Source: Trinickia fusca
GTDB taxonomy: Bacteria > Pseudomonadota > Gammaproteobacteria > Burkholderiales > Burkholderiaceae
Reading direction: 5' to 3'
Assembly: GCF_003628145.1 (NCBI RefSeq)
Contig: NZ_RBZV01000012.1
Span: 62,001-126,000, forward strand
DNA length: 64,000 nucleotides
Position numbers and translations under genes: made by a program. Below, piece by piece: positions 1 through 64,000 of this stretch (positions are counted from its first letter, which is position 1; every line of letters starts with the position of its first letter). The notes beneath the pieces were generated by a model that was not told the origin of the DNA, did not search any database, and saw only the letters and a list, made by a program, of their open reading frames with translations.

Positions 1-713
1 CGAATGCGCCGGAAGTGCGGAGCCAAATGCTGGCCTACCTGGACGAGAACCCGCACGAGGCGCAGGCGCTGATCTGGACGTTGCGGCTGGATGAAACGCC
101 GATTTATGCCATCGCCCCAGGGGGCGCCTACGCCAGCCAAGTGTACGAGCGGCTGCGCGCCTACCTTGCGGAACACGTCGCCGGTCGTGCCGAACTGGTG
201 TCGGTGCCGGGATACATCGCCGGGACGGTGCGCCTCATGTCTGGGCAAACCGTGCCGCTACTGGTGCCGGCTTTGCGCGGCATGTATTGCTGGTCCACCG
301 CTCAGGTGCTCGAGCAGGCAATGGGCGGGCGTCCCGCCGATGGCGAGCGCGCCGCGGAATACGACAGGCGGGCCAAGGCGCTGCGCAACTATCTGGACCG
401 CATCTACTATGCCCAACGCAATCTCGGCGACACGCCGGAGCACCGTGCGCTGAACTTCTCCGCCACGAATGCGTTTCAGGCGGCCGAGATCATGAGCATG
501 GCAGCCCACGGCGACGCGCAGGTGGAGCTCAGCACGATCAGTGTCAGCAAGAGCCCGATCTGTCGCCCTGATTCGGACTGCTATGACGTGCAGCTGTGCT
601 TCTTCAATCCCGATAACACCAACATGGCAGACCGCGTCTACCGCTTCACGGTCGACGTGAGCGATGTCATTCCGGTGAGCATTGGCCAGGTTCGCTCCTG
701 GTCGCAACGCTAA
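1..713 (+). CDS. PatG/PatA-type cyanobactin-maturation protein, C-terminal part (5' end outside window)
   Basis: The reading frame is already open at base 3, so only the C-terminal part (about 236 residues) is visible; a GTG at 15 is unlikely to be the true start. The sequence fits the PatG C-terminal domain as I remember it: ETPIYAIAPGGAYA near the start, VPGYIAGTVRLMSGQTVP, RGMYCW in the middle, then RALNFSATNAFQ, SPICRPDSDCYDV and the ending YRFTVDVSDVIPVSIG. In cyanobactin pathways this domain follows the subtilisin-like (S8) protease domain of PatA/PatG, which removes the leader and macrocyclises precursor peptides. The protease domain would lie left of the window and cannot be confirmed. 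Four small cysteine-rich ORFs follow on the same strand, which supports a peptide-maturation role. Family call fairly sure; substrate is inference. Confidence 0.75.
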   Translation, partial: NAPEVRSQMLAYLDENPHEAQALIWTLRLDETPIYAIAPGGAYASQVYERLRAYLAEHVAGRAELVSVPGYIAGTVRLMSGQTVPLLVPALRGMYCWSTAQVLEQAMGGRPADGERAAEYDRRAKALRNYLDRIYYAQRNLGDTPEHRALNFSATNAFQAAEIMSMAAHGDAQVELSTISVSKSPICRPDSDCYDVQLCFFNPDNTNMADRVYRFTVDVSDVIPVSIGQVRSWSQR

Positions 714-746
714 CTTGGTCCGTCATTCCCACCGAAGGAGCGAGCC

Positions 747-944
747 ATGACCGCCATCCTCCCCACGCGCTGTCGCCCCCATTCCCGCCCACCGGTGGAA
801 CGGGGACGTCAAGCCGCCCAGCCCTATGCCCGTGCCGGCATCGCGCCTAGCCAGAACCTGCAGCTCTTGTGTCAGGTTTGTTGCAAGAACGGCACCGCCG
901 CTGCTTGCTCGAACGCGATACCGGGATGCGTGTGCGACCTATGA
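747..944 (+). CDS. Putative cyanobactin-like precursor peptide 1 (Cys-rich, 65 aa)
   Basis: A 65-residue ORF beginning 33 bases after the PatG-like gene, with AAGGAG-type ribosome-binding site (GAAGGAGCGAGCC before ATG). Third codon positions are G/C rich, like real genes here. The N-terminal half is Arg/Pro-rich and nearly cysteine-free (one Cys at 9); GIAPS occupies residues 31-35; the C-terminal 30 residues hold six cysteines (42, 45, 46, 54, 61, 63). This leader-plus-core layout, and the GIAPS motif that recalls the GVEPS/GLEAS protease sites of PatE, suggest a RiPP precursor. No similarity to a named family is recognised. The stop codon overlaps a possible in-frame ATG (941) of the next gene. 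Confidence 0.55.
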   Translation: MTAILPTRCRPHSRPPVERGRQAAQPYARAGIAPSQNLQLLCQVCCKNGTAAACSNAIPGCVCDL

Positions 945-973
945 CCGCGAACTCGCCATGCACCGGAGAAATC

Positions 974-1207
974 ATGATGAAGACTCCTCCCCAACACGCC
1001 CCCGTGCTACGAGCGGCAGTCTTTCCTTCGGACTGCGGCATGACGAAGGGCATCGCCTGTGGTGCCGCCGTCGCCGCCGTGGGAGTCGGCTGCGCAGTCA
1101 GCGGCGGATTAGCGTGTCTGCCTGCGTTGCGTATCGTCGCTAATGCCGGCTGCTGCGACTGCCTCATGAACGGCACGCTCGTCGAGGCATGTAAGGCCAT
1201 CTTCTAG
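974..1207 (+). CDS. Putative cyanobactin-like precursor peptide 2 (Cys-rich, 77 aa)
   Basis: A 77-residue ORF. The start at 974 is preferred because GGAG sits five bases upstream; an in-frame ATG at 941 that overlaps the stop of peptide 1 (ATGA) would add 11 residues. Residues 15-19 read AVFPS and the first cysteine follows at once (21). Further cysteines lie at 29, 40, 48, 60, 61, 63 and 73. The middle is an Ala/Gly/Val-rich hydrophobic stretch (GAAVAAVGVG), like the glycine-rich cores of some bacteriocins. It is the second of four similar small ORFs after the PatG-like gene. Role as a modified peptide precursor is inferred from layout, not from homology. Confidence 0.55.
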   Translation: MMKTPPQHAPVLRAAVFPSDCGMTKGIACGAAVAAVGVGCAVSGGLACLPALRIVANAGCCDCLMNGTLVEACKAIF

Positions 1208-1226
1208 CCTCGTCGAAGGCGAGGCT
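1206..1226 (+). terminator. Hairpin between precursor-like ORFs 2 and 3
   Basis: AGCCTCG (1206-1212) pairs perfectly with CGAGGCT (1220-1226) around a 7-base loop, starting inside the TAG stop of peptide 2. There is no T-tract, so it is more likely an mRNA-stabilising or attenuating hairpin than a full terminator. Confidence 0.4.
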
Positions 1227-1282
1227 CGATTGCCCGGCGACGCCGTCTCCGGGATTTTCCACCCCAAGCAAGGAGCAAAACC

Positions 1283-1534
1283 ATGAACCTACCCCTGCAA
1301 AGCCGTCCGGTAGCCCGCCGCGAACGTCAGATGGGCATCCTCCCGCAGTCGGTGGCCTGTGTCCACGGCACCGTGGAAAACGGCGCCGTCTGCGTCAACC
1401 TGCCGATCATCGGCAAGAAGTGCATCGACGTCGGCCTGCATTTCGCCAACGGGCTGTCGGCATCGGTGTGCCTCGAGCGGATCTTCCCGCCGAAGGTCTG
1501 CGCCGAGGTGGCGGGCAGCCGCTTCTGCATCTGA
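1283..1534 (+). CDS. Putative cyanobactin-like precursor peptide 3 (Cys-rich, 83 aa)
   Basis: An 83-residue ORF with a strong AAGGAG (1270-1275) eight bases or so before ATG. The N-terminus is Arg-rich and cysteine-free (VARRERQM), followed by GILPQS at residues 18-23. Seven of the remaining 60 residues are cysteines: 26, 37, 47, 63, 73 and 82 plus conserved small/hydrophobic surroundings (NGAVCVNL, SASVCLER), with Cys-Ile as the last two residues. The GI-x-P-(Q)-S element matches peptides 1 and 4. No known family is recognised; proposed as a RiPP precursor on layout, motif and position. Confidence 0.55.
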   Translation: MNLPLQSRPVARRERQMGILPQSVACVHGTVENGAVCVNLPIIGKKCIDVGLHFANGLSASVCLERIFPPKVCAEVAGSRFCI

Positions 1535-1556
1535 GTCCACATAAGGAGCCAGTCTC

Positions 1557-1799
1557 ATGAGCGTCAATAACCAAGCCCCACCGGTGCGCCGCCATCGATT
1601 CGACCATGCGTTGAGGGCGCCGCTGCATGCTGGCGGCATCCAGCCCTCGGTATGCACGGCAGCCGACAACAACGCCGTCGGTCAGTGCTTCGACCAGCAC
1701 GGCGCCGTGCCGGGCCGCTTCAACTGCGCAGCCTGTTGCGCCTTGCGCGGTGCAACAGGCTGGCATAACCCGGCCAATGGTGTCGTCGTGGCCTGCTAA
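1557..1799 (+). CDS. Putative cyanobactin-like precursor peptide 4 (Cys-rich, 80 aa)
   Basis: An 80-residue ORF with ribosome-binding site AAGGAG (about 1541-1546), 22 bases after peptide 3. The N-terminal 26 residues are Arg/His/Pro-rich and lack cysteine (VRRHRFDHALRAPLHAG); GIQPS spans 27-31, then Val-Cys (33). Cysteines follow at 44, 57, 60, 61 and 80, the last being the final residue. Peptides 3 and 4 align around the motif: GI-x-P-(Q)-S-V-(A)-C. Proposed precursor peptide; the core length (about 49 residues) is far longer than classic cyanobactin cores. Confidence 0.55.
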   Translation: MSVNNQAPPVRRHRFDHALRAPLHAGGIQPSVCTAADNNAVGQCFDQHGAVPGRFNCAACCALRGATGWHNPANGVVVAC

Positions 1800-1813
1800 C
1801 CGCAGAGGCCTCC

Positions 1814-1836
1814 GGGACGGACGATGTGTCCGTCCC
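1814..1836 (+). terminator. Perfect 9-bp hairpin after the precursor-like ORFs
   Basis: GGGACGGAC (1814-1822) pairs with GTCCGTCCC (1828-1836) around loop GATGT. Only TT follows, so termination would be weak or factor-assisted. It separates the four small ORFs from the fifth one at 1888. Confidence 0.5.
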
Positions 1837-1887
1837 TTACGTCCTGCACGTGCGCGCGGCATAGGCTCACTACTACGGAGATAACCG

Positions 1888-2301
1888 ATGGCTTCGCACT
1901 ACGAAATTCCTGGGTCGCGGTCGACGGACTCGACGCCCTCTGCTGGTTCAAGGCCATGCACGACGCGCGCTACGCGCAAGGGCGGGCGCCGCGCCCTGCC
2001 CGGCAGATGGTGCGGATACCTGGCCGCCCTATGGGCCGCATCGGCATTGGCACAGAGCGGCCAAGCGCCGCAGACCGACAGCGCCCAAGCGCCGCAACCC
2101 ACCAACAACTGGCTCGTTCAATCGATCGTGCAACGCGCGCAGGAGACGCCGGCCAGCGGCACGATGCCCGCGCAGACGAGCGTTGCCAGCAGCACCGGGG
2201 CGACCTGCACCTGCCCGCCGGCCACTACTTCACAGCCAGCAGCCCCTTCATCTGCGCCGCAATATCGGTCAGCGCCAACTGGCTATGCACCTGATCGATG
2301 A
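1888..2301 (+). pseudogene. Small secreted-type ORF, apparently frameshifted and truncated next to hrcT
   Basis: ATG at 1888 has a good ribosome-binding site (CGGAG seven bases upstream). The open frame runs to 2301, overlapping the 3' end of hrcT by 77 bases. GC-rich third positions favour the neighbouring frame from about 1900 to 1990 (giving SWVAVDGLDALCWFKAMHDA) and this frame from about 2000 to 2223 (CGYLAALWAASALAQSGQ, then TNNWLVQSIVQRAQE and a TCTCPPATT segment). After 2223 the coding signal switches abruptly to hrcT on the other strand. I read this as a gene disturbed by compensating frameshifts (or base-call errors) whose 3' end was lost at the junction with the secretion cluster. 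Function unknown. Confidence 0.35.
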
Positions 2302-3031
2302 CGACGCCGATCAGCAGCGCGACGAGCAACACCGACAGCGCCCCCTTGATCGCATGCGCGAGCGAATTCACGTCGATACGCTGAGCCGCCTTGCTGATGA
2401 TGCCGAAACCGAGATCGACCAGCACCAGGATCATCACGAGCGGCGCCATCAACTTGGCCGTCGTCTGCATCATCGTGTCGGTTTCGCGCATCACGAACGT
2501 CTCGAGCACGTTGCCGGGAATCGGTGTCACGCTCGCGAGCGGCCACCAGTGATACGACTCGTAGATCGCCGACAACAGCGTGCTCATACCGCCGAGCAAC
2601 CAGAACGCCGCCGTCACGCATTGCAGCAGCAGCGTCGACGTCAGCGATGTCTGCTGGCCGCTCATCGGATTCGTCAGCTGCACGTTGTTGTAACCGGCGA
2701 CGTCGTCGATGTATTGGCCGACGCTATCGGCCGTCCAGAAGATCGTCGAAGCCGCATAGCCGATCACCAGTCCGATCACCGCCTCCTTCACGCCGACCTC
2801 GAACAGAAAGAAGCCGTGCAGTTGCGGCAGCAGCGCCTGCTGCCCGTAGGCCACGACGCTGCTCCATAACAACGCGAGACCATTGCGTACCGGCCCGCGA
2901 ATCAGATTCTGGTCCGTCGGCGGCAGGACGATCATGACCGTCAGCAGACGCACGCTGCACAGGCCAAACAAGATCGCCATCTGCTCGAGCGACGCTGCCC
3001 ACTGCTCCAAGCCCAAATCGCCGCCGCTCAT
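2225..3031 (-). CDS. hrcT: Type III secretion export-apparatus protein SctT (HrcT)
   Basis: A 268-residue polytopic membrane protein of the SctT/HrcT/SpaR/FliR family, one of the inner-membrane export-gate proteins (SctRST). Hydrophobic helices are visible throughout, with the typical stretch LTNPMSGQQTSLTSTLLLQC in mid-protein and a C-terminal GALSVLLVALLIGVVID segment. Length matches the family. Its ATG overlaps the stop of hrpB7 by ATGA, and it is the last gene of the leftward hrpB1-to-hrcT operon, as in Ralstonia and Xanthomonas. In those genera hrcC usually follows; here a PatG/peptide locus follows instead. Confidence 0.95.
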   Translation of the reverse strand: MSGGDLGLEQWAASLEQMAILFGLCSVRLLTVMIVLPPTDQNLIRGPVRNGLALLWSSVVAYGQQALLPQLHGFFLFEVGVKEAVIGLVIGYAASTIFWTADSVGQYIDDVAGYNNVQLTNPMSGQQTSLTSTLLLQCVTAAFWLLGGMSTLLSAIYESYHWWPLASVTPIPGNVLETFVMRETDTMMQTTAKLMAPLVMILVLVDLGFGIISKAAQRIDVNSLAHAIKGALSVLLVALLIGVVIDQVHSQLALTDIAAQMKGLLAVK

Positions 3032-3591
3032 CGCCCGCCCCCCGTTGCCCCACTTGCCCGGCCCCGTGTGACCGCCCCCTCTCCCGCGGACGCGTCACGG
3101 CGCGCCCTCAGTGCCCGCGCGGCCATGCTCTCCTCGACTTCCTCGTCCTGCGCGTCTTCCACGCTTTGCGCGGCTGCCAGCTTGAGTTTCTCGATGCGTC
3201 GCGCGTAGACGTCGATCTGCCCATCGTTGCGCAGAATCTGCCGGCTCGTCTCGGCCATCTCCGTGTTGTGCTGTTGCTCGGCCTTGCGCGCTTTCGTCCA
3301 CTCTGCCTCGGCGGCTGTCTTGCGCTCGGCCACGACGGTGCGGTACTCGCTGCAATGCGTGAACTGGGGAATGCTCATCGGCGAACGGCTCGTGAGCATC
3401 GACGTCAAACGCTGGTCGTACTCGGCAAGCTGCGCAACCTCTTCGTCGAACATGACCTTCCTTTCCTGCTCGGCAGCCACCAACGCCGCATGCGCAGCGC
3501 GCTGCTTCGCGAGCGTCTCGCGCAATGTCTCGCCCAGACGCCGCTTGCGCTTGAGCATGACGCCGAACGCGGCAACTCGTCGATCCTTCAT
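3028..3591 (-). CDS. hrpB7: Type III secretion stalk protein HrpB7 (SctO-like)
   Basis: A 187-residue, charged, almost entirely helical protein with heptad-like coiled-coil sequence from about residue 15 to 150 (KRKRRLGETLRETLAKQ, ERKTAAEAEWTKARKAEQQ). It occupies the place of HrpB7, the SctO/FliJ-like stalk that links the ATPase ring to the export gate, between hrcN and hrcT. The C-terminal 30 residues are Arg/Gly-rich and probably disordered. Identification rests on position, size and coiled-coil character since SctO proteins are poorly conserved. It begins 11 bases after hrcN. Confidence 0.85.
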   Translation of the reverse strand: MKDRRVAAFGVMLKRKRRLGETLRETLAKQRAAHAALVAAEQERKVMFDEEVAQLAEYDQRLTSMLTSRSPMSIPQFTHCSEYRTVVAERKTAAEAEWTKARKAEQQHNTEMAETSRQILRNDGQIDVYARRIEKLKLAAAQSVEDAQDEEVEESMAARALRARRDASAGEGAVTRGRASGATGGGR

Positions 3592-3602
3592 CGCATCGAT
3601 CC

Positions 3603-4970
3603 TCAGCCACGCAAACGGGCGAGCGCTTCAAACGTATCGTCCGCTGAGACGAACTCGTCCGTGCGCTGGTTCAGAAACGCGCGGATCGCCTCGATCTTCG
3701 CGACCGCCTCGTCGGCCAGCGGATCGCTGCCTTCCTTGTATTCACCCACTTGCAGCAAGGTTTCGATTTCCCTGTACTTGGCCATCAAGCGCCGCACGTG
3801 GCCGGCACGGTCCATGTGCTCGCGCGACGTCACCTGCGGCATCACCCGCGACAGGCTGCCGAGCACATCGATGGCCGGATACTGGTTACGTGCGGCAATC
3901 TCGCGCGAAAGGATCATGTGGCCGTCGAGAATGCCGCGCACTTCCTCGGCGATCGGGTCGCCGCCCGATTCGTCTTCGGCCAGCACCGTATAGAGCGCCG
4001 TGATCGAGCCGTGCTCGGACAAACCCGCGCGTTCGAGCAACTTCGGCAGCTCGGCGAAGATCGAAGGCGGAAAGCCACGCCGAGTCGGCGGTTCGCCCGC
4101 TGCAAGGCCGATCTCGCGCTGTGCACGGGCAAAGCGCGTCAGCGAGTCCATCATCAGCAACACGCTCATGCCGCGATCGCGAAAGTACTCGGAGACGGCC
4201 GTCGCCACATAAGCCGCCTTTGCGCGTTCGATCGACGAGCGGTCCGACGTCGCGCAGACCACGACCGAACGCGCCATACCGTCGGGTCCGAGAATCTGTT
4301 CGACGAACTCGCGCACTTCGCGGCCGCGCTCGCCGATCAGTGCGATCACATTGATGTCGCAGCGCGCGCCGCGTGCGAACATGCCCATCAGCGTACTCTT
4401 GCCGGCACCGGCCGGCGCGAAGATGCCCATACGCTGTCCTTCGCCGAGCGTCATCAGGCCGTCGACGATGCGGACCCCTGTCGGCAGGTTCTTCTCGAGC
4501 AGCGGCCGGCTCATCGGGCTCGGCGGATCGGCGAAGATCGGCCGGTACTCGGTGCAGGCCAGCGGACCGCGTTCGTCGATCGGCAGGCCGAGGCTATCGA
4601 TGACACGCCCGAGCAAGCCATCGCCGACCGGCACCGACAGCGGCCGCTTCAAGCCGATCACTTGCGTCTCGCGCGAGATGTCGGCGAGGCGGCCGAACGG
4701 CGAGAGGATCGCAATGTCACGCGAGAAGCCGACCACCTCCGCGTTTTGCATCAGCTCGCCCGTCGGCGTGCGCAGCTCGCACAGCTCGCCGAGCCGCACG
4801 TCGAGCCCCGTTACGCGCACGAGCGTGCCGATCACTTCGAGCACCTTGCCGCGCGTTTCCACCGGACGTTGCGCACGCAGTTCGCGTTCGATCGACGCGG
4901 TGAAGCCTTGCAGTTCATCGAGTGCGGACGGCCAGGCGTCCATTTGCGTTTGCATCGCCGTCTCCGTCAT
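3603..4970 (-). CDS. hrcN: Type III secretion ATPase SctN (HrcN)
   Basis: A 455-residue hexameric F1-type ATPase that unfolds and releases chaperone-bound substrates at the base of the injectisome. Walker A APAGAGKST lies at about 185-193 (Lys191); the Walker B region VLLMMDSLTRFA is at about 270-281 with Asp275; the signature SGGDPIAEEVRGILDGH also fits. Length is normal. The start overlaps the sctL stop by ATGA, and hrpB7 follows by 11 bases, so it is cotranscribed with the leftward hrp operon. Confidence 0.97.
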   Translation of the reverse strand: MTETAMQTQMDAWPSALDELQGFTASIERELRAQRPVETRGKVLEVIGTLVRVTGLDVRLGELCELRTPTGELMQNAEVVGFSRDIAILSPFGRLADISRETQVIGLKRPLSVPVGDGLLGRVIDSLGLPIDERGPLACTEYRPIFADPPSPMSRPLLEKNLPTGVRIVDGLMTLGEGQRMGIFAPAGAGKSTLMGMFARGARCDINVIALIGERGREVREFVEQILGPDGMARSVVVCATSDRSSIERAKAAYVATAVSEYFRDRGMSVLLMMDSLTRFARAQREIGLAAGEPPTRRGFPPSIFAELPKLLERAGLSEHGSITALYTVLAEDESGGDPIAEEVRGILDGHMILSREIAARNQYPAIDVLGSLSRVMPQVTSREHMDRAGHVRRLMAKYREIETLLQVGEYKEGSDPLADEAVAKIEAIRAFLNQRTDEFVSADDTFEALARLRG

Positions 4971-5926
4971 GGCGTGTTCTCTTGCAGATCGAGTGCGAGA
5001 TCGAGCTCGCCTTCCTGCACGTCCTCTTCGTTGTCGGATAACAGATCAGCGTCGACGTCGACGTACGCAGCATCGACAGCATCGTCGTCGACAAAATCGG
5101 CATCAGCGGCATCGACGACATCCGCTGCTTCGGTCTCGTCATCGGCGAATGCAGACGGGTCGAGGTCGTGGCCGTCCTCTGTGTTCGGCTCCGCCTGCTC
5201 TACCTCGCGGGCCAGCGCACGCTCCACTGCTGCACGCATCGCGGCAAGCTGCGTCGACAAGCTCGCATCAACCATGCCCAGATCCGATTCGCAGATGCAG
5301 GCGCCGACGCCAAGCTCGCGATCGGCCATGACGCTGACCGGCACCGCACGCCCACGCTCGCGCCACTCTGTGGCAAAGCGAGCAAATTCGCGCGAGGCCG
5401 CTTCGTAATCGTCGGGATGCACGCGCACCTTTAGATAGCTGCATCCGTCGGCAATGCGGTCGAGCGCGGCACTGGAGCGTGCGAACAAAGCGCTGGTATC
5501 TTCGCTGCGCACGATCTGCTCGACGGCGACGACGACGAGCTCTGCAAGCCGCTCACGCAACAGCGTCTGCATGTCGCGCTGCTCGGCACCATGCTCGGCG
5601 ACGCGCGCATACCAATCGGCAAGCGCCTGTGCCTTGCCGTCGTCATAGCCACGCCGCTCGGCACTCTCGTACTCCTCCTGCGCCTGTTCGAGCAATGCGA
5701 GCGCCTCTTCGTCTGCGCGTGCGGTGATGTCCTCGGCACGCTGGCGCGCATCCGCGAGGATCGCTTCGTATTCGCGCCGACACACGTCCTGCGCGTCGTC
5801 GAGTGCGACGACGGTCGCGAACGCCTCGCGGCGCAAGATGCCCGAGTCCTCTTCGACGCCGATGCCGCCGAGCGTCTCGGCGTCTCTGCTCAATTCGACG
5901 TTGGGATGTCGCAACCAAATGACCAT
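4967..5926 (-). CDS. hrpB5: Type III secretion stator protein SctL (HrpB5) with long acidic tail
   Basis: A 319-residue SctL/HrpB5/FliH-type ATPase regulator. The start MVIWLRHP is typical of HrpB5. A helical region with EEYESAERRGYDDGKAQAL around residues 85-105 and a C-terminal domain (VEQIVRSEDTSALF, VRVHPDDYEAA) match the family. After about residue 240 an unusual tail follows, rich in Asp/Glu (ADADFVDDDAVDAAYVDVD); usual HrpB5 proteins end near 230-240 residues. It overlaps hrpB4 by 37 bases and hrcN by 4. Function: stator linking the ATPase to the cytoplasmic sorting platform (SctQ/SctK). Confidence 0.9.
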   Translation of the reverse strand: MVIWLRHPNVELSRDAETLGGIGVEEDSGILRREAFATVVALDDAQDVCRREYEAILADARQRAEDITARADEEALALLEQAQEEYESAERRGYDDGKAQALADWYARVAEHGAEQRDMQTLLRERLAELVVVAVEQIVRSEDTSALFARSSAALDRIADGCSYLKVRVHPDDYEAASREFARFATEWRERGRAVPVSVMADRELGVGACICESDLGMVDASLSTQLAAMRAAVERALAREVEQAEPNTEDGHDLDPSAFADDETEAADVVDAADADFVDDDAVDAAYVDVDADLLSDNEEDVQEGELDLALDLQENTP

Positions 5927-6657
5927 GCGGGCTCCGGAAACAGTTCAGGCAATCGGCTCAATACATGCGCGCTGCCGTCGGCATCGACGGCGCGCTCGCA
6001 TCGTGCGAGCCAAATCGGCACGTCTAGCTCGCGTGGCAACGCACGTCGCAGCCACTGCGCTGCCGCGTCGTTGGCGAGTACGCCGTCACGCTCGAGCAGA
6101 CAAAAACCCTCCCATTCGAGAGCGTCGTCGTCGAGCGCGTCGAGCCCAGGCATGCCGATCGCGCGGCTCAACGTGGCTACATCGGGTGCACCGGGCAACT
6201 GGGCGAGCCACCTCAAGAGCGGCGTTGCCTGCTCCCCAAGCAACGCGGCAAGGCGCGAACGGCGCATCAGGTCGACGATGCGCCTGACTTCACCACGCCG
6301 AAACACGAGTGCGCGCAAGCGCAGCAAGCGTCGTTGCCAATCGATCGGCAACGTCGCGAACGCCAGCACATTACGCGCCCAGGCATCTCGCGACGCACAC
6401 GTTTGCCATGTTGCATACGTATCGAACGCATCGACGCTCGGCAGTTCGAGCAGTTGCACGAGCGCGTTCGCGCACGCATCGTCGGCGTCACGCAACGATT
6501 CGCCGACCGTACCGTCGAGCAGCCACGCCGGCAGCCACGACGGGTGCATCCAGTCGAGGCAAGCCCGGCGATTGCCGTCGAGTTGCTCGAGCCAGGCCGC
6601 TACGCGCGCGGCGGGACTTTGCATCGTCATCTCGGCCTGCATCGCGCCTCCCGGCAA
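5890..6657 (-). CDS. hrpB4: Type III secretion protein HrpB4 (SctK-like)
   Basis: A 255-residue protein placed between hrcJ and hrpB5, the position of HrpB4, the probable SctK adaptor of the sorting platform in Hrp2 systems. Trp- and Leu-rich helices (AARVAAWLEQLDGNRRACLD, WQRRLLRLRALVFRR) and the C-terminal LPRELDVPIWLARCERAV resemble HrpB4. A start at 6642 (MQAEMTM) is possible. The 3' end overlaps sctL by 37 bases, implying translational coupling. Confidence 0.85.
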   Translation of the reverse strand: MPGGAMQAEMTMQSPAARVAAWLEQLDGNRRACLDWMHPSWLPAWLLDGTVGESLRDADDACANALVQLLELPSVDAFDTYATWQTCASRDAWARNVLAFATLPIDWQRRLLRLRALVFRRGEVRRIVDLMRRSRLAALLGEQATPLLRWLAQLPGAPDVATLSRAIGMPGLDALDDDALEWEGFCLLERDGVLANDAAAQWLRRALPRELDVPIWLARCERAVDADGSAHVLSRLPELFPEPAWSFGCDIPTSN

Positions 6658-6673
6658 AACGTGTCAACCCGCC

Positions 6674-7465
6674 TCACGCGTCGGCTGCCGCAGGCGCGCC
6701 GTCCTGGCCGCCGCGCGACTTCAGCTTGGCGAGCCACTGGCCAGCCTTGCCGTCGAGCAGCGCCTGACGCTTGAGCAGCACGAGCAACGCCGCGCCACAC
6801 ATGAAAAACGCGGTCAGCGCGACGCCTACCAGCCATCCGCCGCCTCGCGGCCCCGGCGGCTGCGCCAACTCGATCGGATCGGCGGGCACGGATGCCACGC
6901 TGACCTGGTCGTAAGTCAGTCCTTCGACGCTATGCATGACGAGATTCTTGATCTGCGGGGTAAGCGTCTCGAGATTCGCGTTGGGCCGGTACTTGATGAA
7001 CACCGACGCGGACGAAGGCTTGACGTTCGGCGCGAGCGGGTCGTTGTTCGGCAGCACGATGTGCACGCGCGCGACGACGACACCGTCGATCTTCGACAGC
7101 GTGTCCGAGAGCTCCTGGGACACGCCGTAGATGAAGCGCACCCGTTCCTCGGTAGGCGTCGAGACGAGGCCATCCTTCTTGAACAACGCGCCGAGGTCGT
7201 CGTACTTGTGCTCCGGCAGGCCACGCGAACGCAGCACCTGCATCGCGCGAACCATCTGCTTGTCGTCGACCTCGACCGACCAGGTCTTGCCACCGTCGGC
7301 GGTGGTCTTCTGTGAATCGACGCCATCCTCGAGCAACGCTACATCGATCTCGTTCGCATCACGCTCGGACAGGTTGCCGTACAGCTCCTTGTGGCAACCC
7401 GTAAGCAGCAGCACGAGCGTCATGCAAGCCAGCGAAGCAGCCCGCCTGCGCCAAGCTCTCATCAT
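6674..7465 (-). CDS. hrcJ: Type III secretion inner MS-ring lipoprotein SctJ (HrcJ)
   Basis: A 263-residue lipoprotein of the SctJ/YscJ/FliF family. Signal peptide ends in the lipobox LLTGC (Cys24). The mature part begins [20 protein letters not shown], the family hallmark, followed by the second ring domain ([29 protein letters not shown]) and a C-terminal transmembrane segment ([21 protein letters not shown]) with a cytoplasmic tail. The start is set by ATGA overlap with the hrpB2 stop; two ATG codons are adjacent (7465 and 7462). Forms the inner-membrane ring with SctD. Confidence 0.96.
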
Positions 7466-7872
7466 TGATTCCTCATCAAAGTACCGATGGCGTCCTTCGT
7501 CGACGTGACGACGGCCAGCTTGACCTGCATATCGCACTCCAAGCCCGACGCTTCGAGCATCACCTGCGTCTGCGCGGCGAAGCTCTGCTGCATCGACATA
7601 TGCGGCATCGAATGCATCATGAACATCGCGTCGTTGCTGACCGCCCGCGTCATCACATCCTGGTCGTGCACGACCTTCGAGATCATCGTCTCGGTATCCA
7701 TGCCGTTGCTTTGCGGCGCCGCGGCACGGCCATGCTCGTAAAGCGCTTGAAACTTGTCGGCGAGCTGCTGCGTCTCGGGGGCGGACGCGGTCGAGTGTGC
7801 ACTCGTTCCCGTCCCCACCACCTCCTGTGCGAACATCTGTTGCAGATGCGCCGACATCCATGCTGAGTCCAT
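7462..7872 (-). CDS. hrpB2: Type III secretion inner-rod protein HrpB2 (SctI-like)
   Basis: A 136-residue protein starting at 7872, chosen because a strong GGGGGAGG lies eight bases upstream; an upstream in-frame start would add five residues. HrpB2 is the periplasmic inner-rod/early substrate of Hrp2 systems (about 130 residues). The C-terminal helical part ([20 protein letters not shown] and [19 protein letters not shown]) is the type expected for SctI proteins, which polymerise through the C-terminus. Second gene of the PIP-controlled leftward operon. Confidence 0.88.
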
Positions 7873-7919
7873 ATGGACCTCCCCCAAACGCTAACGGCTC
7901 ATCGCGAGCCGCATACAGA

Positions 7920-8498
7920 TCAAAGACGCATGTACTGGCCGCCCATCAGCGACGGATCGATCATGCTGGGCACCGGCTGCGCCTGCGCCGCTTGTTCGGC
8001 TTCGTGGCTTTGGCGCTCGGCGACGAGCGTCTTCAGCGATTCGGGAAACTCGAATTCGCCGGTCGCCTTGGCCTTTTCGATCGCACGATTGAGTTCGTTG
8101 CGAGCGACGACGGTGCGCAAGAGGCGAACCGCATCGTCCGAGGTCTCGCTCTGCATCATTTGATTCGCTTCGACTTGCCAGTCGCCGTCGCCGTTTTCGC
8201 TCATGCAGTAGATCTGCATCGCACGGCTGTTCGGCAGGCAATGACCCTTGTCGGCGAGCTCGCGGAACACCTGCGCGGCGCCGATAAAGTCGCCTCGCAC
8301 GATCTGCAGGCGAGCGCCGATCATCTCGAATTCCGGCGCCGGTTCGCAGAGCAGACGCACTGCCCCGATCAGTTGCTCGATGTCGTCGACGGCGATACGG
8401 CTACGCGGAAACTTGTCGATCAACGCCAGGTTGATGATTTCGACGAGACCGCGCAGGATTTCATCGCCGCACTTCAGATAGTCTTTCAATTCGCTCAT
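7920..8498 (-). CDS. hrpB1: Type III secretion protein HrpB1/HrpK
   Basis: A 192-residue HrpB1/HrpK-family protein, reported as a periplasmic peptidoglycan-interacting T3SS protein in Xanthomonas. It is TPR-like in composition ([39 protein letters not shown]). The start [11 protein letters not shown] at 8498 is preceded by GGGGGAA. It is first in the leftward operon, 46 bases downstream of the -10 element of a perfect PIP box. Confidence 0.92.
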
Positions 8499-8543
8499 GT
8501 CGGTTCCCCCAAGAGGCGTGACCGCACATCGGGCCACATCGCC

Positions 8544-8605
8544 AAGTTAGCAAGATCGGCGAGGAAGACACGCAGACGATGCGAAGTTAGTGGCGCGTTT
8601 GCGAA
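8544..8605 (-). promoter_or_regulatory. PIP/hrpII box and -10 of the hrpB1-hrcT operon
   Basis: On the minus strand, TTCGC (8605-8601), 15 bases, TTCGC (8585-8581): a perfect plant-inducible-promoter box, the binding site of HrpX/HrpB. Exactly 31 bases further is TAACTT (8549-8544), fitting the YANNNT -10. Predicted leader to hrpB1 is roughly 40 bases. Confidence 0.9.
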
Positions 8606-8658
8606 ATCGGCGCCGCGCCGCACTCGGCTGCCCATCCCCCTACGCGCGCGCCCGTGCT

Positions 8659-8720
8659 TTCGGATTCCTTCCGCTTGCTTCGCATCGCGGCCCCAGCCCA
8701 TCGAGCCGCACCGCTATCGT
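8659..8720 (+). promoter_or_regulatory. PIP/hrpII box and -10 of the hrcU operon
   Basis: TTCGG (8659-8663), 15 bases, TTCGC (8679-8683), then 31 bases to TATCGT (8715-8720), a match to YANNNT. It is divergent from and 53 bases away from the hrpB1 box. The expected transcription start is only a few bases before the hrcU ATG at 8731. Confidence 0.88.
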
Positions 8721-8730
8721 GCGTCGCATC

Positions 8731-9789
8731 ATGAGCGAGAAAACCGAACAACCCACCCAGCGCAAGCTGGATAAAGCACGCGAGAAAGGCCAGGTCGCCA
8801 AAAGCCCCGACCTGACCGAGACCGTCTGCATGCTCGGCGTCATCGGCACGCTGATGGCGGCCGATCATCTGCTGGCCGGCTCGATGCGCGATCTCGTCAC
8901 GCTGACGATGCAGTTCATTACGGGTGAGCACTCGATGCAGAACATGCTGCATACGTTGTATCACCTGCTCGGGACCGCGACGATGATGCTGCTCCCCGTC
9001 GCGCTGGCCGGTGCGCTCGCCGCCGCAGTCGGCACGGCCGCGCAGACTGGCCTCGTCGTGACGTTCGACCCCATCATGCCGAAGTTCGAGACCGTGAACC
9101 CCGGCTCCGGGCTCAAGCGCATCTTCTCGATGAAATCGGTCATCGACGTCGCCAAGCGCCTGGTCAAGCTCGCCGTGCTTCTGCCCGTGATGTGGATCTC
9201 GATCGAGAACCTGCTTCCCCTGCTCTCGAACGCAGCCTATCAACCGCTGGGCCCGCTGATGGACGTGCTGTGGCACGCGCTGCTGAAGCTGCTGACGGTC
9301 GCGTTCGTCGCCTACCTCGTGATCGGCTTCGCCGACTACAAGATCCAGCACTGGTTGTTCATCCGGCAAAACCGCATGTCCAAGGATGAGATCAAGAAGG
9401 AGCACAAGCAGCAGGACGGCGATCCGCACATCAAGCGCGAACGCCGCAAGCGCGGACGGGAAATGATCAACAAGGGGCCGGACAAGCCGGCCGTCGGCGG
9501 CGCGAACGTCGTCGTCACGAACCCCACGCACTACGCCGTCGCGATCCGCTATCGGCCCGGGGAAGACTCGCTGCCCGTGGTCGTTGCCAAGGGTGTAGAT
9601 GCCGAGGCTGCGCTCGTGCGCCGCTATGCCTCGGAAGCCGGCGTGCCCGTCGTGGCGAATCCGCCGGTCGCACGCGCGCTTTACCGCATCGAGCACGATG
9701 CGCAGATTCCCGAAGCGATGTTCGAAGTCGTGGCCGCGATCCTGCGCTGGGTAGACAGCGTCGGCGCACCACGCACTCAAGGAGGTTGA
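8731..9789 (+). CDS. hrcU: Type III secretion export switch protein SctU (HrcU)
   Basis: A 352-residue SctU/HrcU/FlhB-family protein. It begins MSEKTEQPTQRKLDKAREKG, the standard N-terminus, so the start at 8731 is preferred over longer frames. Four transmembrane helices lie within residues 30-205, and the cytoplasmic domain carries the self-cleavage motif NPTH at 264-267 (cleaved between Asn and Pro), which switches substrate specificity with HpaP. hrcV follows after 4 bases with an AAGGAGG site overlapping the end. Confidence 0.97.
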   Translation: MSEKTEQPTQRKLDKAREKGQVAKSPDLTETVCMLGVIGTLMAADHLLAGSMRDLVTLTMQFITGEHSMQNMLHTLYHLLGTATMMLLPVALAGALAAAVGTAAQTGLVVTFDPIMPKFETVNPGSGLKRIFSMKSVIDVAKRLVKLAVLLPVMWISIENLLPLLSNAAYQPLGPLMDVLWHALLKLLTVAFVAYLVIGFADYKIQHWLFIRQNRMSKDEIKKEHKQQDGDPHIKRERRKRGREMINKGPDKPAVGGANVVVTNPTHYAVAIRYRPGEDSLPVVVAKGVDAEAALVRRYASEAGVPVVANPPVARALYRIEHDAQIPEAMFEVVAAILRWVDSVGAPRTQGG

Positions 9790-9793
9790 AACC

Positions 9794-11851
9794 ATGTTCA
9801 AGTCGATTCGCATGCCGGGAGCGGGCGAAGTCGGTATCGCGGTACTAGTCTGCGCGATCGTCTCGCTGATGATCCTGCCTCTGCCGCCCGAAATCATCGA
9901 TGTGCTGCTCGCGCTGAACATCACGTTGAGCGTGACGTTGCTGATGGTGTCCATGTACGCCGGCAGCATCGTGTCGCTGTCGGCGTTTCCGTCGATGCTG
10001 CTGTTTACGACCCTGTATCGGCTCTCGCTGAACATCGCGTCGACGAAGTCGATTCTGCTGCATGCCGATGCCGGGAACATCATCGAAAGTTTCGGCGAGC
10101 TCGTCGTTGGCGGCAATCTAGTCGTCGGCCTCGTCGTGTTCATCATCATCTCGACCGTGCAGTTCATCGTGATCGCGAAGGGCTCCGAACGCGTGGCCGA
10201 AGTCGGCGCGCGCTTCACGCTCGATGCGATGCCGGGCAAGCAGATGAGTATCGATGCAGAGCTGCGCGCGAACGCGCTGTCTGCCGAAGACGCACGCAAA
10301 AAGCGCTTGCAGCTCGCGATGGAAAGCCAGCTGCACGGCGGCATGGACGGCGCGATGAAGTTCGTCAAGGGCGATGCGATCGCGGGCCTGATCATCACGC
10401 TGATCAACATCCTCGGCGGCATCGCGGTAGGGGTCGCGTATCACGGCATGACGGCCGGCGACGCGGCGAACCGCTTTTCGATTCTCTCGATCGGCGATGC
10501 GATGGTGTCGCAGATCCCGTCGCTGTTCATCTCCGTGGCGGCCGGTGTCATCACCACGCGCGTCGAGGACGGCAACGACCACGGCGAGCGTTCGCTCGGC
10601 ACCGACATGTTCGGCCAGCTCTTTCGCAGCGCGCGGCCGCTATTCTTCTCGGCGGTACTGCTGCTCGGCTTCGCAGCGGTACCCGGCTTTCCTGCACCTC
10701 TGTTCGCGCTGCTCTCGGGCGTCCTCGCATTCACCGGCTACCGGCTGACGAAGACGGACACGCGACGCCATCGCGGGCCCGTCAAAGGGCAAGCGGTCGG
10801 CGCGTTCCAGCGTGCGGGCGCCAAGGGCGACGCACCGTCGATCCTGCCGCGCGCGCCGCAATTCACGGCGCCCGTCGGCGTGCGCGTGGCCTCCGATCTG
10901 ATCGCCCGGCTGTCGACTCCGCAACTCGACAAGGCTTTCGATGCCGAGCGCTCGAGCTTGCAGGACGAGTTAGGGCTGCCGTTTCCGGGCATCACGATGT
11001 GGGCATTCGAAGCACTGCCGGCCTCGAACTACGAAATCCTGATTCACGATGTGCCGGCCGCGCGCGCCGAGCTGCCGCAAGGCAAGGTCATGCTGCCCGA
11101 TGCGGCGCAGGATCAAGCGCTGGCGAACCAGTGTGAAGTGCACGGCGCGGCAGGCGGACTCGCGCAAACGCATTGGATCAACGAGAAAGCCGTGCCGGCG
11201 AATACGACCGCATGGCGTGCCGAGCAGGTCATCGCGCGCGAAGCGATCGGCCTGATGCGGATGCGCGCGCATCAGTTCCTGGGGATTCAGGAAGCGCAGT
11301 GGCTGCTCGATCAGCTCAACGCCGAATACCCGGGTCTCGTCGCCGAAGTCACGAAAGCCCTGCCGCTGCAAAAGATCGCCGACGTGTTGCGGCGCCTGCT
11401 CGAAGAGCAGGTTTCCGTGCGCAACGTGCGCGGCATCATGGAAAGTCTCGTCGTCTGGGGGCCGAAGGAGAAGGACATGCTGCTGCTGGCCGAATACGTG
11501 CGTGGCGATCTCGCACATTACCTCGCCCATCGCGCGGCAGGCGGCTCACGTACGCTATCGGCCGTCGTGCTCGACATGCCGGTCGAGCAGCACATCCGGC
11601 AATCGATCCGGCAGACACCGACCGGCAATTTCCTCGCGCTGCCGCCCGATCAGATCAAGTACTTCGTCGACAGCATCGCCGCGCATGCGGGTAATGACGC
11701 TCGAACAGGGCTCGCCGTCGTCACGTCGATGGACATTCGGCGCTACGTGCGGCGCATGATCGAAAGTCGGCTCACGTGGCTGCCTGTCTACTCGTATCAA
11801 GAGCTCGGCGGTCACGTCGAGTTGCAGCCGCTTGGCCGGGTGACGATGTGA
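9794..11851 (+). CDS. hrcV: Type III secretion export gate SctV (HrcV)
   Basis: A 685-residue SctV/HrcV/FlhA-family protein forming the nonameric export gate. About eight transmembrane helices occupy the first 320 residues (ILPLPPEIIDVLLALNITLS, AFPSMLLFTTLYRLSLNIAS), with the FHIPEP-like stretch VGARFTLDAMPGKQMSIDAE around 135-155. The C-terminal half is the cytoplasmic ring domain (LLDQLNAEYPGLVAEVTKAL, LPVYSYQELGGHVELQPLG). Strong AAGGAGG ribosome-binding site at about 9779-9785. Confidence 0.97.
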   Translation: MFKSIRMPGAGEVGIAVLVCAIVSLMILPLPPEIIDVLLALNITLSVTLLMVSMYAGSIVSLSAFPSMLLFTTLYRLSLNIASTKSILLHADAGNIIESFGELVVGGNLVVGLVVFIIISTVQFIVIAKGSERVAEVGARFTLDAMPGKQMSIDAELRANALSAEDARKKRLQLAMESQLHGGMDGAMKFVKGDAIAGLIITLINILGGIAVGVAYHGMTAGDAANRFSILSIGDAMVSQIPSLFISVAAGVITTRVEDGNDHGERSLGTDMFGQLFRSARPLFFSAVLLLGFAAVPGFPAPLFALLSGVLAFTGYRLTKTDTRRHRGPVKGQAVGAFQRAGAKGDAPSILPRAPQFTAPVGVRVASDLIARLSTPQLDKAFDAERSSLQDELGLPFPGITMWAFEALPASNYEILIHDVPAARAELPQGKVMLPDAAQDQALANQCEVHGAAGGLAQTHWINEKAVPANTTAWRAEQVIAREAIGLMRMRAHQFLGIQEAQWLLDQLNAEYPGLVAEVTKALPLQKIADVLRRLLEEQVSVRNVRGIMESLVVWGPKEKDMLLLAEYVRGDLAHYLAHRAAGGSRTLSAVVLDMPVEQHIRQSIRQTPTGNFLALPPDQIKYFVDSIAAHAGNDARTGLAVVTSMDIRRYVRRMIESRLTWLPVYSYQELGGHVELQPLGRVTM

Positions 11852-11876
11852 TCGAGCACAGCCAGCGCAGCGCACG

Positions 11877-12590
11877 ATGAGCATGCTTCGTCCTTACGCG
11901 GTGCACGTCCTCGTCGACGATGACGACGCGCCGGCGTTGGAGCCCGCCAACGTATCGCGTCGTCGCGACGACTACGAGCGGCTGCTGGAACGCGGGCGCC
12001 AGGCACGCCGATCGCCGACACGTGCCGGCATAACCGACCACAGCGCCGGGCACCCCGCAACGGACGATGCGCAGGAGGCGCATCAGCCGGCTTATGCGCA
12101 CGACACCCCACACGCCCCTGCACCACCGGAAGCCGAGCTCGAATCAAGACCTATCGGCGAGACGGCAGCGCATACGCGCGGCGGCACACAGGCCGAAACC
12201 GCTCCCGCCTCTGCGCAGGAATCCGTCGAGACGCTTGCGCAACAGCTGCAACGCCACGAAACGCCCTACCTCGATGTACTCGCCAACGAGCAGCAGCAAC
12301 TGCTCATGCTGGTCGACTACCTCGCGAATCGCGTCGCCGATTTCTGCACCGATCCGGCCGTCCTCGCACAAGGACACTGGGAAATTCGTCTTGCACTGGA
12401 CCCAAAGATTCTGCCCGGCTGCACGCTCGCGATGACGCTTTCGTATTTCGATTTGACGCTTCGGTTCGAGGCCGAACAAATCAGGTCCAAGCAACTAGTC
12501 TTGCATCACGGCGACGTATTGAAACAGCGACTCGAAGTGCTCCTCGCGCAGCACAACGTGCCCCGCACAGTCGAGATCGTCGTCTTATGA
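11877..12590 (+). CDS. hpaP: Type III secretion substrate-specificity switch protein HpaP (SctP-like)
   Basis: A 237-residue protein in the position of hpaP/hrpC3, between hrcV and hrcQ. The first 140 residues are low-complexity, Arg/Ala/Pro-rich and likely disordered; the C-terminal domain (VDYLANRVADFCTDPAVLAQ, WEIRLALDPKILPGCTLAMT, FDLTLRFEAEQ) resembles the SctP/FliK T3S4 domain that contacts SctU. Identification depends on the C-terminal domain and synteny. A PIP box lies inside this gene (12440-12464) and probably drives hrcQ. Confidence 0.85.
   Translation: MSMLRPYAVHVLVDDDDAPALEPANVSRRRDDYERLLERGRQARRSPTRAGITDHSAGHPATDDAQEAHQPAYAHDTPHAPAPPEAELESRPIGETAAHTRGGTQAETAPASAQESVETLAQQLQRHETPYLDVLANEQQQLLMLVDYLANRVADFCTDPAVLAQGHWEIRLALDPKILPGCTLAMTLSYFDLTLRFEAEQIRSKQLVLHHGDVLKQRLEVLLAQHNVPRTVEIVVL
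12440..12501 (+). promoter_or_regulatory. Intragenic PIP/hrpII box and -10, probably for hrcQ-hrcR-hrcS-hpaA
   Basis: TTCGT (12440-12444), 15 bases, TTCGG (12460-12464), then 31 bases to TAGTCT (12496-12501), a YANNNT match. It lies within hpaP, about 150 bases before the hrcQ start, the operon boundary known in Xanthomonas (hrpC/hrpD). Confidence 0.75.
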
Positions 12591-12656
12591 CTGGTGCCTT
12601 AGGGCTAAGCAACGCACCGTCACCGCCGTACCCGATTCATCGACAACAAGGGAAGC

Positions 12657-13826
12657 ATGGAACTTACGTCACCGACTCCTGCGGCCGCCGCAACGCGCGG
12701 CCCGATCGTGCGGGGCGCGGCCGCGCTGGCGACTTTGCCCGCGATCGAACCTCGCACTGCGCGCCTCGCGCGGCTCGTCGCCGATGAACGCATCGCCGCC
12801 TGGCTTCAGATCAAGCTCGGCATCAATGCGCTGTCCGTCGAGGCCGGCGAGCGCACACGCTTCGCCGACCCAGGCTGGATCGACTTGAGTCACGGCTTTG
12901 CGCACGCCTCGGTCGCGATCGATCTGGCACATTACCCGGCGCTGGCCAGCGTGGCGGTCGATACGGCCAGCCGCGACGCCATGCCGACCGGCGTTGCCCA
13001 GAACGCGGTCGAGCCGATGCGCGACGGCGACACCGCCCTGCGCAATGCGGTAGCCGCCATTCTGCTCGCCCCGCTCGTCGAGCATTGCGCGACGCTGGGC
13101 CTCGCGGACATACGCGTGCTCGGCGTGCGCCGCGCGCGGGTGCCGGCCGATCCGCGCACCGCCTTCGCGGTGGCATTCCGCCACGGCCAGCGCCACATCG
13201 AATGTCTGCTGGGCAGGCTCGACGACGGTTGCGTCGAGGCACTCTCGGCCTGTGTCGCACGTCAGCAAATTCCGTATGCGCGCCATGTCAGCACGATCAG
13301 CGTGCCGGGGCGCCTGCTCGCCGGCACCCGCACCTATCGCATCGACGCGCTGCGCTCGCTGCGCCCCGGCGACGTGCTGCTGCGCGCCGTCGACGCAGGT
13401 CTTGCGGCCTGCATGGACGCTTCATCGCAGCCTGCCGATCTACGCGCGATATGGGGCATTCCCGGCGCGTTCCAGCTCGCCGCCGATGTACGCATCGAAG
13501 GATGCACGATGACTTTTCAGGGAACTCCGACCATGACCTACGAAACCGAAGACCACGAAACACCTGTCAACAGCGAAGAGCCGCTCGACATCGGCGAATT
13601 GAACCTGCCCGTGAAGTTCGAACTGGACACGGTGCCGATGCCCGTCGTGCAGCTCTCTGCACTGCGCGCAGGCTATGTGGTCGAGTTGCCTGTACCCGTG
13701 GCCGATGCGCGCATCCGGCTCACGTCGTACGGCCAGACGATCGGCCTGGGGGAGCTCGTGACGGTAGGCGAACAGCTCGGTGTACGCATTGTTCAGATGT
13801 CGCACGGCAATGTTTCAGTTCAATGA
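12657..13826 (+). CDS. hrcQ: Type III secretion C-ring protein SctQ (HrcQ), with probable internal SctQ-C start
   Basis: A 389-residue SctQ/HrcQ/FliN-FliM-type sorting-platform protein. The C-terminal SpoA domain (EPLDIGELNLPVKFEL, GYVVELPVPVADARIRL, GQTIGLGELVTVGEQLGVRI) is clear from about 300 to 389. The N-terminal part is divergent, as usual. The start at 12657 has AAGGGAAGC just upstream. An in-frame ATG at 13509 with its own AAGGA would give a 105-residue SctQ-C product. The 3' end overlaps hrcR by 17 bases. Confidence 0.93.
   Translation: MELTSPTPAAAATRGPIVRGAAALATLPAIEPRTARLARLVADERIAAWLQIKLGINALSVEAGERTRFADPGWIDLSHGFAHASVAIDLAHYPALASVAVDTASRDAMPTGVAQNAVEPMRDGDTALRNAVAAILLAPLVEHCATLGLADIRVLGVRRARVPADPRTAFAVAFRHGQRHIECLLGRLDDGCVEALSACVARQQIPYARHVSTISVPGRLLAGTRTYRIDALRSLRPGDVLLRAVDAGLAACMDASSQPADLRAIWGIPGAFQLAADVRIEGCTMTFQGTPTMTYETEDHETPVNSEEPLDIGELNLPVKFELDTVPMPVVQLSALRAGYVVELPVPVADARIRLTSYGQTIGLGELVTVGEQLGVRIVQMSHGNVSVQ
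13498..13511 (+). promoter_or_regulatory. Internal ribosome-binding site and start for a separate SctQ-C polypeptide
   Basis: AAGGA (13498-13502) is six bases from an in-frame ATG (13509), which opens MTFQGTPTMTYETE just before the C-terminal SpoA domain and ends at 13826. Yersinia YscQ and Salmonella SpaO make such a C-terminal product from internal starts. Confidence 0.6.
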
Positions 13827-14460
13827 CTTCACGGGCCTGCTCATCGCCGTGCTGGCGATGAGCATGCTGCCCTTCATCGCAATGGTGGTGACGTCGTTCG
13901 CCAAGATCAGCGTCGTCCTGAGCCTGCTGCGCAATGCGCTGGGCGTGCAGCAGGTGCCGCCCAACATGGTCCTGAACGGCATCGCGATCCTCGTGTCGAT
14001 CTACGTCATGGCGCCCGTCGGCATGGAGGCAATGGCGAACATGCAGAACCGGCCGATGCCGACCGAAACGTCGCAGGTCATGATCAGCGCGTTCGGCGCG
14101 GCCAAGGAGCCGTTCCGGCAGTTCCTGATCAAGCACACGCACGACCGCGAGAAACGCTTCTTCCTGCGCTCGGCGTCGGTGGTATGGCCCAAGCAGATGG
14201 CCGCCCAGCTCAAGGAGAACGACCTCATCGTGCTCGCGCCGGCGTTCACGCTGACCGAGATGACCGACGCGTTCAAGATCGGCTTCCTGCTGTATATCGC
14301 GTTCATCGTCGTCGACCTCGTGATCGCGAACGTCCTGATGGCGATGGGCCTGAACCAGGTGCAGCCGACCAACGTGGCGATCCCGTTCAAGCTGCTGCTG
14401 TTCGTCGTCATGGACGGCTGGTCCACACTGCTACATGGGCTCGTATTGACGTATCGATAG
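13810..14460 (+). CDS. hrcR: Type III secretion export-gate protein SctR (HrcR)
   Basis: A 216-residue SctR/HrcR/FliP-family membrane protein. The start at 13810 (MFQFNDFTGLLIAVLAMSML) gives the usual length; an upstream in-frame start would add ten residues. Family hallmarks: MVVTSFAKISVVLSLLRNAL, GVQQVPPNMVLNGIAILVS, LTEMTDAFKIGFLLYIAFIV and the ending AMGLNQVQPTNVAIPFKLLL. It overlaps the end of hrcQ by 17 bases, suggesting coupled translation, and hrcS follows after 41 bases. Confidence 0.97.
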   Translation: MFQFNDFTGLLIAVLAMSMLPFIAMVVTSFAKISVVLSLLRNALGVQQVPPNMVLNGIAILVSIYVMAPVGMEAMANMQNRPMPTETSQVMISAFGAAKEPFRQFLIKHTHDREKRFFLRSASVVWPKQMAAQLKENDLIVLAPAFTLTEMTDAFKIGFLLYIAFIVVDLVIANVLMAMGLNQVQPTNVAIPFKLLLFVVMDGWSTLLHGLVLTYR

Positions 14461-14501
14461 ACGGGCGCCGCAGTATTCGCCCCGATGAGGAAAAGCTTGC
14501 T

Positions 14502-14765
14502 ATGGAAGTCGAAAATCTGATCCGCCTCGCGATGCAGGCGATGATGCTGTGCCTGTACGTCTCGCTGCCGATCGTGCTGATCGCCGCGATCACCGGGCTT
14601 CTGATCTCGTTCATTCAGGCGATCACGTCGCTGCAGGACCAGACGATCTCCTACGCGATCAAGCTTGTCGTGTCGGTCGCCGCGATCGCGATGCTCGCGC
14701 CGTGGGGCGGCTCGGCGATCCTGCATTTTGCCAATGAGCTCGTGCAATTGGCGGTGCCGTCATGA
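14502..14765 (+). CDS. hrcS: Type III secretion export-gate protein SctS (HrcS)
   Basis: An 87-residue SctS/HrcS/FliQ-family protein with two transmembrane helices (AMMLCLYVSLPIVLIAAITG and IKLVVSVAAIAMLAPWGGSA) and the conserved loop FIQAITSLQDQTISY. The start MEVENLIRLA is preceded by GAGGAAAAGC. Its stop overlaps the hpaA start by ATGA. Confidence 0.96.
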   Translation: MEVENLIRLAMQAMMLCLYVSLPIVLIAAITGLLISFIQAITSLQDQTISYAIKLVVSVAAIAMLAPWGGSAILHFANELVQLAVPS

Positions 14766-15856
14766 GCGATATCCGCTACGACAGCTTCGCTCAGAGCGAC
14801 GGCAGCATCGGCGAAGAGCACGAAACCGAGGCCGCGAACGAGCAGCAGAAACAGCAGCAGGTCCAGCAACAGACACAAGCGCAGCACGCCTCGACCGACG
14901 CTACGCGGATGAAGCGTCAGCAGATGCTGCGTATGCGTCAGGCTGCGGCACGCCGGCGTGCCGGCTTGCAGTTGAGCGCACGGTTCGCGGCAGCACGTGC
15001 CGCCGCCGAGCGCACGCGCGGCTCGCGCGCGCAAAAGCTGCTGAGCCATCTCAAGCCACGCAAGGAGGCCGCGCACGGCGAAGGCAAGGCGCACGGCCAG
15101 GGGCAGCCGCACGAGGCGCATTATGGGCAGCACGCGCATGGGCATCAGCATGTCCATGCGCATGCTCACGGTTCACAAGACCCGAATGTGCCGCAACACG
15201 GTATTCAACGTCTCGATCGCGACGGCAATCAGAACGGCGGACGTCAGCAACAACAGCAACAGGAAGACGAGCGCCCACCCGTCGTCAAGGTGAAGGTCAG
15301 CAATCGTATTTCGCCATCGGCCATTCGCAGCGACATGCGCCAGATCGCCAATTCGCTGGTGGACGAACCGTTGAAGCTCGAGACCGAGACCCGTCTTGCA
15401 TGGACACGGCGCTGCGTCGATTTCGGCTCAGGACTCGCGCATGACCCATCGACGAAGGTCACGTCCGAAGTACTGGGCAGTTCGCTCGACTTGATCGGCG
15501 CGCGTGCCCGCCACCCGATATTGCGCGATGCCACACGGCAAACGGGCCTGCTCGGGGTCAAGCATCAGTTGCAGAGCGTGCTCGATGAGCCTGGTCAGCC
15601 GCGCACGTCGCACGGCTCGTTGTCGGAGCGACAGCAAGACCTGAACGTACTACGCCCGCTGCTCGTGCTGAGCTTCGAGCACCCGTCGACGCCGCGGCAA
15701 CTCCCGCACAAAGCGAATCGTCTCAAGACGCTTCTGCTGACGGTTGGGCCGCGCGGCGCGCAGCCCCCCAAGGCTACGCTGTCCGGCAAAACCGAACCGG
15801 CAATGAAGACGACGCCGCGCGACAAGGAACATGACGACGCTTCGCAAAACCATTGA
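14762..15856 (+). CDS. hpaA: Type III secretion control/secreted protein HpaA, His- and Gln-rich
   Basis: A 364-residue protein directly after hrcS, the position of hpaA, a secreted regulator that binds the HpaB chaperone in Xanthomonas. Residues 27-42 are Gln-rich (EQQKQQQVQQQ), 47-100 are Arg-rich and resemble a nuclear-targeting patch, and about 103-145 are very His-rich (GQHAHGHQHVHAHAHG). The C-terminal half (VVKVKVSNRISPSAIRSDM, ETRLAWTRRCVDFGSGLA) fits the HpaA family. It is longer than the roughly 275 residues of Xanthomonas HpaA because of the insertions. The 3' end overlaps a PIP box that drives sctD. Confidence 0.78.
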   Translation: MSDIRYDSFAQSDGSIGEEHETEAANEQQKQQQVQQQTQAQHASTDATRMKRQQMLRMRQAAARRRAGLQLSARFAAARAAAERTRGSRAQKLLSHLKPRKEAAHGEGKAHGQGQPHEAHYGQHAHGHQHVHAHAHGSQDPNVPQHGIQRLDRDGNQNGGRQQQQQQEDERPPVVKVKVSNRISPSAIRSDMRQIANSLVDEPLKLETETRLAWTRRCVDFGSGLAHDPSTKVTSEVLGSSLDLIGARARHPILRDATRQTGLLGVKHQLQSVLDEPGQPRTSHGSLSERQQDLNVLRPLLVLSFEHPSTPRQLPHKANRLKTLLLTVGPRGAQPPKATLSGKTEPAMKTTPRDKEHDDASQNH

Positions 15857-15901
15857 ACGTTTCGCATCGGGTCGATAAGTGCAGATGACTCTCGATAGAC
15901 T
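15841..15901 (+). promoter_or_regulatory. PIP/hrpII box and -10 of the sctD-hrpD6-hrpE-hpaB operon
   Basis: TTCGC (15841-15845), 15 bases, TTCGC (15861-15865): perfect PIP box straddling the hpaA stop. After 30 bases comes TAGACT (15896-15901), a YANNNT match. Confidence 0.88.
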
Positions 15902-15976
15902 GAACAACATTGAGAAAGCGGCATGTCCGCAGTGGCAACTACCCCGCGCGATCAAGCGCGTATCGAGGCAAACGCG

Positions 15977-17038
15977 ATGAAACAGCTCCGCATCCTGACG
16001 GGCGCTCACTCCGGTGCGCAGATCCCGCTTGCGCCCGGCGACTATCGCCTGGGCCCCGACGATCAGGCCGATGTCTGCATCACCGATTGGACCGAACAGG
16101 GCATTCGCGTCTCGCTCGACGAGACGGGTGTCATACGCTGGACGTTCGAAGGCGACCACGCATCGCAGCACGTCGATACGATGCAAGCCGGCACCGATGC
16201 GGATGCCGCGGCTCCAGCAACGGCGGCAGTCGAGTCGACCGTGACGCTCGTGCCCGATCTCGTGCCCGTGCCGTTCGGCGACGTAGTGCTGTGTTTCGGC
16301 CCGGACAATGCGCCGTGGCCAGCCGACGTGGACCTGCTGCGCATGCTGTGGATCAAGCCCGAAGCGCAGCAAGTGCGCGCGGCAACGGGCACGCAAAGTC
16401 AACGCGCGATCGGCGTAGCGCTAGCGGGCGGCATGATCGCAGCGCTGCTCGTAGCCGGTGCGACGCTGTTCGGTGCTCGGCCACGCGACGCACAGGCGAC
16501 GACGAACCCCGAGGCGCTTGCGGTCCGCGTCGGTGCCGCGTTGCGCACGGCCGGCCTCAACGACCTGCAAGCCCAGCCGCGTGGCAGCGCGATCGTTGTG
16601 GAGGGCATGGTGGGCACGGCTGCCGAGGACGTCGCCGCACGTGGCATCTTCTCGCGCCTCGCGCCTGATCAGAGCCGCATTCTTCGGCAATACGACGTCG
16701 GCGAGGACGACCGTCGCAATCTCGAAGACGCGCTCGGTGTCGCTGGCGTGCACGTCAAGTATCGCGGTGCGGGCGTGTTCGAAGTGGACGGCACCGTGCA
16801 GTCGATGACGCAATTTCAAGCGGCGCTGGCACGCGTGAAGAGCGATCTCGACACGAACATCCAGCGCGTCGACGTCGCCGTGCACGAAGCGCCGGCGCCG
16901 ATGGCGAGCGCCGGAGACTACTCGGCACTGATCGCGATCGGCGACGTGCGCTACGTCGAAACGCCCGATGGCGTGAAGCACCTTTACCCTGCCGGCCCGG
17001 CCTCGTCGCATCGCGACATGCCGAGCAGGCAGCCTTGA
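15977..17038 (+). CDS. hrpD5: Type III secretion inner-ring protein SctD (HrpD5)
   Basis: A 354-residue SctD protein, the outer ring of the inner-membrane base. N-terminal FHA-like cytoplasmic domain (MKQLRILTGAHSGAQIPLAP, GPDDQADVCITDWTEQGIRV), a transmembrane helix near residue 155 (GVALAGGMIAALLVAGATLF), then periplasmic ring domains. Start at 15977 fits the family N-terminus and has GAGG eight bases upstream; an in-frame ATG at 15923, just downstream of the PIP promoter, would add 18 residues. Heads a PIP-driven operon with hrpD6, hrpE and hpaB. Confidence 0.9.
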   Translation: MKQLRILTGAHSGAQIPLAPGDYRLGPDDQADVCITDWTEQGIRVSLDETGVIRWTFEGDHASQHVDTMQAGTDADAAAPATAAVESTVTLVPDLVPVPFGDVVLCFGPDNAPWPADVDLLRMLWIKPEAQQVRAATGTQSQRAIGVALAGGMIAALLVAGATLFGARPRDAQATTNPEALAVRVGAALRTAGLNDLQAQPRGSAIVVEGMVGTAAEDVAARGIFSRLAPDQSRILRQYDVGEDDRRNLEDALGVAGVHVKYRGAGVFEVDGTVQSMTQFQAALARVKSDLDTNIQRVDVAVHEAPAPMASAGDYSALIAIGDVRYVETPDGVKHLYPAGPASSHRDMPSRQP

Positions 17039-17125
17039 ATCGTGCGGCGTCACACCGCACAACACGGCCGAGCGTAACGGTTGGCCGGATATCGAAACGC
17101 AGTCGAACCTAGCGAGGTATTCACC

Positions 17126-17386
17126 ATGTACGAAGCTCTTCAACCCGTTGCTGCCGACATGGTCGGCTTCGAAGCGATGCTGAACTCGACGACGAGCCCG
17201 GCGCGCGTCACGCGCCTGATGGGCGCGCTCGACGCAACGGCCCAGCGTATGAGCGACGCACTCGGCGCCGCGACGGAAGAGCGCGAACGCAGACACCTGC
17301 AGGCGCTGTACCTCGGCTTGCACGCGGCCTCGCGCATCGTGCAGAAGCTCGCCGAGCTCAAGTCTCAACCGGACGACGATCGCTAA
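17126..17386 (+). CDS. hrpD6: Type III secretion protein HrpD6
   Basis: An 86-residue helical protein (MYEALQPVAADMVGFEAML, RERRHLQALYLGLHAASRIV) located between sctD and hrpE, exactly as hrpD6 in Xanthomonas, where it is needed for regulation and secretion of early Hrp proteins. Start chosen at 17126, preceded by CGAGG; an upstream in-frame start is less plausible. Assignment rests on size and synteny. Confidence 0.75.
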   Translation: MYEALQPVAADMVGFEAMLNSTTSPARVTRLMGALDATAQRMSDALGAATEERERRHLQALYLGLHAASRIVQKLAELKSQPDDDR

Positions 17387-17479
17387 GCGGACGAACGTCC
17401 CCGTTTTCAGCAGTAAATCAGCAGTTCCAAACCGTAGTCTTTCTCAACCGAAGTACCACTTCTTCACCAGGAGCAAACC

Positions 17480-17659
17480 ATGGCAACAGGTAGCGCAGGC
17501 GCCGCAAGCGGCGCAATGAAGTCGAGCATGGGTCAAATGATGCCGATGATGCAGCAGATGGCTAGCATGCAGATGGATATCACGATGATGGAGTCCGTTC
17601 TGAACCTGCAGCGCTCGCTGGCGTCGGGGGTCAAGAACGTCTCGACAACCCCCCAGTAA
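17480..17659 (+). CDS. hrpE: Type III secretion pilin/needle subunit HrpE-like (short, 59 aa)
   Basis: A 59-residue Met/Ser/Gly-rich ORF with a strong AGGAG six bases upstream. It has a flexible N-terminus (MATGSAGAASGAMKSSMGQ) and a C-terminal helix (MQMDITMMESVLNLQRSLAS), the layout of Hrp pilins (HrpE/HrpY). Position between hrpD6 and hpaB is that of hrpE in Xanthomonas. It is shorter than HrpE (93) or HrpY (about 81), so identification as the pilin is inferred. A related sequence occurs in the protein at 49586-49981. Confidence 0.7.
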   Translation: MATGSAGAASGAMKSSMGQMMPMMQQMASMQMDITMMESVLNLQRSLASGVKNVSTTPQ

Positions 17660-17759
17660 TTGCCGCTCATTTTTGCGGGCAGCATCGACGCGGGCCACAT
17701 CACCATGTGTAGCGCGTCGATGCGCAGCTTGTCGGATCGCCTTTGGGCCGATGAGCCGT

Positions 17760-17776
17760 GCTCCCGCAACGGGAGC
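17760..17776 (+). terminator. Hairpin between hrpE and hpaB
   Basis: GCTCCCG (17760-17766) pairs perfectly with CGGGAGC (17770-17776) around CAA. No T-tract follows. It may stabilise the abundant hrpE message or attenuate hpaB. Confidence 0.4.
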
Positions 17777-17804
17777 GGGGCACCTTTGACACTGGAAGGG
17801 TGGC

Positions 17805-18260
17805 ATGAGTCTCGAACGTTACGTCGCAGTGGTGCGGGAAGTGTGCCTGGTGGTCGGCCTGCCCGATGCCGAGCACGTACTGCAAACGCGAACGCTCGAA
17901 GTCGAAGGGTTCGACGTGCGGATGGATCACTTCGAAAACGATCCGCACGCAATGTACGTGAACTTCCATTACGGCACGGTGACGGCCGGCCGCACGCTGA
18001 CCGTCTTCCGGCTCATGCTGGAAGCCAACCTGCTGATCTATGCACAGGACCAGGCACAGCTCGGGCTCGATTCCGATACCGGCGGCATGGTGCTGATTTT
18101 GCGGCTGCCGCTGACGCCCGACGTGAACGGCGACGTCGTGGCCGATCTCTTCACGCACTATGCGGAGCATGGCCGCTACTGGCGGCAAAACGTGATCGAC
18201 GCCAACGATCAGATGTTCGAGGGGATCGCCTCGGGCGAGTACTACTGGTTGAAGGCATGA
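17805..18260 (+). CDS. hpaB: Type III secretion export-control chaperone HpaB (CesT family)
   Basis: A 151-residue small acidic CesT/SycE-type chaperone, located after hrpE like hpaB of Xanthomonas and Ralstonia. HpaB binds effectors and, with HpaA, controls their access to the ATPase. Visible features: N-terminal helix (YVAVVREVCLVVGLPDAEHV), central strands (VNFHYGTVTAGRTLTVFRL), C-terminal helix. GGAAGGG lies upstream of the ATG. It is the last T3SS gene on this strand; a permease gene converges on it. Confidence 0.85.
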   Translation: MSLERYVAVVREVCLVVGLPDAEHVLQTRTLEVEGFDVRMDHFENDPHAMYVNFHYGTVTAGRTLTVFRLMLEANLLIYAQDQAQLGLDSDTGGMVLILRLPLTPDVNGDVVADLFTHYAEHGRYWRQNVIDANDQMFEGIASGEYYWLKA

Positions 18261-18307
18261 CATGAACGTGTCGTTTCGTCGCTTTGTCGTTGCCTCGGCA
18301 CTGCGCC

Positions 18308-20281
18308 CTACCCGACGTTCATCGGCAGCAACACCATTTGTCTGCCTTGCTGATGCAGGCGAGTCTGGATTTCGGCCGGCGTCTGGTTGTGCAGCCACGC
18401 CGTCAACACGTTGACGCGCCGGAAAATCAGCTTGCTTGCAAAGCACACGCTATTGGGAAACTCCTCCATCGTCTCGTCGGCGAGCTTCATGAATTCGCCG
18501 ATCGGGTGCGTACCGAACGCGACGCGATAATCGGCCGCGATGCCGTGTCGTCGACAATGCGCCACGTAGTACTCGAGCGCCGAGGTAATCGTTGCTTTCA
18601 GGCGCTCCAGTTGTTCGGCACCTTCGTAGCTTTGCGCGTCGACTTCACCCACCGCTAGAAAGATCACGTTCTTGAAGTGGTTGGGAAAGAGCCGATTGAC
18701 CCAGAGCAGCGCATGCATGCTCGCCCCACGATGCCGCCCGACGAGCAAAACGGCCGTCGGCAGTGCCGGATCGGGCTTACCGGGCGCCTCGCTTTCATCG
18801 ACCATCGGCGGCGGCCCTTCGAACAGTTCGTCCTCCTTGGCGATCAGCAAGCGCGTTTCCCGATAGTGCTGTTTGATCAACAGGCACAGCACGATGACGG
18901 CGGTCGTGACGAGCACCGTCAGCCAGCCGCCAGCCGTGAATTTCTCGACTAGCGTGATAACGAGCACTACGCTCGTCACCGACAGGCCCAGCGCCGACAA
19001 GGCAAAGTGCCGAGGCCAGCTGCGGTCCTCGCGCCGTCGGCGAAACCAATAGGTGCACAGCCCCAGCAGCGACAGGCTGAACGTCAGAAAGACGTTGATG
19101 CTGTACAGGACGACCAGCACCGATACGTCGCCACGCGTCCACAGCAGAATGGCTAGGCTCGCCACGCCCATCACGACGATGCCGTTCTGCCGGACGAGCC
19201 GCGTCGACAGATCGCGGAAATGGCGCGGCACCCATGAATCGGATGCCATGTTCGACAGGACGGCCGGCCCATCGAGAAAGCCCGTTTGCGCACCGACGAG
19301 CAGCAGCCCCGCTTCGAAAGCCAGCACTGCGGCGAGTAACGCATGGCGTGCAAACGGGGAGCCGAGCCCCAGGTGATCGATGACGCTGCGAAATACCACC
19401 GCATTGAGCGTCTCGCCGTCGACCGGCTTCACTTGCCAAAGCATGTACAGCAAGATGATGCCGCCCGCCGTGAACGCGAGCGACGTCGCCATGTACGCCA
19501 TCGTCCGCTTGCCGTTCCCCACGCGCGGCTCGGCAAGCATATTGACGTTGTTCGATACGGCTTCGAGGCCTGTGTACGTACCGCCGCCCAACGAGAACGC
19601 GCGCATCAAGAGCGCAATGACCACGAACGGTGTGGTGGCGCTCGCCATGCCACGGGCCTCGCCGAACGCATCGGGCACGACGGTCGCCACATGATGCCCC
19701 TGCACCGCGACGCCATAAGTGATGAGGACCAGATGGAGCACGACGAAGCCGGCGAAGATCGGGAACAACACCAGAATCGATTCACGCATGCCGCGAAAGT
19801 TGAGCGTCGTCATCAGCACGATCAGCACCAGCTCGGTCGTGAGCTTGACCGATTGCGCGCCGACCGGCAGCAGACTGAAGAACGCATCCACGCCGCTGGC
19901 GAGCGAAGTCGCCACGGTCAAGACGTAATCGACGAGCAATGCCGCGCCGGAAATGAGCCCCAGGCGGGGGCCGAGCAGCGCCGTCGCGACACGATAGCCG
20001 CCTCCGCCGGTCGGAAACAGCTCGATCACCTGGTTGTAGCCGAGCGCGATGATGAAGACGGTAGCGGCCGTCGCAAAGGCAAGAAACAGCGCGAGCGGTG
20101 CGTGATGCCCGAGCGCGAGAAACGCCTCCTCGGGGCCATAACATGACGACGACAGTCCGTCTGCGCCGAGACCCACCCACGCGAGCAGCGGCGAGACGGC
20201 GATCGCATGGCGCGTGCGCGCATCGAGCGGGTCGAGCGGCTTGCCCTTCACCAGCTCCCACATCTTCCTGATCGTCGCCAT
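18308..20281 (-). CDS. APC-superfamily permease, KimA-like (probable potassium importer)
   Basis: A 657-residue protein with about 12 transmembrane helices in the first 480 residues and a C-terminal soluble USP-like domain (TAVLLVGRHRGASMHALLWV, FKNVIFLAVGEVDAQSYEGA). The N-terminal GLGADGLSSSCYGPEEAFLAL resembles the DALSSxAYGPEE motif of KimA-type K+/H+ symporters, and the central region has the APC fold. With kdp genes close by, potassium uptake is a reasonable inference; amino-acid transport remains possible. Not in the same operon as hpaB (convergent). Confidence 0.7.
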   Translation of the reverse strand: MATIRKMWELVKGKPLDPLDARTRHAIAVSPLLAWVGLGADGLSSSCYGPEEAFLALGHHAPLALFLAFATAATVFIIALGYNQVIELFPTGGGGYRVATALLGPRLGLISGAALLVDYVLTVATSLASGVDAFFSLLPVGAQSVKLTTELVLIVLMTTLNFRGMRESILVLFPIFAGFVVLHLVLITYGVAVQGHHVATVVPDAFGEARGMASATTPFVVIALLMRAFSLGGGTYTGLEAVSNNVNMLAEPRVGNGKRTMAYMATSLAFTAGGIILLYMLWQVKPVDGETLNAVVFRSVIDHLGLGSPFARHALLAAVLAFEAGLLLVGAQTGFLDGPAVLSNMASDSWVPRHFRDLSTRLVRQNGIVVMGVASLAILLWTRGDVSVLVVLYSINVFLTFSLSLLGLCTYWFRRRREDRSWPRHFALSALGLSVTSVVLVITLVEKFTAGGWLTVLVTTAVIVLCLLIKQHYRETRLLIAKEDELFEGPPPMVDESEAPGKPDPALPTAVLLVGRHRGASMHALLWVNRLFPNHFKNVIFLAVGEVDAQSYEGAEQLERLKATITSALEYYVAHCRRHGIAADYRVAFGTHPIGEFMKLADETMEEFPNSVCFASKLIFRRVNVLTAWLHNQTPAEIQTRLHQQGRQMVLLPMNVG

Positions 20282-20494
20282 GATGTTCCCGCAGGTAATC
20301 GGCGCACGGCGATCAATTAAGTAGCTGCATTCATACGTCTGCTGTCCGCGCGACGGACGATTGGCGAACGCCCCGGCCAGGCGGCGGGCAATCGTTGCAA
20401 CAGAGAAATGTAGGTCGGCTCGATCACACTTGCCAGTCGGCGTTACCCGAAACCGGAAGTGCTCGGTGACTTGGAGTCGCGCGGAGCAAGAAGA

Positions 20495-21145
20495 TCATCG
20501 ATAGCCGATCGAGACCGCCGACGCCGCGGTCTGCACTTGACCGCGCCACACCACGGCGGCGCCGATGCGCCGCATGCGATCGGCCACGCGCAGCGGATAC
20601 CCTTTGGCGCCACCGCTATAGCGCAGCAATGCATCGTGCATGTCGCCGTTGGCGGCCTGCAGGTACTCGCGCAAAATGGCAGAGCCGATACTGACGTTGG
20701 TATCCGCGTCGGTCAGGTCGGTGACGCGCGCGACACGATCCCGATGAGCGGAGGCCATGATCTGCATGAGCCCGCTTGCGCCCGATGGATTGACGGCATG
20801 CCGATCGAAATTCGACTCGACGGCGATCACCGCAAGCAGCAGGATCGGCGACACCATATCGCGCTGCGCCGCATTCAGGACCGCATTGGCGATCTTCAGC
20901 GACTCGCGCATGCCGATGTGAAATTGAACGTTCAGCGTTTTTGCAATATCCCCGGCCGAGGGTGTCGACTCGGCATTGGATGCCGACGCCGCTATGTCCG
21001 GTATCGACGAAGGTACCGATGCCGCGCTCGTGTCTGCACCGTAGCAGCCGCTGCACAGCAAACTTGTGCACACCATCATCGCCTGAATCGAAACACGCGT
21101 AGCAAACGAGCGATCGATTTGAATGCGACCGAAGTGATGATTCAT
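20495..21145 (-). CDS. Lytic transglycosylase (SLT domain), probable lipoprotein
   Basis: A 216-residue protein with an N-terminal hydrophobic segment ending in LLCSGC (possible lipid attachment at Cys34) and an SLT domain: AVIAVESNFDRHAVNPSGAS gives catalytic Glu110, then GLMQIM, and LLRYSGGAKGYPLRVADRM for the NYNGG-like region. It cleaves peptidoglycan glycan strands. It could open the wall for the nearby T3SS (as Hpa2/HpaH) or for the type IVb pilus (R64 PilT is such an enzyme). No PIP box is visible upstream, so the link is unproven. Confidence 0.88.
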   Translation of the reverse strand: MNHHFGRIQIDRSFATRVSIQAMMVCTSLLCSGCYGADTSAASVPSSIPDIAASASNAESTPSAGDIAKTLNVQFHIGMRESLKIANAVLNAAQRDMVSPILLLAVIAVESNFDRHAVNPSGASGLMQIMASAHRDRVARVTDLTDADTNVSIGSAILREYLQAANGDMHDALLRYSGGAKGYPLRVADRMRRIGAAVVWRGQVQTAASAVSIGYR

Positions 21146-21265
21146 GTCGTTCGAAGCTTCCTCGATGGACTGTTCGAGAAGCTACCGGACCGCGCCGCAG
21201 GATTTCGAAAAAAATGCAGCAGGCACTGCAAAGATTGTGTAAGTAAACGCACCGCGCGTCGCGGC

Positions 21266-22009
21266 TCAACTTGGCTCTTTCACCGCCTCCCCCGGCCCCG
21301 AACCAAAATCGACGCCCGCCAGCCGATATCCGACTCCGGTTTCCGTCACGATGTATTTGGGCTGCGCCGGGTCCTGCTCGAGCTTAAGGCGTAGATGCGC
21401 CATATAGATGCGCAAGTAGTGGAAATTTTCCGCGTGACCAGGGCCCCATACGTCATGCAGCAACTGCCGATGCGTGATCACGCGCCCTGCGTTGTGCGCG
21501 AGCACGGTCAGAAGACGGTATTCGACGGGCGTCAGATGGACGGTCTCGCCGTCGCGGACCACGAGCCTCGCTTCGAGATCGATCGATATCCGGCCGAAGC
21601 GGATTTGCAGCGCTCCGGCCGGCGCTTGACGATGATGCCTGCGCAGCTGGGCGCGCACGCGGGCCAGCAGTTCGGGCATGCTGAACGGCTTGGTCACGTA
21701 ATCGTCGGCGCCCGCGTCGAGGGCGGCGATCTTCTCTTCGTCGTGCAATCGTCCCGACAGGACGATGATGGGCATCGTAGAACGGCAGCGGACCTGATGG
21801 ATGACCTCCAAGCCATCGATGTCCGGCAAGCCGAGATCGACGATCATGAGATCAGGCATCGCGCTCGTGGCTGTGGTCATGCTGATGCCTGGCACCCCGC
21901 TGTCGGCCTCGAGTACGCGCATCCCCTCATGCTCGAGCGACATACGCACGAAACGGCGGATAACGCGATCGTCCTCCACCAGCAGAATCTTGACGGCAGG
22001 TTTGACCAT
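21266..22009 (-). CDS. kdpE: OmpR-family response regulator KdpE
   Basis: A 247-residue response regulator: receiver domain with ILLVEDD start, phospho-acceptor Asp58 (LMIVDLGLPDIDG), Lys in DYVTKPF, and a C-terminal winged helix (LTPVEYRLLTVLAHNAGRVI, HYLRIYMAHLRLKLEQDP). The latter is typical of KdpE, activator of kdpFABC at low potassium. It begins 4 bases after kdpC, where the sensor kinase gene kdpD normally sits; no kdpD is present in the window. Confidence 0.9.
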   Translation of the reverse strand: MVKPAVKILLVEDDRVIRRFVRMSLEHEGMRVLEADSGVPGISMTTATSAMPDLMIVDLGLPDIDGLEVIHQVRCRSTMPIIVLSGRLHDEEKIAALDAGADDYVTKPFSMPELLARVRAQLRRHHRQAPAGALQIRFGRISIDLEARLVVRDGETVHLTPVEYRLLTVLAHNAGRVITHRQLLHDVWGPGHAENFHYLRIYMAHLRLKLEQDPAQPKYIVTETGVGYRLAGVDFGSGPGEAVKEPS

Positions 22010-22013
22010 CGCA

Positions 22014-22610
22014 TCAATGCATCGGCTTCAGTTCGTCGAGCGCGAGATTGAGCGCGAGCACGTTGACACGCGATTCGCCGAATACGCCCCATTGCCGTCC
22101 CGACGTATGCTGCGCGATCAACGCCATGACCTGATCGCGTGACAGGCCGCGCGCCTTCGCCACGCGTGCGGCCTGATAGTCGGCCGCAGCCGGGCTGATG
22201 TCGGGATCGAGCCCGCTTCCCGAAGACGTCACGAGATCCACGGGCACCGGCGCCGTATTCGACGGATCGGCGTTGTGCAAGACAGTCAGCCGGCCCTTCA
22301 CTTCGTCGACGAGCGCAGGGTTCGTGGGCCCGAGATTCGAGCCGGACGAATTCTGCGCGTTATACGGGTTCGGCGACGTGGCAGAGAGACGGCCCCAGAA
22401 GTAGTACGGCGCATCGAACTGCTGACCGATCAGCGACGAGCCCACGAGCACGCCATGCTTCTCGATCAAACTGCCGTTGGCCTGCGCCGGAAACACCGCC
22501 TGACCGATCGCAGTCACGACGAGCGGATAGACGATGCCCGTTATCACCGTCAACGCGACGAACAGCACCAGCACGGGGCGTAGCAGGGTTTTCATGATCG
22601 TCATTGTCAA
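22014..22610 (-). CDS. kdpC: Potassium-transporting ATPase KdpC subunit
   Basis: A 198-residue KdpC with one N-terminal membrane helix ([20 protein letters not shown]) and the periplasmic domain hallmarks [48 protein letters not shown] and [18 protein letters not shown]. It stabilises the KdpA/KdpB complex. Fourth gene of kdpFABC-E. Confidence 0.97.
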
Positions 22611-22656
22611 TCGAGAGATCTCGTTCTCCGGCGCGAGCGCAACGCGGCTGTCACGC

Positions 22657-24807
<2,151 letters not shown>

Positions 24808-24821
24808 GCTATCCCCCGAAT

Positions 24822-26630
24822 TCAATGTGCCGCGATCATGGCCAAATGCTCGGCGACGGGCCCCAGTGCGAGCGCGGGCACGAACGTCAGCACACCGATG
24901 AGCACGACCGCTCCCAGCAGGAGCACGACGAACAACGGGCCATGCGTTGGCAACGTGCCTTCGGTCACTGCAATGCGCTTCTTGGCGGCGAGCGATCCGG
25001 CGATCGCCAGCACGGCGACGACAGGCACGAACCGGCCGAGCCACATCGCGATCGCGAGCAGCACGTTATAGAACGGCGTATTCACGGACAGCCCCGCAAA
25101 CGCGCTGCCATTGTTGTTCGTGGCCGACGTGAAGGCGTAGAGGATCTCCGAGAACCCGTGCGCGCCGGGATTGGCGATGCCCGCCGTGCCGAGCGGCGAC
25201 AGCACACCGATCGACGTGCCAACCAGCACGATGAGCGGCATGGCCAGCACGGCGATCGCCACCATCTTCATCTCGTACGACTCGATCTTCTTGCCGATGT
25301 ATTCGGGCGTGCGCCCGATCATGAGGCCCGCGATGAACACCGCGAGCAGCGCGAACACCAGCATGCCGTAGAGGCCCGACCCGACACCGCCGAAGATCAC
25401 TTCACCGAACTGCATCATCAGGATCGGCACGAAGCCGCCCATCGGCGTCAGCGAATCGTGCATGTTGTTGACGGCGCCGCATGATGCAGAGGTCGTCGCA
25501 ACGGTGAAGATGCCCGAGTCCGCAATGCCGAAGCGCGTCTCCTTGCCTTCCATGTTCCCGCCGGCCTGTAGCGCGGAGGAGCCCTGATCCACGTGCAACG
25601 AAGCGATTAGCGGGTTGCCCGCCTGCTCGTATGAAATCTCGGCCCAGCATGCGAGCGCGAACGCAATCGTCATCGCTGCCAACACCGCATACCCTTGGCG
25701 CTGGTCGCCGACCATCCTGCCGAACACGATGCACAGCGCCGCACCGATGCTGAGCATGGCCACCATCTGGATGAAGTTCGTGAGCGGCGTCGGATTTTCG
25801 TAGGGATGCGCGGAGTTGGCGTTGAAGAAGCCGCCACCGTTCGTGCCCAGCATCTTGATCGCCTCTTGCGACGCAAGCGGCCCCATCGCGATGGTCTGCT
25901 TGTCGGCCTTCACGTCCTGCAGGATGGGGTTGCCTTTCGCATCCTTGAGCGGATTGCCTTGTGCGTCGGTCTTCGGCGCTTGATAAGTCGTCGTTTGCAG
26001 GGTCGGCACGTCCGCGTAGTGGCGGAAATTCTGGATCGCTCCCTGCCCGATGAACAGCAGCGACAGCGCTAGCGAGATCGGGATCAGGATGTACAGCGTC
26101 GTGCGCGTGAGGTCCACCCAGAAGTTGCCGATCGAGTTCGCCGTGTGACGAGCCAGGCCACGGATCAGCGCGACGGCGACGGCAATGCCCGTCGCCGCCG
26201 ACAAGAAGTTCTGCACGGCAAGTGCTGCCATTTGCGTCAGGTAGCTGACCGTCGTCTCCGGCGTATAGTCCTGCCAGTTCGTGTTGGTCGTGAAGCTGAT
26301 TGCCGTATTCAGCGCCGCATCGGTCGTCATCGGCCCCAGGCCAAGCGGATTGGCCGGCAGCCATTGCTGCAAGCGCAGCACGCCGTAGACGGCGAGCGCG
26401 CCCACGGCGTTGAACAGCAGCACCGCATACGCGTATTGCTTCCACGACATCTCCGCCAGTTCGTCGACGCCGGCGAGCCGGTACAGCAGGTGTTCGAGCG
26501 GCCGCCCGATCTTTCGGACGACGACGGAAGAACCGTCCAGCACCGCGGTCATGTAACGGCCGAGCAGGACGGCAACCACGAGCAATACGACGATGAACAG
26601 TGCCGTATGCAACAGGTCGTTCGCGTTCAT
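24822..26630 (-). CDS. kdpA: Potassium-transporting ATPase KdpA subunit
   Basis: A 602-residue channel-like subunit with the four repeated selectivity segments: [54 protein letters not shown] and [15 protein letters not shown]. Its start overlaps kdpF by ATGA. Normal length. Confidence 0.98.
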
Positions 26631-26722
26631 TCGAGCTCCTCGGCGCGAATGAGCGCGTAGACGAGGTAGACGAATAGAAGCAGCGTCGACGCGCTAGCGA
26701 GCCAGATCATCCAGGTGCTCAT
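26627..26722 (-). CDS. kdpF: Potassium-transporting ATPase KdpF subunit (31 aa)
   Basis: A 31-residue single-helix peptide, MSTWMIWLASASTLLLFVYL then [11 protein letters not shown]. Length, single helix and the YALIRAEE ending are typical of KdpF, which stabilises the complex. It overlaps both kdpA (ATGA) and the small ORF upstream (ATGA). Confidence 0.9.
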   Translation of the reverse strand: MSTWMIWLASASTLLLFVYLVYALIRAEELE

Positions 26723-26826
26723 GGCCGGCCTCCCGGCTGACGACTGCGCAGCTTTTCGCAGCCCAAGACAAGCGCGACGCATAACCCGAACAGGACGGCT
26801 ATGCCGGCAATCGAGACCAGGTCCAT
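26719..26826 (-). CDS. Small single-helix membrane peptide upstream of kdpF (35 aa)
   Basis: A 35-residue ORF: MDLVSIAGIAVLFGLCVALV followed by LGCEKLRSRQPGGRP. One transmembrane helix with a short basic cytoplasmic tail. Its stop overlaps the kdpF start by ATGA, so it appears to be the first gene of the kdp operon. Function unknown; possibly an extra small Kdp subunit. Confidence 0.65.
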   Translation of the reverse strand: MDLVSIAGIAVLFGLCVALVLGCEKLRSRQPGGRP

Positions 26827-27078
26827 GTCAGGCCCCCACGAGCGGGATCGCTCCACTTAAAAATCTAGGTGAAGCGATATAAGCGGCCTGGCAAAACAAT
26901 GACCCGGTAGGTAAAAAATCCGTAAACGGAGTGGGTAGAGTCGGGGCGACTCGTGCTTTGCTTGTGAGCCCCCCGGTCCTGCGCTTTTATGCTTGGTTAA
27001 CAAGCCGGGATGCAATCTATACGCACAACCGCACACGGGTCGCAGGACAATCTCCCGGCACATTTCGGGAGGTTCGAC

Positions 27079-27303
27079 ATGCTTGGTCTGACGTTCTGGA
27101 AGCAAACGCTCGGTATCGAACACATCGGGCGCGATACAAGTCTCGCGGTCGTGGATCGCCGTCGAGTGCTGCGCCGCCGGTTCGGCGCGCTGCTCGTCAT
27201 CGCAGCCATCTTTGCTGCCGTTGCCGTGGCGCTCGGCTCGCCCGTCGTAGGGCTGACCGTCTATCTCGCGGCGACAGTGCCGCTCATCTTCTTCTCTTCT
27301 TGA
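27079..27303 (+). CDS. Small membrane protein of unknown function (74 aa)
   Basis: A 74-residue ORF with a strong GGGAGG seven bases before ATG. The N-terminal half is basic and soluble (KQTLGIEHIGRDTSLAVVDR, RRVLRRRFGA); two hydrophobic helices follow (LLVIAAIFAAVAVALGS and GLTVYLAATVPLIFF). It is divergent from the kdp operon and followed by a strong terminator. No family recognised. Confidence 0.65.
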   Translation: MLGLTFWKQTLGIEHIGRDTSLAVVDRRRVLRRRFGALLVIAAIFAAVAVALGSPVVGLTVYLAATVPLIFFSS

Positions 27304-27307
27304 TACG

Positions 27308-27344
27308 ACGACGGGCAGGCGCCGTGCTAGCGCCTGCCCGTCGT
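27308..27344 (+). terminator. Strong terminator hairpin after the small membrane gene
   Basis: A perfect 15-bp stem, 27308-27322 (ACGACGGGCAGGCGC) with 27330-27344, loop of 7, followed by TTCTCTTG. It also lies downstream of the convergent gene at 27388 and may serve both. Confidence 0.85.
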
Positions 27345-27387
27345 TTCTCTTGCGTGCCGGCATCGCACATTGCGATGCCGGGCACGA

Positions 27388-27759
27388 TCAACAGCGCAGA
27401 AGCTTGATCACGCGCGCAATCTGTCCGGTCGTGAAGCTGCTGTTGCTCGCGTACTGCGCGCAGTCGACCGGCGTCGTCAACGATTCGCTGACCTTGAATT
27501 GACCGACGTACTCGAACTGATCGACCTCCTGCTTGATGAACACCGGGATCGCATCGGTCTGCCGCGACAACGTGTTACCCGCCGCACGGGACGCCGCGCC
27601 ACCGTTGCAGAGGACCACATCGGGGGCTTGCGGATTGAGGTCGCGACGCAGACAGGCCGCCACGACCTTGCCATTCTTGGTCGGCAGAAACGCTTGCTTG
27701 TTGCCGCCACAGACGGTGTGGATATATTCGCGCGTATACGACTTGCCGAGTTCAAACAT
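27388..27759 (-). CDS. Hypothetical protein (123 aa), ends in a conserved-looking RVIKLLRC
   Basis: A 123-residue soluble protein starting MFELGKSYTREYIHTVCGGN. It contains AFLPTKNGKVVAACLRRDLN and DVVLCNGGAASRAAGNTLS. The pattern (F-E-x-G-x-x-Y-x-R-x-x-I at the start, then a CNGG element) recalls small domains associated with restriction or HNH proteins, but I cannot assign it. Start at 27759 is the first ATG giving normal codon use; longer upstream frames are not supported. Confidence 0.6.
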   Translation of the reverse strand: MFELGKSYTREYIHTVCGGNKQAFLPTKNGKVVAACLRRDLNPQAPDVVLCNGGAASRAAGNTLSRQTDAIPVFIKQEVDQFEYVGQFKVSESLTTPVDCAQYASNSSFTTGQIARVIKLLRC

Positions 27760-27842
27760 GAAGCGGCTCCATAGAATAGTGCAGCATGTAGCTGCGGGAA
27801 CGAAGATCTCGATACATGGCGCGTTGCACGCGCCGCGACAGC

Positions 27843-28076
27843 TCAGGCCGCGCCCAATGCGTGCAGCACGGCGTTGCCTTGCTCGGTCATCACGAACTGG
27901 AACCTGTGCGGCTCGCATTCGACGAGACTGGCAAGGCCTGCGTCCTTGAGTGCCATCACATCGGAGTCGGCCAGCGCGACGTCGATAGGCGCATGGCACA
28001 ACAACAAGAGCGCCGCCATCTCGTGCGCGCTCAAGCGCAGCGTGCTGAAGGCGGCGCGGTGTCTCAGTTCAGTCAT
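27843..28076 (-). CDS. Hypothetical protein, winged-helix-like (77 aa)
   Basis: A 77-residue ORF, MTELRHRAAFSTLRLSAHEM, then ALLLLCHAPIDVALADSDVM, ALKDAGLASLVECEPHRFQF and VMTEQGNAVLHALGAA. The order helix, helix, short hydrophilic turn, then a terminal LTEQG-like segment resembles the wing and last helix of MarR-type winged helices. A DNA-binding role is only a guess. Confidence 0.55.
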   Translation of the reverse strand: MTELRHRAAFSTLRLSAHEMAALLLLCHAPIDVALADSDVMALKDAGLASLVECEPHRFQFVMTEQGNAVLHALGAA

Positions 28077-28584
28077 CGACAGCCTCCTGGGTGGAAGTGA
28101 AAACGTGCTCGCGCGAGGCAATACGTCGCCGGCACGCATGCAAACGTGTGACGATCGAGCATGCGTTGCGCGAGTTGGCGCAAGCAAACACGGACGCGCA
28201 AGCGCGTGCGAATGCGCCGCATGGAAAACGCGTCTGCTTTTGCTTGCGTTCTTGGAAAAGTAAGAGAGGCGCACCGCGTGCCATGTGGCATGGCAGGACG
28301 GCGGCTCAAAGATGCGAAGCGTGGACGTCCCGCCGCTCAGGCAGCGAAGCTAGTCGAAGGTCGACGCCATCGGATGGCCACGGTTCGGTTTCCTGTGGGG
28401 TTGTAGATCAAAGCGAGTGTAGCGAGTTGCAAATAAAAAGGCGGTAAAAACGGTGGGATTCGGTACTAAGGTGGTGTGATGCGTCGCTCGTAGGACGCAA
28501 TCAATTTATAGGGACCCGAAGCGGTCAGTCTGCTTCCGTAAGACGTAGACGTTCCTACAAGCCGAGGAACTACCTGGCGCGAGT
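28077..28584. other. Intergenic stretch, about 500 bases, no gene supported
   Basis: No frame here has convincing start, ribosome-binding site and codon use. Base composition falls from about 28420 (AT-richer: AATAAAAAGGCGG, AATTTATAGGG), which suggests a promoter region or a remnant of foreign DNA. No tRNA, repeat array or PIP box was seen. Confidence 0.5.
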
Positions 28585-29175
28585 TCATTCTTTGCCATCG
28601 ATACGCGAACCGCTTGAGAGCCCAAGTCGGAGCTCCCGGTCGAGCGCAATATTCACGTCACAGTACTGTTCCCTCGCCATCACGGATTTCTGCCACTTGA
28701 AATAGAGTTTCGGCCACCCGGGCACTTCGTCTGAGTTCTCGGTCAGCTCGTAGTAATCAAACCGCACGTTTGCAGGGTCTGCGAAGCTTGCACCCGCGTC
28801 TCTCGTAGCGGTGACCAACTGCGTCGACTTCCCTTCGGCGGACGTGAGGAGTCGAAAGTCACGCAGCTGACAATCCGCCCCACCACCAGCTACGAAATTA
28901 AGGCGCTCGGGGTTCCCCGCCTCGCGATCAAAGATAGGCACGATGTTCCACGATCCGTTGCCACTGCCACTAGTCTCTTTGACGAACATGGAAATGACAT
29001 CAAAGCCATGTGCGTTGAAATTCTCGCGCCAAGCACGAACGACCATCGCTGGCTGGCCATGCAACTCAACTTGATTGATGCCGTTGTCGACAGGAATCAC
29101 CCGGGGCATGCTTTGTGCCGCAGCATGACTCGAAATGCAGATCGGAACGGCTGCCAACGCCGCTAGAATTTTCAT
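28585..29175 (-). CDS. Secreted protein of unknown function (196 aa)
   Basis: A 196-residue protein with a signal peptide (MKILAALAAVPICISSHAAA, cleavage after AQS region). The mature part contains QVELHGQPAMVVRAWRENFN, SWNIVPIFDREAGNPERLNF and MAREQYCDVNIALDREL. Two cysteines (CQLRDF and YCDVN) could form a disulphide. Start at 29175 chosen for the signal peptide and GGAGG just upstream. No family recognised with confidence. Codon use is somewhat less GC-biased than in neighbouring genes. Confidence 0.7.
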   Translation of the reverse strand: MKILAALAAVPICISSHAAAQSMPRVIPVDNGINQVELHGQPAMVVRAWRENFNAHGFDVISMFVKETSGSGNGSWNIVPIFDREAGNPERLNFVAGGGADCQLRDFRLLTSAEGKSTQLVTATRDAGASFADPANVRFDYYELTENSDEVPGWPKLYFKWQKSVMAREQYCDVNIALDRELRLGLSSGSRIDGKE

Positions 29176-29308
29176 GGAGGTAACCGGACATTTTTGTGGA
29201 AAAATTGTCGGCGATTTTCGGACCGATGTCGAATGACGGCTTCTGGCCTGCCCACGCGAGCTCACAGGCTACCGCAGGATCACAGCAAGTGTCGTCACAT
29301 CGCCTGAA

Positions 29309-29809
29309 CTACGGGGCGCCCAAAAGGCTGGCAAAGCACGCTATCTCATCACGACTACAGAGGCGCTGCTTTTGGCCGGCAAATTCGTGGAAAATGCGGG
29401 CATGTGCCGTGTATGAGCTTGAACCATCCCGGCTTCTGTATGTTTCGGCCCAGTGTAGTAGCGCGGCGAACGATTCATCGTTTCCGTCGCGGCGAATCCC
29501 GCGTTGCCGAATATTGTTGGTGCATTCGGCCTCGCTAAGATCTAGCCAGATCAATGCGGTCGCGCCCGATTGAATCTCTGCGATCAGCCAGCCGTATATC
29601 CCCTCGATTACCCAACGATCATGGTTCGCCGCTTCGCGAGCAAGCCGAATCGCCTCTTCCCGTTGACGCGCGACGTTGAACCCTCCGGGTTGCCAGTGAA
29701 TCAGGTCAAGATCGATCCAAGTTCCGTTGAGGCTGTCGGCGATACGCTCCGACAACCAACTTTTTCCCGCCCCCGAATTGCCGACAATAAGCGTTTTGGT
29801 GAGATCCAT
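29309..29809 (-). CDS. P-loop kinase, adenylate-kinase/FlaR-like
   Basis: A 166-residue P-loop NTPase: IVGNSGAGKSWLSERIA holds Walker A (Lys16), then DLDLIHWQPGGFN and RWVIEGIYGW, typical of the small kinases annotated as topology-modulation protein FlaR or AAA-family ATPase, with the lid segment NNIRQRGIRRDG. Substrate unknown. Stand-alone gene. Confidence 0.8.
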   Translation of the reverse strand: MDLTKTLIVGNSGAGKSWLSERIADSLNGTWIDLDLIHWQPGGFNVARQREEAIRLAREAANHDRWVIEGIYGWLIAEIQSGATALIWLDLSEAECTNNIRQRGIRRDGNDESFAALLHWAETYRSRDGSSSYTAHARIFHEFAGQKQRLCSRDEIACFASLLGAP

Positions 29810-30003
29810 GCCGAGCCCCAGGTAAGAGATCGTGAATATTCTGCCTCACGCGTGGCCGCACTGGCCAGGCCGACGCTTCTTGTCGAAATCAAGGCGGTGG
29901 CTGCAACACGCACCGCTTGATCGGCACCCAAACATCGGGAATCGGCACTATGCTTCGAAAGCATGGAGGGCAAGGCTCTCCACCGCCCACAAGGAGCGCG
30001 ATC

Positions 30004-31131
30004 ATGAATCGGCTTGCGGTCATATCCATCGCATTGCTTCTCGCATTCACGAACTTGGCCTGCGCCGCCGAGCACGCAGGGCGTGGGTTCATCCGCGACA
30101 TCGGCAACGATCATTTCGCCACGGGCAACAGCGTCGAAATCGAGCAGCCGGTAGCCGGCGATGCGATGGCTGCGGGAACGGCCGTCATCGTTTCGTCGAA
30201 CGTAGCTGGCGATGTCGTTCTCACCGGCCGCGACCTTCTTATCGACGGCGATGCTGGTCAAAACCTCTACGCCGCGGGCAGCGAGGTGGTCGTGAATGGC
30301 GCCGTCGGCAGGAATGCACGCCTTGCCGGCGGCAGGATCGATATCGGGCGGCGCGCGCATATTGCCGGCAATGTCAGCGTTGCCGGAGGACGCATCAACG
30401 TGATCGGTGACGTCAAGGGTTACGTCGAAGCAGCAGGCGGCCGCATTTACATCGACGGCACGGTCGGCGGCGACGTAGAAGCAAGTGGACGCGAAGTGGC
30501 GCTCGGGCCGAACGCGCGCGTGACTGGCGCACTGCGCTACCGCAGCCCGAACCCCATAGAACAAGATCCACGCGCCGTCGTCAGTGGCGGCATCGAACGG
30601 CTGACGGCACAACGGCTTCATGCCCCTGCTCGAGCGATGCATCGAGTCGGGCGTTGGATTTGGACGATCGGCCTGATGCTTCTCGCCGCATTACTGGTTG
30701 CCACCATGCCCGGCGTTAGCTTGCGTGTATCCGAAACGCTCAGCCAGCGGTTCCTGCTGAGCCTGCTGCTGGCGTTCGTCGTGATCGTTTGCGCGCCTGT
30801 TGCCGCCATTGTGCTGCTCGTCACGGGAATCGGGGCGCCGCTAGGGATACTTGTCGTTCTTGCCTACCCGGCGCTAATGCTCATCGGCTACGTAAGCGCG
30901 GGTATCGCACTCGGCGATGCGATTGTGCGCCGCGTCCGTCCGACCGATGCGGCACTCAAGCGGCGGCGCACTGCCTATGCGGCGCTGGCAGTGCTGGCGC
31001 TTTCGCTCGTCCGATGGATTCCGTGGATTGGCGGCGTCATCACCGTCCTCGCGTTACTCGCAGGCGTGGGGGCATTCGTTCTTCAGGGATGGGCTGCGGC
31101 TTCCGGCCGCAAGGCAGCGGAAACGGCATGA
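30004..31131 (+). CDS. Bactofilin-like beta-repeat membrane protein
   Basis: A 375-residue protein: signal peptide (LAVISIALLLAFTNLACA), then about 140 residues of short repeats of the polymer-forming cytoskeletal type (GDAMAAGTAVIVSSNVAGDV, NLYAAGSEVVVNGAVGRNAR, VSVAGGRINVIGDVKGYVE), then a basic linker and four to five transmembrane helices. Start at 30004 is preceded by AAGGAG. Exported bactofilin-like repeats may form a periplasmic scaffold; the substrate and role are unknown. Confidence 0.75.
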   Translation: MNRLAVISIALLLAFTNLACAAEHAGRGFIRDIGNDHFATGNSVEIEQPVAGDAMAAGTAVIVSSNVAGDVVLTGRDLLIDGDAGQNLYAAGSEVVVNGAVGRNARLAGGRIDIGRRAHIAGNVSVAGGRINVIGDVKGYVEAAGGRIYIDGTVGGDVEASGREVALGPNARVTGALRYRSPNPIEQDPRAVVSGGIERLTAQRLHAPARAMHRVGRWIWTIGLMLLAALLVATMPGVSLRVSETLSQRFLLSLLLAFVVIVCAPVAAIVLLVTGIGAPLGILVVLAYPALMLIGYVSAGIALGDAIVRRVRPTDAALKRRRTAYAALAVLALSLVRWIPWIGGVITVLALLAGVGAFVLQGWAAASGRKAAETA

Positions 31132-31183
31132 CCAGTTACCCTGTCGCTTGAGGGAATTCGATATAAACACGGCGCTGCATTAG

Positions 31184-31205
31184 CGTGCGGCCACCATGCC
31201 GCACG
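31184..31205. terminator. Hairpin between convergent genes
   Basis: CGTGCGGC (31184-31191) pairs with GCCGCACG (31198-31205), loop CACCAT. No T-tract, but its place between convergent genes suggests a terminator. Confidence 0.4.
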
Positions 31206-31217
31206 GCTCCAACACCT

Positions 31218-31673
31218 CTAATTCAGCTGCCTTGCTTTGTCCTTACTCGAAAGTTTGCGGAGCAATTCTGAAAGCCACCAGGGCACTATAACGGCCAACC
31301 AAAAGATCACACCTAACGTCATCGACCGGTGCGCGACCAAAGCGCTAATCGACGCAGCTAACAGCAGCGCGGCGACCATCCAAACTCCAACCGCGATCTT
31401 GAGCGCGAACTCCGCATACTTACCCCTTGACTTGCGCAGTGTCACTACGTCTTCGGTTGCGATGTAGACACTCAAGAACAGTGGTATCGCGAAACTGGCG
31501 CACCACATCGATAGTTGCAACGGGCGATCAAGTGCGCCAGTCACACCTGTGAGCGCCAATACAATCAACACGCAGAAACCGGCAGAACCAAGTGAATGCT
31601 TGTCGATCAATGCCTCGAGTGCGCTATTGGATCGCATTTGCCGTTTGACGGAAGGCTCTTTCAGCTCAGTCAT
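31218..31673 (-). CDS. Four-helix membrane protein of unknown function (151 aa)
   Basis: A 151-residue protein with about four hydrophobic helices (GFCVLIVLALTGVTGAL, MWCASFAIPLFLSVYIA, VGVWMVAALLLAASISALVA, VIFWLAVIVPWWLSELL) and charged ends. It lies 30 bases downstream of the SctC-like gene on the same strand, so it may be the last gene of that transcription unit. No family recognised. Confidence 0.65.
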   Translation of the reverse strand: MTELKEPSVKRQMRSNSALEALIDKHSLGSAGFCVLIVLALTGVTGALDRPLQLSMWCASFAIPLFLSVYIATEDVVTLRKSRGKYAEFALKIAVGVWMVAALLLAASISALVAHRSMTLGVIFWLAVIVPWWLSELLRKLSSKDKARQLN

Positions 31674-31703
31674 CTTCTTTTCCAGACAAGGCGACGCGCC
31701 CCG

Positions 31704-33122
31704 TCACTGCTCCCCCACCACCGGAATCAACAACACCACCCGCGTCCGCGGCGACGCATCGCTGACCTCATTCCCCGTACTCCCATCGACCTCCGGCGCT
31801 ACCCCATGCGCCGGCGCCGCCGCGATCAACACGGCCCGCTTCGACGCCACATCGACACGCACGCGCGACGCCGCCCCATCGCCAAGCGCGAACTGCGTAT
31901 CGAGCGCCACGTGCGGCATATCGAGCGTGCCGTCGACGGTCGGCGTCACCACGAGCTTCACGCCTTCTGCCACATCGAGCAACGACGCATCGCTGCCCGC
32001 ACCGCCCACGCCCTCGTTAGCGGCTGCGACCAGGGCCGATTCGCGACGATTCAGCTCGACGGTCGTGCCATCGACCGTCGTCGCATCCCGCTCGAGCTCC
32101 ATCTTCGCGCGCCCTTCCGCCACGAACTCCTTCAGCTGCGCGGCAAGCGCCGTACCGTCGTCGTCGCTGTACGCAAAGCGAGGCGCAGGCGGCGTACCCG
32201 GCAGCGCGTACGCATCGGGCGCAGCATCGGCCACGGTACGCCATTGCAGCGGCAACGAAGCGAGCGCGTCGGGCTCCACGTCCGCGATATACGCAGCAAC
32301 GCGCACGAGCTGCGGCTTCGTATCGTAGTCGCGGATCATCTGCGCATCGGCATCGAGCCGCTCGGGCCGATCGCGCACACGCACAGCATTGTGATCGACG
32401 TCGGCTTCGATCAATGGCAGCGGCGCTTCGTACTCGCGCGGCACGATGCCGTCGGCGAACGGCTTCTCATAGTTGGCAACGAAACGCTCGCGCAGACGCG
32501 TCACCACACCCGGCATCACCGATGGCACACCACCCACCGTCTCGTGACGATCGGTGACACGCGCAGTGGTCAACTGCACGACGCGCACCGCTGTCCGCAC
32601 GCGCTCGCGTGCCGCACGCTCGAGCGCGCGCGCCGTCGCATCGACGCGCGCCACGTACGCGGGCGGCCCATGCACGACGACCGTGTGCGTCGCTTGATCG
32701 ACCTGCGGCACGAAGCGCGTGTCGCTCGCCCCCGTGCTGGATAGTTGCGCGAGCAGCGAATCTGTCGTCGCGTAGTTGAGCCGCAGCGCCAGCGTACGGG
32801 CATCGGCTTGCGGCGCAACGTGCAGCACCATGCCGTCGTAGTACCAACTCACGCCATAGCTCGCGGCCATCGTCGAGAGAAACTGCTGCGGCGCCAGATT
32901 GAACCGGCCACTGACGGTGCCGTGCACATCGGGCGCGACGTCGATCGTCACATGCGCTTGCGCAGCCAGCGACGCCAGCGCATCGGCCAGCGGCGCGTTC
33001 GTCGCAACGTAGTCGACGCGCTCGGTCTGCCAAGGAATCGGCGCGGCCAGCGACGGCTGCGCCACACCGAGCGCCACAAGCAGCAAAGCCGGCCAGCCAC
33101 GGGAAAGGAATCGATCGTTCAT
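31704..33122 (-). CDS. Second SctC-like protein with degenerate secretin domain
   Basis: A 472-residue protein with signal peptide (PALLLVALGVAQPSLAA) and N0/N1 domains like those of HrcC: VHGTVSGRFNLAPQQFLSTM and YGVSWYYDGMVLHV correspond to VAGTVSGRFNMPPQRFLDTL and FGFVWYYDGQVLDI in hrcC at 35165-36985. The C-terminal part keeps a faint secretin pattern (GVKLVVTPTVDGTLDMPHVA, TRVVLLIPVVGEQ) but lacks the VPGLSKIPVIGNLF hallmark. It is therefore unlikely to form a normal outer-membrane pore alone. Start at 33122 chosen for the signal peptide. Same strand and close to the response regulator (34 bases). Confidence 0.75.
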   Translation of the reverse strand: MNDRFLSRGWPALLLVALGVAQPSLAAPIPWQTERVDYVATNAPLADALASLAAQAHVTIDVAPDVHGTVSGRFNLAPQQFLSTMAASYGVSWYYDGMVLHVAPQADARTLALRLNYATTDSLLAQLSSTGASDTRFVPQVDQATHTVVVHGPPAYVARVDATARALERAARERVRTAVRVVQLTTARVTDRHETVGGVPSVMPGVVTRLRERFVANYEKPFADGIVPREYEAPLPLIEADVDHNAVRVRDRPERLDADAQMIRDYDTKPQLVRVAAYIADVEPDALASLPLQWRTVADAAPDAYALPGTPPAPRFAYSDDDGTALAAQLKEFVAEGRAKMELERDATTVDGTTVELNRRESALVAAANEGVGGAGSDASLLDVAEGVKLVVTPTVDGTLDMPHVALDTQFALGDGAASRVRVDVASKRAVLIAAAPAHGVAPEVDGSTGNEVSDASPRTRVVLLIPVVGEQ

Positions 33123-33156
33123 CGCTTGCGCTTTGTCAGGAAACTTTGTCAGGAAA

Positions 33157-33990
33157 TCAGGAAGATTTGCGGGCCCATACCGACTCGAGCGTCGGCTCCG
33201 CCGACGGGCTCCAGGTCGGCGCGGAAGGCGACTCACCGGCCGGCATCGCCGAGGGCGAGTCGGCAGACGAAGCGTCGTCGGTTGGGCTGCCGAGGTTCAG
33301 GCGATAGCCGGTCGCGTAGACCGATTGGATCGTCCAGCCGACGCCGGCCGTCTTCAGGTTCGTGCGCACGCGGCTCACGTACATGTCGACCGAGCGCGTT
33401 TGCACGTTTGCGTCCCAGCCCCATACGACGCTGAGCAAATCCTGCCGCTGGACGACCGTGCCCGCATGCGTCGCGAGATGCCACAGGATGTCGAACTCTT
33501 TCGTGCCGAGCGCGTGCGTGGCGCCGTTCGCGACGAGCGCCTGCTTGCCGCGATCGAGCACGCACTCGCCGACGATCATCTTGCGGCCGTCGACGTTCGA
33601 TGCACTCGCGCGCCGCAGCACCGCACGCATGCGCGCGAGCAGCACGCTGCGGTCGATCGGCTTGACGAGAAAGTCGTCGGCACCCGTATCGAGGATCTTC
33701 GCAATGTCGGCTTCCGACGAATGCACGGTCTGAAAGATGACGGGCACCGACGAGCGCGAGCGCCCGCGCACGAACGACAGCAACTGCTCGCCGGTCACGC
33801 CGGGTACGTCCCAGTCGAGCAGCAACAGATCGGCCCATTGTTCGGCCAGATGATTGCGCGCCTCGAGGCCGTCATGAAACGAGGTCACCTGGTATCCCTC
33901 GGCTTTGAGCCACGAGACGAGCATCGCGTGCTGCGCCGGATCGTCCTCGACGACGAGCACGCGAACCGGTTTTCCTGCCACTTGCATCAT
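33157..33990 (-). CDS. OmpR-family response regulator beside hrcC (HrpG-like candidate)
   Basis: A 277-residue response regulator. Receiver: VLVVEDDPAQ, Asp59 in LLLLDWDVPGVTGEQ, DDFLVKPID. Winged helix: LGTKEFDILWHLATHAGTVV, RSVDMYVSRVRTNL. A C-terminal tail of about 40 Ser/Pro/Ala-rich residues is unusual. The start overlaps the kinase stop by ATGA. HrpG, the regulator above HrpB/HrpX, is also OmpR-type; with hrcC as neighbour, control of the T3SS is plausible, control of the pilus is the alternative. Confidence 0.85.
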   Translation of the reverse strand: MMQVAGKPVRVLVVEDDPAQHAMLVSWLKAEGYQVTSFHDGLEARNHLAEQWADLLLLDWDVPGVTGEQLLSFVRGRSRSSVPVIFQTVHSSEADIAKILDTGADDFLVKPIDRSVLLARMRAVLRRASASNVDGRKMIVGECVLDRGKQALVANGATHALGTKEFDILWHLATHAGTVVQRQDLLSVVWGWDANVQTRSVDMYVSRVRTNLKTAGVGWTIQSVYATGYRLNLGSPTDDASSADSPSAMPAGESPSAPTWSPSAEPTLESVWARKSS

Positions 33991-35126
33991 TTCAATGCTC
34001 CTGCTGCAAACGCGCGCACCGAATCGCGCACGGTGTCGAGCTGTCCCTCGCCCTGCGCAGCCAAGCGTTGCCGCGCAAGGCACGGCAGGCGCATGACGAA
34101 CGTAGTGCCGCCATCCTCGTTGATCTCGGCGTGCAGCGTGCCGCCATGCAGCGATACGATGCGCGTCGCGAGCTTCAAGCCGAGCCCGAAGCCCTTGGAC
34201 GTCTTCTGCGAAAGTTCGTCGAAGTCCTCGATGCGCTCCTTCTGGTGCAGGCCTGGCAGACCGCCGGCCGCATCCTTCACGCCGATCTCGACTTCGGCAT
34301 CGACCTGCTTGAACGAGATCGCGACCGTCGAGCCCGCCGCGGACGCCTGAATCGCGTTGTCGACGAGGTTCTGCAACGCACGCGCCACGAACGGACGCAA
34401 GCCGTTGATCCAGACGGGCCGCTCGTCGGGCAGCCACAAGCGCAGCGACACGCCGCGATAGACGGCCGCCACCTCGAGCTGAGGCACGAGTTCGCGCAGC
34501 GTCGCGCGCAGATCGAAGCGCGAGAAGTCGCGCCGTTGCAGGTTGCCGACGACCGATGAGAACAAGAAGTTCTCGCCAAGCGACAGCGCGTAGCGCGCGA
34601 GCTCGCCGATCTGCTTCATGCCGCCGCACTGCGCAAACGTCGCCGCATCGATCTCCTGCAGCTGCGTGAGCGCGACGATCGAATTCAACGGCGAGCGCAA
34701 GTCGTGCGACAGAAAGCGTAGCGACGCGATGCGCTCGTCGAGCGCGCGATGCAGCGGCGTGATGTCGACGATGGCGACCGACGCGGCCACGCAGTTCGCG
34801 TCGCGCTCATCGTGCTCGACACGCGTGAGCTTGAGCCAGCACCACGTGCCGTCGATCTCGACTTCGCGTCCCTGCTCGAGCGCCGTGTACGGCTCGGCGC
34901 CATCGCGCAGGCAAAAGCCGAACACATGTTCCAGCGCCGTGCCGACCGGAATCGGTGTCCCGAGCATCGCCACGGCGCGCGCGCTCGCTGCGACGACGCG
35001 GCCGTCGGGCGCAAGCGCGACGGTGCCCCACGGCTGCGCATCGAGCATCGACTGAAGCTGCTTGATGCCGACGCTCACCTGCGCGTCGTGCGGCGCCGGG
35101 GCGTGAGCATATCGAAGTGATTCCAT
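33987..35126 (-). CDS. Sensor histidine kinase, PAS-HisKA-HATPase, beside hrcC
   Basis: A 379-residue soluble kinase without clear membrane helices. PAS-like domain about 25-125 (AQPWGTVALAPDGRVVAASA), H-box SLRFLSHDLRSPLNSIV with His141, ATPase motifs NLVDNAIQAS, DAAGGLPG and GFGLGLKLATRIV. Start at 35126 has GAGG seven bases upstream; a TTG at 35168 is possible. Partner of the response regulator that follows with ATGA overlap. Lack of a sensor membrane domain suggests a cytoplasmic signal. Confidence 0.88.
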   Translation of the reverse strand: MESLRYAHAPAPHDAQVSVGIKQLQSMLDAQPWGTVALAPDGRVVAASARAVAMLGTPIPVGTALEHVFGFCLRDGAEPYTALEQGREVEIDGTWCWLKLTRVEHDERDANCVAASVAIVDITPLHRALDERIASLRFLSHDLRSPLNSIVALTQLQEIDAATFAQCGGMKQIGELARYALSLGENFLFSSVVGNLQRRDFSRFDLRATLRELVPQLEVAAVYRGVSLRLWLPDERPVWINGLRPFVARALQNLVDNAIQASAAGSTVAISFKQVDAEVEIGVKDAAGGLPGLHQKERIEDFDELSQKTSKGFGLGLKLATRIVSLHGGTLHAEINEDGGTTFVMRLPCLARQRLAAQGEGQLDTVRDSVRAFAAGALK

Positions 35127-35164
35127 TTGCGTACCTCGCGAGATGCGCTTGCTAGCGAGCGCGA

Positions 35165-36985
35165 TCAAGGTTCGACGATGCGCGGCGTCAACAGGAACAG
35201 GCGTTCCATGTGACTGTCGTTGTTGCTCGCCGTCTTGAACAGATTGCCGATCACCGGGATCTTCGACAGCCCCGGCACGCCTGCCACGCCGTTTTTCCGA
35301 TTGTCGACGCGATAGCCGGCCACGAGCAGCGCCTGGCCTTGCTTGATGAACGCCGACGTGTTGATGTCCGAGCTCGTGATGACGGGCAGATTACCGACGG
35401 TCTGGTCGGTTACCTCGCCGTCTTCGATCGACACGTCGAGCTTGATCTGCGTCGAGCCGTTCTCTTCCACGATCATCGGCAGCACACGCAGCGACACGCC
35501 CGTCGACACCGAATACAAATCGGCCGACGTGTAGCCCGACACCGGCACGAAGAAGCGCGTCTTGTTCGCCATCACCGCTTCCAGGTTGTTCAGCGTCGTG
35601 ACCTTCGGGCTGGAGTCGATCTTGGCGCGGTTCGTCTGTGTGAGCGCGTCGATGCGCGTCATCAGGTAGCGGCCCGCGTCGCCGAGCACGGCCGCCATCG
35701 ACAAGCCCGTCGGCGACACGGGCACCGGCGTTTGCAGCGTGCCGTTCAGCGACGTCGTGCCGAATGTCTGCGTGAGCGTGCCGTTATAGGTGTTCTGCGG
35801 GAGCACGCCGCCGCCGGTCTGGATGTCGACGTGACTGTTGTGCGCGGTCCAGTCGACGCCGAGCTGTTGCAGCGCGTTGTCGTCGACTTCGATAATGTGC
35901 GCCTCGATCTCGATGAGCTGGGGCTTCACATCGAGCCGCTCGAGCAGATCGGGGTACTGATACATGCGATCGGGCAGATCGCGTACGAGCACCGAGTTCG
36001 TGCGCGGGTCCGCCTGAATGACGGGCAGCGAGTCGTCCTTCGAGCCGCTCGCTTGATCGTTGTCTTGTGCGGGCGCGTTGTTCGCAGCCTGCGCGATGCC
36101 CTGGCTCGGCTGGCCCGACAAGCCGCCGAGCGGCCCGGTGGCCTGCGGCAGCGGTGGCAGCGGCGGCGTGCCGGGCTTGCTGTTGTAGCCGCCTGAGGCC
36201 GAGCCGGCCACATCGCTCATGGACTTGGACCTCATGACACCGGCAGCAGCAGCCGCACCATTGGCGGCGCCCCCCATACTCTGCGAAGGCGGGTGATACA
36301 TGCTATTGAGCAGCGAGGCGACGCCCGCGAGCGTCACCTGCTGGCCGTCGACGTCGACCGTGCGATCCACGGCCCACGCGTGACGCAGCGGGTACACGCG
36401 GATCTCGGTGCCCGAACGGCGCGACGCGTTCTTGTCGATGCGATCGGCCACGCTCGTCACCATCTGCACGTAGCTGGGCGGGCCATTCACGATGACGGCG
36501 CCCTGCGAATCGTCGTAGATCAGCGGGAAGCGGTTGTCGGCCACGCCGAGCTGCGTCAACGTGCGACGCAGTTGTTCGGCCGACGCGCTGTCGAGCTTGA
36601 GCAGCGAGTTCTTCATCTCGGCCGGCATCACGATGTCGAGCACCTGGCCGTCGTAATACCAGACGAAGCCGAACGTCGAGGCCAGCGTGTCGAGAAAGCG
36701 CTGCGGCGGCATGTTGAAGCGACCGCTCACGGTACCCGCCACCTCGCCGCCGATGTTGGCGGGAATGCCCTGGCTGGCGGCGAAATCGCGCAGCACGTCC
36801 TTGACGTCCTTGCCCTCGGCCGAGTACGCGATGCTGCTCGTTTTCCAGTGCACCGCCGTCGCGAACGACGCAGGCGCGGCGCACATGAGCGCGACGACGA
36901 GCGCCGCGAGCCACGCGCTGCGCGCATGGAACGGCGAGCGCAATCGATGGCGGCGGAATGATTCGTCTTGACGATGGTTACGCAC
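35165..36985 (-). CDS. hrcC: Type III secretion outer-membrane secretin SctC (HrcC)
   Basis: A 606-residue SctC/HrcC secretin with GTG start (GGAG seven bases upstream). Signal peptide to about residue 44 (ALMCAAPASFATA). N0 and N1 domains (FGFVWYYDGQVLDI, GPPSYVQMVTSVADRIDK), a Gly/Ser/Pro-rich insert about 210-300, N3 domain (LPVIQADPRTNSVLVRDLPD) and the secretin core (ASVLRV-like region VSLRVLPMIVEENGS, GVPGLSKIPVIGNLFKT, LFLLTPRIVEP). It is separated from the other hrp genes by 17 kb and starts only 31 bases after pilV, so it could be read through from the pilus operon. No PIP box seen upstream. Confidence 0.92.
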   Translation of the reverse strand: MRNHRQDESFRRHRLRSPFHARSAWLAALVVALMCAAPASFATAVHWKTSSIAYSAEGKDVKDVLRDFAASQGIPANIGGEVAGTVSGRFNMPPQRFLDTLASTFGFVWYYDGQVLDIVMPAEMKNSLLKLDSASAEQLRRTLTQLGVADNRFPLIYDDSQGAVIVNGPPSYVQMVTSVADRIDKNASRRSGTEIRVYPLRHAWAVDRTVDVDGQQVTLAGVASLLNSMYHPPSQSMGGAANGAAAAAGVMRSKSMSDVAGSASGGYNSKPGTPPLPPLPQATGPLGGLSGQPSQGIAQAANNAPAQDNDQASGSKDDSLPVIQADPRTNSVLVRDLPDRMYQYPDLLERLDVKPQLIEIEAHIIEVDDNALQQLGVDWTAHNSHVDIQTGGGVLPQNTYNGTLTQTFGTTSLNGTLQTPVPVSPTGLSMAAVLGDAGRYLMTRIDALTQTNRAKIDSSPKVTTLNNLEAVMANKTRFFVPVSGYTSADLYSVSTGVSLRVLPMIVEENGSTQIKLDVSIEDGEVTDQTVGNLPVITSSDINTSAFIKQGQALLVAGYRVDNRKNGVAGVPGLSKIPVIGNLFKTASNNDSHMERLFLLTPRIVEP

Positions 36986-37016
36986 GGCTGTAACTCCGAA
37001 TAGCGCGGGTGAGCGG

Positions 37017-38759
37017 TTAATAGAAAGAGTTGATCGTCCAGCCGGCCGCGACCGGCGTGGTTTGGATGAGGTCGCCCTTTGGACCGCAGTAATTGGTCTC
37101 GTAGGGCGTCTTCAAGCCGTTGTAGTTGGCCCAGTCCGTCTGGATCACGATGTTGTAGCCGCCCTGGTTGGCCGGCGCGGCCTGGGTGACGTTCTCGTTG
37201 ATGCCAGCCGAGTCGTCGGTGATCGTCGGCGACTGCGACTGACTGTTGCCGATGACGTGGCCGGTGTCGTTGTCCGTGATCGTCACGTACAGCGCGACTT
37301 GACCCATGTTGTGGAAGTTGTTCTGGCCGGAGCGGCAGATCTCGTCGTACATGTGCGCCCACGCGGCCACCGAAATGATGCCGGGCTTCGCGAGCATGAC
37401 CTTGCGCGTCACCTTATAGCTGTAGTTGCCTGCAGCCGCGTCGTAGCTTGGGTTGTCGCCATTCGGGTAGGGACCCGAGTATCGGTACGAGCATTTGTCG
37501 TAGTCATGGGCGCCTGGATTGCCCATGATGATGACGCAGTCCGCGTCACTGCCGTACGGATTGATCTGCGACTGGTTCTCCCATTTGCCGTTCTGACACG
37601 ACAGCACTTCGCCGGCCGCATTCATCGAAACCTTCCCGGTCGCGGAGGTTACCTTCGAATCGTCCGCGCACGACGTGCCGATCACGTTTTGCTGCGTCAG
37701 ATCGAGCCGGCTTGCGACGAGCAACGAATCGCCGATGACGAGGTTGTTGTTGTTGTCGAGGATCAGCGAGTGCCATGCCGTGCCCGTGTATTCCCAGGGT
37801 ATGCCCGTGTCGAGCGCGAGCGCCACGTCGCCTTGCTGCGGATTGCTCAGCGACGAAAGATTGCTGGAGGAAGCCACGGGATCACGCCAGTACGACGAGC
37901 CCGCGAACTGCCACGTGCCACTGCTTTGGCACGAGAGCACACGACCATTCGCGTCGGACGTAATCTTGCCTACCGAGTTCGGAAGACCCGGCTTGCAGTC
38001 CTCATCGCTCGATCCTTCGACGTGCGCGACCGAATCGTGCAAATAGATCGGCGCATGCATCGTGTTCGCATCGGCATAGCCGGGCACGCGGACGCGGTAG
38101 AGGAAGTCGGCGTTCTGATTGCCGGGGCCCGTCGTGAACACCTCGCTGACGAGATGGCCGACGCCCGTCGCCTGACCACTGCAATTCGCACCCGATGTAT
38201 CGGGCGCGGCATTGATCCACGCGCCGTACGCGCCGTATGCCGCACCGTTCGCATTGGCCGCACCGGCACCGTTCTTCGACGGAATCGAGCCACCGCCCTG
38301 CCCGGCGTTCGCGGCGATGTAGCCGAGCTCGAGATCGGGAATCGTCTGCCCGCCTTCGGTCACGAGCAGCGCATCGAGTCCGCCCGTCGCCTGTGCAGTG
38401 ACAAGCAGGCAAGGCGATTGGCCATAAGCGTTCGCGCCTTGAATGCTCGCCGGCAAATAGCTGGCAAGCTGGATTGCGCCGACGGCGGCGCGCAACGGCA
38501 CGACGACAGGCCGGGCTGCCGTCGCGGCCGCCTGCGAGGCGAGCGTCGCGTAGTTGGCCTGCACTAGCTGCATGGCCGCGTTCGCGAGCTGTGCTTGGTA
38601 CTGCGCGGCTTGCTGATCGCGGAGGTTCTTCATCGACGTGTTGATCAGCATCGACAAGCCCGCGAACATCAGCGCGGCGATGAACAATGCCGCCAATGCT
38701 TCGACGAGTGTGATGCCGCGTTGACGCGAACGAGCGGCGAAGGAGCGCGAGCGATGCAT
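37017..38759 (-). CDS. pilV: Type IVb minor prepilin/tip adhesin PilV-like
   Basis: A 580-residue prepilin. Basic leader then the cleavage site QRG|ITLVEALAALFIAALMF, with Glu near position 5 of the mature protein. The N-terminal 250 residues resemble the constant region of R64/PilV tip adhesins, followed by a variable-looking C-terminal region with CQSSGTWQFAGSSYWRDP and CQNGKWENQ repeats, i.e. two related Cys-Gln-x-G-x-W modules. No shufflon repeats or rci recombinase are visible, so one fixed tip is expected. Likely host-recognition adhesin. Confidence 0.85.
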   Translation of the reverse strand: MHRSRSFAARSRQRGITLVEALAALFIAALMFAGLSMLINTSMKNLRDQQAAQYQAQLANAAMQLVQANYATLASQAAATAARPVVVPLRAAVGAIQLASYLPASIQGANAYGQSPCLLVTAQATGGLDALLVTEGGQTIPDLELGYIAANAGQGGGSIPSKNGAGAANANGAAYGAYGAWINAAPDTSGANCSGQATGVGHLVSEVFTTGPGNQNADFLYRVRVPGYADANTMHAPIYLHDSVAHVEGSSDEDCKPGLPNSVGKITSDANGRVLSCQSSGTWQFAGSSYWRDPVASSSNLSSLSNPQQGDVALALDTGIPWEYTGTAWHSLILDNNNNLVIGDSLLVASRLDLTQQNVIGTSCADDSKVTSATGKVSMNAAGEVLSCQNGKWENQSQINPYGSDADCVIIMGNPGAHDYDKCSYRYSGPYPNGDNPSYDAAAGNYSYKVTRKVMLAKPGIISVAAWAHMYDEICRSGQNNFHNMGQVALYVTITDNDTGHVIGNSQSQSPTITDDSAGINENVTQAAPANQGGYNIVIQTDWANYNGLKTPYETNYCGPKGDLIQTTPVAAGWTINSFY

Positions 38760-38774
38760 GGACGCGTTTCTCCC

Positions 38775-39242
38775 TTAGCCCGGATAGACTTGAGCGAGCC
38801 ACACCGGCATCCCGTTCGGGATCGATGCGGCGATGGCGGCAGGCAGCGGGATCGCCACCGACGGATTGCCGGGCGGCACTTCGTTGCCGTTCTGTGCGCT
38901 GCCCGCGAACACCGAGCCTTGCGCAAGGCGTGCGATGTCGACGACGAGCTCGGGCGAGACGGGGCTGGTCGGGTAGACGATGACGGTGTTGCCCTGTACG
39001 TAGTTCTGCCACAACGCGTTCGGTGCATAGTGCGCCGAGCTCGGCAGCTGGTTCGCGCTCACGCGGCCCTGAAACGACGGATGCGCGAGCACGTAGTCGA
39101 TGACCGACTGACGGTACTCGGCCATGTTCAGCGCGAGCGACTGCGTCGAGGCGCGATAGGCGCTCATCATCTGCTCAGCGCCGAACGTCTCGTAGCCGGC
39201 GATCAGCATCGCCATCACCGCGAAGATCGCGAACACGTACAT
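38775..39242 (-). CDS. pilM: Type IVb pilus biogenesis protein PilM (R64-type)
   Basis: A 155-residue protein with one N-terminal membrane helix (MYVFAIFAVMAMLIAGYETF) and a periplasmic part (SLALNMAEYRQSVIDYVLAH, WQNYVQGNTVIVYPTS) fitting R64 PilM. In R64, pilM precedes pilN; here it sits between pilS and pilV. Start at 39242 just after pilS (47 bases). Confidence 0.75.
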   Translation of the reverse strand: MYVFAIFAVMAMLIAGYETFGAEQMMSAYRASTQSLALNMAEYRQSVIDYVLAHPSFQGRVSANQLPSSAHYAPNALWQNYVQGNTVIVYPTSPVSPELVVDIARLAQGSVFAGSAQNGNEVPPGNPSVAIPLPAAIAASIPNGMPVWLAQVYPG

Positions 39243-39289
39243 GAAAAGTCTCCGGGGATGCGGGGCCGAATGGCCCCGCGTTTGCGCGT

Positions 39290-39826
39290 TTAGTTCGACG
39301 TCCAGATGATCGTATTCGTCGCGGCACACGCCTTCTTCGCCTGAACAGGCGTAATTGGCGGCTGAATAGCCGCGTTACCGCCGACTGCAACGCCCAGCCA
39401 GCCCTCCGTCGTCGACGTCAGCGAGTTGATGCAGACGTCTTCCGGAACGGCGGTGTAGGTGATGGCGAACTGGCCAGCCGTGGTAGCGTTGCCGGCCACA
39501 GTCACTGAGCCGCCCCAGGCGTTAGTCACGTCGCCCTTGGTGTCGACGGTCAACGATTGCGGAAAGCCCTTCGCGCTCGCAAGCGCAGTCGTGAAATCGG
39601 CTCCACCGTAGTTACCTTGCGTCGTCATAAACAGCTTGCGCGATGCCGTCTGCTCGGCCGACAGCTCCGAATTGAGTTGATTCGAATTCGCGCTACTGAA
39701 CGCACTATTGAGCAGCGCAATCGCCCCGATCACAACGATCGCGGCGATACCCAGATAAGCGATACCCTCAAGCAGCGAAGCACCCTTTTGCAAACGGCGA
39801 AGCGGTTGATGTTGCCGAGTTTTCAT
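39290..39826 (-). CDS. pilS: Type IVb major pilin PilS
   Basis: A 178-residue prepilin. Leader of about 20 residues ending LQKG, mature N-terminus ASLLEGIAYLGIAAIVVIGA with Glu5. Two C-terminal cysteines (VCINSL and KACAAT) are placed for the pilin disulphide. Size and operon place match PilS of R64/Salmonella Typhi. The start MKTRQH at 39826 is preferred to 39841. Confidence 0.9.
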   Translation of the reverse strand: MKTRQHQPLRRLQKGASLLEGIAYLGIAAIVVIGAIALLNSAFSSANSNQLNSELSAEQTASRKLFMTTQGNYGGADFTTALASAKGFPQSLTVDTKGDVTNAWGGSVTVAGNATTAGQFAITYTAVPEDVCINSLTSTTEGWLGVAVGGNAAIQPPITPVQAKKACAATNTIIWTSN

Positions 39827-39888
39827 GATTTCGTCCCCCAATTAACGAATAGATCCAGCGTTGAATTCCAGCGTTTGATGACCAGCGT

Positions 39889-40998
39889 TTACCTGAACGT
39901 GCGCGTGACTGCCGCGATTTCCTGCTGAATGCCGAAGAAGCCTGTGATGAGCCAACAGATGACGAGCGCGAGCATCACGATCGCGAAACCGTTGAGCACG
40001 CGCATGTGCGTGGCAATCGTTTCGACGCCATCCTCGAGCCATTCGTCGGCGATCGTCTTCAGCGCTTCCGAAAAGCCGTTGTATTCCGAGTACACGCACA
40101 GATCGTCGACGATCTCCTGCGACGGAAACCGGTAGCCGGCGTTGCGCATCGCCTCGCCCGCGTTGAGACCCGACTTCACGCCGAACAGCGTGTCGTCGAT
40201 GCGTAGACGCAGCCACGGCCGCGCGTTGGCCGCCAGCCGCAGCAGCGACTTCTCGACCGTGAAGCCCGACGCCTGCAGCGAGGCAAACGCCATCAGGAAA
40301 CCACTCCCCACGACGAGGCGATAGATCGAATACGGCGGCACGCGATCGAGCCACGTGCGCAGCCGGCCGTTCCAGTTCGGCATCGACCAGGCCACGAGCG
40401 CGATCAGCACGAGGCACACGGCTACGCAGGGCAAGAGCCAGTGCTCGACGAAGCCCGACAGCAGATACAGCGAACGTGCCGCCCCCTGCCAGTGCTCGGG
40501 ATCGGCGAACTGTGCGAACCGTGGAATCACGCGCGTGCCGAACAGATAGACGTAGCAGACGATCATCGCGAGCACCATCGACGGATATGCAACGCCGCCG
40601 ACGATCGATCTGCGGATTTTGCGGCTCGACAACACCACGCCGGCCACCGACAGCAGCGCCGCCTCGATGCGGCCCGACTGCTCGCCGGCCAGGATGATCA
40701 TCTGCTCCGATTCGGGCACCCATCCCACCATGCCTTCTGCCAGCATGCCGCCGTTCTGCACCGCATGGCGCCAATCGCCGAGCACGATCGCGAGCGGCTC
40801 CTTCGGCTTGCGCCCGTTATGCGACGCGCGCATCTCGAGCTCTTCGAGCACCTTCAGCAGCGGCAGCCCGTTCGACAGCATCTTGCTGATCTTGCGATAC
40901 AGGCGCAGCCGCTCGTTCGCGTTGAGATGCAGCTTGGCCCAGGCCCGGTTCAAATCGGGCAGCGAGGCAGGCCAATGAACTAGATCAAGCCGCGCCAT
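39889..40998 (-). CDS. pilR: Type IVb pilus inner-membrane platform protein PilR (GspF family)
   Basis: A 369-residue T2SSF-family protein with two GspF domains and three to four membrane helices (GGVAYPSMVLAMIVCYVYLF, LLPCVAVCLVLIALVAW, VLNGFAIVMLALVICWLITG). It anchors the assembly ATPase PilQ. The start overlaps the pilQ 3' end by 14 bases. Confidence 0.93.
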   Translation of the reverse strand: MARLDLVHWPASLPDLNRAWAKLHLNANERLRLYRKISKMLSNGLPLLKVLEELEMRASHNGRKPKEPLAIVLGDWRHAVQNGGMLAEGMVGWVPESEQMIILAGEQSGRIEAALLSVAGVVLSSRKIRRSIVGGVAYPSMVLAMIVCYVYLFGTRVIPRFAQFADPEHWQGAARSLYLLSGFVEHWLLPCVAVCLVLIALVAWSMPNWNGRLRTWLDRVPPYSIYRLVVGSGFLMAFASLQASGFTVEKSLLRLAANARPWLRLRIDDTLFGVKSGLNAGEAMRNAGYRFPSQEIVDDLCVYSEYNGFSEALKTIADEWLEDGVETIATHMRVLNGFAIVMLALVICWLITGFFGIQQEIAAVTRTFR

Positions 40999-42658
40999 AG
41001 TCGACTCCGATCACGTTCGCCCCGAAGCCGCTGTACTCTTCCTGCTGGGTCAGGTGGCCGACGACACGCTCGGCCATCCGCGGATCGACGACGCCCTCGA
41101 TGACTTTTTTGACCGCATGATCGACGACGGTCTGTCCGTCGAGATGACGCAACCAGTATGTAATCGCACCGGCCTTGTCGCCGTCGCGCAGCAGTGCGAA
41201 AAAGTGCGCGTCGGTGCGAATCACCTCGGCCACGACCGTCCGGCCGATCGTGCCGTGACCGCGGCAATGGTCGCAACCGTCGCCCGCGAGGCAGACGTCG
41301 CCGATGCGCGCCCCCGCCACGCGCTTGACGCGCCCCACGAGCGCCGCGTCGAGCTCGAGCGCGTGATCGGCAAAGCGCACCTTGCAATGCGGGCACAGCA
41401 CTTTGACCAGACGCTGGCTGATGAGGCCCGTGATGACCGATTCGTCGGTCACCATGCGCAGCGGGAGGCCCAGATCGATCAGACGGTCGACGATCGCAAT
41501 GGCGCTGTTCGCGTGCAACGTCGTCCACACCTGGTGGCCCGTCATCGAGGCGCGCAGCGCGCTTTGCGCCGAAGCACGGTCGCGGATCTCGCCGATCATG
41601 ATCGTGTCGGGGTCGAGCCGCATCGCGTTCGCGATCGCTTCGGCGAACACGACCGAACGCGCCTCTTCGCCGAGCGCATTGATGACGGGCGTCTGCACGG
41701 CACCGGCAATCGGGTATTCGACGGGGTCTTCGACCGTGATCACATGGATCGTGCCGTCGGTATCCTTGATCTCGCTCGCGAGCACGCGTTGCAGCGTGGT
41801 CGATTTACCCGAGCCCGTCGGTCCGCTGATGATGTTCATCCCGATCGGCTGCGCTTTCAGGAAGTCGAGCGTTTCGGCTTGCGCGCTCGTAAAGCCGAGC
41901 CGCTCCAGATCGGTGGCGTCGCCCGCGTCGTTATAGAGCAGGCGCAGCACCATCACGCTGCCGTCGCTCGTCGGCGCCGTCGCGATACGCACGCCGAACA
42001 ATTGGTCCGGCAGCTTGTCGCGATCACCGATCGCCGCGTCCTGGCGTTCGGTGGGCTTATACGTGTTGTCGGACACAGTGGCCATGGCCGCATACAGCGT
42101 CGCAAGCAGACGCTCGCCGTGCTCACGGGTCTGCTCGCGCACGCGCTGCAATTCGTTGTGCACGCGAAAGAAAATCTCGGTGTTGAAGCGATGCACACGA
42201 ATGTGGATATCCGAGGCGCGTTCGCGACACGCTTGCGCGATGAGCTCCTTGGCCACCACCTGCATGGCCGTGTGATCGATCAGTTCTGCTCCCGCGCGGC
42301 GACGCTCGCGATAGGCACGGCTCACCACGTCGAGGCCGACCGGCGTCGGCCAATGCGCATGACGCAAGCGATCGAGCCGCGCGCGATACGACAGCACGAA
42401 CGGGTTCATCTCCTGCCCTTCGGCAATCAAGAGCCGCCCATCGTCGAGCAGGCACAGGAACTTGCGCTCCTCCTCGCTCGCGGCCAGCTCGCCGCTCTCG
42501 CTGACGGTCTTCGTGTTCGCCAGGTCGACGGGCTCGGCAACGGGCCGCATGTCGCCATGCTTCGCCGCTAGTGAGCCGCGCGACGATTCGATACCGGTTC
42601 TAGCCGGGTGAAGCGGGACGGGGCCGGTCGGGCCGCCTTTGGCAAGCAGCATGCGCAT
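40985..42658 (-). CDS. pilQ: Type IVb pilus assembly ATPase PilQ (GspE family)
   Basis: A 557-residue secretion ATPase. Walker A GPTGSGKSTT with Lys285, Asp-box VITVEDPVEY, Walker B IMIGEIRD, His-box TGHQVWTTLHANS, and a tetracysteine zinc site (CPHCKVRF and CLAGDGCDHC). Start MRMLLAKGG at 42658 follows the pilP stop directly. Normal for PilQ of R64-type systems. Confidence 0.94.
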   Translation of the reverse strand: MRMLLAKGGPTGPVPLHPARTGIESSRGSLAAKHGDMRPVAEPVDLANTKTVSESGELAASEEERKFLCLLDDGRLLIAEGQEMNPFVLSYRARLDRLRHAHWPTPVGLDVVSRAYRERRRAGAELIDHTAMQVVAKELIAQACRERASDIHIRVHRFNTEIFFRVHNELQRVREQTREHGERLLATLYAAMATVSDNTYKPTERQDAAIGDRDKLPDQLFGVRIATAPTSDGSVMVLRLLYNDAGDATDLERLGFTSAQAETLDFLKAQPIGMNIISGPTGSGKSTTLQRVLASEIKDTDGTIHVITVEDPVEYPIAGAVQTPVINALGEEARSVVFAEAIANAMRLDPDTIMIGEIRDRASAQSALRASMTGHQVWTTLHANSAIAIVDRLIDLGLPLRMVTDESVITGLISQRLVKVLCPHCKVRFADHALELDAALVGRVKRVAGARIGDVCLAGDGCDHCRGHGTIGRTVVAEVIRTDAHFFALLRDGDKAGAITYWLRHLDGQTVVDHAVKKVIEGVVDPRMAERVVGHLTQQEEYSGFGANVIGVDYGAA

Positions 42659-42660
42659 GG

Positions 42661-43305
42661 TCAGTTCCTCGGCAAGGACATCGACGGCAAGGGAGGCACG
42701 CCGGCCACATCGCCGCCGGTCGAGCCCGAGAAAGACGATGCATCGCTCCACGTGGCGAGCATCGGCAGCTGCACCTTCGCGCCGCTGCGCGATTGCGCGT
42801 AGACGGCGTTGGACTTGATGGAAAGGATCTTCATGCCGTTCGGCAGCGTGTCGCCGGCCTTCACTTCGTACTGGCCTTCGTTGCGGCTCACTAGCGTCGC
42901 GTACAGCTTCGCGCCGATGCCTTCGACAGCGACCACGCGCACGTCCTCGGGGCCTGCGCCGCCGTTGAGGCGGCTCAGTTCGGCCGCGCGCTGCGCGATC
43001 TGCGTCTGTGTCTCGAGCTTCTTGAGCTCGGCCTTGAGCACGACGGTTTCGCCTTCGAGACGCGTGAGCGCCGCCACGGTCGCCGCGGCCTCGGGCGACG
43101 GCGGCAACGCATCGGCTTGCGCGGCCGGCGCCGGCTCAGCTGCATTGCCGGACGCATTGCCCGGCACCTTGGCCGCGGTGACCGCGGTCGGTTTGGCCGG
43201 TTGCGCCTGGCCAGGTTGAGTGGCTGCGTTGGCGAGCGTCCACGCAGAAGCGACGGCGAGCGCGACGACAAAATGAGGCAAGCGATGCATCGGGTTATTT
43301 CGCAT
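42661..43305 (-). CDS. pilP: Type IVb pilus biogenesis protein PilP
   Basis: A 214-residue protein with signal peptide (LPHFVVALAVASAWTLANAA), a Pro/Ala linker, a short coiled coil (LTRLEGETVVLKAELKKLET) and the C-terminal PilP domain (VEGIGAKLYATLV, YEVKAGDTLPNGMKILSI). Start at 43305 overlaps the pilO stop by 11 bases. Confidence 0.88.
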   Translation of the reverse strand: MRNNPMHRLPHFVVALAVASAWTLANAATQPGQAQPAKPTAVTAAKVPGNASGNAAEPAPAAQADALPPSPEAAATVAALTRLEGETVVLKAELKKLETQTQIAQRAAELSRLNGGAGPEDVRVVAVEGIGAKLYATLVSRNEGQYEVKAGDTLPNGMKILSIKSNAVYAQSRSGAKVQLPMLATWSDASSFSGSTGGDVAGVPPLPSMSLPRN

Positions 43306-44650
43306 AGATCTCTCCTTCCACCGACCAGTTGCCGTCGCGATACGACACCTTGTCGAGCCTGATTCCTGGTTGATCGAACAGCGTCTCGACGAGCGTCGGC
43401 GTGAGGCCGCCGAGATCGGCGGCGACATGCCACGTACGCCAATCGGGCGCTTTCGGATGCACCTCTTGCCCACCCGGCAGCGACTGCTCGAGCGTGTGCT
43501 TGAGCGACGAATCTTCGCGTTGCTGCACGACGTCGAGCTTCAATGCGATGCCGAGTGGCTGAAACGCATTGAGCAAACGCAGCCGCATGTTTCGCTCCGT
43601 TTCGAGCCGCTCCTCACCGGCGCCAGGCAGTGCAAGCGGCACCGTCAACACGGCGCGGTCACCACTGCCGTCGATCTGCGCACCGGGCAGGTCGGCCAGC
43701 AGATAGCCGACCGTCGAACCGTTGCGCGACCACACGTAGCTCGCATTCGCCGGCGAGCACGAGTATTCGTCAAGCTGCCAGCCGCCCGGGGACATTTCGC
43801 CGAACGCGCGTACACAGGCGCGTAGGAATGCGGCCGGCGTCGGCTGCGTCACCCAGGGATGCACGATCGCGGGCCCACCCGCACCGCCGGCGCCTTGACC
43901 GTTGGCCGCAGCACGTTGCCGCATCACCGCGACCATGCGTTCGAACTCCACCTCACGCTGGTGCTCGCGATACTTCATGTAGCCGAACGCGCCCCCCGTC
44001 ACCAGCACGGCCGCCACGGCACACACGGCCAGCGGCATGGCGACGTTGCGCCGCGCCGATTGCAGCGCCCACCAACGTTGCACGCGCGCCTTGCCGTTGC
44101 GCTGCGGAAGCAGGTCATCGAGACCACGCTGATAGAAGTTGTGAAAGCCCAGGCTCTCGAGCTCGGCGTCGCCGATCACGACGTTCCAGCCGCCGAGGCC
44201 GTAATCGGCGATCAGGCGATCGAAGATTTCCTCGCGCGACCCGAGACAATCGCCGTTCGGCAGGAACAGGTTGTCGCGCACCGCGAAGTAGGCCCAGCGA
44301 CCGTCGGGCAGCTTGAACGCGCCGAGCCAGTTCGGCGCCGGCTGTTGACGCCCGTCGTACTGCGCACCTTGCTTGGCGATCGCCTGGCTCACCATCGCGC
44401 CGAGCGAAAGGAGCCCCGGCTGCACGCCGTCGCGCGAGCTCGCGAAGCCGGCTTCGGCCACGTCGCGCTCGATGCGCACGATCAGCAGGTCGAAGTTCAG
44501 CTTCTGCGCGAGCTCGAGCGCCTCTTTGCGCAACTCGCGGCGACGCGACAGCGACTGCCAGAACAGTCCGCTGACGAAGCGTTGACGGCCGATTTGAACG
44601 ATGGAGTTCGACATGGTCGAGATCTCGTCGGAACGTGCCGTACCGTTCAT
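43295..44650 (-). CDS. pilO: Type IVb pilus biogenesis protein PilO (PilO2 family)
   Basis: A 451-residue inner-membrane protein with cytoplasmic N-terminal domain (QIGRQRFVSGLFWQSLSRRR, FAVRDNLFLPNGDCLGSREE), one membrane helix near residue 210 (PLAVCAVAAVLVTGGAFGYM) and a periplasmic C-terminal domain. ATG at 44650 overlaps the pilN stop (ATGA); the in-frame ATG at 44614 (MSNSIVQIG) is an alternative. PilL/PilO-like scaffold of R64 pili. Confidence 0.88.
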   Translation of the reverse strand: MNGTARSDEISTMSNSIVQIGRQRFVSGLFWQSLSRRRELRKEALELAQKLNFDLLIVRIERDVAEAGFASSRDGVQPGLLSLGAMVSQAIAKQGAQYDGRQQPAPNWLGAFKLPDGRWAYFAVRDNLFLPNGDCLGSREEIFDRLIADYGLGGWNVVIGDAELESLGFHNFYQRGLDDLLPQRNGKARVQRWWALQSARRNVAMPLAVCAVAAVLVTGGAFGYMKYREHQREVEFERMVAVMRQRAAANGQGAGGAGGPAIVHPWVTQPTPAAFLRACVRAFGEMSPGGWQLDEYSCSPANASYVWSRNGSTVGYLLADLPGAQIDGSGDRAVLTVPLALPGAGEERLETERNMRLRLLNAFQPLGIALKLDVVQQREDSSLKHTLEQSLPGGQEVHPKAPDWRTWHVAADLGGLTPTLVETLFDQPGIRLDKVSYRDGNWSVEGEIYAK

Positions 44651-46380
44651 GCGCCCGTCGCCGTGCGCGCGATCGGCGTGATCAGGATCACGATGACCTC
44701 GCGCGAGCGCTTGCCTTGGAAACCACCGCCGAGCGCATAGTTCTCCGCCTTGCCGACGCCTTGCTCGGTCAGGTTGTCGCTCGTGCCTTCATAGCCGCTG
44801 ATCACCAGCGTCTCGCCCGACTTCATCGCGACGCGCTGCAGGAAGTTGCGCGTGTCGATTTCCGGCGTCTGGATTTGGAGCGCATTGGGACCGGTACCGC
44901 TCGACACTGTCTTCAAGTCATCGAGTGCCGAGAGGTTCGTGTAGAACTGCAGCAGCACGGTGCCGTCGTCGAGCATGTGCGGCAGCAGCGTCATGTTGAA
45001 GCCCGTCGTGACCGTCCCCGGCGTCAGCGACGTGGAGGAGCCCACGTTCGCCGTGTTCGTCGTCGAGATCGACGCGAGATAGCCTTGTTGCGTCGCGACT
45101 TGCACCGGCACCGGCTGGTTATTGAGCGTCGTGACCGAAGCCGACGTCTTCCGGTGTACCTTGCCTTGTTCCGAGAGCGCCGCGATGATCGCCCGCGTGC
45201 CGCTCGCCCGGCTGTTCGGCGTGATGACGGTTCCCGAGAAGGTCGGAGCGCCGGTCACCGCGGCCGCGAACGTATTGGAGAGCTGGAAGCTCGTCCCCAA
45301 TGCTTGATAGACGGCATTCCAGTTGATGCCGTAGGTGTCCTCGTCGGAAAGCGTCACCGTCAGCACCGTGACGTTGATCATGACCTGGCGCGACATCACG
45401 CGGTTCTGCTCTTCCATGAAGCGCCCAACGCGTTCGAGCGCATCAGGCGTATCGGTCACGGAGATCGAGCCCGTCGCCGGCGAAGCCACGACATTGCCGT
45501 ACGGCGACAGCATCGCCTTGATCGCGGCCTCGAGGCTGCCGAAGATCGACAGTTGCGAGTTCACCTGCGTCGTCGACGTGTTGTCCGACGACACGCCCGT
45601 GCCGCTCGAACCGCCGCCCCCTCCGCCACTGGAGCCGACCGAGCTGCCCGAGCCGCCCGCGGTCGTATTGCCGTTGTCGTTGTTGGCCGCGCTGACGACG
45701 TTGGCCTTCAGCGACGAATCGCCGGGCACCGCACTGACCTGGAACGTGCGCGTGTCGGTGAAATAGAAGTTGACCACGCCGTTCGCGTACTTCCAGTACA
45801 CGCCGAATTGCGCGCTTGCCGAATCGAGCAAGCCTTTCAGGGTGCCGTTGCTGTAGACGATATGCAGGGGCATCGCTACGCCGCCGCTCGATGGCGAGCC
45901 GCCACGCGTGGGCGGCAGCGGCGGCTTGACGACGGCCGAACTGCCGATCGTGCTGCCGCCCGAGTGCGTATCGCCACCCGAGAAGCCATCGAGCGTGCGC
46001 TGCGCGGCCGCGCTTGCATCGGGGGCGACCTTCGTCGGCATCTGCGTGAGACGCGTGATGCGTTCGGCGAACTCCTGCAGCGAGGAGACCGAACGATCGA
46101 ATGTCGCCGGCTCGGCAAACAGCGGCGGCAATGAGGCATCGGCCGAGAGCTTCACCGTGCGGCCCGACAGCCAGATGCCGTTGTTGACGACCACGTCGTC
46201 GATGGCATGCACGGCGATGTGACCATGCTCGCTGTCGGAGACGAGCGCATGGCCGTTCTCGGCCTCCTGGTTGGCCGAGCGCGTGATCTTGTCGCTCAAG
46301 CCGCTACAGCCCGTCGTGAACACCGTCACGAATGCCATCACGCCCGCGCAAACGCGGGTCAAACGATCTTTGCGCATCAT
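44647..46380 (-). CDS. pilN: Type IVb pilus outer-membrane secretin lipoprotein PilN
   Basis: A 577-residue secretin lipoprotein (PilN/BfpB family). Lipobox FTTGC at Cys25, N-domains (VYSNGTLKGLLDSASAQFGV, VTDTPDALERVGRFMEEQNR), a Ser/Gly-rich linker (SSGGGGGGSSGTG), and the secretin C-terminus (VTLNNQPVPVQVATQQGYL-like stretch, SGETLVISGYEGTSDNLTEQ, GKRSREVIVILITP). Two adjacent ATG codons; the first, at 46380, overlaps pilL by 4 bases. Confidence 0.94.
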   Translation of the reverse strand: MMRKDRLTRVCAGVMAFVTVFTTGCSGLSDKITRSANQEAENGHALVSDSEHGHIAVHAIDDVVVNNGIWLSGRTVKLSADASLPPLFAEPATFDRSVSSLQEFAERITRLTQMPTKVAPDASAAAQRTLDGFSGGDTHSGGSTIGSSAVVKPPLPPTRGGSPSSGGVAMPLHIVYSNGTLKGLLDSASAQFGVYWKYANGVVNFYFTDTRTFQVSAVPGDSSLKANVVSAANNDNGNTTAGGSGSSVGSSGGGGGGSSGTGVSSDNTSTTQVNSQLSIFGSLEAAIKAMLSPYGNVVASPATGSISVTDTPDALERVGRFMEEQNRVMSRQVMINVTVLTVTLSDEDTYGINWNAVYQALGTSFQLSNTFAAAVTGAPTFSGTVITPNSRASGTRAIIAALSEQGKVHRKTSASVTTLNNQPVPVQVATQQGYLASISTTNTANVGSSTSLTPGTVTTGFNMTLLPHMLDDGTVLLQFYTNLSALDDLKTVSSGTGPNALQIQTPEIDTRNFLQRVAMKSGETLVISGYEGTSDNLTEQGVGKAENYALGGGFQGKRSREVIVILITPIARTATGA

Positions 46381-47609
46381 GCTGCTCCCTTCGCGACGAT
46401 CCGAAGAACTTTGTTGCCCTTGTAGAGCACCGCTTGAATCGGCGTGTCCGATTTCTCGAGCGCACGCACGACCGACTGCAACGCTTCTTCGAAGGTGCCG
46501 GTGATGGTGGCGTCCGCATCGACGCCGAAATCGATCGGCACGTCCCAGATGAGTTGCCAGCCGCCATCCTTGGCCCAACGCGTGAGCGCGTTCTTGACGG
46601 TGTGGTCGGCGACCGCGAGCTGCCACGTGCGCACGGGCTCGGGCGGCGGCGCTGGGGGTGCTGAGGGTGCCGGCGGAGCGGCAGCGGCTGTAGAAGTCGA
46701 AGAGACAGGCGGATCGACTTCGACATCCGGGGCCCGGGTCGGCTGAGCGATCTGCCGCGTGCTGGTCGTGCGCACAGAAGACGACGCCGCAACGGGCGGA
46801 GCCGGTGGCGTCGCCGTCGTGGTCGACGCAGCAGCAGCGGGCGCTGCCGGCGCGGGCGCGACAGCAGGCACGGCCGCGCCGTCGGTGATCTTCGGCGGAA
46901 TGCCGCTAGGCGGTGCAACGTTCGTCGTCGACGTCAACGTTGAGTTCGTCGCGCTGTGCGGTGCGACGTTCGCAGCGATTGGCGCTGCGATTGGCGCTGC
47001 GATTGGTGCTGCAATAGGCGCGACGGCAGGCGCGATCGGCGCGGCAAGCGGTGCAGCCGCCACAACCTGCGGCGGTTGCGCAGCAGCACGCATCACGGCC
47101 GGTGCGGCGGCGACGGGCGACGCGATCGGAGCCGCTGTCGCAACAGCGCTCGGCGCATTACCTGAATAGGATGCAGTCGTTGCCCCCGGCGCGCCCCAGA
47201 CGTGCTTCATCGCAAACGCGCCATCATCGGCCATCGCTCGTGCGCTCGTGCGAACCGTCACGAGACGCAACTTCAGATCGACGTCAGCCGACAAATCGGG
47301 CGTTGCCGACAACGCTTCGCGCAACGCGGCCACGAACGGCACATGGCCATGCCACGTGACGGGCACGTCGGCCCACGCGCCCGCATTGGGCAAGTTGATG
47401 CTGTACTCGGGCGGCACGATCTGCTCGATCGCATGCCGCAGCGGCACGCCGTGTCCGCCCTCACCCACGCGCGGAACCACGCGCGTGTCGCCCGCTACCT
47501 CGACCTGCCCGGGCTCCGCACCCGCGGCTTTAGGCCTTGCCGCCGCTTCATCAGCGATGCCGCACAAGACACCCACCAGCGCGGCACAGCACACTGTCAG
47601 CTTACGCAT
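46377..47609 (-). CDS. pilL: Type IVb pilus protein PilL (TcpQ-type C-terminal domain)
   Basis: A 410-residue periplasmic protein: signal peptide, N-terminal domain (HAIEQIVPPEYSINLPNAGA, WHGHVPFVAALREALSATPD), a long Ala/Pro low-complexity middle with tandem APIAAPIAAPIAAPIA, and a C-terminal TcpQ-like domain (WQLAVADHTVKNALTRWAKD, WQLIWDVPIDFGVDA). Such domains escort the secretin PilN. First gene of the pil operon. Confidence 0.85.
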   Translation of the reverse strand: MRKLTVCCAALVGVLCGIADEAAARPKAAGAEPGQVEVAGDTRVVPRVGEGGHGVPLRHAIEQIVPPEYSINLPNAGAWADVPVTWHGHVPFVAALREALSATPDLSADVDLKLRLVTVRTSARAMADDGAFAMKHVWGAPGATTASYSGNAPSAVATAAPIASPVAAAPAVMRAAAQPPQVVAAAPLAAPIAPAVAPIAAPIAAPIAAPIAANVAPHSATNSTLTSTTNVAPPSGIPPKITDGAAVPAVAPAPAAPAAAASTTTATPPAPPVAASSSVRTTSTRQIAQPTRAPDVEVDPPVSSTSTAAAAPPAPSAPPAPPPEPVRTWQLAVADHTVKNALTRWAKDGGWQLIWDVPIDFGVDADATITGTFEEALQSVVRALEKSDTPIQAVLYKGNKVLRIVAKGAA

Positions 47610-47930
47610 GTTCTAGTCCTTGCCGTCGACGTCTACAGAAGGCGGCAGCAAGCCCGAGCCATACCGCGCCCGACGATTCGCGCAACCCACTCGCGCACAT
47701 CGCAGCCGTCCCCCCACGAGACGGCTTGCTCACTACCGGTTCTGCCCAGGCTCTTCCAGCGCGAGCCCGGAATCTTCCGGCTGTATTGATTGTTTTTTCG
47801 CCTGCTTTACTTTGACTGCGTTACTTCATAAGCTCGCGGAAAACCGCTGCGGCGATCCGATTCCGATCAGGCTCGCCTGTGGCGCCCCGCGCTAGCGCCC
47901 TTCGTTCACCACGACAACCACCGCACTTCC
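47610..47930. other. Divergent intergenic region between pilL and pilT-like gene (321 bp)
   Basis: Holds both promoters. An AT-rich island (TGTATTGATTGTTTTTTCGCC around 47780) stands out. A near-PIP sequence (TTCG-N16-TGCG) in that island misses one base. No clear sigma-54 or PIP site and no gene seen. Confidence 0.5.
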
Positions 47931-49031
47931 ATGACTACCGACTTCGGCACCATGCGCGACCTGACGCGCGAGATACTCGATCTGGTCGACCTGCGCCAAA
48001 CCTTTACCGACATTCATATCGAGCAAGACCGCCCGATCATGATCAAGACGCCGCGCGGCTGGACCGAAACCGGCGACGGCCCCGTTCTGTTCGACGAGAT
48101 GCAGCCGATGCTCGACGCAATCGACAGCGACTGGCGCACCCACCTTGCGCACGGCGCACTCGATCGTCCGTTCGTGCTGACGCGCTGCCGGCTGCGCTGC
48201 AACGTGTACCGCAGCTCGGGCGGACGCAAGACGGTGATCTCGATGCGCCGTCTGCCGCTCGAACCGCTGCAGCTCGACAAGCTTGGCCTGCCTGCGTACG
48301 TGAAGACGATGCTCGAAGCGACCAAGGGCATCGTGCTCGTCACCGGCCCGACCGGCTCGGGCAAAACGACGACGATCTCCTCGCTGCTCGATCACATCAA
48401 CCGCACACGCAACTCCCACATCATCACGATCGAGGAGCCCATCGAGTATCACCTCGACAGCCGTCAATCGATCGTCTCGCAGCGCGAAGTGCCGACCGAC
48501 ACCCCGAACTTTTCCTCGGGCTTGCGCGAAGCGCTGCGACAAAAGCCCGACGTCATCATGGTCGGCGAAGTACGCGACCTCGAAACCGCCGAAACCGTGC
48601 TGCAAGCCGGCGAATCCGGCCACCTCGTCTTTGCCACGCTGCACACGAGCAGCGCGATCAGCACGCTTACGCGCCTGCTGTCGTTCTTCCCCTCGGCCGA
48701 GCGTGAACGTCACGCCGTTTCGCTCGCGAACTCGCTGATCGGCGTGATCTGCCAAAGCCTCGTGCCAGCCGAAGACGGCGAACAGTTCGTACTCGCAAGC
48801 GAACTGCTGTTCAACAACAACCAGCAAGTGAGCAAGCTGCTCGTCGACCCGAACAAGCTGCACTTCGTCGGCGACTTCATCCGCCGCAAAGAGGACAACA
48901 TGTCGCGCTCGCTCAACGAGCACCTGGCTTCGCTGGTCACGCGCAACGCCATCTCGTCGCGCGATGCGCTGCGTGCCACCTATAACCGTATGGAACTGCA
49001 TGAGATGCTCCAAGGGTCGGTCAAGCGTTAA
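47931..49031 (+). CDS. PilT-like pilus retraction ATPase
   Basis: A 366-residue PilT-family ATPase. Walker A GPTGSGKTTT with Lys145, IITIEEPIEYHLDS (Asp-box like), VIMVGEVRDLETAE (Walker B), GHLVFATLHTSSAIST (His-box), and the PilT-like C-terminus (AISSRDALRATYN). It is divergent from the pilL-pilV operon; by analogy with BfpF it may retract the type IVb pilus. Confidence 0.88.
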   Translation: MTTDFGTMRDLTREILDLVDLRQTFTDIHIEQDRPIMIKTPRGWTETGDGPVLFDEMQPMLDAIDSDWRTHLAHGALDRPFVLTRCRLRCNVYRSSGGRKTVISMRRLPLEPLQLDKLGLPAYVKTMLEATKGIVLVTGPTGSGKTTTISSLLDHINRTRNSHIITIEEPIEYHLDSRQSIVSQREVPTDTPNFSSGLREALRQKPDVIMVGEVRDLETAETVLQAGESGHLVFATLHTSSAISTLTRLLSFFPSAERERHAVSLANSLIGVICQSLVPAEDGEQFVLASELLFNNNQQVSKLLVDPNKLHFVGDFIRRKEDNMSRSLNEHLASLVTRNAISSRDALRATYNRMELHEMLQGSVKR

Positions 49032-49080
49032 GCGCATTAAAGCCGCTCGAAAGGGCGGCTCGCACGATGTTTGACAAAGA

Positions 49081-49182
49081 TTTACAAAGCCACGAATCCC
49101 ATGCCTGCGTGCGGCGAATTATTCGACTGCAAACTTACTGCACTCTGACGCATGGGAGCGGCCGACATTTCTTTACAAAGCC
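49081..49182 (+). repeat. Direct repeat TTTACAAAGCC, two copies
   Basis: Identical 11-mers at 49081-49091 and 49172-49182, 91 bases apart, in the AT-rich intergenic region. Confidence 0.6.
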
Positions 49183-49208
49183 GTGCCGCAAGAGATGCTA
49201 AGACAATC

Positions 49209-49242
49209 AGACCCTGCTTATACCTCACTTAGACCCCGCTTA
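49209..49242 (+). repeat. Direct repeat AGACCYYGCTTA-type, two copies 22 bp apart
   Basis: AGACCCTGCTTA (49209-49220) and AGACCCCGCTTA (49231-49242) differ by one base and are spaced 22 bases start to start, about two helical turns, as expected of a tandem regulator site such as for an OmpR-type factor. Confidence 0.55.
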
Positions 49243-49439
49243 ACGGCAGCGAAGTATAGCTCGCGTATTAGGGTTTTCACTAGCATCAATTTAATGCAGG
49301 CATAATGTTTCAAATAAGCCTAGTGAAGCAAGCGAGCTTAATTCGTTTTTCCATCGAGGCGATAGATTTTTCCAATGCCCCGACGGGGAGCCGACGAAAC
49401 GTTTGCGAAATAATAAAAGCGGTGAATCTGCTGCCTTCC

Positions 49440-49503
49440 TTCGCTTTGGACGCCTGAGCTTCGCAAGCGCGCGTCCCCATCCTCGACGAGTCGGGCTACA
49501 ACT
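49440..49503 (+). promoter_or_regulatory. PIP/hrpII box upstream of the HrpE-like gene
   Basis: TTCGC (49440-49444), 15 bases, TTCGC (49460-49464): a perfect PIP box. After 32 bases comes TACAACT (49497-49503), one base off the YANNNT -10. The gene starts at 49586. Confidence 0.85.
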
Positions 49504-49585
49504 CGGCCTACGCGGAAGTTGCGGGCGCAACGGTTCCGTAACGTGCCGGTACGCCGTACCGACTACTTACCTCGAGGAAAACATC

Positions 49586-49981
49586 ATGCCCGATCCAATC
49601 AATAACAATGGCGTAGGCGGCGTAGGCCACCACGACATGTCCCTCGGACTGCCTGAGCACCACGGCTCGTCAGGTCCACAATCGTCACAGCAAAACTCCT
49701 CCCACTTCGGCGGCATCAATGGCGGGTCGCCGATGCACGGCATCGGACAGGAAAGCGGCTTCACGCCGCGCATGATGGCGAATCTGGGCGGCGCTGCGAA
49801 TAGCGGCATGCATGCGATGGCGGCCGCACAAGGCATGATGGATCACAACCAGGCGGTGGGAATGATGTTCCAGGCCAAGATGGCCGCGAATGCAATCAAT
49901 CAGTCCATGTTCACGGCTGTCCTGCAACAGCAAAAGGATATGGCCGGCGACGTCAAGAAGATGTCGGAAAAGATCAACTAA
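49586..49981 (+). CDS. Small HrpE-like/secreted protein under a PIP box (131 aa)
   Basis: A 131-residue Gly/His/Met/Asn-rich protein with GAGGAA before ATG. The N-terminal 90 residues are low-complexity (HHDMSLGLPEHHGSSGPQS) and the C-terminal part is helical (QAKMAANAINQSMFTAVLQQ). The last 30 residues align without gaps to the HrpE-like protein at 17480-17659 (10 of 29 identical: M-A ... M ... V-L-x-x-Q ... A ... V-K ... S). With its PIP box and terminator it is a monocistronic HrpB-regulon member. It may be a second pilin, a harpin-like or another secreted T3SS protein. Confidence 0.7.
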   Translation: MPDPINNNGVGGVGHHDMSLGLPEHHGSSGPQSSQQNSSHFGGINGGSPMHGIGQESGFTPRMMANLGGAANSGMHAMAAAQGMMDHNQAVGMMFQAKMAANAINQSMFTAVLQQQKDMAGDVKKMSEKIN

Positions 49982-49997
49982 TGCCGTATTCGGTATG

Positions 49998-50044
49998 CCG
50001 TGGCATGTCGCATGCACAACGCGCATGCCACGGTGTATTTTTTT
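49998..50044 (+). terminator. Rho-independent terminator of the HrpE-like gene
   Basis: CCGTGGCATG (49998-50007) pairs with CATGCCACGG (50024-50033); a run of seven T follows (50038-50044). Separates the gene from hrpB. Confidence 0.88.
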
Positions 50045-50183
50045 ATGCGTTTTTGTAAACAAGCGTCGCAACGTAACAAACCATCACAATTCGTCGAAGC
50101 CGCAGGCCGCTGTTGAGAACATTCAATCCAAGACACCGACGTGTCGACCGATTGCAAGCCAACGATTCTCAATGGAGCGTGCC

Positions 50184-51620
50184 ATGTTTTCGAGCATCTA
50201 TTTCGCCGTCGCCTCCGCACTGTCTGCCGAGCCCCAATTTCCTGCCTATACGCGCAAGATCCTCGCAGGACAACTGAACGAAGCCTGTTCCGCAGCGGCG
50301 GCCTGGTCCGACCCCGACGGCGTGGGTCGCGATAGCGACTACCTGCCCATGCTCGCTTACGGCGACGCGCAGCTCGTGCTGGGCCGCTACGTCGAAGCCG
50401 AGGAAACGTATCGCAAGGCACAACGGCTGGTGCGTCATTCACGCGAAGCACTGCGTATCGTGTCGTGCCGCAATGCCGGCTGGCAAGCGTTCTTCCAGAA
50501 CCGCCTGAGCACGGCGCTCACGTGCTTCGCACGCGTCGGCAGCGAATCGGACGCCACTTGCGAGCAGCGCATGGAAAGCCTCGTCGGCGAAGTGCTCGTG
50601 CTGCATCAGCTCGGCAGCCTGACATCGGTGGGGGCACGCTTGAGCGCGCTCGCAGAACTCGCCGCATCGGCACAAGACCCGCGCTGGAGCGAGCTCGCGA
50701 CGGCATTGCATCGCGACCTGCTCATTCAACAGCAAGTACGCAGCGCCGACGAGTTGCACGATCACATCTACTGGCGCTCGGCCGAATGCGACTTTGTGCC
50801 GCAGCAGAACACGGTCGACACACCCGCTTCGCAGCTCGCTGCGCAGATGCCGCTGCTCGCCCAGCGCCTCGCCTATGTCGAGCAATTGCGTGTGTTCGCG
50901 ACGGGCGGTCGTCATCACGTCGAAACGCTCGATGCCCATCTGCATTGGGCGCAGCGCACCGGACTCACCACCTATCATCGCGCGCTGTGCCTCGAAGTGG
51001 CCGTGGCCGCGCTGGCCGCGTCGGCCCCGAACACGGCCGAGGCCATGCTCAACCAATGCCGCGTCGTGCCGGGCCAGCAGCCGTGGCATGAGCGCTGGTA
51101 CCTCGAATACGTCTACTGCCTCGCCAAGGTACGTCAGCACCAAGGACGCATCCAGGAGTTCGCGCAGTTGTACGGCCGCTATGCGCTGGCCTCGATCCGA
51201 CATGTGCGCACCGACAACCAGTCGATGACGCCCGTGGCCGCGGAGTCGCTGAACGCGACGCGCCAACCGAAGTCCGACGACGTCAGCGCACGTCTGCCCG
51301 GCAAATATCGACGCGCCTACCGCTACCTGATGGAAAACCTCGATCAGCGCGATTTGTCCGTGCGCGAGCTCGCCGCCCACATCGGCGTGACCGAACGTGC
51401 CATTCAGGCCGCGTTCAAAACGTACCTGGGCTTGTCGCCGAGCCAGTTGATCCGACGCCAGCGCATGGAGCGGATCCACGACGAACTCACGCGCGAAGAC
51501 GGTTGCGCGACGAGCGTGCTCGAAGTCGCGAACAAGTGGGGCGTGCAGCATCGCTCGACGCTCGTGAACGGCTACCGCAAGCTGTTTCACGAAGCGCCGT
51601 CCGAGACGCTCGCGCGCTGA
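50184..51620 (+). CDS. hrpB: AraC-family master regulator of the T3SS, HrpB/HrpX
   Basis: A 478-residue protein, the size of Ralstonia HrpB (477) and Xanthomonas HrpX (476). It begins MFSSIYFAVASALSAEPQFP, TPR-like in the first 350 residues (YGDAQLVLGRYVEAEETYRK), then a C-terminal AraC DNA-binding domain (DLSVRELAAHIGVTERAIQA and GVQHRSTLVNGYRKLFHEAP). HrpB/HrpX bind the PIP/hrpII boxes found in this window. Start at 50184 has GGAG seven bases upstream; an ATG at 50172 is possible. It lies 32 kb from the core apparatus. Confidence 0.92.
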   Translation: MFSSIYFAVASALSAEPQFPAYTRKILAGQLNEACSAAAAWSDPDGVGRDSDYLPMLAYGDAQLVLGRYVEAEETYRKAQRLVRHSREALRIVSCRNAGWQAFFQNRLSTALTCFARVGSESDATCEQRMESLVGEVLVLHQLGSLTSVGARLSALAELAASAQDPRWSELATALHRDLLIQQQVRSADELHDHIYWRSAECDFVPQQNTVDTPASQLAAQMPLLAQRLAYVEQLRVFATGGRHHVETLDAHLHWAQRTGLTTYHRALCLEVAVAALAASAPNTAEAMLNQCRVVPGQQPWHERWYLEYVYCLAKVRQHQGRIQEFAQLYGRYALASIRHVRTDNQSMTPVAAESLNATRQPKSDDVSARLPGKYRRAYRYLMENLDQRDLSVRELAAHIGVTERAIQAAFKTYLGLSPSQLIRRQRMERIHDELTREDGCATSVLEVANKWGVQHRSTLVNGYRKLFHEAPSETLAR

Positions 51621-51700
51621 CTCCTCTCACTCCGCGCGTGCGGCGCGGCCATGCGCCGACGCTGCGCGCGCGGCCTCTTCCCTACCGAACGAGGTCGACA

Positions 51701-52360
51701 ATGGAATCGTTCAACCCGCCGCGCTTCATCGAAACCGAGCATCTGCTGCTGCGTCCGTTCGCCGAGGCCGACGCGCCGCAGCTCTACTACGCGCTGTTCG
51801 GCGACCCGGCCGTCACCGAATGGCTGCCGATCAAGACGCTCGAATCGGTCGATGAAGCGCGCGCGCTGATCCGCAAGATGCTGCATGGCTGGGAGCAACA
51901 CAGCTGCTACACGTGGGCGCTCGAAGACAAGGAAACGGGATACCTGAGCGCGATCATCGAAGTGCGCCCGAATCTGCCGCGGCTCGAACTCGGCGCCGCG
52001 ATCAGCATGCGCAACACGCATCGGCGCCGCCGCGCCGGGATCGTTGCACTACGCAAACTGATCGACTGGATGATCGCTCAACCGAGCGTGCATCGCATCT
52101 ACGCGTGTTGTTCGCCCAACGCCAAATCGGCTCCGGTCATGCAAAAGCTTGGCTTCGAGCTCGAAGGGCGACTCGTGAACTGGGATGCCAGACCCAACCG
52201 CGGCCTCGAAGCCGACGATGTGCTGATGTTCGCGCTCACGCGCAAACCAGCTGCCGAGCAGCCAGCGATCGCACAAAACGATGCGCGCGTAGGCTCACCA
52301 CGCGAAGTCGATACCCACCAGCACGAAACCGCCGCGCTCGAAATGAGCTGCGTCGCCTGA
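51701..52360 (+). CDS. GNAT-family N-acetyltransferase (RimJ/RimL type)
   Basis: A 219-residue acetyltransferase: start FIETEHLLLRPFAEADAPQL is typical of the RimJ/RimL group, with the acetyl-CoA-binding region (LELGAAISMRNTHRRRRAGI, RIYACCSPNAKSAPVMQKLG). The C-terminal 35 residues are an unusual polar tail. Start at 51701 follows GAGGTCGACA. Substrate unknown. Confidence 0.85.
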   Translation: MESFNPPRFIETEHLLLRPFAEADAPQLYYALFGDPAVTEWLPIKTLESVDEARALIRKMLHGWEQHSCYTWALEDKETGYLSAIIEVRPNLPRLELGAAISMRNTHRRRRAGIVALRKLIDWMIAQPSVHRIYACCSPNAKSAPVMQKLGFELEGRLVNWDARPNRGLEADDVLMFALTRKPAAEQPAIAQNDARVGSPREVDTHQHETAALEMSCVA

Positions 52361-52378
52361 CACCTTTCCGGAGCCCCC

Positions 52379-53452
52379 ATGCAATTTGGCACCTTCATGA
52401 CGATGCAGTCGCCCGATGCGGCGCCTGCGCACGAGATCTACTCACGGGCGGTCGACGTCGCCCAAATGGCCGAGCACATCGGTCTCACGAAGCTGTGGCT
52501 CGCCGAGCATCACTTCACGAACTACGCCTATACGTCACGTCCGCTCGTGCTGCTGTCGCACATCGCGGCCAAGACGCGCCGTATCCGTCTTGGACCGGCG
52601 ATCGTTCCGATTCCGCTACATCATCCGTTGATCGTCGCCGAGGAATTGGCAACACTTGATGTTTTGAGCCGAGGACGTGTCGAGGTGGGGCTCGGCAAAG
52701 GCTATCAGCAGTATCAGTACGACCGCTTCGGCATGACCAAGGGCGAGGACGAGACGCGTTACATCGAGTCGATCGAAATCTTGCAGCGCGCGCTGCACAC
52801 GCCCACGTTCTCGTATCAGGGCGAGCGCTTCGACATCGCGCCCACGCGCCTCTATCCGCAGCCCATTCAGCGGCGTGCGCCGTTCTGGCTCGTCGTCAAT
52901 TCGGGCCGGCGCGAGTCGGTGGCGCAAGCCACGCAGGCTGGCATGCATTTGTTCACGGGCGTGCTCGAACCGATCTCGCGTCTGACGAACGTGCGCGCCG
53001 CGCATCCCGATCTGTTTGCCGCAGCCGATCCTGGCTTGCTCGTCGGCACGCAGCGCCCCGTGTATGTCGCCGAGAACGAGGCCGATGCGCGCGACGCATT
53101 GCGCGCCGCACGCTGGAACGGGCGCGCGACCGTGCGGCTGCGTTACGACGCCGCACAAGTGCAGGACGGCATCGTGCATGCCGAGCCGTTTCCGGGCGAG
53201 CCCAGCGACGAGCAAATGCTGCGTGACTATGTCGTGATCGGCACGCCGGACCAATGTATCCGCCAGCTCGAACGCATCCGCGATGGCCTCGGCTGCGACT
53301 ACTTCAGCGCGAGCTTCTGGTTTGGGGACTTGTCGCACGAGCGTGTGCTGGCTTCGATGGAGCGTTTTGCGCGCGACGTGATGCCGGCATTCTCCCGCGG
53401 TGCGCGTGACGAAGCGAGCGCCCAAACTGCTCAAACGGCCATGGCTTGCTAA
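52379..53452 (+). CDS. LLM-class flavin-dependent monooxygenase (luciferase-like)
   Basis: A 357-residue luciferase-like protein: VDVAQMAEHIGLTKLWLAEH and HFTNYAYTSRPLVLLSHIAA, then GLGKGYQQYQYDRFGM and a long C-terminal part with VIGTPDQCIRQLERI. FMN-dependent oxidation of an unknown substrate. 18 bases after the GNAT gene, so probably cotranscribed. Confidence 0.87.
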   Translation: MQFGTFMTMQSPDAAPAHEIYSRAVDVAQMAEHIGLTKLWLAEHHFTNYAYTSRPLVLLSHIAAKTRRIRLGPAIVPIPLHHPLIVAEELATLDVLSRGRVEVGLGKGYQQYQYDRFGMTKGEDETRYIESIEILQRALHTPTFSYQGERFDIAPTRLYPQPIQRRAPFWLVVNSGRRESVAQATQAGMHLFTGVLEPISRLTNVRAAHPDLFAAADPGLLVGTQRPVYVAENEADARDALRAARWNGRATVRLRYDAAQVQDGIVHAEPFPGEPSDEQMLRDYVVIGTPDQCIRQLERIRDGLGCDYFSASFWFGDLSHERVLASMERFARDVMPAFSRGARDEASAQTAQTAMAC

Positions 53453-53467
53453 GCAAGCATCGACGGC

Positions 53468-53506
53468 AAAAAGGGGCGGCCCGCTTATTGCGCGCCGCCC
53501 CTTTTT
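53468..53506. terminator. Bidirectional terminator between convergent genes
   Basis: A perfect 13-bp stem, AAAAAGGGGCGGC (53468-53480) with GCCGCCCCTTTTT (53494-53506), T-run on both strands. Confidence 0.93.
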
Positions 53507-53521
53507 GTTCTTACCGAGACC

Positions 53522-54922
53522 TCAACGCTGAAAGAAAGCGTCCACGTCCCGCTTGAGCTGCAAACCCATCTGCTCGAATTTGGCGATTTCCCGCTGAGTC
53601 AGCGCAGCATAAGCATCACGCAAACTATCGAGCGTCGCCCCGATCCCCGCATCGATGCGCTCGAGCGCACGCTGTTCGAAGCCGCGCTCATCGCACGGAA
53701 TCGTCCAGTCTGCCAGGCCATTCTCTTCGAACAATTGATCGATGCGCGCATCCATCGACACGCCGACCACCGGCACGCGGTTCGCAATCGCCAGCACGGA
53801 GGCATGGTAGCGCGTGGTCACGACCCACTGTGCCGATTCGAGCGTCGCCACCACCGTATCCAGCGAGTGCACACCGCGGGTGATGATCGGCACATCGAAC
53901 GGCAGCAGTGCCGCAATCTCCTCGCACGCTGCCCGATCGAGTTGCTCCATCGCCACCAGCACGGGCGCGTAGCCACGGCGCCTCAGTCCGTCCGCGATAG
54001 CCGCGAAGCTGCGCTTGTAGGCGGCAAAGCGCGCCGCGCGCAGATCGTCCCAGCTATGGAAGTACAACGGCCCGTAACGCAGCGGCGATTTCGCGCCGGT
54101 CACGTCCAGTTCGAGCGCCCGGCGCACGTCGGTATGCACAGGCCACCAGAACGGATTGTTCGGACATAGCACCGCATAGCGCGGCGGCAACGGCGGCAAC
54201 GAATTCGGTGCGGCACGAAATGCCCATGCCGTATCGGCTCCGTCGTGCGTCGCGATGCCGAGCCCGGCGAGCCGTTCGGCCGTGCCGCGACTGCGGCAGA
54301 CGATCTTGACATCGCGCGCCGTGGCCGGCGCAAAGCGTTCGAGACGCGCCGACATGGCCCCCGCGTCGATCCCATAGGCACAGGCGAAACGCCCATGGGC
54401 GGCCGCGAGACCGACGCCACCGATCAACAGTGCGGCGAGCGCATCGGAAAACTTCGACGTGTACGTCGAACCCTCGACGTTGAGCACGACATCGAAGCGG
54501 TCCATCGCCGCATCGAGTGCATCGGGCAAGTAGACGTCCGACGGCATCAGCACATTCGCCGCACGAAGCTCGGGATGGTCGAAGATGTTCCCGCACGCGA
54601 ACACGGTTAGCTCGAGCGGCTGGTCGGCAAAGCGCCGCCGCAACTGGCGCAACGTCTCGATCGTGCGCACGTCGGCGCCCGTGTTGCCGGCACCGGCGTA
54701 CCCCAGCAGCAGCACGCGCAGCGGCGCGCCCTTCTCGCGCACCGGCGCTCCGGCATTGGCGTTGGCGCGGCGCGCATGGGCCGCCTCGATCAGCTCACGA
54801 AAATCATCGAGCAGTACCGAGTCGGGATCGAGCGAACACAGAAAGCGTCGCTGCCGTTCGGCGCTTCGCGTGGCAACTTCGAGCCGTGCGGCTTCGTGGG
54901 GATCGTAATAAGCGTTCAACAA
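53522..54922 (-). CDS. Polysaccharide pyruvyl transferase family protein
   Basis: A 466-residue protein with the family pattern: LRVLLLGYAGAGNTGADVRT (nucleotide-binding start like GYYGxxNxGD), RFDVVLNVEGSTYTSKFSDA, and VVTTRYHASVLAIANRVPVV in the C-terminal domain. CsaB/WcaK-like enzymes transfer pyruvate to sugars; some family members are altered. Last gene of a three-gene leftward operon, 43 bases after the MenD-like gene. Confidence 0.8.
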   Translation of the reverse strand: MLNAYYDPHEAARLEVATRSAERQRRFLCSLDPDSVLLDDFRELIEAAHARRANANAGAPVREKGAPLRVLLLGYAGAGNTGADVRTIETLRQLRRRFADQPLELTVFACGNIFDHPELRAANVLMPSDVYLPDALDAAMDRFDVVLNVEGSTYTSKFSDALAALLIGGVGLAAAHGRFACAYGIDAGAMSARLERFAPATARDVKIVCRSRGTAERLAGLGIATHDGADTAWAFRAAPNSLPPLPPRYAVLCPNNPFWWPVHTDVRRALELDVTGAKSPLRYGPLYFHSWDDLRAARFAAYKRSFAAIADGLRRRGYAPVLVAMEQLDRAACEEIAALLPFDVPIITRGVHSLDTVVATLESAQWVVTTRYHASVLAIANRVPVVGVSMDARIDQLFEENGLADWTIPCDERGFEQRALERIDAGIGATLDSLRDAYAALTQREIAKFEQMGLQLKRDVDAFFQR

Positions 54923-54965
54923 AGGCTCCGTCGCGTGGTTGCTACTTTCTACTTATATAGGTGTG

Positions 54966-56732
54966 TCAAAGGCACTCGAGCATGGCCCCGAGGCAATGCA
55001 ATCCGTCGTAGGCAGAACCGGGGGCCACGACGGCCTCGACGATCGTCACGCCCTCGCACGCGGCTGCGCCGTCGAGGGCAGCACGCAACGTCTGGCGGTT
55101 AACCGCCCGCGCATAGCGCAAACCGAACGCGGCCGCGACGAGTCCGACATCGCATTGATACGGATTACGAATCGCCGTCTCGTAGTCGGGCTGACTCGCA
55201 AGCGGCAGAAAATCGAAGATCGCGCCACCCGCGTTGTTGACGACGCAAATGCACGCCGCACGCGGATGCCGCTGCAAATTCGCGAGCGCAGGCAAGTCAT
55301 GCAGGAACGCAAGATCGCCGAGCACGAGCATGCCGCGCTGCCGCGTCGCGACCGCCTCGCCGAGAAACGTCCCGAGCGTGCCGTCGATGCCCCATACCCC
55401 GCGATTCGAAAACGTCGGCTTCAGTTCACCGCGGTTTTCGTAGAACAGATCCGCATGCCTGATCGGCATCGAATTGCCGAAATGGATGAAATCGAAGCCC
55501 TCGTGCGCGAAGATCTCATGGGCCGCCGGCAATTCGCCCCACGGCAACATGTCGAGTACCGCGCGCCTTTGGCGGGACACCGTACGCGCCGCACCGCGCC
55601 ACGCGGCGAGCCATTGCTCGTCGCCAGGCGCCAACACGGTGGCCAGCGCATCGAGTTCGTCCGCGCTCGGCGCAACGAGCGGCGTAAACGTCTCGTGCAG
55701 GTAATCTCGCGCGAGCGGCGTACGGCTCACGCGAAGCGTCGGGCAAGGGTGCTCGAGCAGATAGTCCTGCACGAGGGGCATGACCGGTGCAAAGCCGAAG
55801 CGAACGATGAGCTCGGGCGATGCCACCGGCCGCAGGCGCTTCACCTGCAAGGCATCGTAGCCGCTCAGCACCGCGTCGTTGCCGCCAGCGCGCAAACCAC
55901 TTGCGGCATCGGCCAAGACAGGAAAGCCCGTGCGTTTCGCAAAGCGCGCCAGGACGTCAGGCGCGATGCCGCACTCAGGCCCAGCGATAATCAACCCCCT
56001 CAGGCCAGGGCGCAAATGAAGCTCGCCCACGAGCGCATCGATATCGTTGGGCCGACGAGCAATCGGCGGGTGGAAAAAAGCCGGCCGTCTGGCTTCTCGC
56101 AGCGCGGTGGGGGAAATCGCGCAGGGTTCGGTCGAGTCATAGCGGCCAGCAAAAGGGAGATTGATCTGCACCGGCCCCGGCCTTGGCCCGTCACGCTCGG
56201 CCAATACCGCGGCCACGCGCGTGCGCAGCGCGGTGAACGCGTCTGCGCTATCGAGCGGATCGGGCAGATCCACGGCGGCACGCACGAATGCCGCGCATGC
56301 GCCGACATGGTCGATCATTTGGCCGAAGCCACTGCCGCGCAACGAACGCGGACGATCGCAGGTCACGAGCACGAGCGGCAGACCGCATTCGTCGGCTTCG
56401 GTCAGCGCGGGCACGAGGTTGGCGACAGCCGAGCCCGAGGTCGTCACGACCATCGCCGGCTCGCCCGTCGCCTTGATCATGCCGAGCGCGGTGTAGGCGC
56501 CGCTGCGTTCGTCGGCACTCACGACCACGTCGACGAACGAGGGTCGCTCGCGCACGGCGAGCGCCATCGCCGCCGAGCGTGCGCCGGGGCACAGCACGAC
56601 ACGACGAACCCCTACGGCTTCGAGCTCGTCGAGCACGCAGCTCAACCAGAGTTGATTCAGATTGCGCACGACGGGCGTCTCTTCGCCCGCCGCCGCGGTG
56701 ATGACTTCATCGATGCATGGCGTATCGCTCAT
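54966..56732 (-). CDS. Thiamine-diphosphate-dependent enzyme, MenD (SEPHCHC synthase)-like
   Basis: A 588-residue ThDP enzyme. N-terminal RNLNQLWLSCVLDELEAVGV and VVLCPGARSAAMALAV correspond to MenD; the ThDP catalytic Glu region is VVVSADERSGAYTALG; C-terminal domain has GTLGTFLGEAVATRQ and LGDLAFLHDLPAL (GDL-A instead of GDG, as in MenD) with NNAGGAIFDFLP. Start at 56732 has AAGGAGG upstream. No other menaquinone genes are near, and relatives of this organism use ubiquinone, so it may act in another pathway (2-oxoglutarate or similar carboligation). Confidence 0.78.
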   Translation of the reverse strand: MSDTPCIDEVITAAAGEETPVVRNLNQLWLSCVLDELEAVGVRRVVLCPGARSAAMALAVRERPSFVDVVVSADERSGAYTALGMIKATGEPAMVVTTSGSAVANLVPALTEADECGLPLVLVTCDRPRSLRGSGFGQMIDHVGACAAFVRAAVDLPDPLDSADAFTALRTRVAAVLAERDGPRPGPVQINLPFAGRYDSTEPCAISPTALREARRPAFFHPPIARRPNDIDALVGELHLRPGLRGLIIAGPECGIAPDVLARFAKRTGFPVLADAASGLRAGGNDAVLSGYDALQVKRLRPVASPELIVRFGFAPVMPLVQDYLLEHPCPTLRVSRTPLARDYLHETFTPLVAPSADELDALATVLAPGDEQWLAAWRGAARTVSRQRRAVLDMLPWGELPAAHEIFAHEGFDFIHFGNSMPIRHADLFYENRGELKPTFSNRGVWGIDGTLGTFLGEAVATRQRGMLVLGDLAFLHDLPALANLQRHPRAACICVVNNAGGAIFDFLPLASQPDYETAIRNPYQCDVGLVAAAFGLRYARAVNRQTLRAALDGAAACEGVTIVEAVVAPGSAYDGLHCLGAMLECL

Positions 56733-56751
56733 ATGCGGGCAGCCTCCTTTG

Positions 56752-57885
56752 TTAGCGTGCAAGCGCCGAGCAATCGATCGGCACCGCGGTGAGCTCGGGC
56801 ATCGGCGTCTTGCCGCCCTGCTCGGCTTCGCACTGCTCGATGCGCGCTTGCTGTTCCAGTTGTTCGGTCGCGATCTTGCGATCCATGATGCGGCGCGCGC
56901 GAATCGCCGCGCCGTCGATCGACAGCAGCACGGGGCGCGCTTGCCAGAAGTCCTGATCGCCGAGCGCGCACTGCTGCGCTTCGAGCATCGGCAGGTCTTC
57001 CTCCTTGAACGGCGTCATCAGGCCATCCACCGCATATTCGACGAGCGTTCGTGCGGCTTCGCCCATCGCCTTCGGCAAACCGAACGCGAAGAAGTAATGC
57101 GTCGACGTTTCGGTTTCAGGTGTCAGGAAATGCCCCGAGTACGACATGCGGCCGAACTCTCGCGGTATGCCCGAAGGCGCCACGCCGACTTCGATCGACA
57201 TGAGGCCCGGCACGTCCCAACGCACGTTGAGCCAACGATCGACGGCCATGCCCGGCGGTACGCCATAAGCGTTTGCGACGAACTCCTGCAACTGTTCGCC
57301 TCGGCAAACGCGGCGCGACCAGACCGTCTCGCCGACTTCGTCGAACGTCATCGTGCCCGACGCCATTTGGTTGCTGCCGAGCGTGTCTGGATGAAGGAAT
57401 TGGAAATGGCTCAGATCGAGCAGGTTGTCGGCACTGAGCTGGAAATTCGCCCGTGTGAGCAGATAGCCCGTGCTCGTCTCATTCTCTTGCGGATCGAGAT
57501 AATCGAACGCGGGCAACGGCGTGACCGCCACGCGCTCGGGCTCTCCCATCCAGATCCAGACCGCGCCGTAGCGTTCCTCGACCTCGTATGAGGCCACGCG
57601 CGCCGCGGCCGGAATGCGGCCGTCGCCATGCGGGTTGTGCACGCAGCGGCCGGTGCGGTCGAAGCGCAGGCCGTGGTACGGACATTCGAGCGCGTCACCG
57701 CGCACTCGCCCGCCATCCATCGGTGCGAACCGATGCGGACAGCGATTGGCCAATGCCACCGGGCGCCCGAGCGAATCGCGATAGAGCACGATCGATTCGC
57801 CGAGCAACGTGCGTTGCAGCGGCTCGGTTTGACTGACGTCGCTGCTCCACGCCGCGACGTACCACGCGTTTCGCAAGAATGGCAT
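56752..57885 (-). CDS. Rieske non-heme iron oxygenase (VanA-like)
   Basis: A 377-residue Rieske oxygenase. N-terminal MPFLRNAWYVAAWSSDV is VanA-like; the [2Fe-2S] ligands are Cys49, His51, Cys68, His71 (CPHR and CPYHG); the mononuclear iron site is DLSHFQFLH. VanA-type enzymes demethylate or hydroxylate aromatic acids; no reductase gene is adjacent. First gene of the operon with the MenD-like and pyruvyl-transferase-like genes (19-base gap). Confidence 0.87.
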   Translation of the reverse strand: MPFLRNAWYVAAWSSDVSQTEPLQRTLLGESIVLYRDSLGRPVALANRCPHRFAPMDGGRVRGDALECPYHGLRFDRTGRCVHNPHGDGRIPAAARVASYEVEERYGAVWIWMGEPERVAVTPLPAFDYLDPQENETSTGYLLTRANFQLSADNLLDLSHFQFLHPDTLGSNQMASGTMTFDEVGETVWSRRVCRGEQLQEFVANAYGVPPGMAVDRWLNVRWDVPGLMSIEVGVAPSGIPREFGRMSYSGHFLTPETETSTHYFFAFGLPKAMGEAARTLVEYAVDGLMTPFKEEDLPMLEAQQCALGDQDFWQARPVLLSIDGAAIRARRIMDRKIATEQLEQQARIEQCEAEQGGKTPMPELTAVPIDCSALAR

Positions 57886-58120
57886 CGTATCGTTCCCCCG
57901 TCATGTGCGTCGGTCGAAGGCCGCCGTCCCAGGGAGCGGGACGCGCAGGCGTTCGATCTGATGGCGAGGAGTCTAGCGACGCGATTTCGGCCGATACGGG
58001 CCGTGGGCGAAGTGTGGAGCGGGGATGCGAAGAGGGTGGGATTAGCGCTTCAAGTTCGACGGCACCGCATGGCGGGGGCGGGCCGTCGACAAGATCTGTT
58101 GGTCCGCGAAATCAAGCGAG

Positions 58121-58633
58121 TTACGGAAACCGCACCTCGACCGCAAACGACGTACCCGCATCGCCGCTAACGACGCAGTGACGGCCTACCTCGACCGTAT
58201 CGAGATTGATGGCCATCTGCTTGAGCTGGTCATGCGACGCATTCGGCGCCACCGTCTTCATGGCCGCGATGCGCTCCTCGCTGACGGTCTCGGGGCCTTG
58301 TAACACCGGCTCGCACTTGAGCGTGACAGGTGCGCCGTTATACGTGCCTGAAATACCCTGCGTCGTCTCGTCATCGATGCCCCTTACAACCGTCTTGCCA
58401 TCGATGCTGGCTTCGTAAACGTCGTGTGCGAACGAGCCCGTCGTCACGCACAACTGCGCTGCCTTGCCGCTGCTCGATGCCGGCTGAGCCGCCTGGCATA
58501 CACGTTTGCCTGAAACAGCCGTCAGGATCGGAACGGCATCCTTGGCGGTGTCGGCTTTGGCTTGCGGCATAACACTGCCATAAACGGCAGCAACAGCAAT
58601 GAGAAAAAGCGATGCGGTGTTAATTCGTTTCAT
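58121..58633 (-). CDS. Secreted hypothetical protein (170 aa)
   Basis: A 170-residue protein with signal peptide (MKRINTASLFLIAVAAVYGS, cleaved near QAKA). Mature part: DAVPILTAVSGKRVCQAAQP, LCVTTGSFAHDVYEASIDGK, VTLKCEPVLQGPETVSEERI, DTVEVGRHCVVSGDAG. Four cysteines. Start at 58633 chosen for the signal peptide. Unknown function. Confidence 0.65.
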   Translation of the reverse strand: MKRINTASLFLIAVAAVYGSVMPQAKADTAKDAVPILTAVSGKRVCQAAQPASSSGKAAQLCVTTGSFAHDVYEASIDGKTVVRGIDDETTQGISGTYNGAPVTLKCEPVLQGPETVSEERIAAMKTVAPNASHDQLKQMAINLDTVEVGRHCVVSGDAGTSFAVEVRFP

Positions 58634-58915
58634 GTCGTTCACGCAGGGGTTGGGCTGGCCGCTCCTCCCGCTATTGCCAGCTCGGCGCACAGACGCGGGG
58701 GCCGATGTTTAACGGCAGTGGGAACGGCGATCTTGAGATACTGCCGAACGAATTCATCAGACATAGAAGAAAAAGCGGCCCACGCCCGCTCCCCGGCATG
58801 CGTTCGCACGAATCGTTCGGCATCCGATCAATGCCCCGCCCCCCGTAGCGCGCCAGGGCCGATCGGCGCTAAACTCGAATCTTCCAGAGGAACTCTCAAG
58901 CGCCGGAGAGCCATC

Positions 58916-59239
58916 ATGAGCGACATCGATCCCGCGCGGACCTTCCGCGGTCTTCCGCTGACGCCTGAACAAGATGCCGAGATCAGGCACTACATCAAGG
59001 TCCGCAAACAGCACGGCAAACCTTGGGATACGCCTGAACTCGCCGCCATGGTGCGCGATATGCTCGAGCCGCCGGGCGACGAGGAAGCCGAAGACGATCT
59101 CGGTGCCGATTACACGCGGACACGCATGGCTGCTGAGCGCGCCCAGTGCTCCATCGAAGACGAAATGGATCCGACGGAGGCCTCGGAGGAATGGCAGGCT
59201 GCGATGGAATCTGAAGCGATGAAGAGGTTGAATCAGTAA
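58916..59239 (+). CDS. Hypothetical protein, acidic (107 aa)
   Basis: A 107-residue soluble, acidic ORF with CGGAGAG before ATG. It starts MSDIDPARTFRGLPLTPEQD and contains EIRHYIKVRKQHGKPWDTPE and a very acidic middle (EPPGDEEAEDDLGADYTRTR). Good codon use. No family recognised. Confidence 0.65.
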   Translation: MSDIDPARTFRGLPLTPEQDAEIRHYIKVRKQHGKPWDTPELAAMVRDMLEPPGDEEAEDDLGADYTRTRMAAERAQCSIEDEMDPTEASEEWQAAMESEAMKRLNQ

Positions 59240-59355
59240 GACTGGCCGGTCGCGCCATGGTGCCGCGCCGAACGATTCGCCACAGATAAGGATACGGATA
59301 TCACTTCAGGTGCGCTGCGCACAGCCCTTGCCGGCGCAACGCACGTTACCCCCGC

Positions 59356-60009
59356 TTACTTCGGCTGCGCCACCGTACGCAGATACGGCTTGAGCGTCTT
59401 GAAGCCCTCCGGATACTTCTTCTTCGCGTCTTCATCCGACACCGACGTCGGAATGATCACGTCATCCCCGGGACGCCAGTTCACCGGCGTAGCCACCGTG
59501 TGCGCCGCATTGAGTTGCAGCGCATCGAGCAAGCGCAGTACTTCGTCGAAGTTGCGGCCCGCGCTCATCGGATACACCAGCATCGCCTTGACCTTCTTGT
59601 CCGGGCCGACGATGAAGACCGAGCGAACCGTCGCATTGTCGACTGCCGTGCGCGCACCGCCGCTCGCGTTCGGGTGAATCATGTCGTACAGCTTCGCGAT
59701 CGTCAGGTCCTGGTCTCCGATCAACGGATAGTTGATCGCGTGGCCCTGCGTTTCCTCGATGTCGCCGACCCAGTTCTTGTGATCGCTGACCGGGTCCACG
59801 CTGAGGCCGATGATCTTCGTGTTGCGCTTGTCGAATTCCGGCTTCAATCCCGCCATGTAGCCGAGTTCGGTCGTGCAGACCGGCGTGAAGTCCTTCGGGT
59901 GCGAGAACAGGATCGCCCAGCCATTGCCGATCCATTCATGGAACTTCAGGGTGCCTTCGGTGGTTTCTGCGGTGAAATCAGGTGCGTCGTCACCGATACG
60001 GATGGTCAT
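59356..60009 (-). CDS. 1-Cys peroxiredoxin (Prx6 type)
   Basis: A 217-residue peroxiredoxin. Peroxidatic Cys45 in HPKDFTPVCTTELG; C-terminal domain with NWRPGDDVIIPTSVSDEDAK (typical PVNWxPGD motif of Prx6). Reduces peroxides. Stand-alone gene. Confidence 0.95.
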   Translation of the reverse strand: MTIRIGDDAPDFTAETTEGTLKFHEWIGNGWAILFSHPKDFTPVCTTELGYMAGLKPEFDKRNTKIIGLSVDPVSDHKNWVGDIEETQGHAINYPLIGDQDLTIAKLYDMIHPNASGGARTAVDNATVRSVFIVGPDKKVKAMLVYPMSAGRNFDEVLRLLDALQLNAAHTVATPVNWRPGDDVIIPTSVSDEDAKKKYPEGFKTLKPYLRTVAQPK

Positions 60010-60175
60010 ACCAAACCTCCTTTCTTTAGTGCGTTGGCAAGCCTGGGCCGTGCATGATTGAGCACGGTGATGAGATGAGGCTCCGAATTATAGACCTCGA
60101 ACGCGACGCACAACGGCCACATTCGCACCATTGCGAGCGCGGCCGCGCCGAACGAGTGCGAGCTTCCGAACACAC

Positions 60176-60192
60176 TGCACTGCTGCGGTGCA
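60176..60192 (+). promoter_or_regulatory. NtrC-like binding site upstream of nirB
   Basis: TGCACT-GCTGC-GGTGCA, one mismatch from TGCACC-N5-GGTGCA. It lies about 100 bases upstream of a sigma-54-type promoter, the usual enhancer spacing. Confidence 0.65.
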
Positions 60193-60276
60193 GCAGTCCT
60201 CAAACGCATGTCGGTGAAACGCGCCGAGCCCCGCCACACAAGGCTTCGACCGTGCCTTAACAAGGCTATCTAAGCG

Positions 60277-60293
60277 TTGGCATGGGGCTTGCC
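60277..60293 (+). promoter_or_regulatory. Sigma-54 (-24/-12) promoter of nirB operon
   Basis: TTGGCATGGGGCTTGCC: GG (60279-60280) and GC (60291-60292) are separated by ten bases, matching TGGCAY-N5-TTGC. Predicted transcript start near 60304, leaving a leader of about 220 bases. Confidence 0.7.
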
Positions 60294-60405
60294 TATGACT
60301 GGCCCGTGCCCGGCAACGGCGTCGGGATGCATGCAGTGCAACGCGATTCTGGCGTCTCGTTCTGCTTTATAACGAATTCGCCAATGCTTATCGCTTTTCA
60401 AGGAC

Positions 60406-60446
60406 AACGGCGTCCCCTCGTGCACACGGCACGAGCGGACGCCGTT
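60406..60446 (+). terminator. Leader hairpin with T-rich tail before nirB (attenuator candidate)
   Basis: AACGGCGTCC (60406-60415) pairs with GGACGCCGTT (60437-60446); inner stem TCGTGC/GCACGA; followed by TTCTTTC. It lies inside the untranslated leader, 78 bases before nirB, like the NasR-controlled terminator of Klebsiella nasF. Confidence 0.7.
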
Positions 60447-60524
60447 TTCTTTCGCTGATGCAGATTCGTGATTTCGGTCGAGCAACGCTGCTGCGACGCC
60501 TTACTGGTTCAAGGAGTGACAACG

Positions 60525-62957
60525 ATGAACGCACCCCGACTCGTCGTGATCGGCAACGGCATGGCCGGCATTCGTACCATCGAAGAGCTGCTCGCGCTCG
60601 CCCCCAACCATTACGACATCACCGTCTTCGGTGCCGAGCCGCATCCGAACTACAACCGGATCCTGCTCTCGCCCGTGCTGGCCGGCGAGCAAACGTTCGA
60701 CGACATCGTGCTCAATCCGCTCGACTGGTATCGGCAAAACGGGATTCATCTGCATCTGGGCAAGACCATTGCGCGCATCGACCGCAAGCGTCGCTGCGTC
60801 ATCGCCGAGGACGGCTTCGAAGCGCCCTACGACCGGCTGCTGATCGCCACCGGCTCGCAGCCGTTCATTCTGCCGGTGCCGGGTGCCAAGCTCAAAGGCG
60901 TCATCACGTATCGCGACATCCAGGACACGCAGGCGATGATCGACGCCGCGCGCGTCAAGCGTCACGCCGTCGTGATCGGCGGCGGCCTGCTCGGCCTCGA
61001 AGCGGCAAACGGCTTGAAGTTGCGCGGGATGGACGTGACCGTCGTGCACCTGGCCGCCACGCTGCTCGAGCGCCAGCTCGACGCGAACGCGGGCAAGCTG
61101 CTGCAACGCTCGCTCGAAGCGCGGGGCCTGGCGTTCCTGCTGTCGAAGGCCACCGCCGAAATCGTCGGCGATGCCGACGGCAACGTCGCGGCGGTGCGCT
61201 TCAAGGACGGCGACGAGATCCCAGCCGACCTCGTCGTCATGGCCGCCGGCATCCGTCCGAACACGACGCTCGCCGAAGCCTCCGGCCTGCATTGCGATCG
61301 CGGCATCGTCGTCAACGACACGCTCCAAACGTACGACCCGCGCATCTACGCCGTCGGCGAATGCGTAAGTCACCGCGGCGTGGCGTATGGGCTCGTGGCC
61401 CCTTTGTTCGAGCAGGCCAAGGTCTGCGCGAACCACCTCGCGCTGATGGGCATCGGCAGCTATAAGGGCTCCGTGCTGTCGACGAAGCTGAAGGTGACGG
61501 GCATCGACCTCTTCTCGGCCGGCGACTTCGTCGGCGGCGAAAACACGGAACAGATCGTCCTGTCCGATCCCGCTGGCGGCGTCTACAAGAAGCTCGTGAT
61601 TGAAGACGACCGGCTCGTCGGCGCGTGCCTCTATGGCGATACGGCCGACGGCGCGTGGTACTTCAAGCTGCTGCGCGAAGGCCGCAAGCTCGGCGAGCTG
61701 CGTGACCGGCTCATGTTCGGCGAATCGAGCGTCGGCGACGTCGGCGTGCAGGGCCAGAACCGCGCAGCCGCGATGGCCGACAGCGACGAAGTGTGCGGCT
61801 GCAACGGTGTCTGCAAGGGCACCATCGTCAAGGCCATCACCGAGAAAGGACTGTTCACGGTCGACGACGTGAAGAAGCACACGAAAGCCGCAAGCTCGTG
61901 CGGCTCATGCTCGGGCCTCGTCGAGCAGATCCTCATGAGCACGGTCGGCACGAGCTTCCAGGAAACGCCGAAGACCAAGGCGATGTGCAGCTGCACCGAC
62001 CGCACCCACGACGAGACGCGCAAGGCGATCCGCGAGCACAAGCTGCTCACGCATCAAGCCGTCCACGACTTCCTCGAATGGCGCACGCCGAACGGCTGCG
62101 CGACGTGCCGCCCCGCGATCAACTACTACTTGATCTCGACCTGGCCGCGCGAGGCCGCTGACGATCCGCAAAGCCGCTTCGTCAACGAGCGCGTGCACGC
62201 GAACATTCAGAAGGACAACACGTTCTCGGTCGTGCCGCAGATGAAAGGCGGCGTAACGACGCCCGACGAACTGCGCCGAATCGCCGATGTCGCCGACAAG
62301 TACCACATTCCGATGGTCAAGGTCACGGGCGGTCAGCGCATCGACCTGCTCGGCGTGAAGAAGGAAGACCTGGTGAACGTGTGGAAAGACCTCGGGATGA
62401 ACTCGGGGCACGCATACGGCAAGTCGATTCGCACGGTCAAGACCTGCGTCGGCAGCGAGTTCTGCCGCTTCGGCACGCAAAACAGCACGCAGATGGGCAT
62501 CGATCTCGAGACGATGCTCGCGAACATGTGGTCGCCGCACAAGGTCAAGCTCGCCGTCTCCGGGTGCCCGCGCAACTGTGCCGAAGCCGGCATCAAGGAC
62601 GTCGGCGTGATCGCCGTCGACAGCGGCTGGGAGCTTTATGTGGGCGGCAATGGCGGCATCAAGACCGAAGTCGCGCAGTTCCTGGCCAAGGTCAAGACGG
62701 CTGACGAAGTGAAGGAGTACTCGGGCGCGTTCCTGCAACTGTATCGGGAGGAAGCGCATTACCTCGATCGCACGGTTCACTACATCGCACGGGTCGGCCT
62801 CGACTACGTCAAGCGCAAGATCGTGGACGACGCGGCCAACCGCAAGGCGCTCTACGAACGTCTGCTGTACGCGCTCGAAGGGATGCCCGATCCATGGCAA
62901 GCGCGTATCGACGGCGCACAACAGCGCGAATACATCCCGCTCACGGTTATCGATTGA
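60525..62957 (+). CDS. nirB: Assimilatory nitrite reductase [NAD(P)H] large subunit NirB
   Basis: An 810-residue enzyme reducing nitrite to ammonium. N-terminal FAD/NAD(P)-binding domains (VIGNGMAGIRTIEELL, VIGGGLLGLEAANGL), BFD-like [2Fe-2S] domain (CGCNGVCKGTIVKA, SSCGSCSGLVEQIL), ferredoxin-like half-domain, and the siroheme/[4Fe-4S] site (TCVGSEFCRFGTQNS, SGCPRNCAEAGIKD). ATG at 60525 has AAGGAG ten bases upstream. nirD follows by 11 bases. Confidence 0.97.
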   Translation: MNAPRLVVIGNGMAGIRTIEELLALAPNHYDITVFGAEPHPNYNRILLSPVLAGEQTFDDIVLNPLDWYRQNGIHLHLGKTIARIDRKRRCVIAEDGFEAPYDRLLIATGSQPFILPVPGAKLKGVITYRDIQDTQAMIDAARVKRHAVVIGGGLLGLEAANGLKLRGMDVTVVHLAATLLERQLDANAGKLLQRSLEARGLAFLLSKATAEIVGDADGNVAAVRFKDGDEIPADLVVMAAGIRPNTTLAEASGLHCDRGIVVNDTLQTYDPRIYAVGECVSHRGVAYGLVAPLFEQAKVCANHLALMGIGSYKGSVLSTKLKVTGIDLFSAGDFVGGENTEQIVLSDPAGGVYKKLVIEDDRLVGACLYGDTADGAWYFKLLREGRKLGELRDRLMFGESSVGDVGVQGQNRAAAMADSDEVCGCNGVCKGTIVKAITEKGLFTVDDVKKHTKAASSCGSCSGLVEQILMSTVGTSFQETPKTKAMCSCTDRTHDETRKAIREHKLLTHQAVHDFLEWRTPNGCATCRPAINYYLISTWPREAADDPQSRFVNERVHANIQKDNTFSVVPQMKGGVTTPDELRRIADVADKYHIPMVKVTGGQRIDLLGVKKEDLVNVWKDLGMNSGHAYGKSIRTVKTCVGSEFCRFGTQNSTQMGIDLETMLANMWSPHKVKLAVSGCPRNCAEAGIKDVGVIAVDSGWELYVGGNGGIKTEVAQFLAKVKTADEVKEYSGAFLQLYREEAHYLDRTVHYIARVGLDYVKRKIVDDAANRKALYERLLYALEGMPDPWQARIDGAQQREYIPLTVID

Positions 62958-62968
62958 GGAGTTCACTC

Positions 62969-63295
62969 ATGGATCGTTCGTCCCTTCCCCCCTGGACCCG
63001 AGTCTGCAACGTCAGCGACATCCCGCGCCTGGGCAGCCGCGTGCTCAAGCATGCCGACGGCGACATCGCGCTGTTTCGCACGGCCGACGACGAAGTGTTC
63101 GCGCTGCTCGACCGCTGCCCCCACAAGGGCGGGGCGCTGTCGCAGGGCATCGTGCACGGCAAGGCCGTGACGTGCCCGCTGCACGCCTGGAACATCGAGC
63201 TCGACAGCGGCGCGGCGCGCGCGCCCGACGAAGGCTGTGCACGGCGCTTTCCGGTCAAGGTCGACGGCGACGCCGTATTCGTCTGCCTGGCATGA
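62969..63295 (+). CDS. nirD: Nitrite reductase small subunit NirD
   Basis: A 108-residue Rieske-type small subunit with ligands in DRCPHKGGALSQG and CPLHAWNIELDSG. Start MDRSSLPPW at 62969 follows TGAGGAG. Works with NirB in the cytoplasm. Confidence 0.95.
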   Translation: MDRSSLPPWTRVCNVSDIPRLGSRVLKHADGDIALFRTADDEVFALLDRCPHKGGALSQGIVHGKAVTCPLHAWNIELDSGAARAPDEGCARRFPVKVDGDAVFVCLA

Positions 63296-63311
63296 CGGGA
63301 GCGACGTCGCG

Positions 63312-64000
63312 ATGAAAACCGTCACGCGCTCGACCTGTTGCTATTGCGGCGTAGGCTGCGGGGTGCTCGTCGAAACCGAGCACGGCCGCATCACGGGCAT
63401 CGCCGGCGATCCTGATCATCCCGCGAACTTCGGGCGCCTGTGCACGAAAGGCCGAACGCTGCCGCTCACGGCCTCGAGCACGACAGGCCGCGCGCTACGC
63501 CCCGAGATGCGCGTGACACGCGACGAGCCGCGCCAGGCGACCGATTGGGCGAGCGCGCTCGATCACGTGGCCGATCGTCTCGCGGCGATCATCGAACGCG
63601 ACGGGCCCGATGCGGTCGCCTTGTACATCTCCGGCCAGCTGCTGACGGAGGACTACTACGTTTTCAACAAGCTCGCGAAAGGCCTGATCCGCACCAACAA
63701 CATCGACACGAACTCGCGGCTGTGCATGTCGAGCGCCGTCACGGCCTACAAGAAGGCGCTCGGAGCAGACGGCCCGCCCACGTGTTACGAAGACCTCGAG
63801 CTCGCGCAGACGGTGCTGTTCGCCGGCAGCAACATGCCGTATGCCCACCCCGTGCTGTTTCGCCGCCTCGAGGACGCGAAAGCGAAGAACCCCGACATCA
63901 AGTGGATCGTCGTCGATCCGCGGCGCACCGACGCGGCTGCGCTCGCCGATCTGCATCTGGCCATCGAGCCCGGCACCGACGTCGCGCTCTTCAACGGCAT
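63312..64000 (+). CDS. Assimilatory nitrate reductase catalytic subunit (3' end beyond window)
   Basis: ATG at 63312; the frame stays open to the window edge (about 229 residues). [4Fe-4S] cluster motif STCCYCGVGCGVLVE ... GRLCTKG, then the molybdopterin domain (LYISGQLLTEDYYVFNKLAK, NIDTNSRLCMSSAVTAYKKA, WIVVDPRRTDAA). This matches NasA/NarB. Third gene of the nirBD operon, 16 bases after nirD. Only a truncated part is seen. Confidence 0.95.
   Translation, partial: MKTVTRSTCCYCGVGCGVLVETEHGRITGIAGDPDHPANFGRLCTKGRTLPLTASSTTGRALRPEMRVTRDEPRQATDWASALDHVADRLAAIIERDGPDAVALYISGQLLTEDYYVFNKLAKGLIRTNNIDTNSRLCMSSAVTAYKKALGADGPPTCYEDLELAQTVLFAGSNMPYAHPVLFRRLEDAKAKNPDIKWIVVDPRRTDAAALADLHLAIEPGTDVALFNG

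Follow-up and report, generated by a model that had tools for sequence, protein, structure and literature searches.

The 64,000-nucleotide stretch of Trinickia fusca DNA analysed here (the window) opens on what we take, with a probability of about 0.8, to be a stand-alone PatA-type maturation locus, in which one protease releases linear disulfide-rich peptides from four precursors. A subtilisin-family protease with the cyanobactin C-terminal domain would be made together with the four precursor peptides, presumably by co-transcription, and each precursor has at its N-terminus a leader related to that of the cyanobactin precursor PatE, clear in two cases and degenerate in the other two. Three of the four precursors would be cut at a PatA-like site (GIAPS, GILPQ, GIQPS), and the linear product, some 30-60 residues long, would have its 6-8 cysteines joined in disulfides. 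Neither a heterocyclase nor a macrocyclase, nor any other enzyme, was found as a constant partner; the peptides would be exported, and no conserved exporter was found among the neighbouring proteins. Sequence comparison itself shows which domains are present, that the leaders are homologous, that the unit recurs and that cysteine counts are even. The four peptides might, as a guess, act together as a small antimicrobial or signalling mixture of several components.

A single PatA-type protease

Bases 1-713 of the window (+ strand; open frame 3-713) encode the C-terminal third (236 aa; PatG_D and PatG_C) of a stand-alone PatA/PatG-family protease of 672 aa, the gene for which starts left of the window at G000:C4:60695 (L002:8695; full extent L002:8695-10713) and in which a profile search identified the domains S8, PatG_D and PatG_C. 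The initial annotation had recognized a C-terminal PatG-like domain at the window start, and this is borne out by matches of the fragment to PatG_C (E 4.9e-39) and to the PatA/PatG protease profile TIGR03895 (E 6.7e-89); the full protein scores 622.8 bits against the latter, above its curated cut-off of 421.05, and thus belongs to the family. The S8 protease domain that the same annotation had proposed looking for left of base 1 lies there with an intact catalytic triad, the columns of which are invariant among five aligned proteases. The top structural matches of this domain are the PatA proteases 4h6v (278.7 bits) and 3zxx, with the PatG macrocyclase at 170.5 bits; on this evidence the S8 domain is nearer to the leader-cutting PatA than to the PatG macrocyclase. 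The N-terminal (A) protease of the cyanobactin-cluster definition is therefore represented, and a second, C-terminal (G) protease or macrocyclase was found neither by protein search nor by PatG_C search, each of which returned a single match in the 6.1 Mb genome. The original label of "PatG-type" consequently holds for the family and for the PatG_C domain, but not for the S8 domain or for the presence of a PatG-type macrocyclase. Genes upstream of the protease are unrelated or without matches. A CxC motif in the linker was considered as a mark of the stand-alone clade, since it occurs in 39/40 versus 2/35 rows when the last 60 residues before PatG_D are counted and rows without a found anchor are left out; the difference is gone over the whole linker (39/50 versus 32/35) and the idea was dropped, only the place of the motif in the linker seeming to differ between the groups.

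Four precursor genes downstream of the protease

The four + strand ORFs previously described (65, 77, 83 and 80 residues) are all present, each with an AGGAG/GGAG-type ribosome site that can be read by eye 5-8 bases ahead of its ATG. ORF1 (747..944, 65 aa) has a degenerate leader (PPVER), a cleavage-like GIAPS and a 6-Cys core; ORF2 (974..1207, 77 aa) has the leader KTPPQHAPVLR, VFPS ahead of the first cysteine and an 8-Cys core; ORF3 (1283..1534, 83 aa) has the leader NLPLQSRPVAR, GILPQS and a 6-Cys core; and ORF4 (1557..1799, 80 aa) has a degenerate leader (NNQAPPVRR), GIQPS at residues 27-31 and a 6-Cys core. A second ATG is present in ORF2 at 977, and a longer GTG frame (869-1207) contains this ORF. 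The PatE leader motif PxQxxPVxR (LPxQxxPVxR) is hence clear in ORF2 and ORF3 and degenerate in ORF1 and ORF4. The second PatE recognition element, RS-II, is absent from all four in its exact form G(L/V)E(A/P)S, and a PatA-like (RS-II-like) variant occurs in three of the four. Total cysteine numbers are 7/8/6/6 for ORF1-ORF4, and 6/8/6/6 past the leader because one cysteine of ORF1 sits in its leader; the claim of six to eight cysteines beyond a Cys-poor N-terminus therefore stands for the cores and needs correction for that leader. None of the peptides scanned against family profiles scored above any curated cut-off. Codon-position GC is clearly coding-like in ORF3, fairly so in ORF4 and weakly so in ORF1 and ORF2. 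Directly after ORF4 lies a perfect 9-bp hairpin (1814..1836, + strand; z -4.09, 0/200 shuffles as good), a possible transcript end; a terminator scan found no T-run terminator, and no T-run follows the hairpin.

When 11,101 ORFs of 25-220 aa from 84 loci were searched, all four ORFs turned out to have relatives in distant bacteria, each located immediately behind a similar protease (best E-values from 1e-6 to 4e-19). The homologues are found at L104 (Nostoc favosum, E 4.5e-10) for ORF1; at L048 (1.1e-7), L036 (3.5e-6) and L045 (2e-4) for ORF2; at L105 (1.1e-6) and L107 (9.3e-5) for ORF3; and at L062 (4.4e-19), L087 (4.2e-18), L079, L085 and L096 for ORF4. The ORF4 homologue is under purifying selection in a comparison of two Janthinobacterium (dN 0.02, dS 0.30).

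Recurrence of the unit across bacteria

Small Cys-rich ORFs beside relatives of the protease, which the initial annotation had named as something to look for, were indeed found in related genomes, and the system, present here in a Burkholderiaceae member as had been supposed, is not a local or purely proteobacterial one: among the matches listed, stand-alone loci with protease and peptides are labelled with ten phyla, cyanobacteria included, several being metagenome bins. Conservation of the leader was assessed around 80 loci chosen, among the matches listed, for nearness to the T. fusca protease. The leader motif, a regular expression composed after the loci had been inspected, was present in 68/1332 same-strand downstream ORFs (38/84 loci) versus 2/1456 on the opposite strand, in 0/26,640 shuffles and in 0/705 ORFs around 18 S8 proteases taken as controls, which match the T. 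fusca protease over the S8 part only. With the motif fixed beforehand, eight held-out loci, selected solely by their PatG_C domain, gave 8/146 same-strand ORFs versus 0/118 on the opposite strand, in 5 of the 8 loci. Aligned with hhalign against 20 PatE-type peptides bearing LAELSEE, the leader profile reached 93.5% (score 26.7), compared to at most 22.2% and 14.9 for 40 column-shuffled profiles. An RS-II-like site follows the leader in 30/81 peptides versus 1.73 in shuffles, leaving 51/81 without a match, and in 21 of the 30 the next cysteine lies 0-4 residues past the site.

Peptide profile A5, built with the T. fusca locus left out, matches one of 397 genomes, where the match and the PatG_C stretch of the protease are 87 bp apart; profile A3 matches 4 of 10 genomes, and in all four the matches are restricted to the protease locus. 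Cys-richness is not universal at stand-alone loci, Cys-poor peptides being present at L040 and L042 and in part at L043, L044, L046 and L047. In an IQ-TREE phylogeny 44 stand-alone rows fall into one fork (91), and a 40-row fork (99) contains the T. fusca protease; FastTree recovers the same grouping with six held-out rows at 31% support, and we therefore claim clustering, a single origin being unproven. No match was found in 50,697 phage records, and 12 loci in viral contigs were rejected as carriers, all of their matches ending before PatG_D. Three plasmid records reach at least 80% query coverage, all cyanobacterial; matches in Streptomyces plasmids come in separate, weaker pieces, and peptide searches of plasmids gave no matches.

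Fate of the cysteines and alternative readings

Ribosomal peptides and bacteriocins rich in disulfides generally have a leader that a protease removes and an even number of cysteines. Core cysteine numbers are even in 75 of the 81 peptides (mostly 4, 6, 8 or 10, by family), a count that includes peptides of one family, not independent of each other, and the modal count is even in 33 of 36 core clusters. Even counts suggest disulfides. In the AlphaFold2 model of ORF4, residues 1-30 have pLDDT below 50 and blocks of residues 41-80 reach 84-90; the predicted fold starts at residue 31, and the core is predicted to be a compact mini-domain, for which no known fold was found among the solved structures searched. 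The ORF2 model is helical and, at low confidence, too weak for use.

It is improbable that the peptides instead bind metal, in the manner of metallothioneins or metallophores, and are merely freed by the protease. Such a role would accord with the CxxC and CC motifs that alignments reveal in several cores and with the lack of any oxidase or disulfide enzyme among the 25 most shared of 166 neighbour families, but it does not lead one to expect cysteine numbers that vary by family and yet stay even, nor the compact ORF4 core that is predicted. More generally, no common tailoring enzyme or exporter emerged from 124 neighbour proteins at 42 stand-alone loci, where no Pfam family has more than 4 members; this census used simple longest-ORF gene calls, and of 150 candidates it set aside 26, which were either short and overlapping frames or, in some cases, proteins of great length. 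The sole repeated plausible neighbour is an LCM methyltransferase (L043, L044 and L046; four members in all).

A true cyanobactin/TOMM pathway, with a distant YcaO cyclodehydratase turning the cysteines into azol(in)es and the protease only finishing the product, is a distinctly unlikely reading. A YcaO gene had been proposed as a partner to seek near the locus, and none is there: the single YcaO match of the genome, which reads as a SagB-YcaO fusion, is on contig C34, the locus being on C4. Of 17 genomes carrying the system, 8 encode a YcaO, but the nine without it, some of them metagenome bins, include the complete G430 (locus L087, with the ORF4 homologue) and the one-contig G834. Against heterocyclisation also stand the precursors, which lack the LAELSEE pattern (RS-I), found nowhere at the locus, and the even cysteine counts, which are not expected for heterocycles; tblastn found no PatD-like match in the 23 loci nearest this protease (L031-L053, up to about 6 kb per side). 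PatB and PatC were likewise absent from the T. fusca locus by tblastn, a PatB pattern tag there being a spurious 29-aa frame.

Head-to-tail macrocyclisation of the peptides by the protease, as performed by PatG, has very little probability. PatG does fall within TIGR03895, and the C-terminal domain of the T. fusca protease matches the PatG DUF structure (4uvq, 187.9 bits), but its S8 domain is nearer to PatA, and the cores reach the C-terminus without an AYDG-like site, no RS-III (AYDG/SYDD) being seen on reading through the four ORFs. According to the sections consulted of PMC4663559, PatG has an insert of two helices. The Asp-His spacing is 39 in the T. fusca protease and 35 in the PatA of L028; across the 37 stand-alone proteases, out of 50, for which a value could be extracted it is 20-39, and the one PatG sequence yielded no value; so short a spacing leaves no room at that place for a long PatG-like insert. 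It is hardly credible that the small ORFs beside the PatA-like gene arose as open frames by chance, since all four have counterparts at the same place in distant bacteria, behind other proteases of the PatA/PatG family, with purifying selection on the ORF4 homologue and a strand bias in held-out loci, even if short ORFs are common (11,101 in the 84 loci) and ORF1 and ORF2 are weakly coding-like.

Relation to cyanobactin systems

PatA/PatG proteases are today taken as markers of cyanobactins. If linear disulfide-rich peptides are the products here, a TIGR03895 match outside cyanobacteria, and often inside them, would mark another product type, the genes of which are short and easily overlooked. 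We lean towards a widespread, unnamed class of ribosomal peptides, in which a PatE-related leader would hand unrelated small cores to a single PatA-type protease and disulfides would replace enzymatic tailoring. The cores would be Cys-rich mini-domains and, in one planctomycete bin, even a phospholipase A2-like domain. This would entail a large set of new disulfide-rich scaffolds sharing a common leader, and a leader protease that accepts a very wide range of cores. Bearing on the origin of cyanobactins, it would make them a specialised branch within a wider leader-and-protease system, heterocyclase and macrocyclase having been either added in that branch or lost from the wider system. Such loci would also offer a setting in which to examine what the C-terminal domain of PatA/PatG does, a function left unknown in the portion consulted of the 2014 structure paper (PMC4259220).

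The T. fusca protease shares with PatA, the leader-removing protease of the patellamide pathway, the S8 domain and the C-terminal DUF, and in both systems a site of the G-Phi-x-P-S type precedes the core. PatA-like enzymes cleave after G(L/V)E(A/P)S, in the excerpts consulted of PMC10885120, whereas position 3 is mostly other than Glu in peptides of stand-alone loci, and the T. fusca protease stands alone, its presumed substrates having cores that are long (about 30-60 aa) and for the most part rich in cysteine. The precursors share the N-terminal LPxQxxPVxR-like element with PatE, but have one long core rather than short cassettes and neither RS-I nor RS-III. Protease and leader are related to those of pat-type cyanobactin clusters, which, in the sections consulted of PMC4663559, can hold several precursor genes, always encode both A and G proteases when active, and had as of 2015 been identified in cyanobacteria only; the present system has one protease, lacks PatB and PatC, and carries the labels of ten phyla among the matches listed. 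The initial reading of a cyanobactin-like RiPP locus is thus apt for leader and cleavage logic, while the locus falls short of the cyanobactin-cluster definition and its cores look disulfide-bonded rather than heterocyclised. From disulfide-rich bacteriocins it differs in that no exporter was seen at the locus and in its PatA-type protease, a type that the excerpts of PMC10885120 discuss only for cyanobactins. No description of a stand-alone PatA with Cys-rich precursors was found by title and abstract start, in a search whose scope excluded most subscription papers and bioRxiv.

A PatA-type protease heads the locus

The frame that opens the window (3-713, + strand) is the end of a PatA/PatG-family protease gene (672 aa; L002:8695-10713 in the locus extended to the left), whose start lies 1,306 bases to the left of base 1. 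The window corresponds to G000:C4:62001-126000. The S8 protease domain that the initial annotation had proposed to look for left of base 1 is present (Peptidase_S8, E 2.2e-29), together with PatG_D (3.1e-12) and PatG_C (3.3e-38), and the protein scores 622.8 bits against TIGR03895 (cut-off 421). Its description as PatG-type holds for the PatG_D and PatG_C domains and for the C-terminal part, which matches the PatG DUF structure 4uvq (187.9 bits), but not for the S8 part, which is by sequence closest to solved PatA structures (4h6v, 278.7 bits, versus 170.5 bits for the PatG macrocyclase). The catalytic triad (Asp49, His88, Ser252) is intact, and these comparisons class the protein as a PatA-type protease. 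Residues 391-400 of its linker read PSTCGCGGG. Linkers in the PatA family often hold a cleavage-site-like stretch beside CxC, near PatG_D in stand-alone proteases (single PatA-type proteases without YcaO, PatB or LAELSEE markers); in classic PatA it is close to the S8 end. This stretch is a possible self-processing site.

The upstream neighbour, on the opposite strand, encodes a penicillin-amidase-type protein (domain match), beyond which lie genes for a transglycosylase, an unmatched protein, a DUF4915 protein and an APS kinase; a domain search found no known peptide-tailoring enzyme among these five, neither the YcaO nor any other tailoring gene envisaged there. Downstream, convergent to the peptide genes, the minus-strand genes at 2225-8537 are what we take to be a type III secretion cluster, probably unrelated to the peptides. 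Farther on, pieces of 35313-42505 are ~77% identical to part of a Burkholderia stagnalis plasmid whose annotation there includes PilV/type IV pilus genes and SctC.

Each of the four small ORFs has homologues beside other proteases

Four plus-strand ORFs follow the protease, ORF1 (747-944, 65 aa), ORF2 (974-1207, 77 aa), ORF3 (1283-1534, 83 aa) and ORF4 (1557-1799, 80 aa), with successive gaps of 33, 29, 75 and 22 bases. A hairpin search placed a perfect 9-bp hairpin after ORF4 (1814-1836), behind which a terminator scan found no T-run. The next ORF, at 1888-2301 (+), was left out, its GC pattern being unlike that of coding ORFs and no family matching it.

The sole Pfam/NCBIfam match of the four peptides, that of the ORF3 N-terminus to the PatB/AcyB/McaB model, is far under the cut-off (E 0.16); relatives match cyanobactin precursor models weakly and in the leader part only (TIGR04446 for L004, 0.044, and L047, 0.003; TIGR03678 for L036, 0.042). 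The peptides were searched against 11,101 ORFs of 25-220 aa from 84 protease loci, comprising the best 80 from genome contigs (nearest to the T. fusca protease), two plasmid loci (L004, L026), L029 from the same-genus relative G006, and the T. fusca locus. Homologues were obtained for ORF1 in Nostoc favosum (L104, 4.5e-10), for ORF2 in L048 (1.1e-7), L036 (3.5e-6), L045 (2.0e-4) and L055 (0.0061), for ORF3 in L105 (1.1e-6) and L107 (9.3e-5), and for ORF4 in L062 (4.4e-19), L087 (4.2e-18), L079 (1.5e-12), L085 (4.8e-11) and L096 (1.0e-7). Every one lies on the same strand as, and downstream of, its protease, and each window ORF thus has the Cys-rich counterpart beside a protease homologue that the initial annotation had suggested mining for. 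Further matches at 0.03 to 0.65, including an opposite-strand match of ORF1 in L045 (0.034), were taken as noise. In the family alignments the leader and many Cys positions are conserved and most other positions vary. When two Janthinobacterium species are compared, 13 of the codon changes in their ORF4 homologue are synonymous and 4 nonsynonymous (dN 0.02, dS 0.30); a second peptide of the same pair, with 5 and 9, is less constrained.

A PatE-type leader recurs downstream of the proteases

A strict leader motif (M, at most 10 residues, then P-x-Q-xx-P-[VIA]-x-R), written after the loci were inspected, occurs within 3 kb downstream in 68 of 1332 same-strand ORFs (38 of 84 loci) and 2 of 1456 opposite-strand ORFs; upstream, the figures for the two strands are 12 of 1070 and 6 of 1238. 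Neither 26,640 shuffled ORFs nor 705 ORFs near 18 control S8 proteases, whose similarity to the T. fusca protease is limited to the S8 part, contain it. Because the motif was composed after seeing the loci, it was applied unchanged to eight held-out loci picked by the PatG_C domain alone: one in G742, from 398 genomes of the phylum (2 positive, T. fusca included), and seven in six genomes, from 397 genomes of the order of G742 (7 positive, G742 included). There it is found in 8 of 146 same-strand versus 0 of 118 opposite-strand ORFs, in five of the eight loci; of the remaining three, L131, a PatG_C-only fragment, lacks S8, and L129 and L130 carry leader-like Cys-rich ORFs under a looser rule. 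Leader-like ORFs of three held-out loci (L125, L126, L127) have NPCL[VI]QL[TK]TF in common. Profiles of 52 stand-alone leaders and 20 LAELSEE-bearing classic precursors match at LPxQxxPVxR (93.5% by hhalign with a score of 26.7, versus 22.2% and 14.9 for the best among 40 column shuffles), and on this profile comparison the stand-alone peptides carry PatE-type leaders.

Predicted cleavage sites and cysteine-rich cores

The looser rule, which also asks for at least 4 Cys after the leader, yields 81 distinct ORFs, in 40 of 45 stand-alone loci and in all 7 held-out loci with full or partial S8, and 10 ORFs on the opposite strand. According to a passage in PMC10885120, PatA-like enzymes cleave after G(L/V)E(A/P)S. 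The pattern G[VILMF]x[PA][SQ] lies at most 40 residues past the leader in 30 of the 81 ORFs (1.73 in shuffles) and is absent in the other 51; the next Cys comes 0-4 residues past the site in 21 of the 30. In the window, ORF1 has GIAPS, ORF3 GILPQ and ORF4 GIQPS, and ORF2 has VFPS. By analogy with PatA biochemistry, the protease would cut at the GxxPS-like site and free the N-terminus of the core. An AlphaFold2 model of ORF4 (six sequences) has two hairpins around a short helix, with pLDDT below 50 for residues 1-30 and means of 84-90 for blocks from 41 to 80, and modelled order starts where the predicted site (27-31) ends; the low-confidence ORF2 model has a similar boundary (residues 7-18 below 50, helices from residue 22). 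Directly after the protease of a Planctomycetia bin, the ORF L080:8087-8644 (+) has the leader and GVTPQ before a phospholipase A2-like domain (PF00068, E 5e-5, under its cut-off), so that cores may in some cases be small enzyme-like domains.

The number of Cys past the leader is even in 75 of the 81 ORFs (binomial p 1.5e-16, overstated since families share ancestry), and 33 of 36 core clusters have an even modal number (p 1e-7). Two of the six odd-numbered ORFs are plainly spurious frames (T. fusca +113, L087 +1246), the even set includes the spurious L126 +1965, and the count of L050 +280 is unreliable, the leader pattern having matched within the core. Such parity would follow from disulfides, not from heterocycles, lanthionines or isolated metal sites; together with the ORF4 model it suggests a disulfide-bonded fold for the core.

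Peptides poor in Cys occur in a few loci (L040, L042, L092; partly L043, L044, L046 and L047). The latter four, from cyanobacteria, are stand-alone; several of their peptides have GVEAS or GIEAS, and L043, L044 and L046 hold a leucine-carboxyl-methyltransferase-like gene among the peptide genes. Near the proteases of L053, L105, L107 and L029 lies a second peptide kind with a CxGCxxR...LN-like motif, on the opposite strand in L105.

Cyanobactin partners and heterocyclisation

A screen of all 84 loci for classic markers (PatD-type YcaO, PatB or LAELSEE) gave 34 classic-like loci and 50 others; the T. fusca locus, tagged classic-like automatically through a spurious 29-aa pattern match, was moved to the non-classic set by hand. 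Cys-rich leader ORFs were found by pattern in 32 of the 50 non-classic and 5 of the 34 classic-like loci. Among the other 18 non-classic loci, inspection by eye found leader-like ORFs in 14, many variant (e.g. KIPNQSxG), and none in L083, L084, L094 (20 bases downstream covered) and L097. Around 42 stand-alone loci, for which 124 neighbour proteins were compared, no Pfam family among the first 25 of 166 recurs in more than four.

The single YcaO of the T. fusca genome lies on another contig (G000:C34:441541-443739; L134:5542-7740) and is read as a SagB-YcaO fusion. A 349-aa ORF follows it, a 715-aa ORF lies on its other side on the opposite strand, and no leader-type precursor is obvious nearby. 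Of 17 genomes that carry the PatG_C system, 9 lack YcaO, including G430, a complete Acidobacteriaceae genome carrying an ORF4 homologue; on this gene content, heterocyclisation cannot be a general step of the system.

Distribution and relation to cyanobactins

At genus level PatG_C is present in 2 of 11 genomes, at order level in 1 of 399 (T. fusca itself) and at phylum level in 2 of 398. This patchiness, and the fact that a Gloeocapsa plasmid homologue (49% identity over 96% of length) is closer than the same-genus one (45%), suggests horizontal transfer. Stand-alone proteases carry the labels Cyanobacteriota, Pseudomonadota, Acidobacteriota, Planctomycetota, Bacteroidota, Calditrichota, Chloroflexota, Nitrospinota, Bacillota and Nitrososphaerota, several of them being metagenome bins with possibly mistaken labels; with ten phyla labelled, the arrangement is more than a local feature of the Burkholderiaceae-like genome first described. 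IQ-TREE placed 44 stand-alone rows in one fork (support 91) and, inside it, 40 including the T. fusca protease at 99; FastTree with held-out rows gave the grouping a support of only 31. For one peptide family (A5), a profile that excluded the T. fusca locus and was scored on at most 16 candidates per genome matched 1 of 397 genomes (G742), where the match lies 87 bp from the protease's PatG_C stretch; it left the other six PatG_C genomes of that draw unmatched. The ORF4 profile matched 4 of 10 genomes, once each and always at the protease locus.

The loci show recurring cores, PatE-type leaders and a PatA-type protease, and the T. fusca locus would act as cyanobactin maturation does in its first half. 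To that extent "cyanobactin-like" is apt; a 2015 review states that an A and a G protease are both invariably encoded in active cyanobactin clusters (PMC4663559), and since the locus falls outside that definition we do not call it a cyanobactin locus. That the peptides form a multi-peptide antimicrobial is a guess, and one we consider less likely than not. Contrary to a statement in the same review that cyanobactin clusters were identified only in cyanobacteria (PMC4663559), the Alphaproteobacteria Bradyrhizobium sp. DOA9 (L082), a Roseobacter MAG (L091) and Sphingomonas sp. ERG5 (L101) carry PatD/YcaO and PatB as classic-like markers, and L082 and L101 also have LAELSEE precursors.
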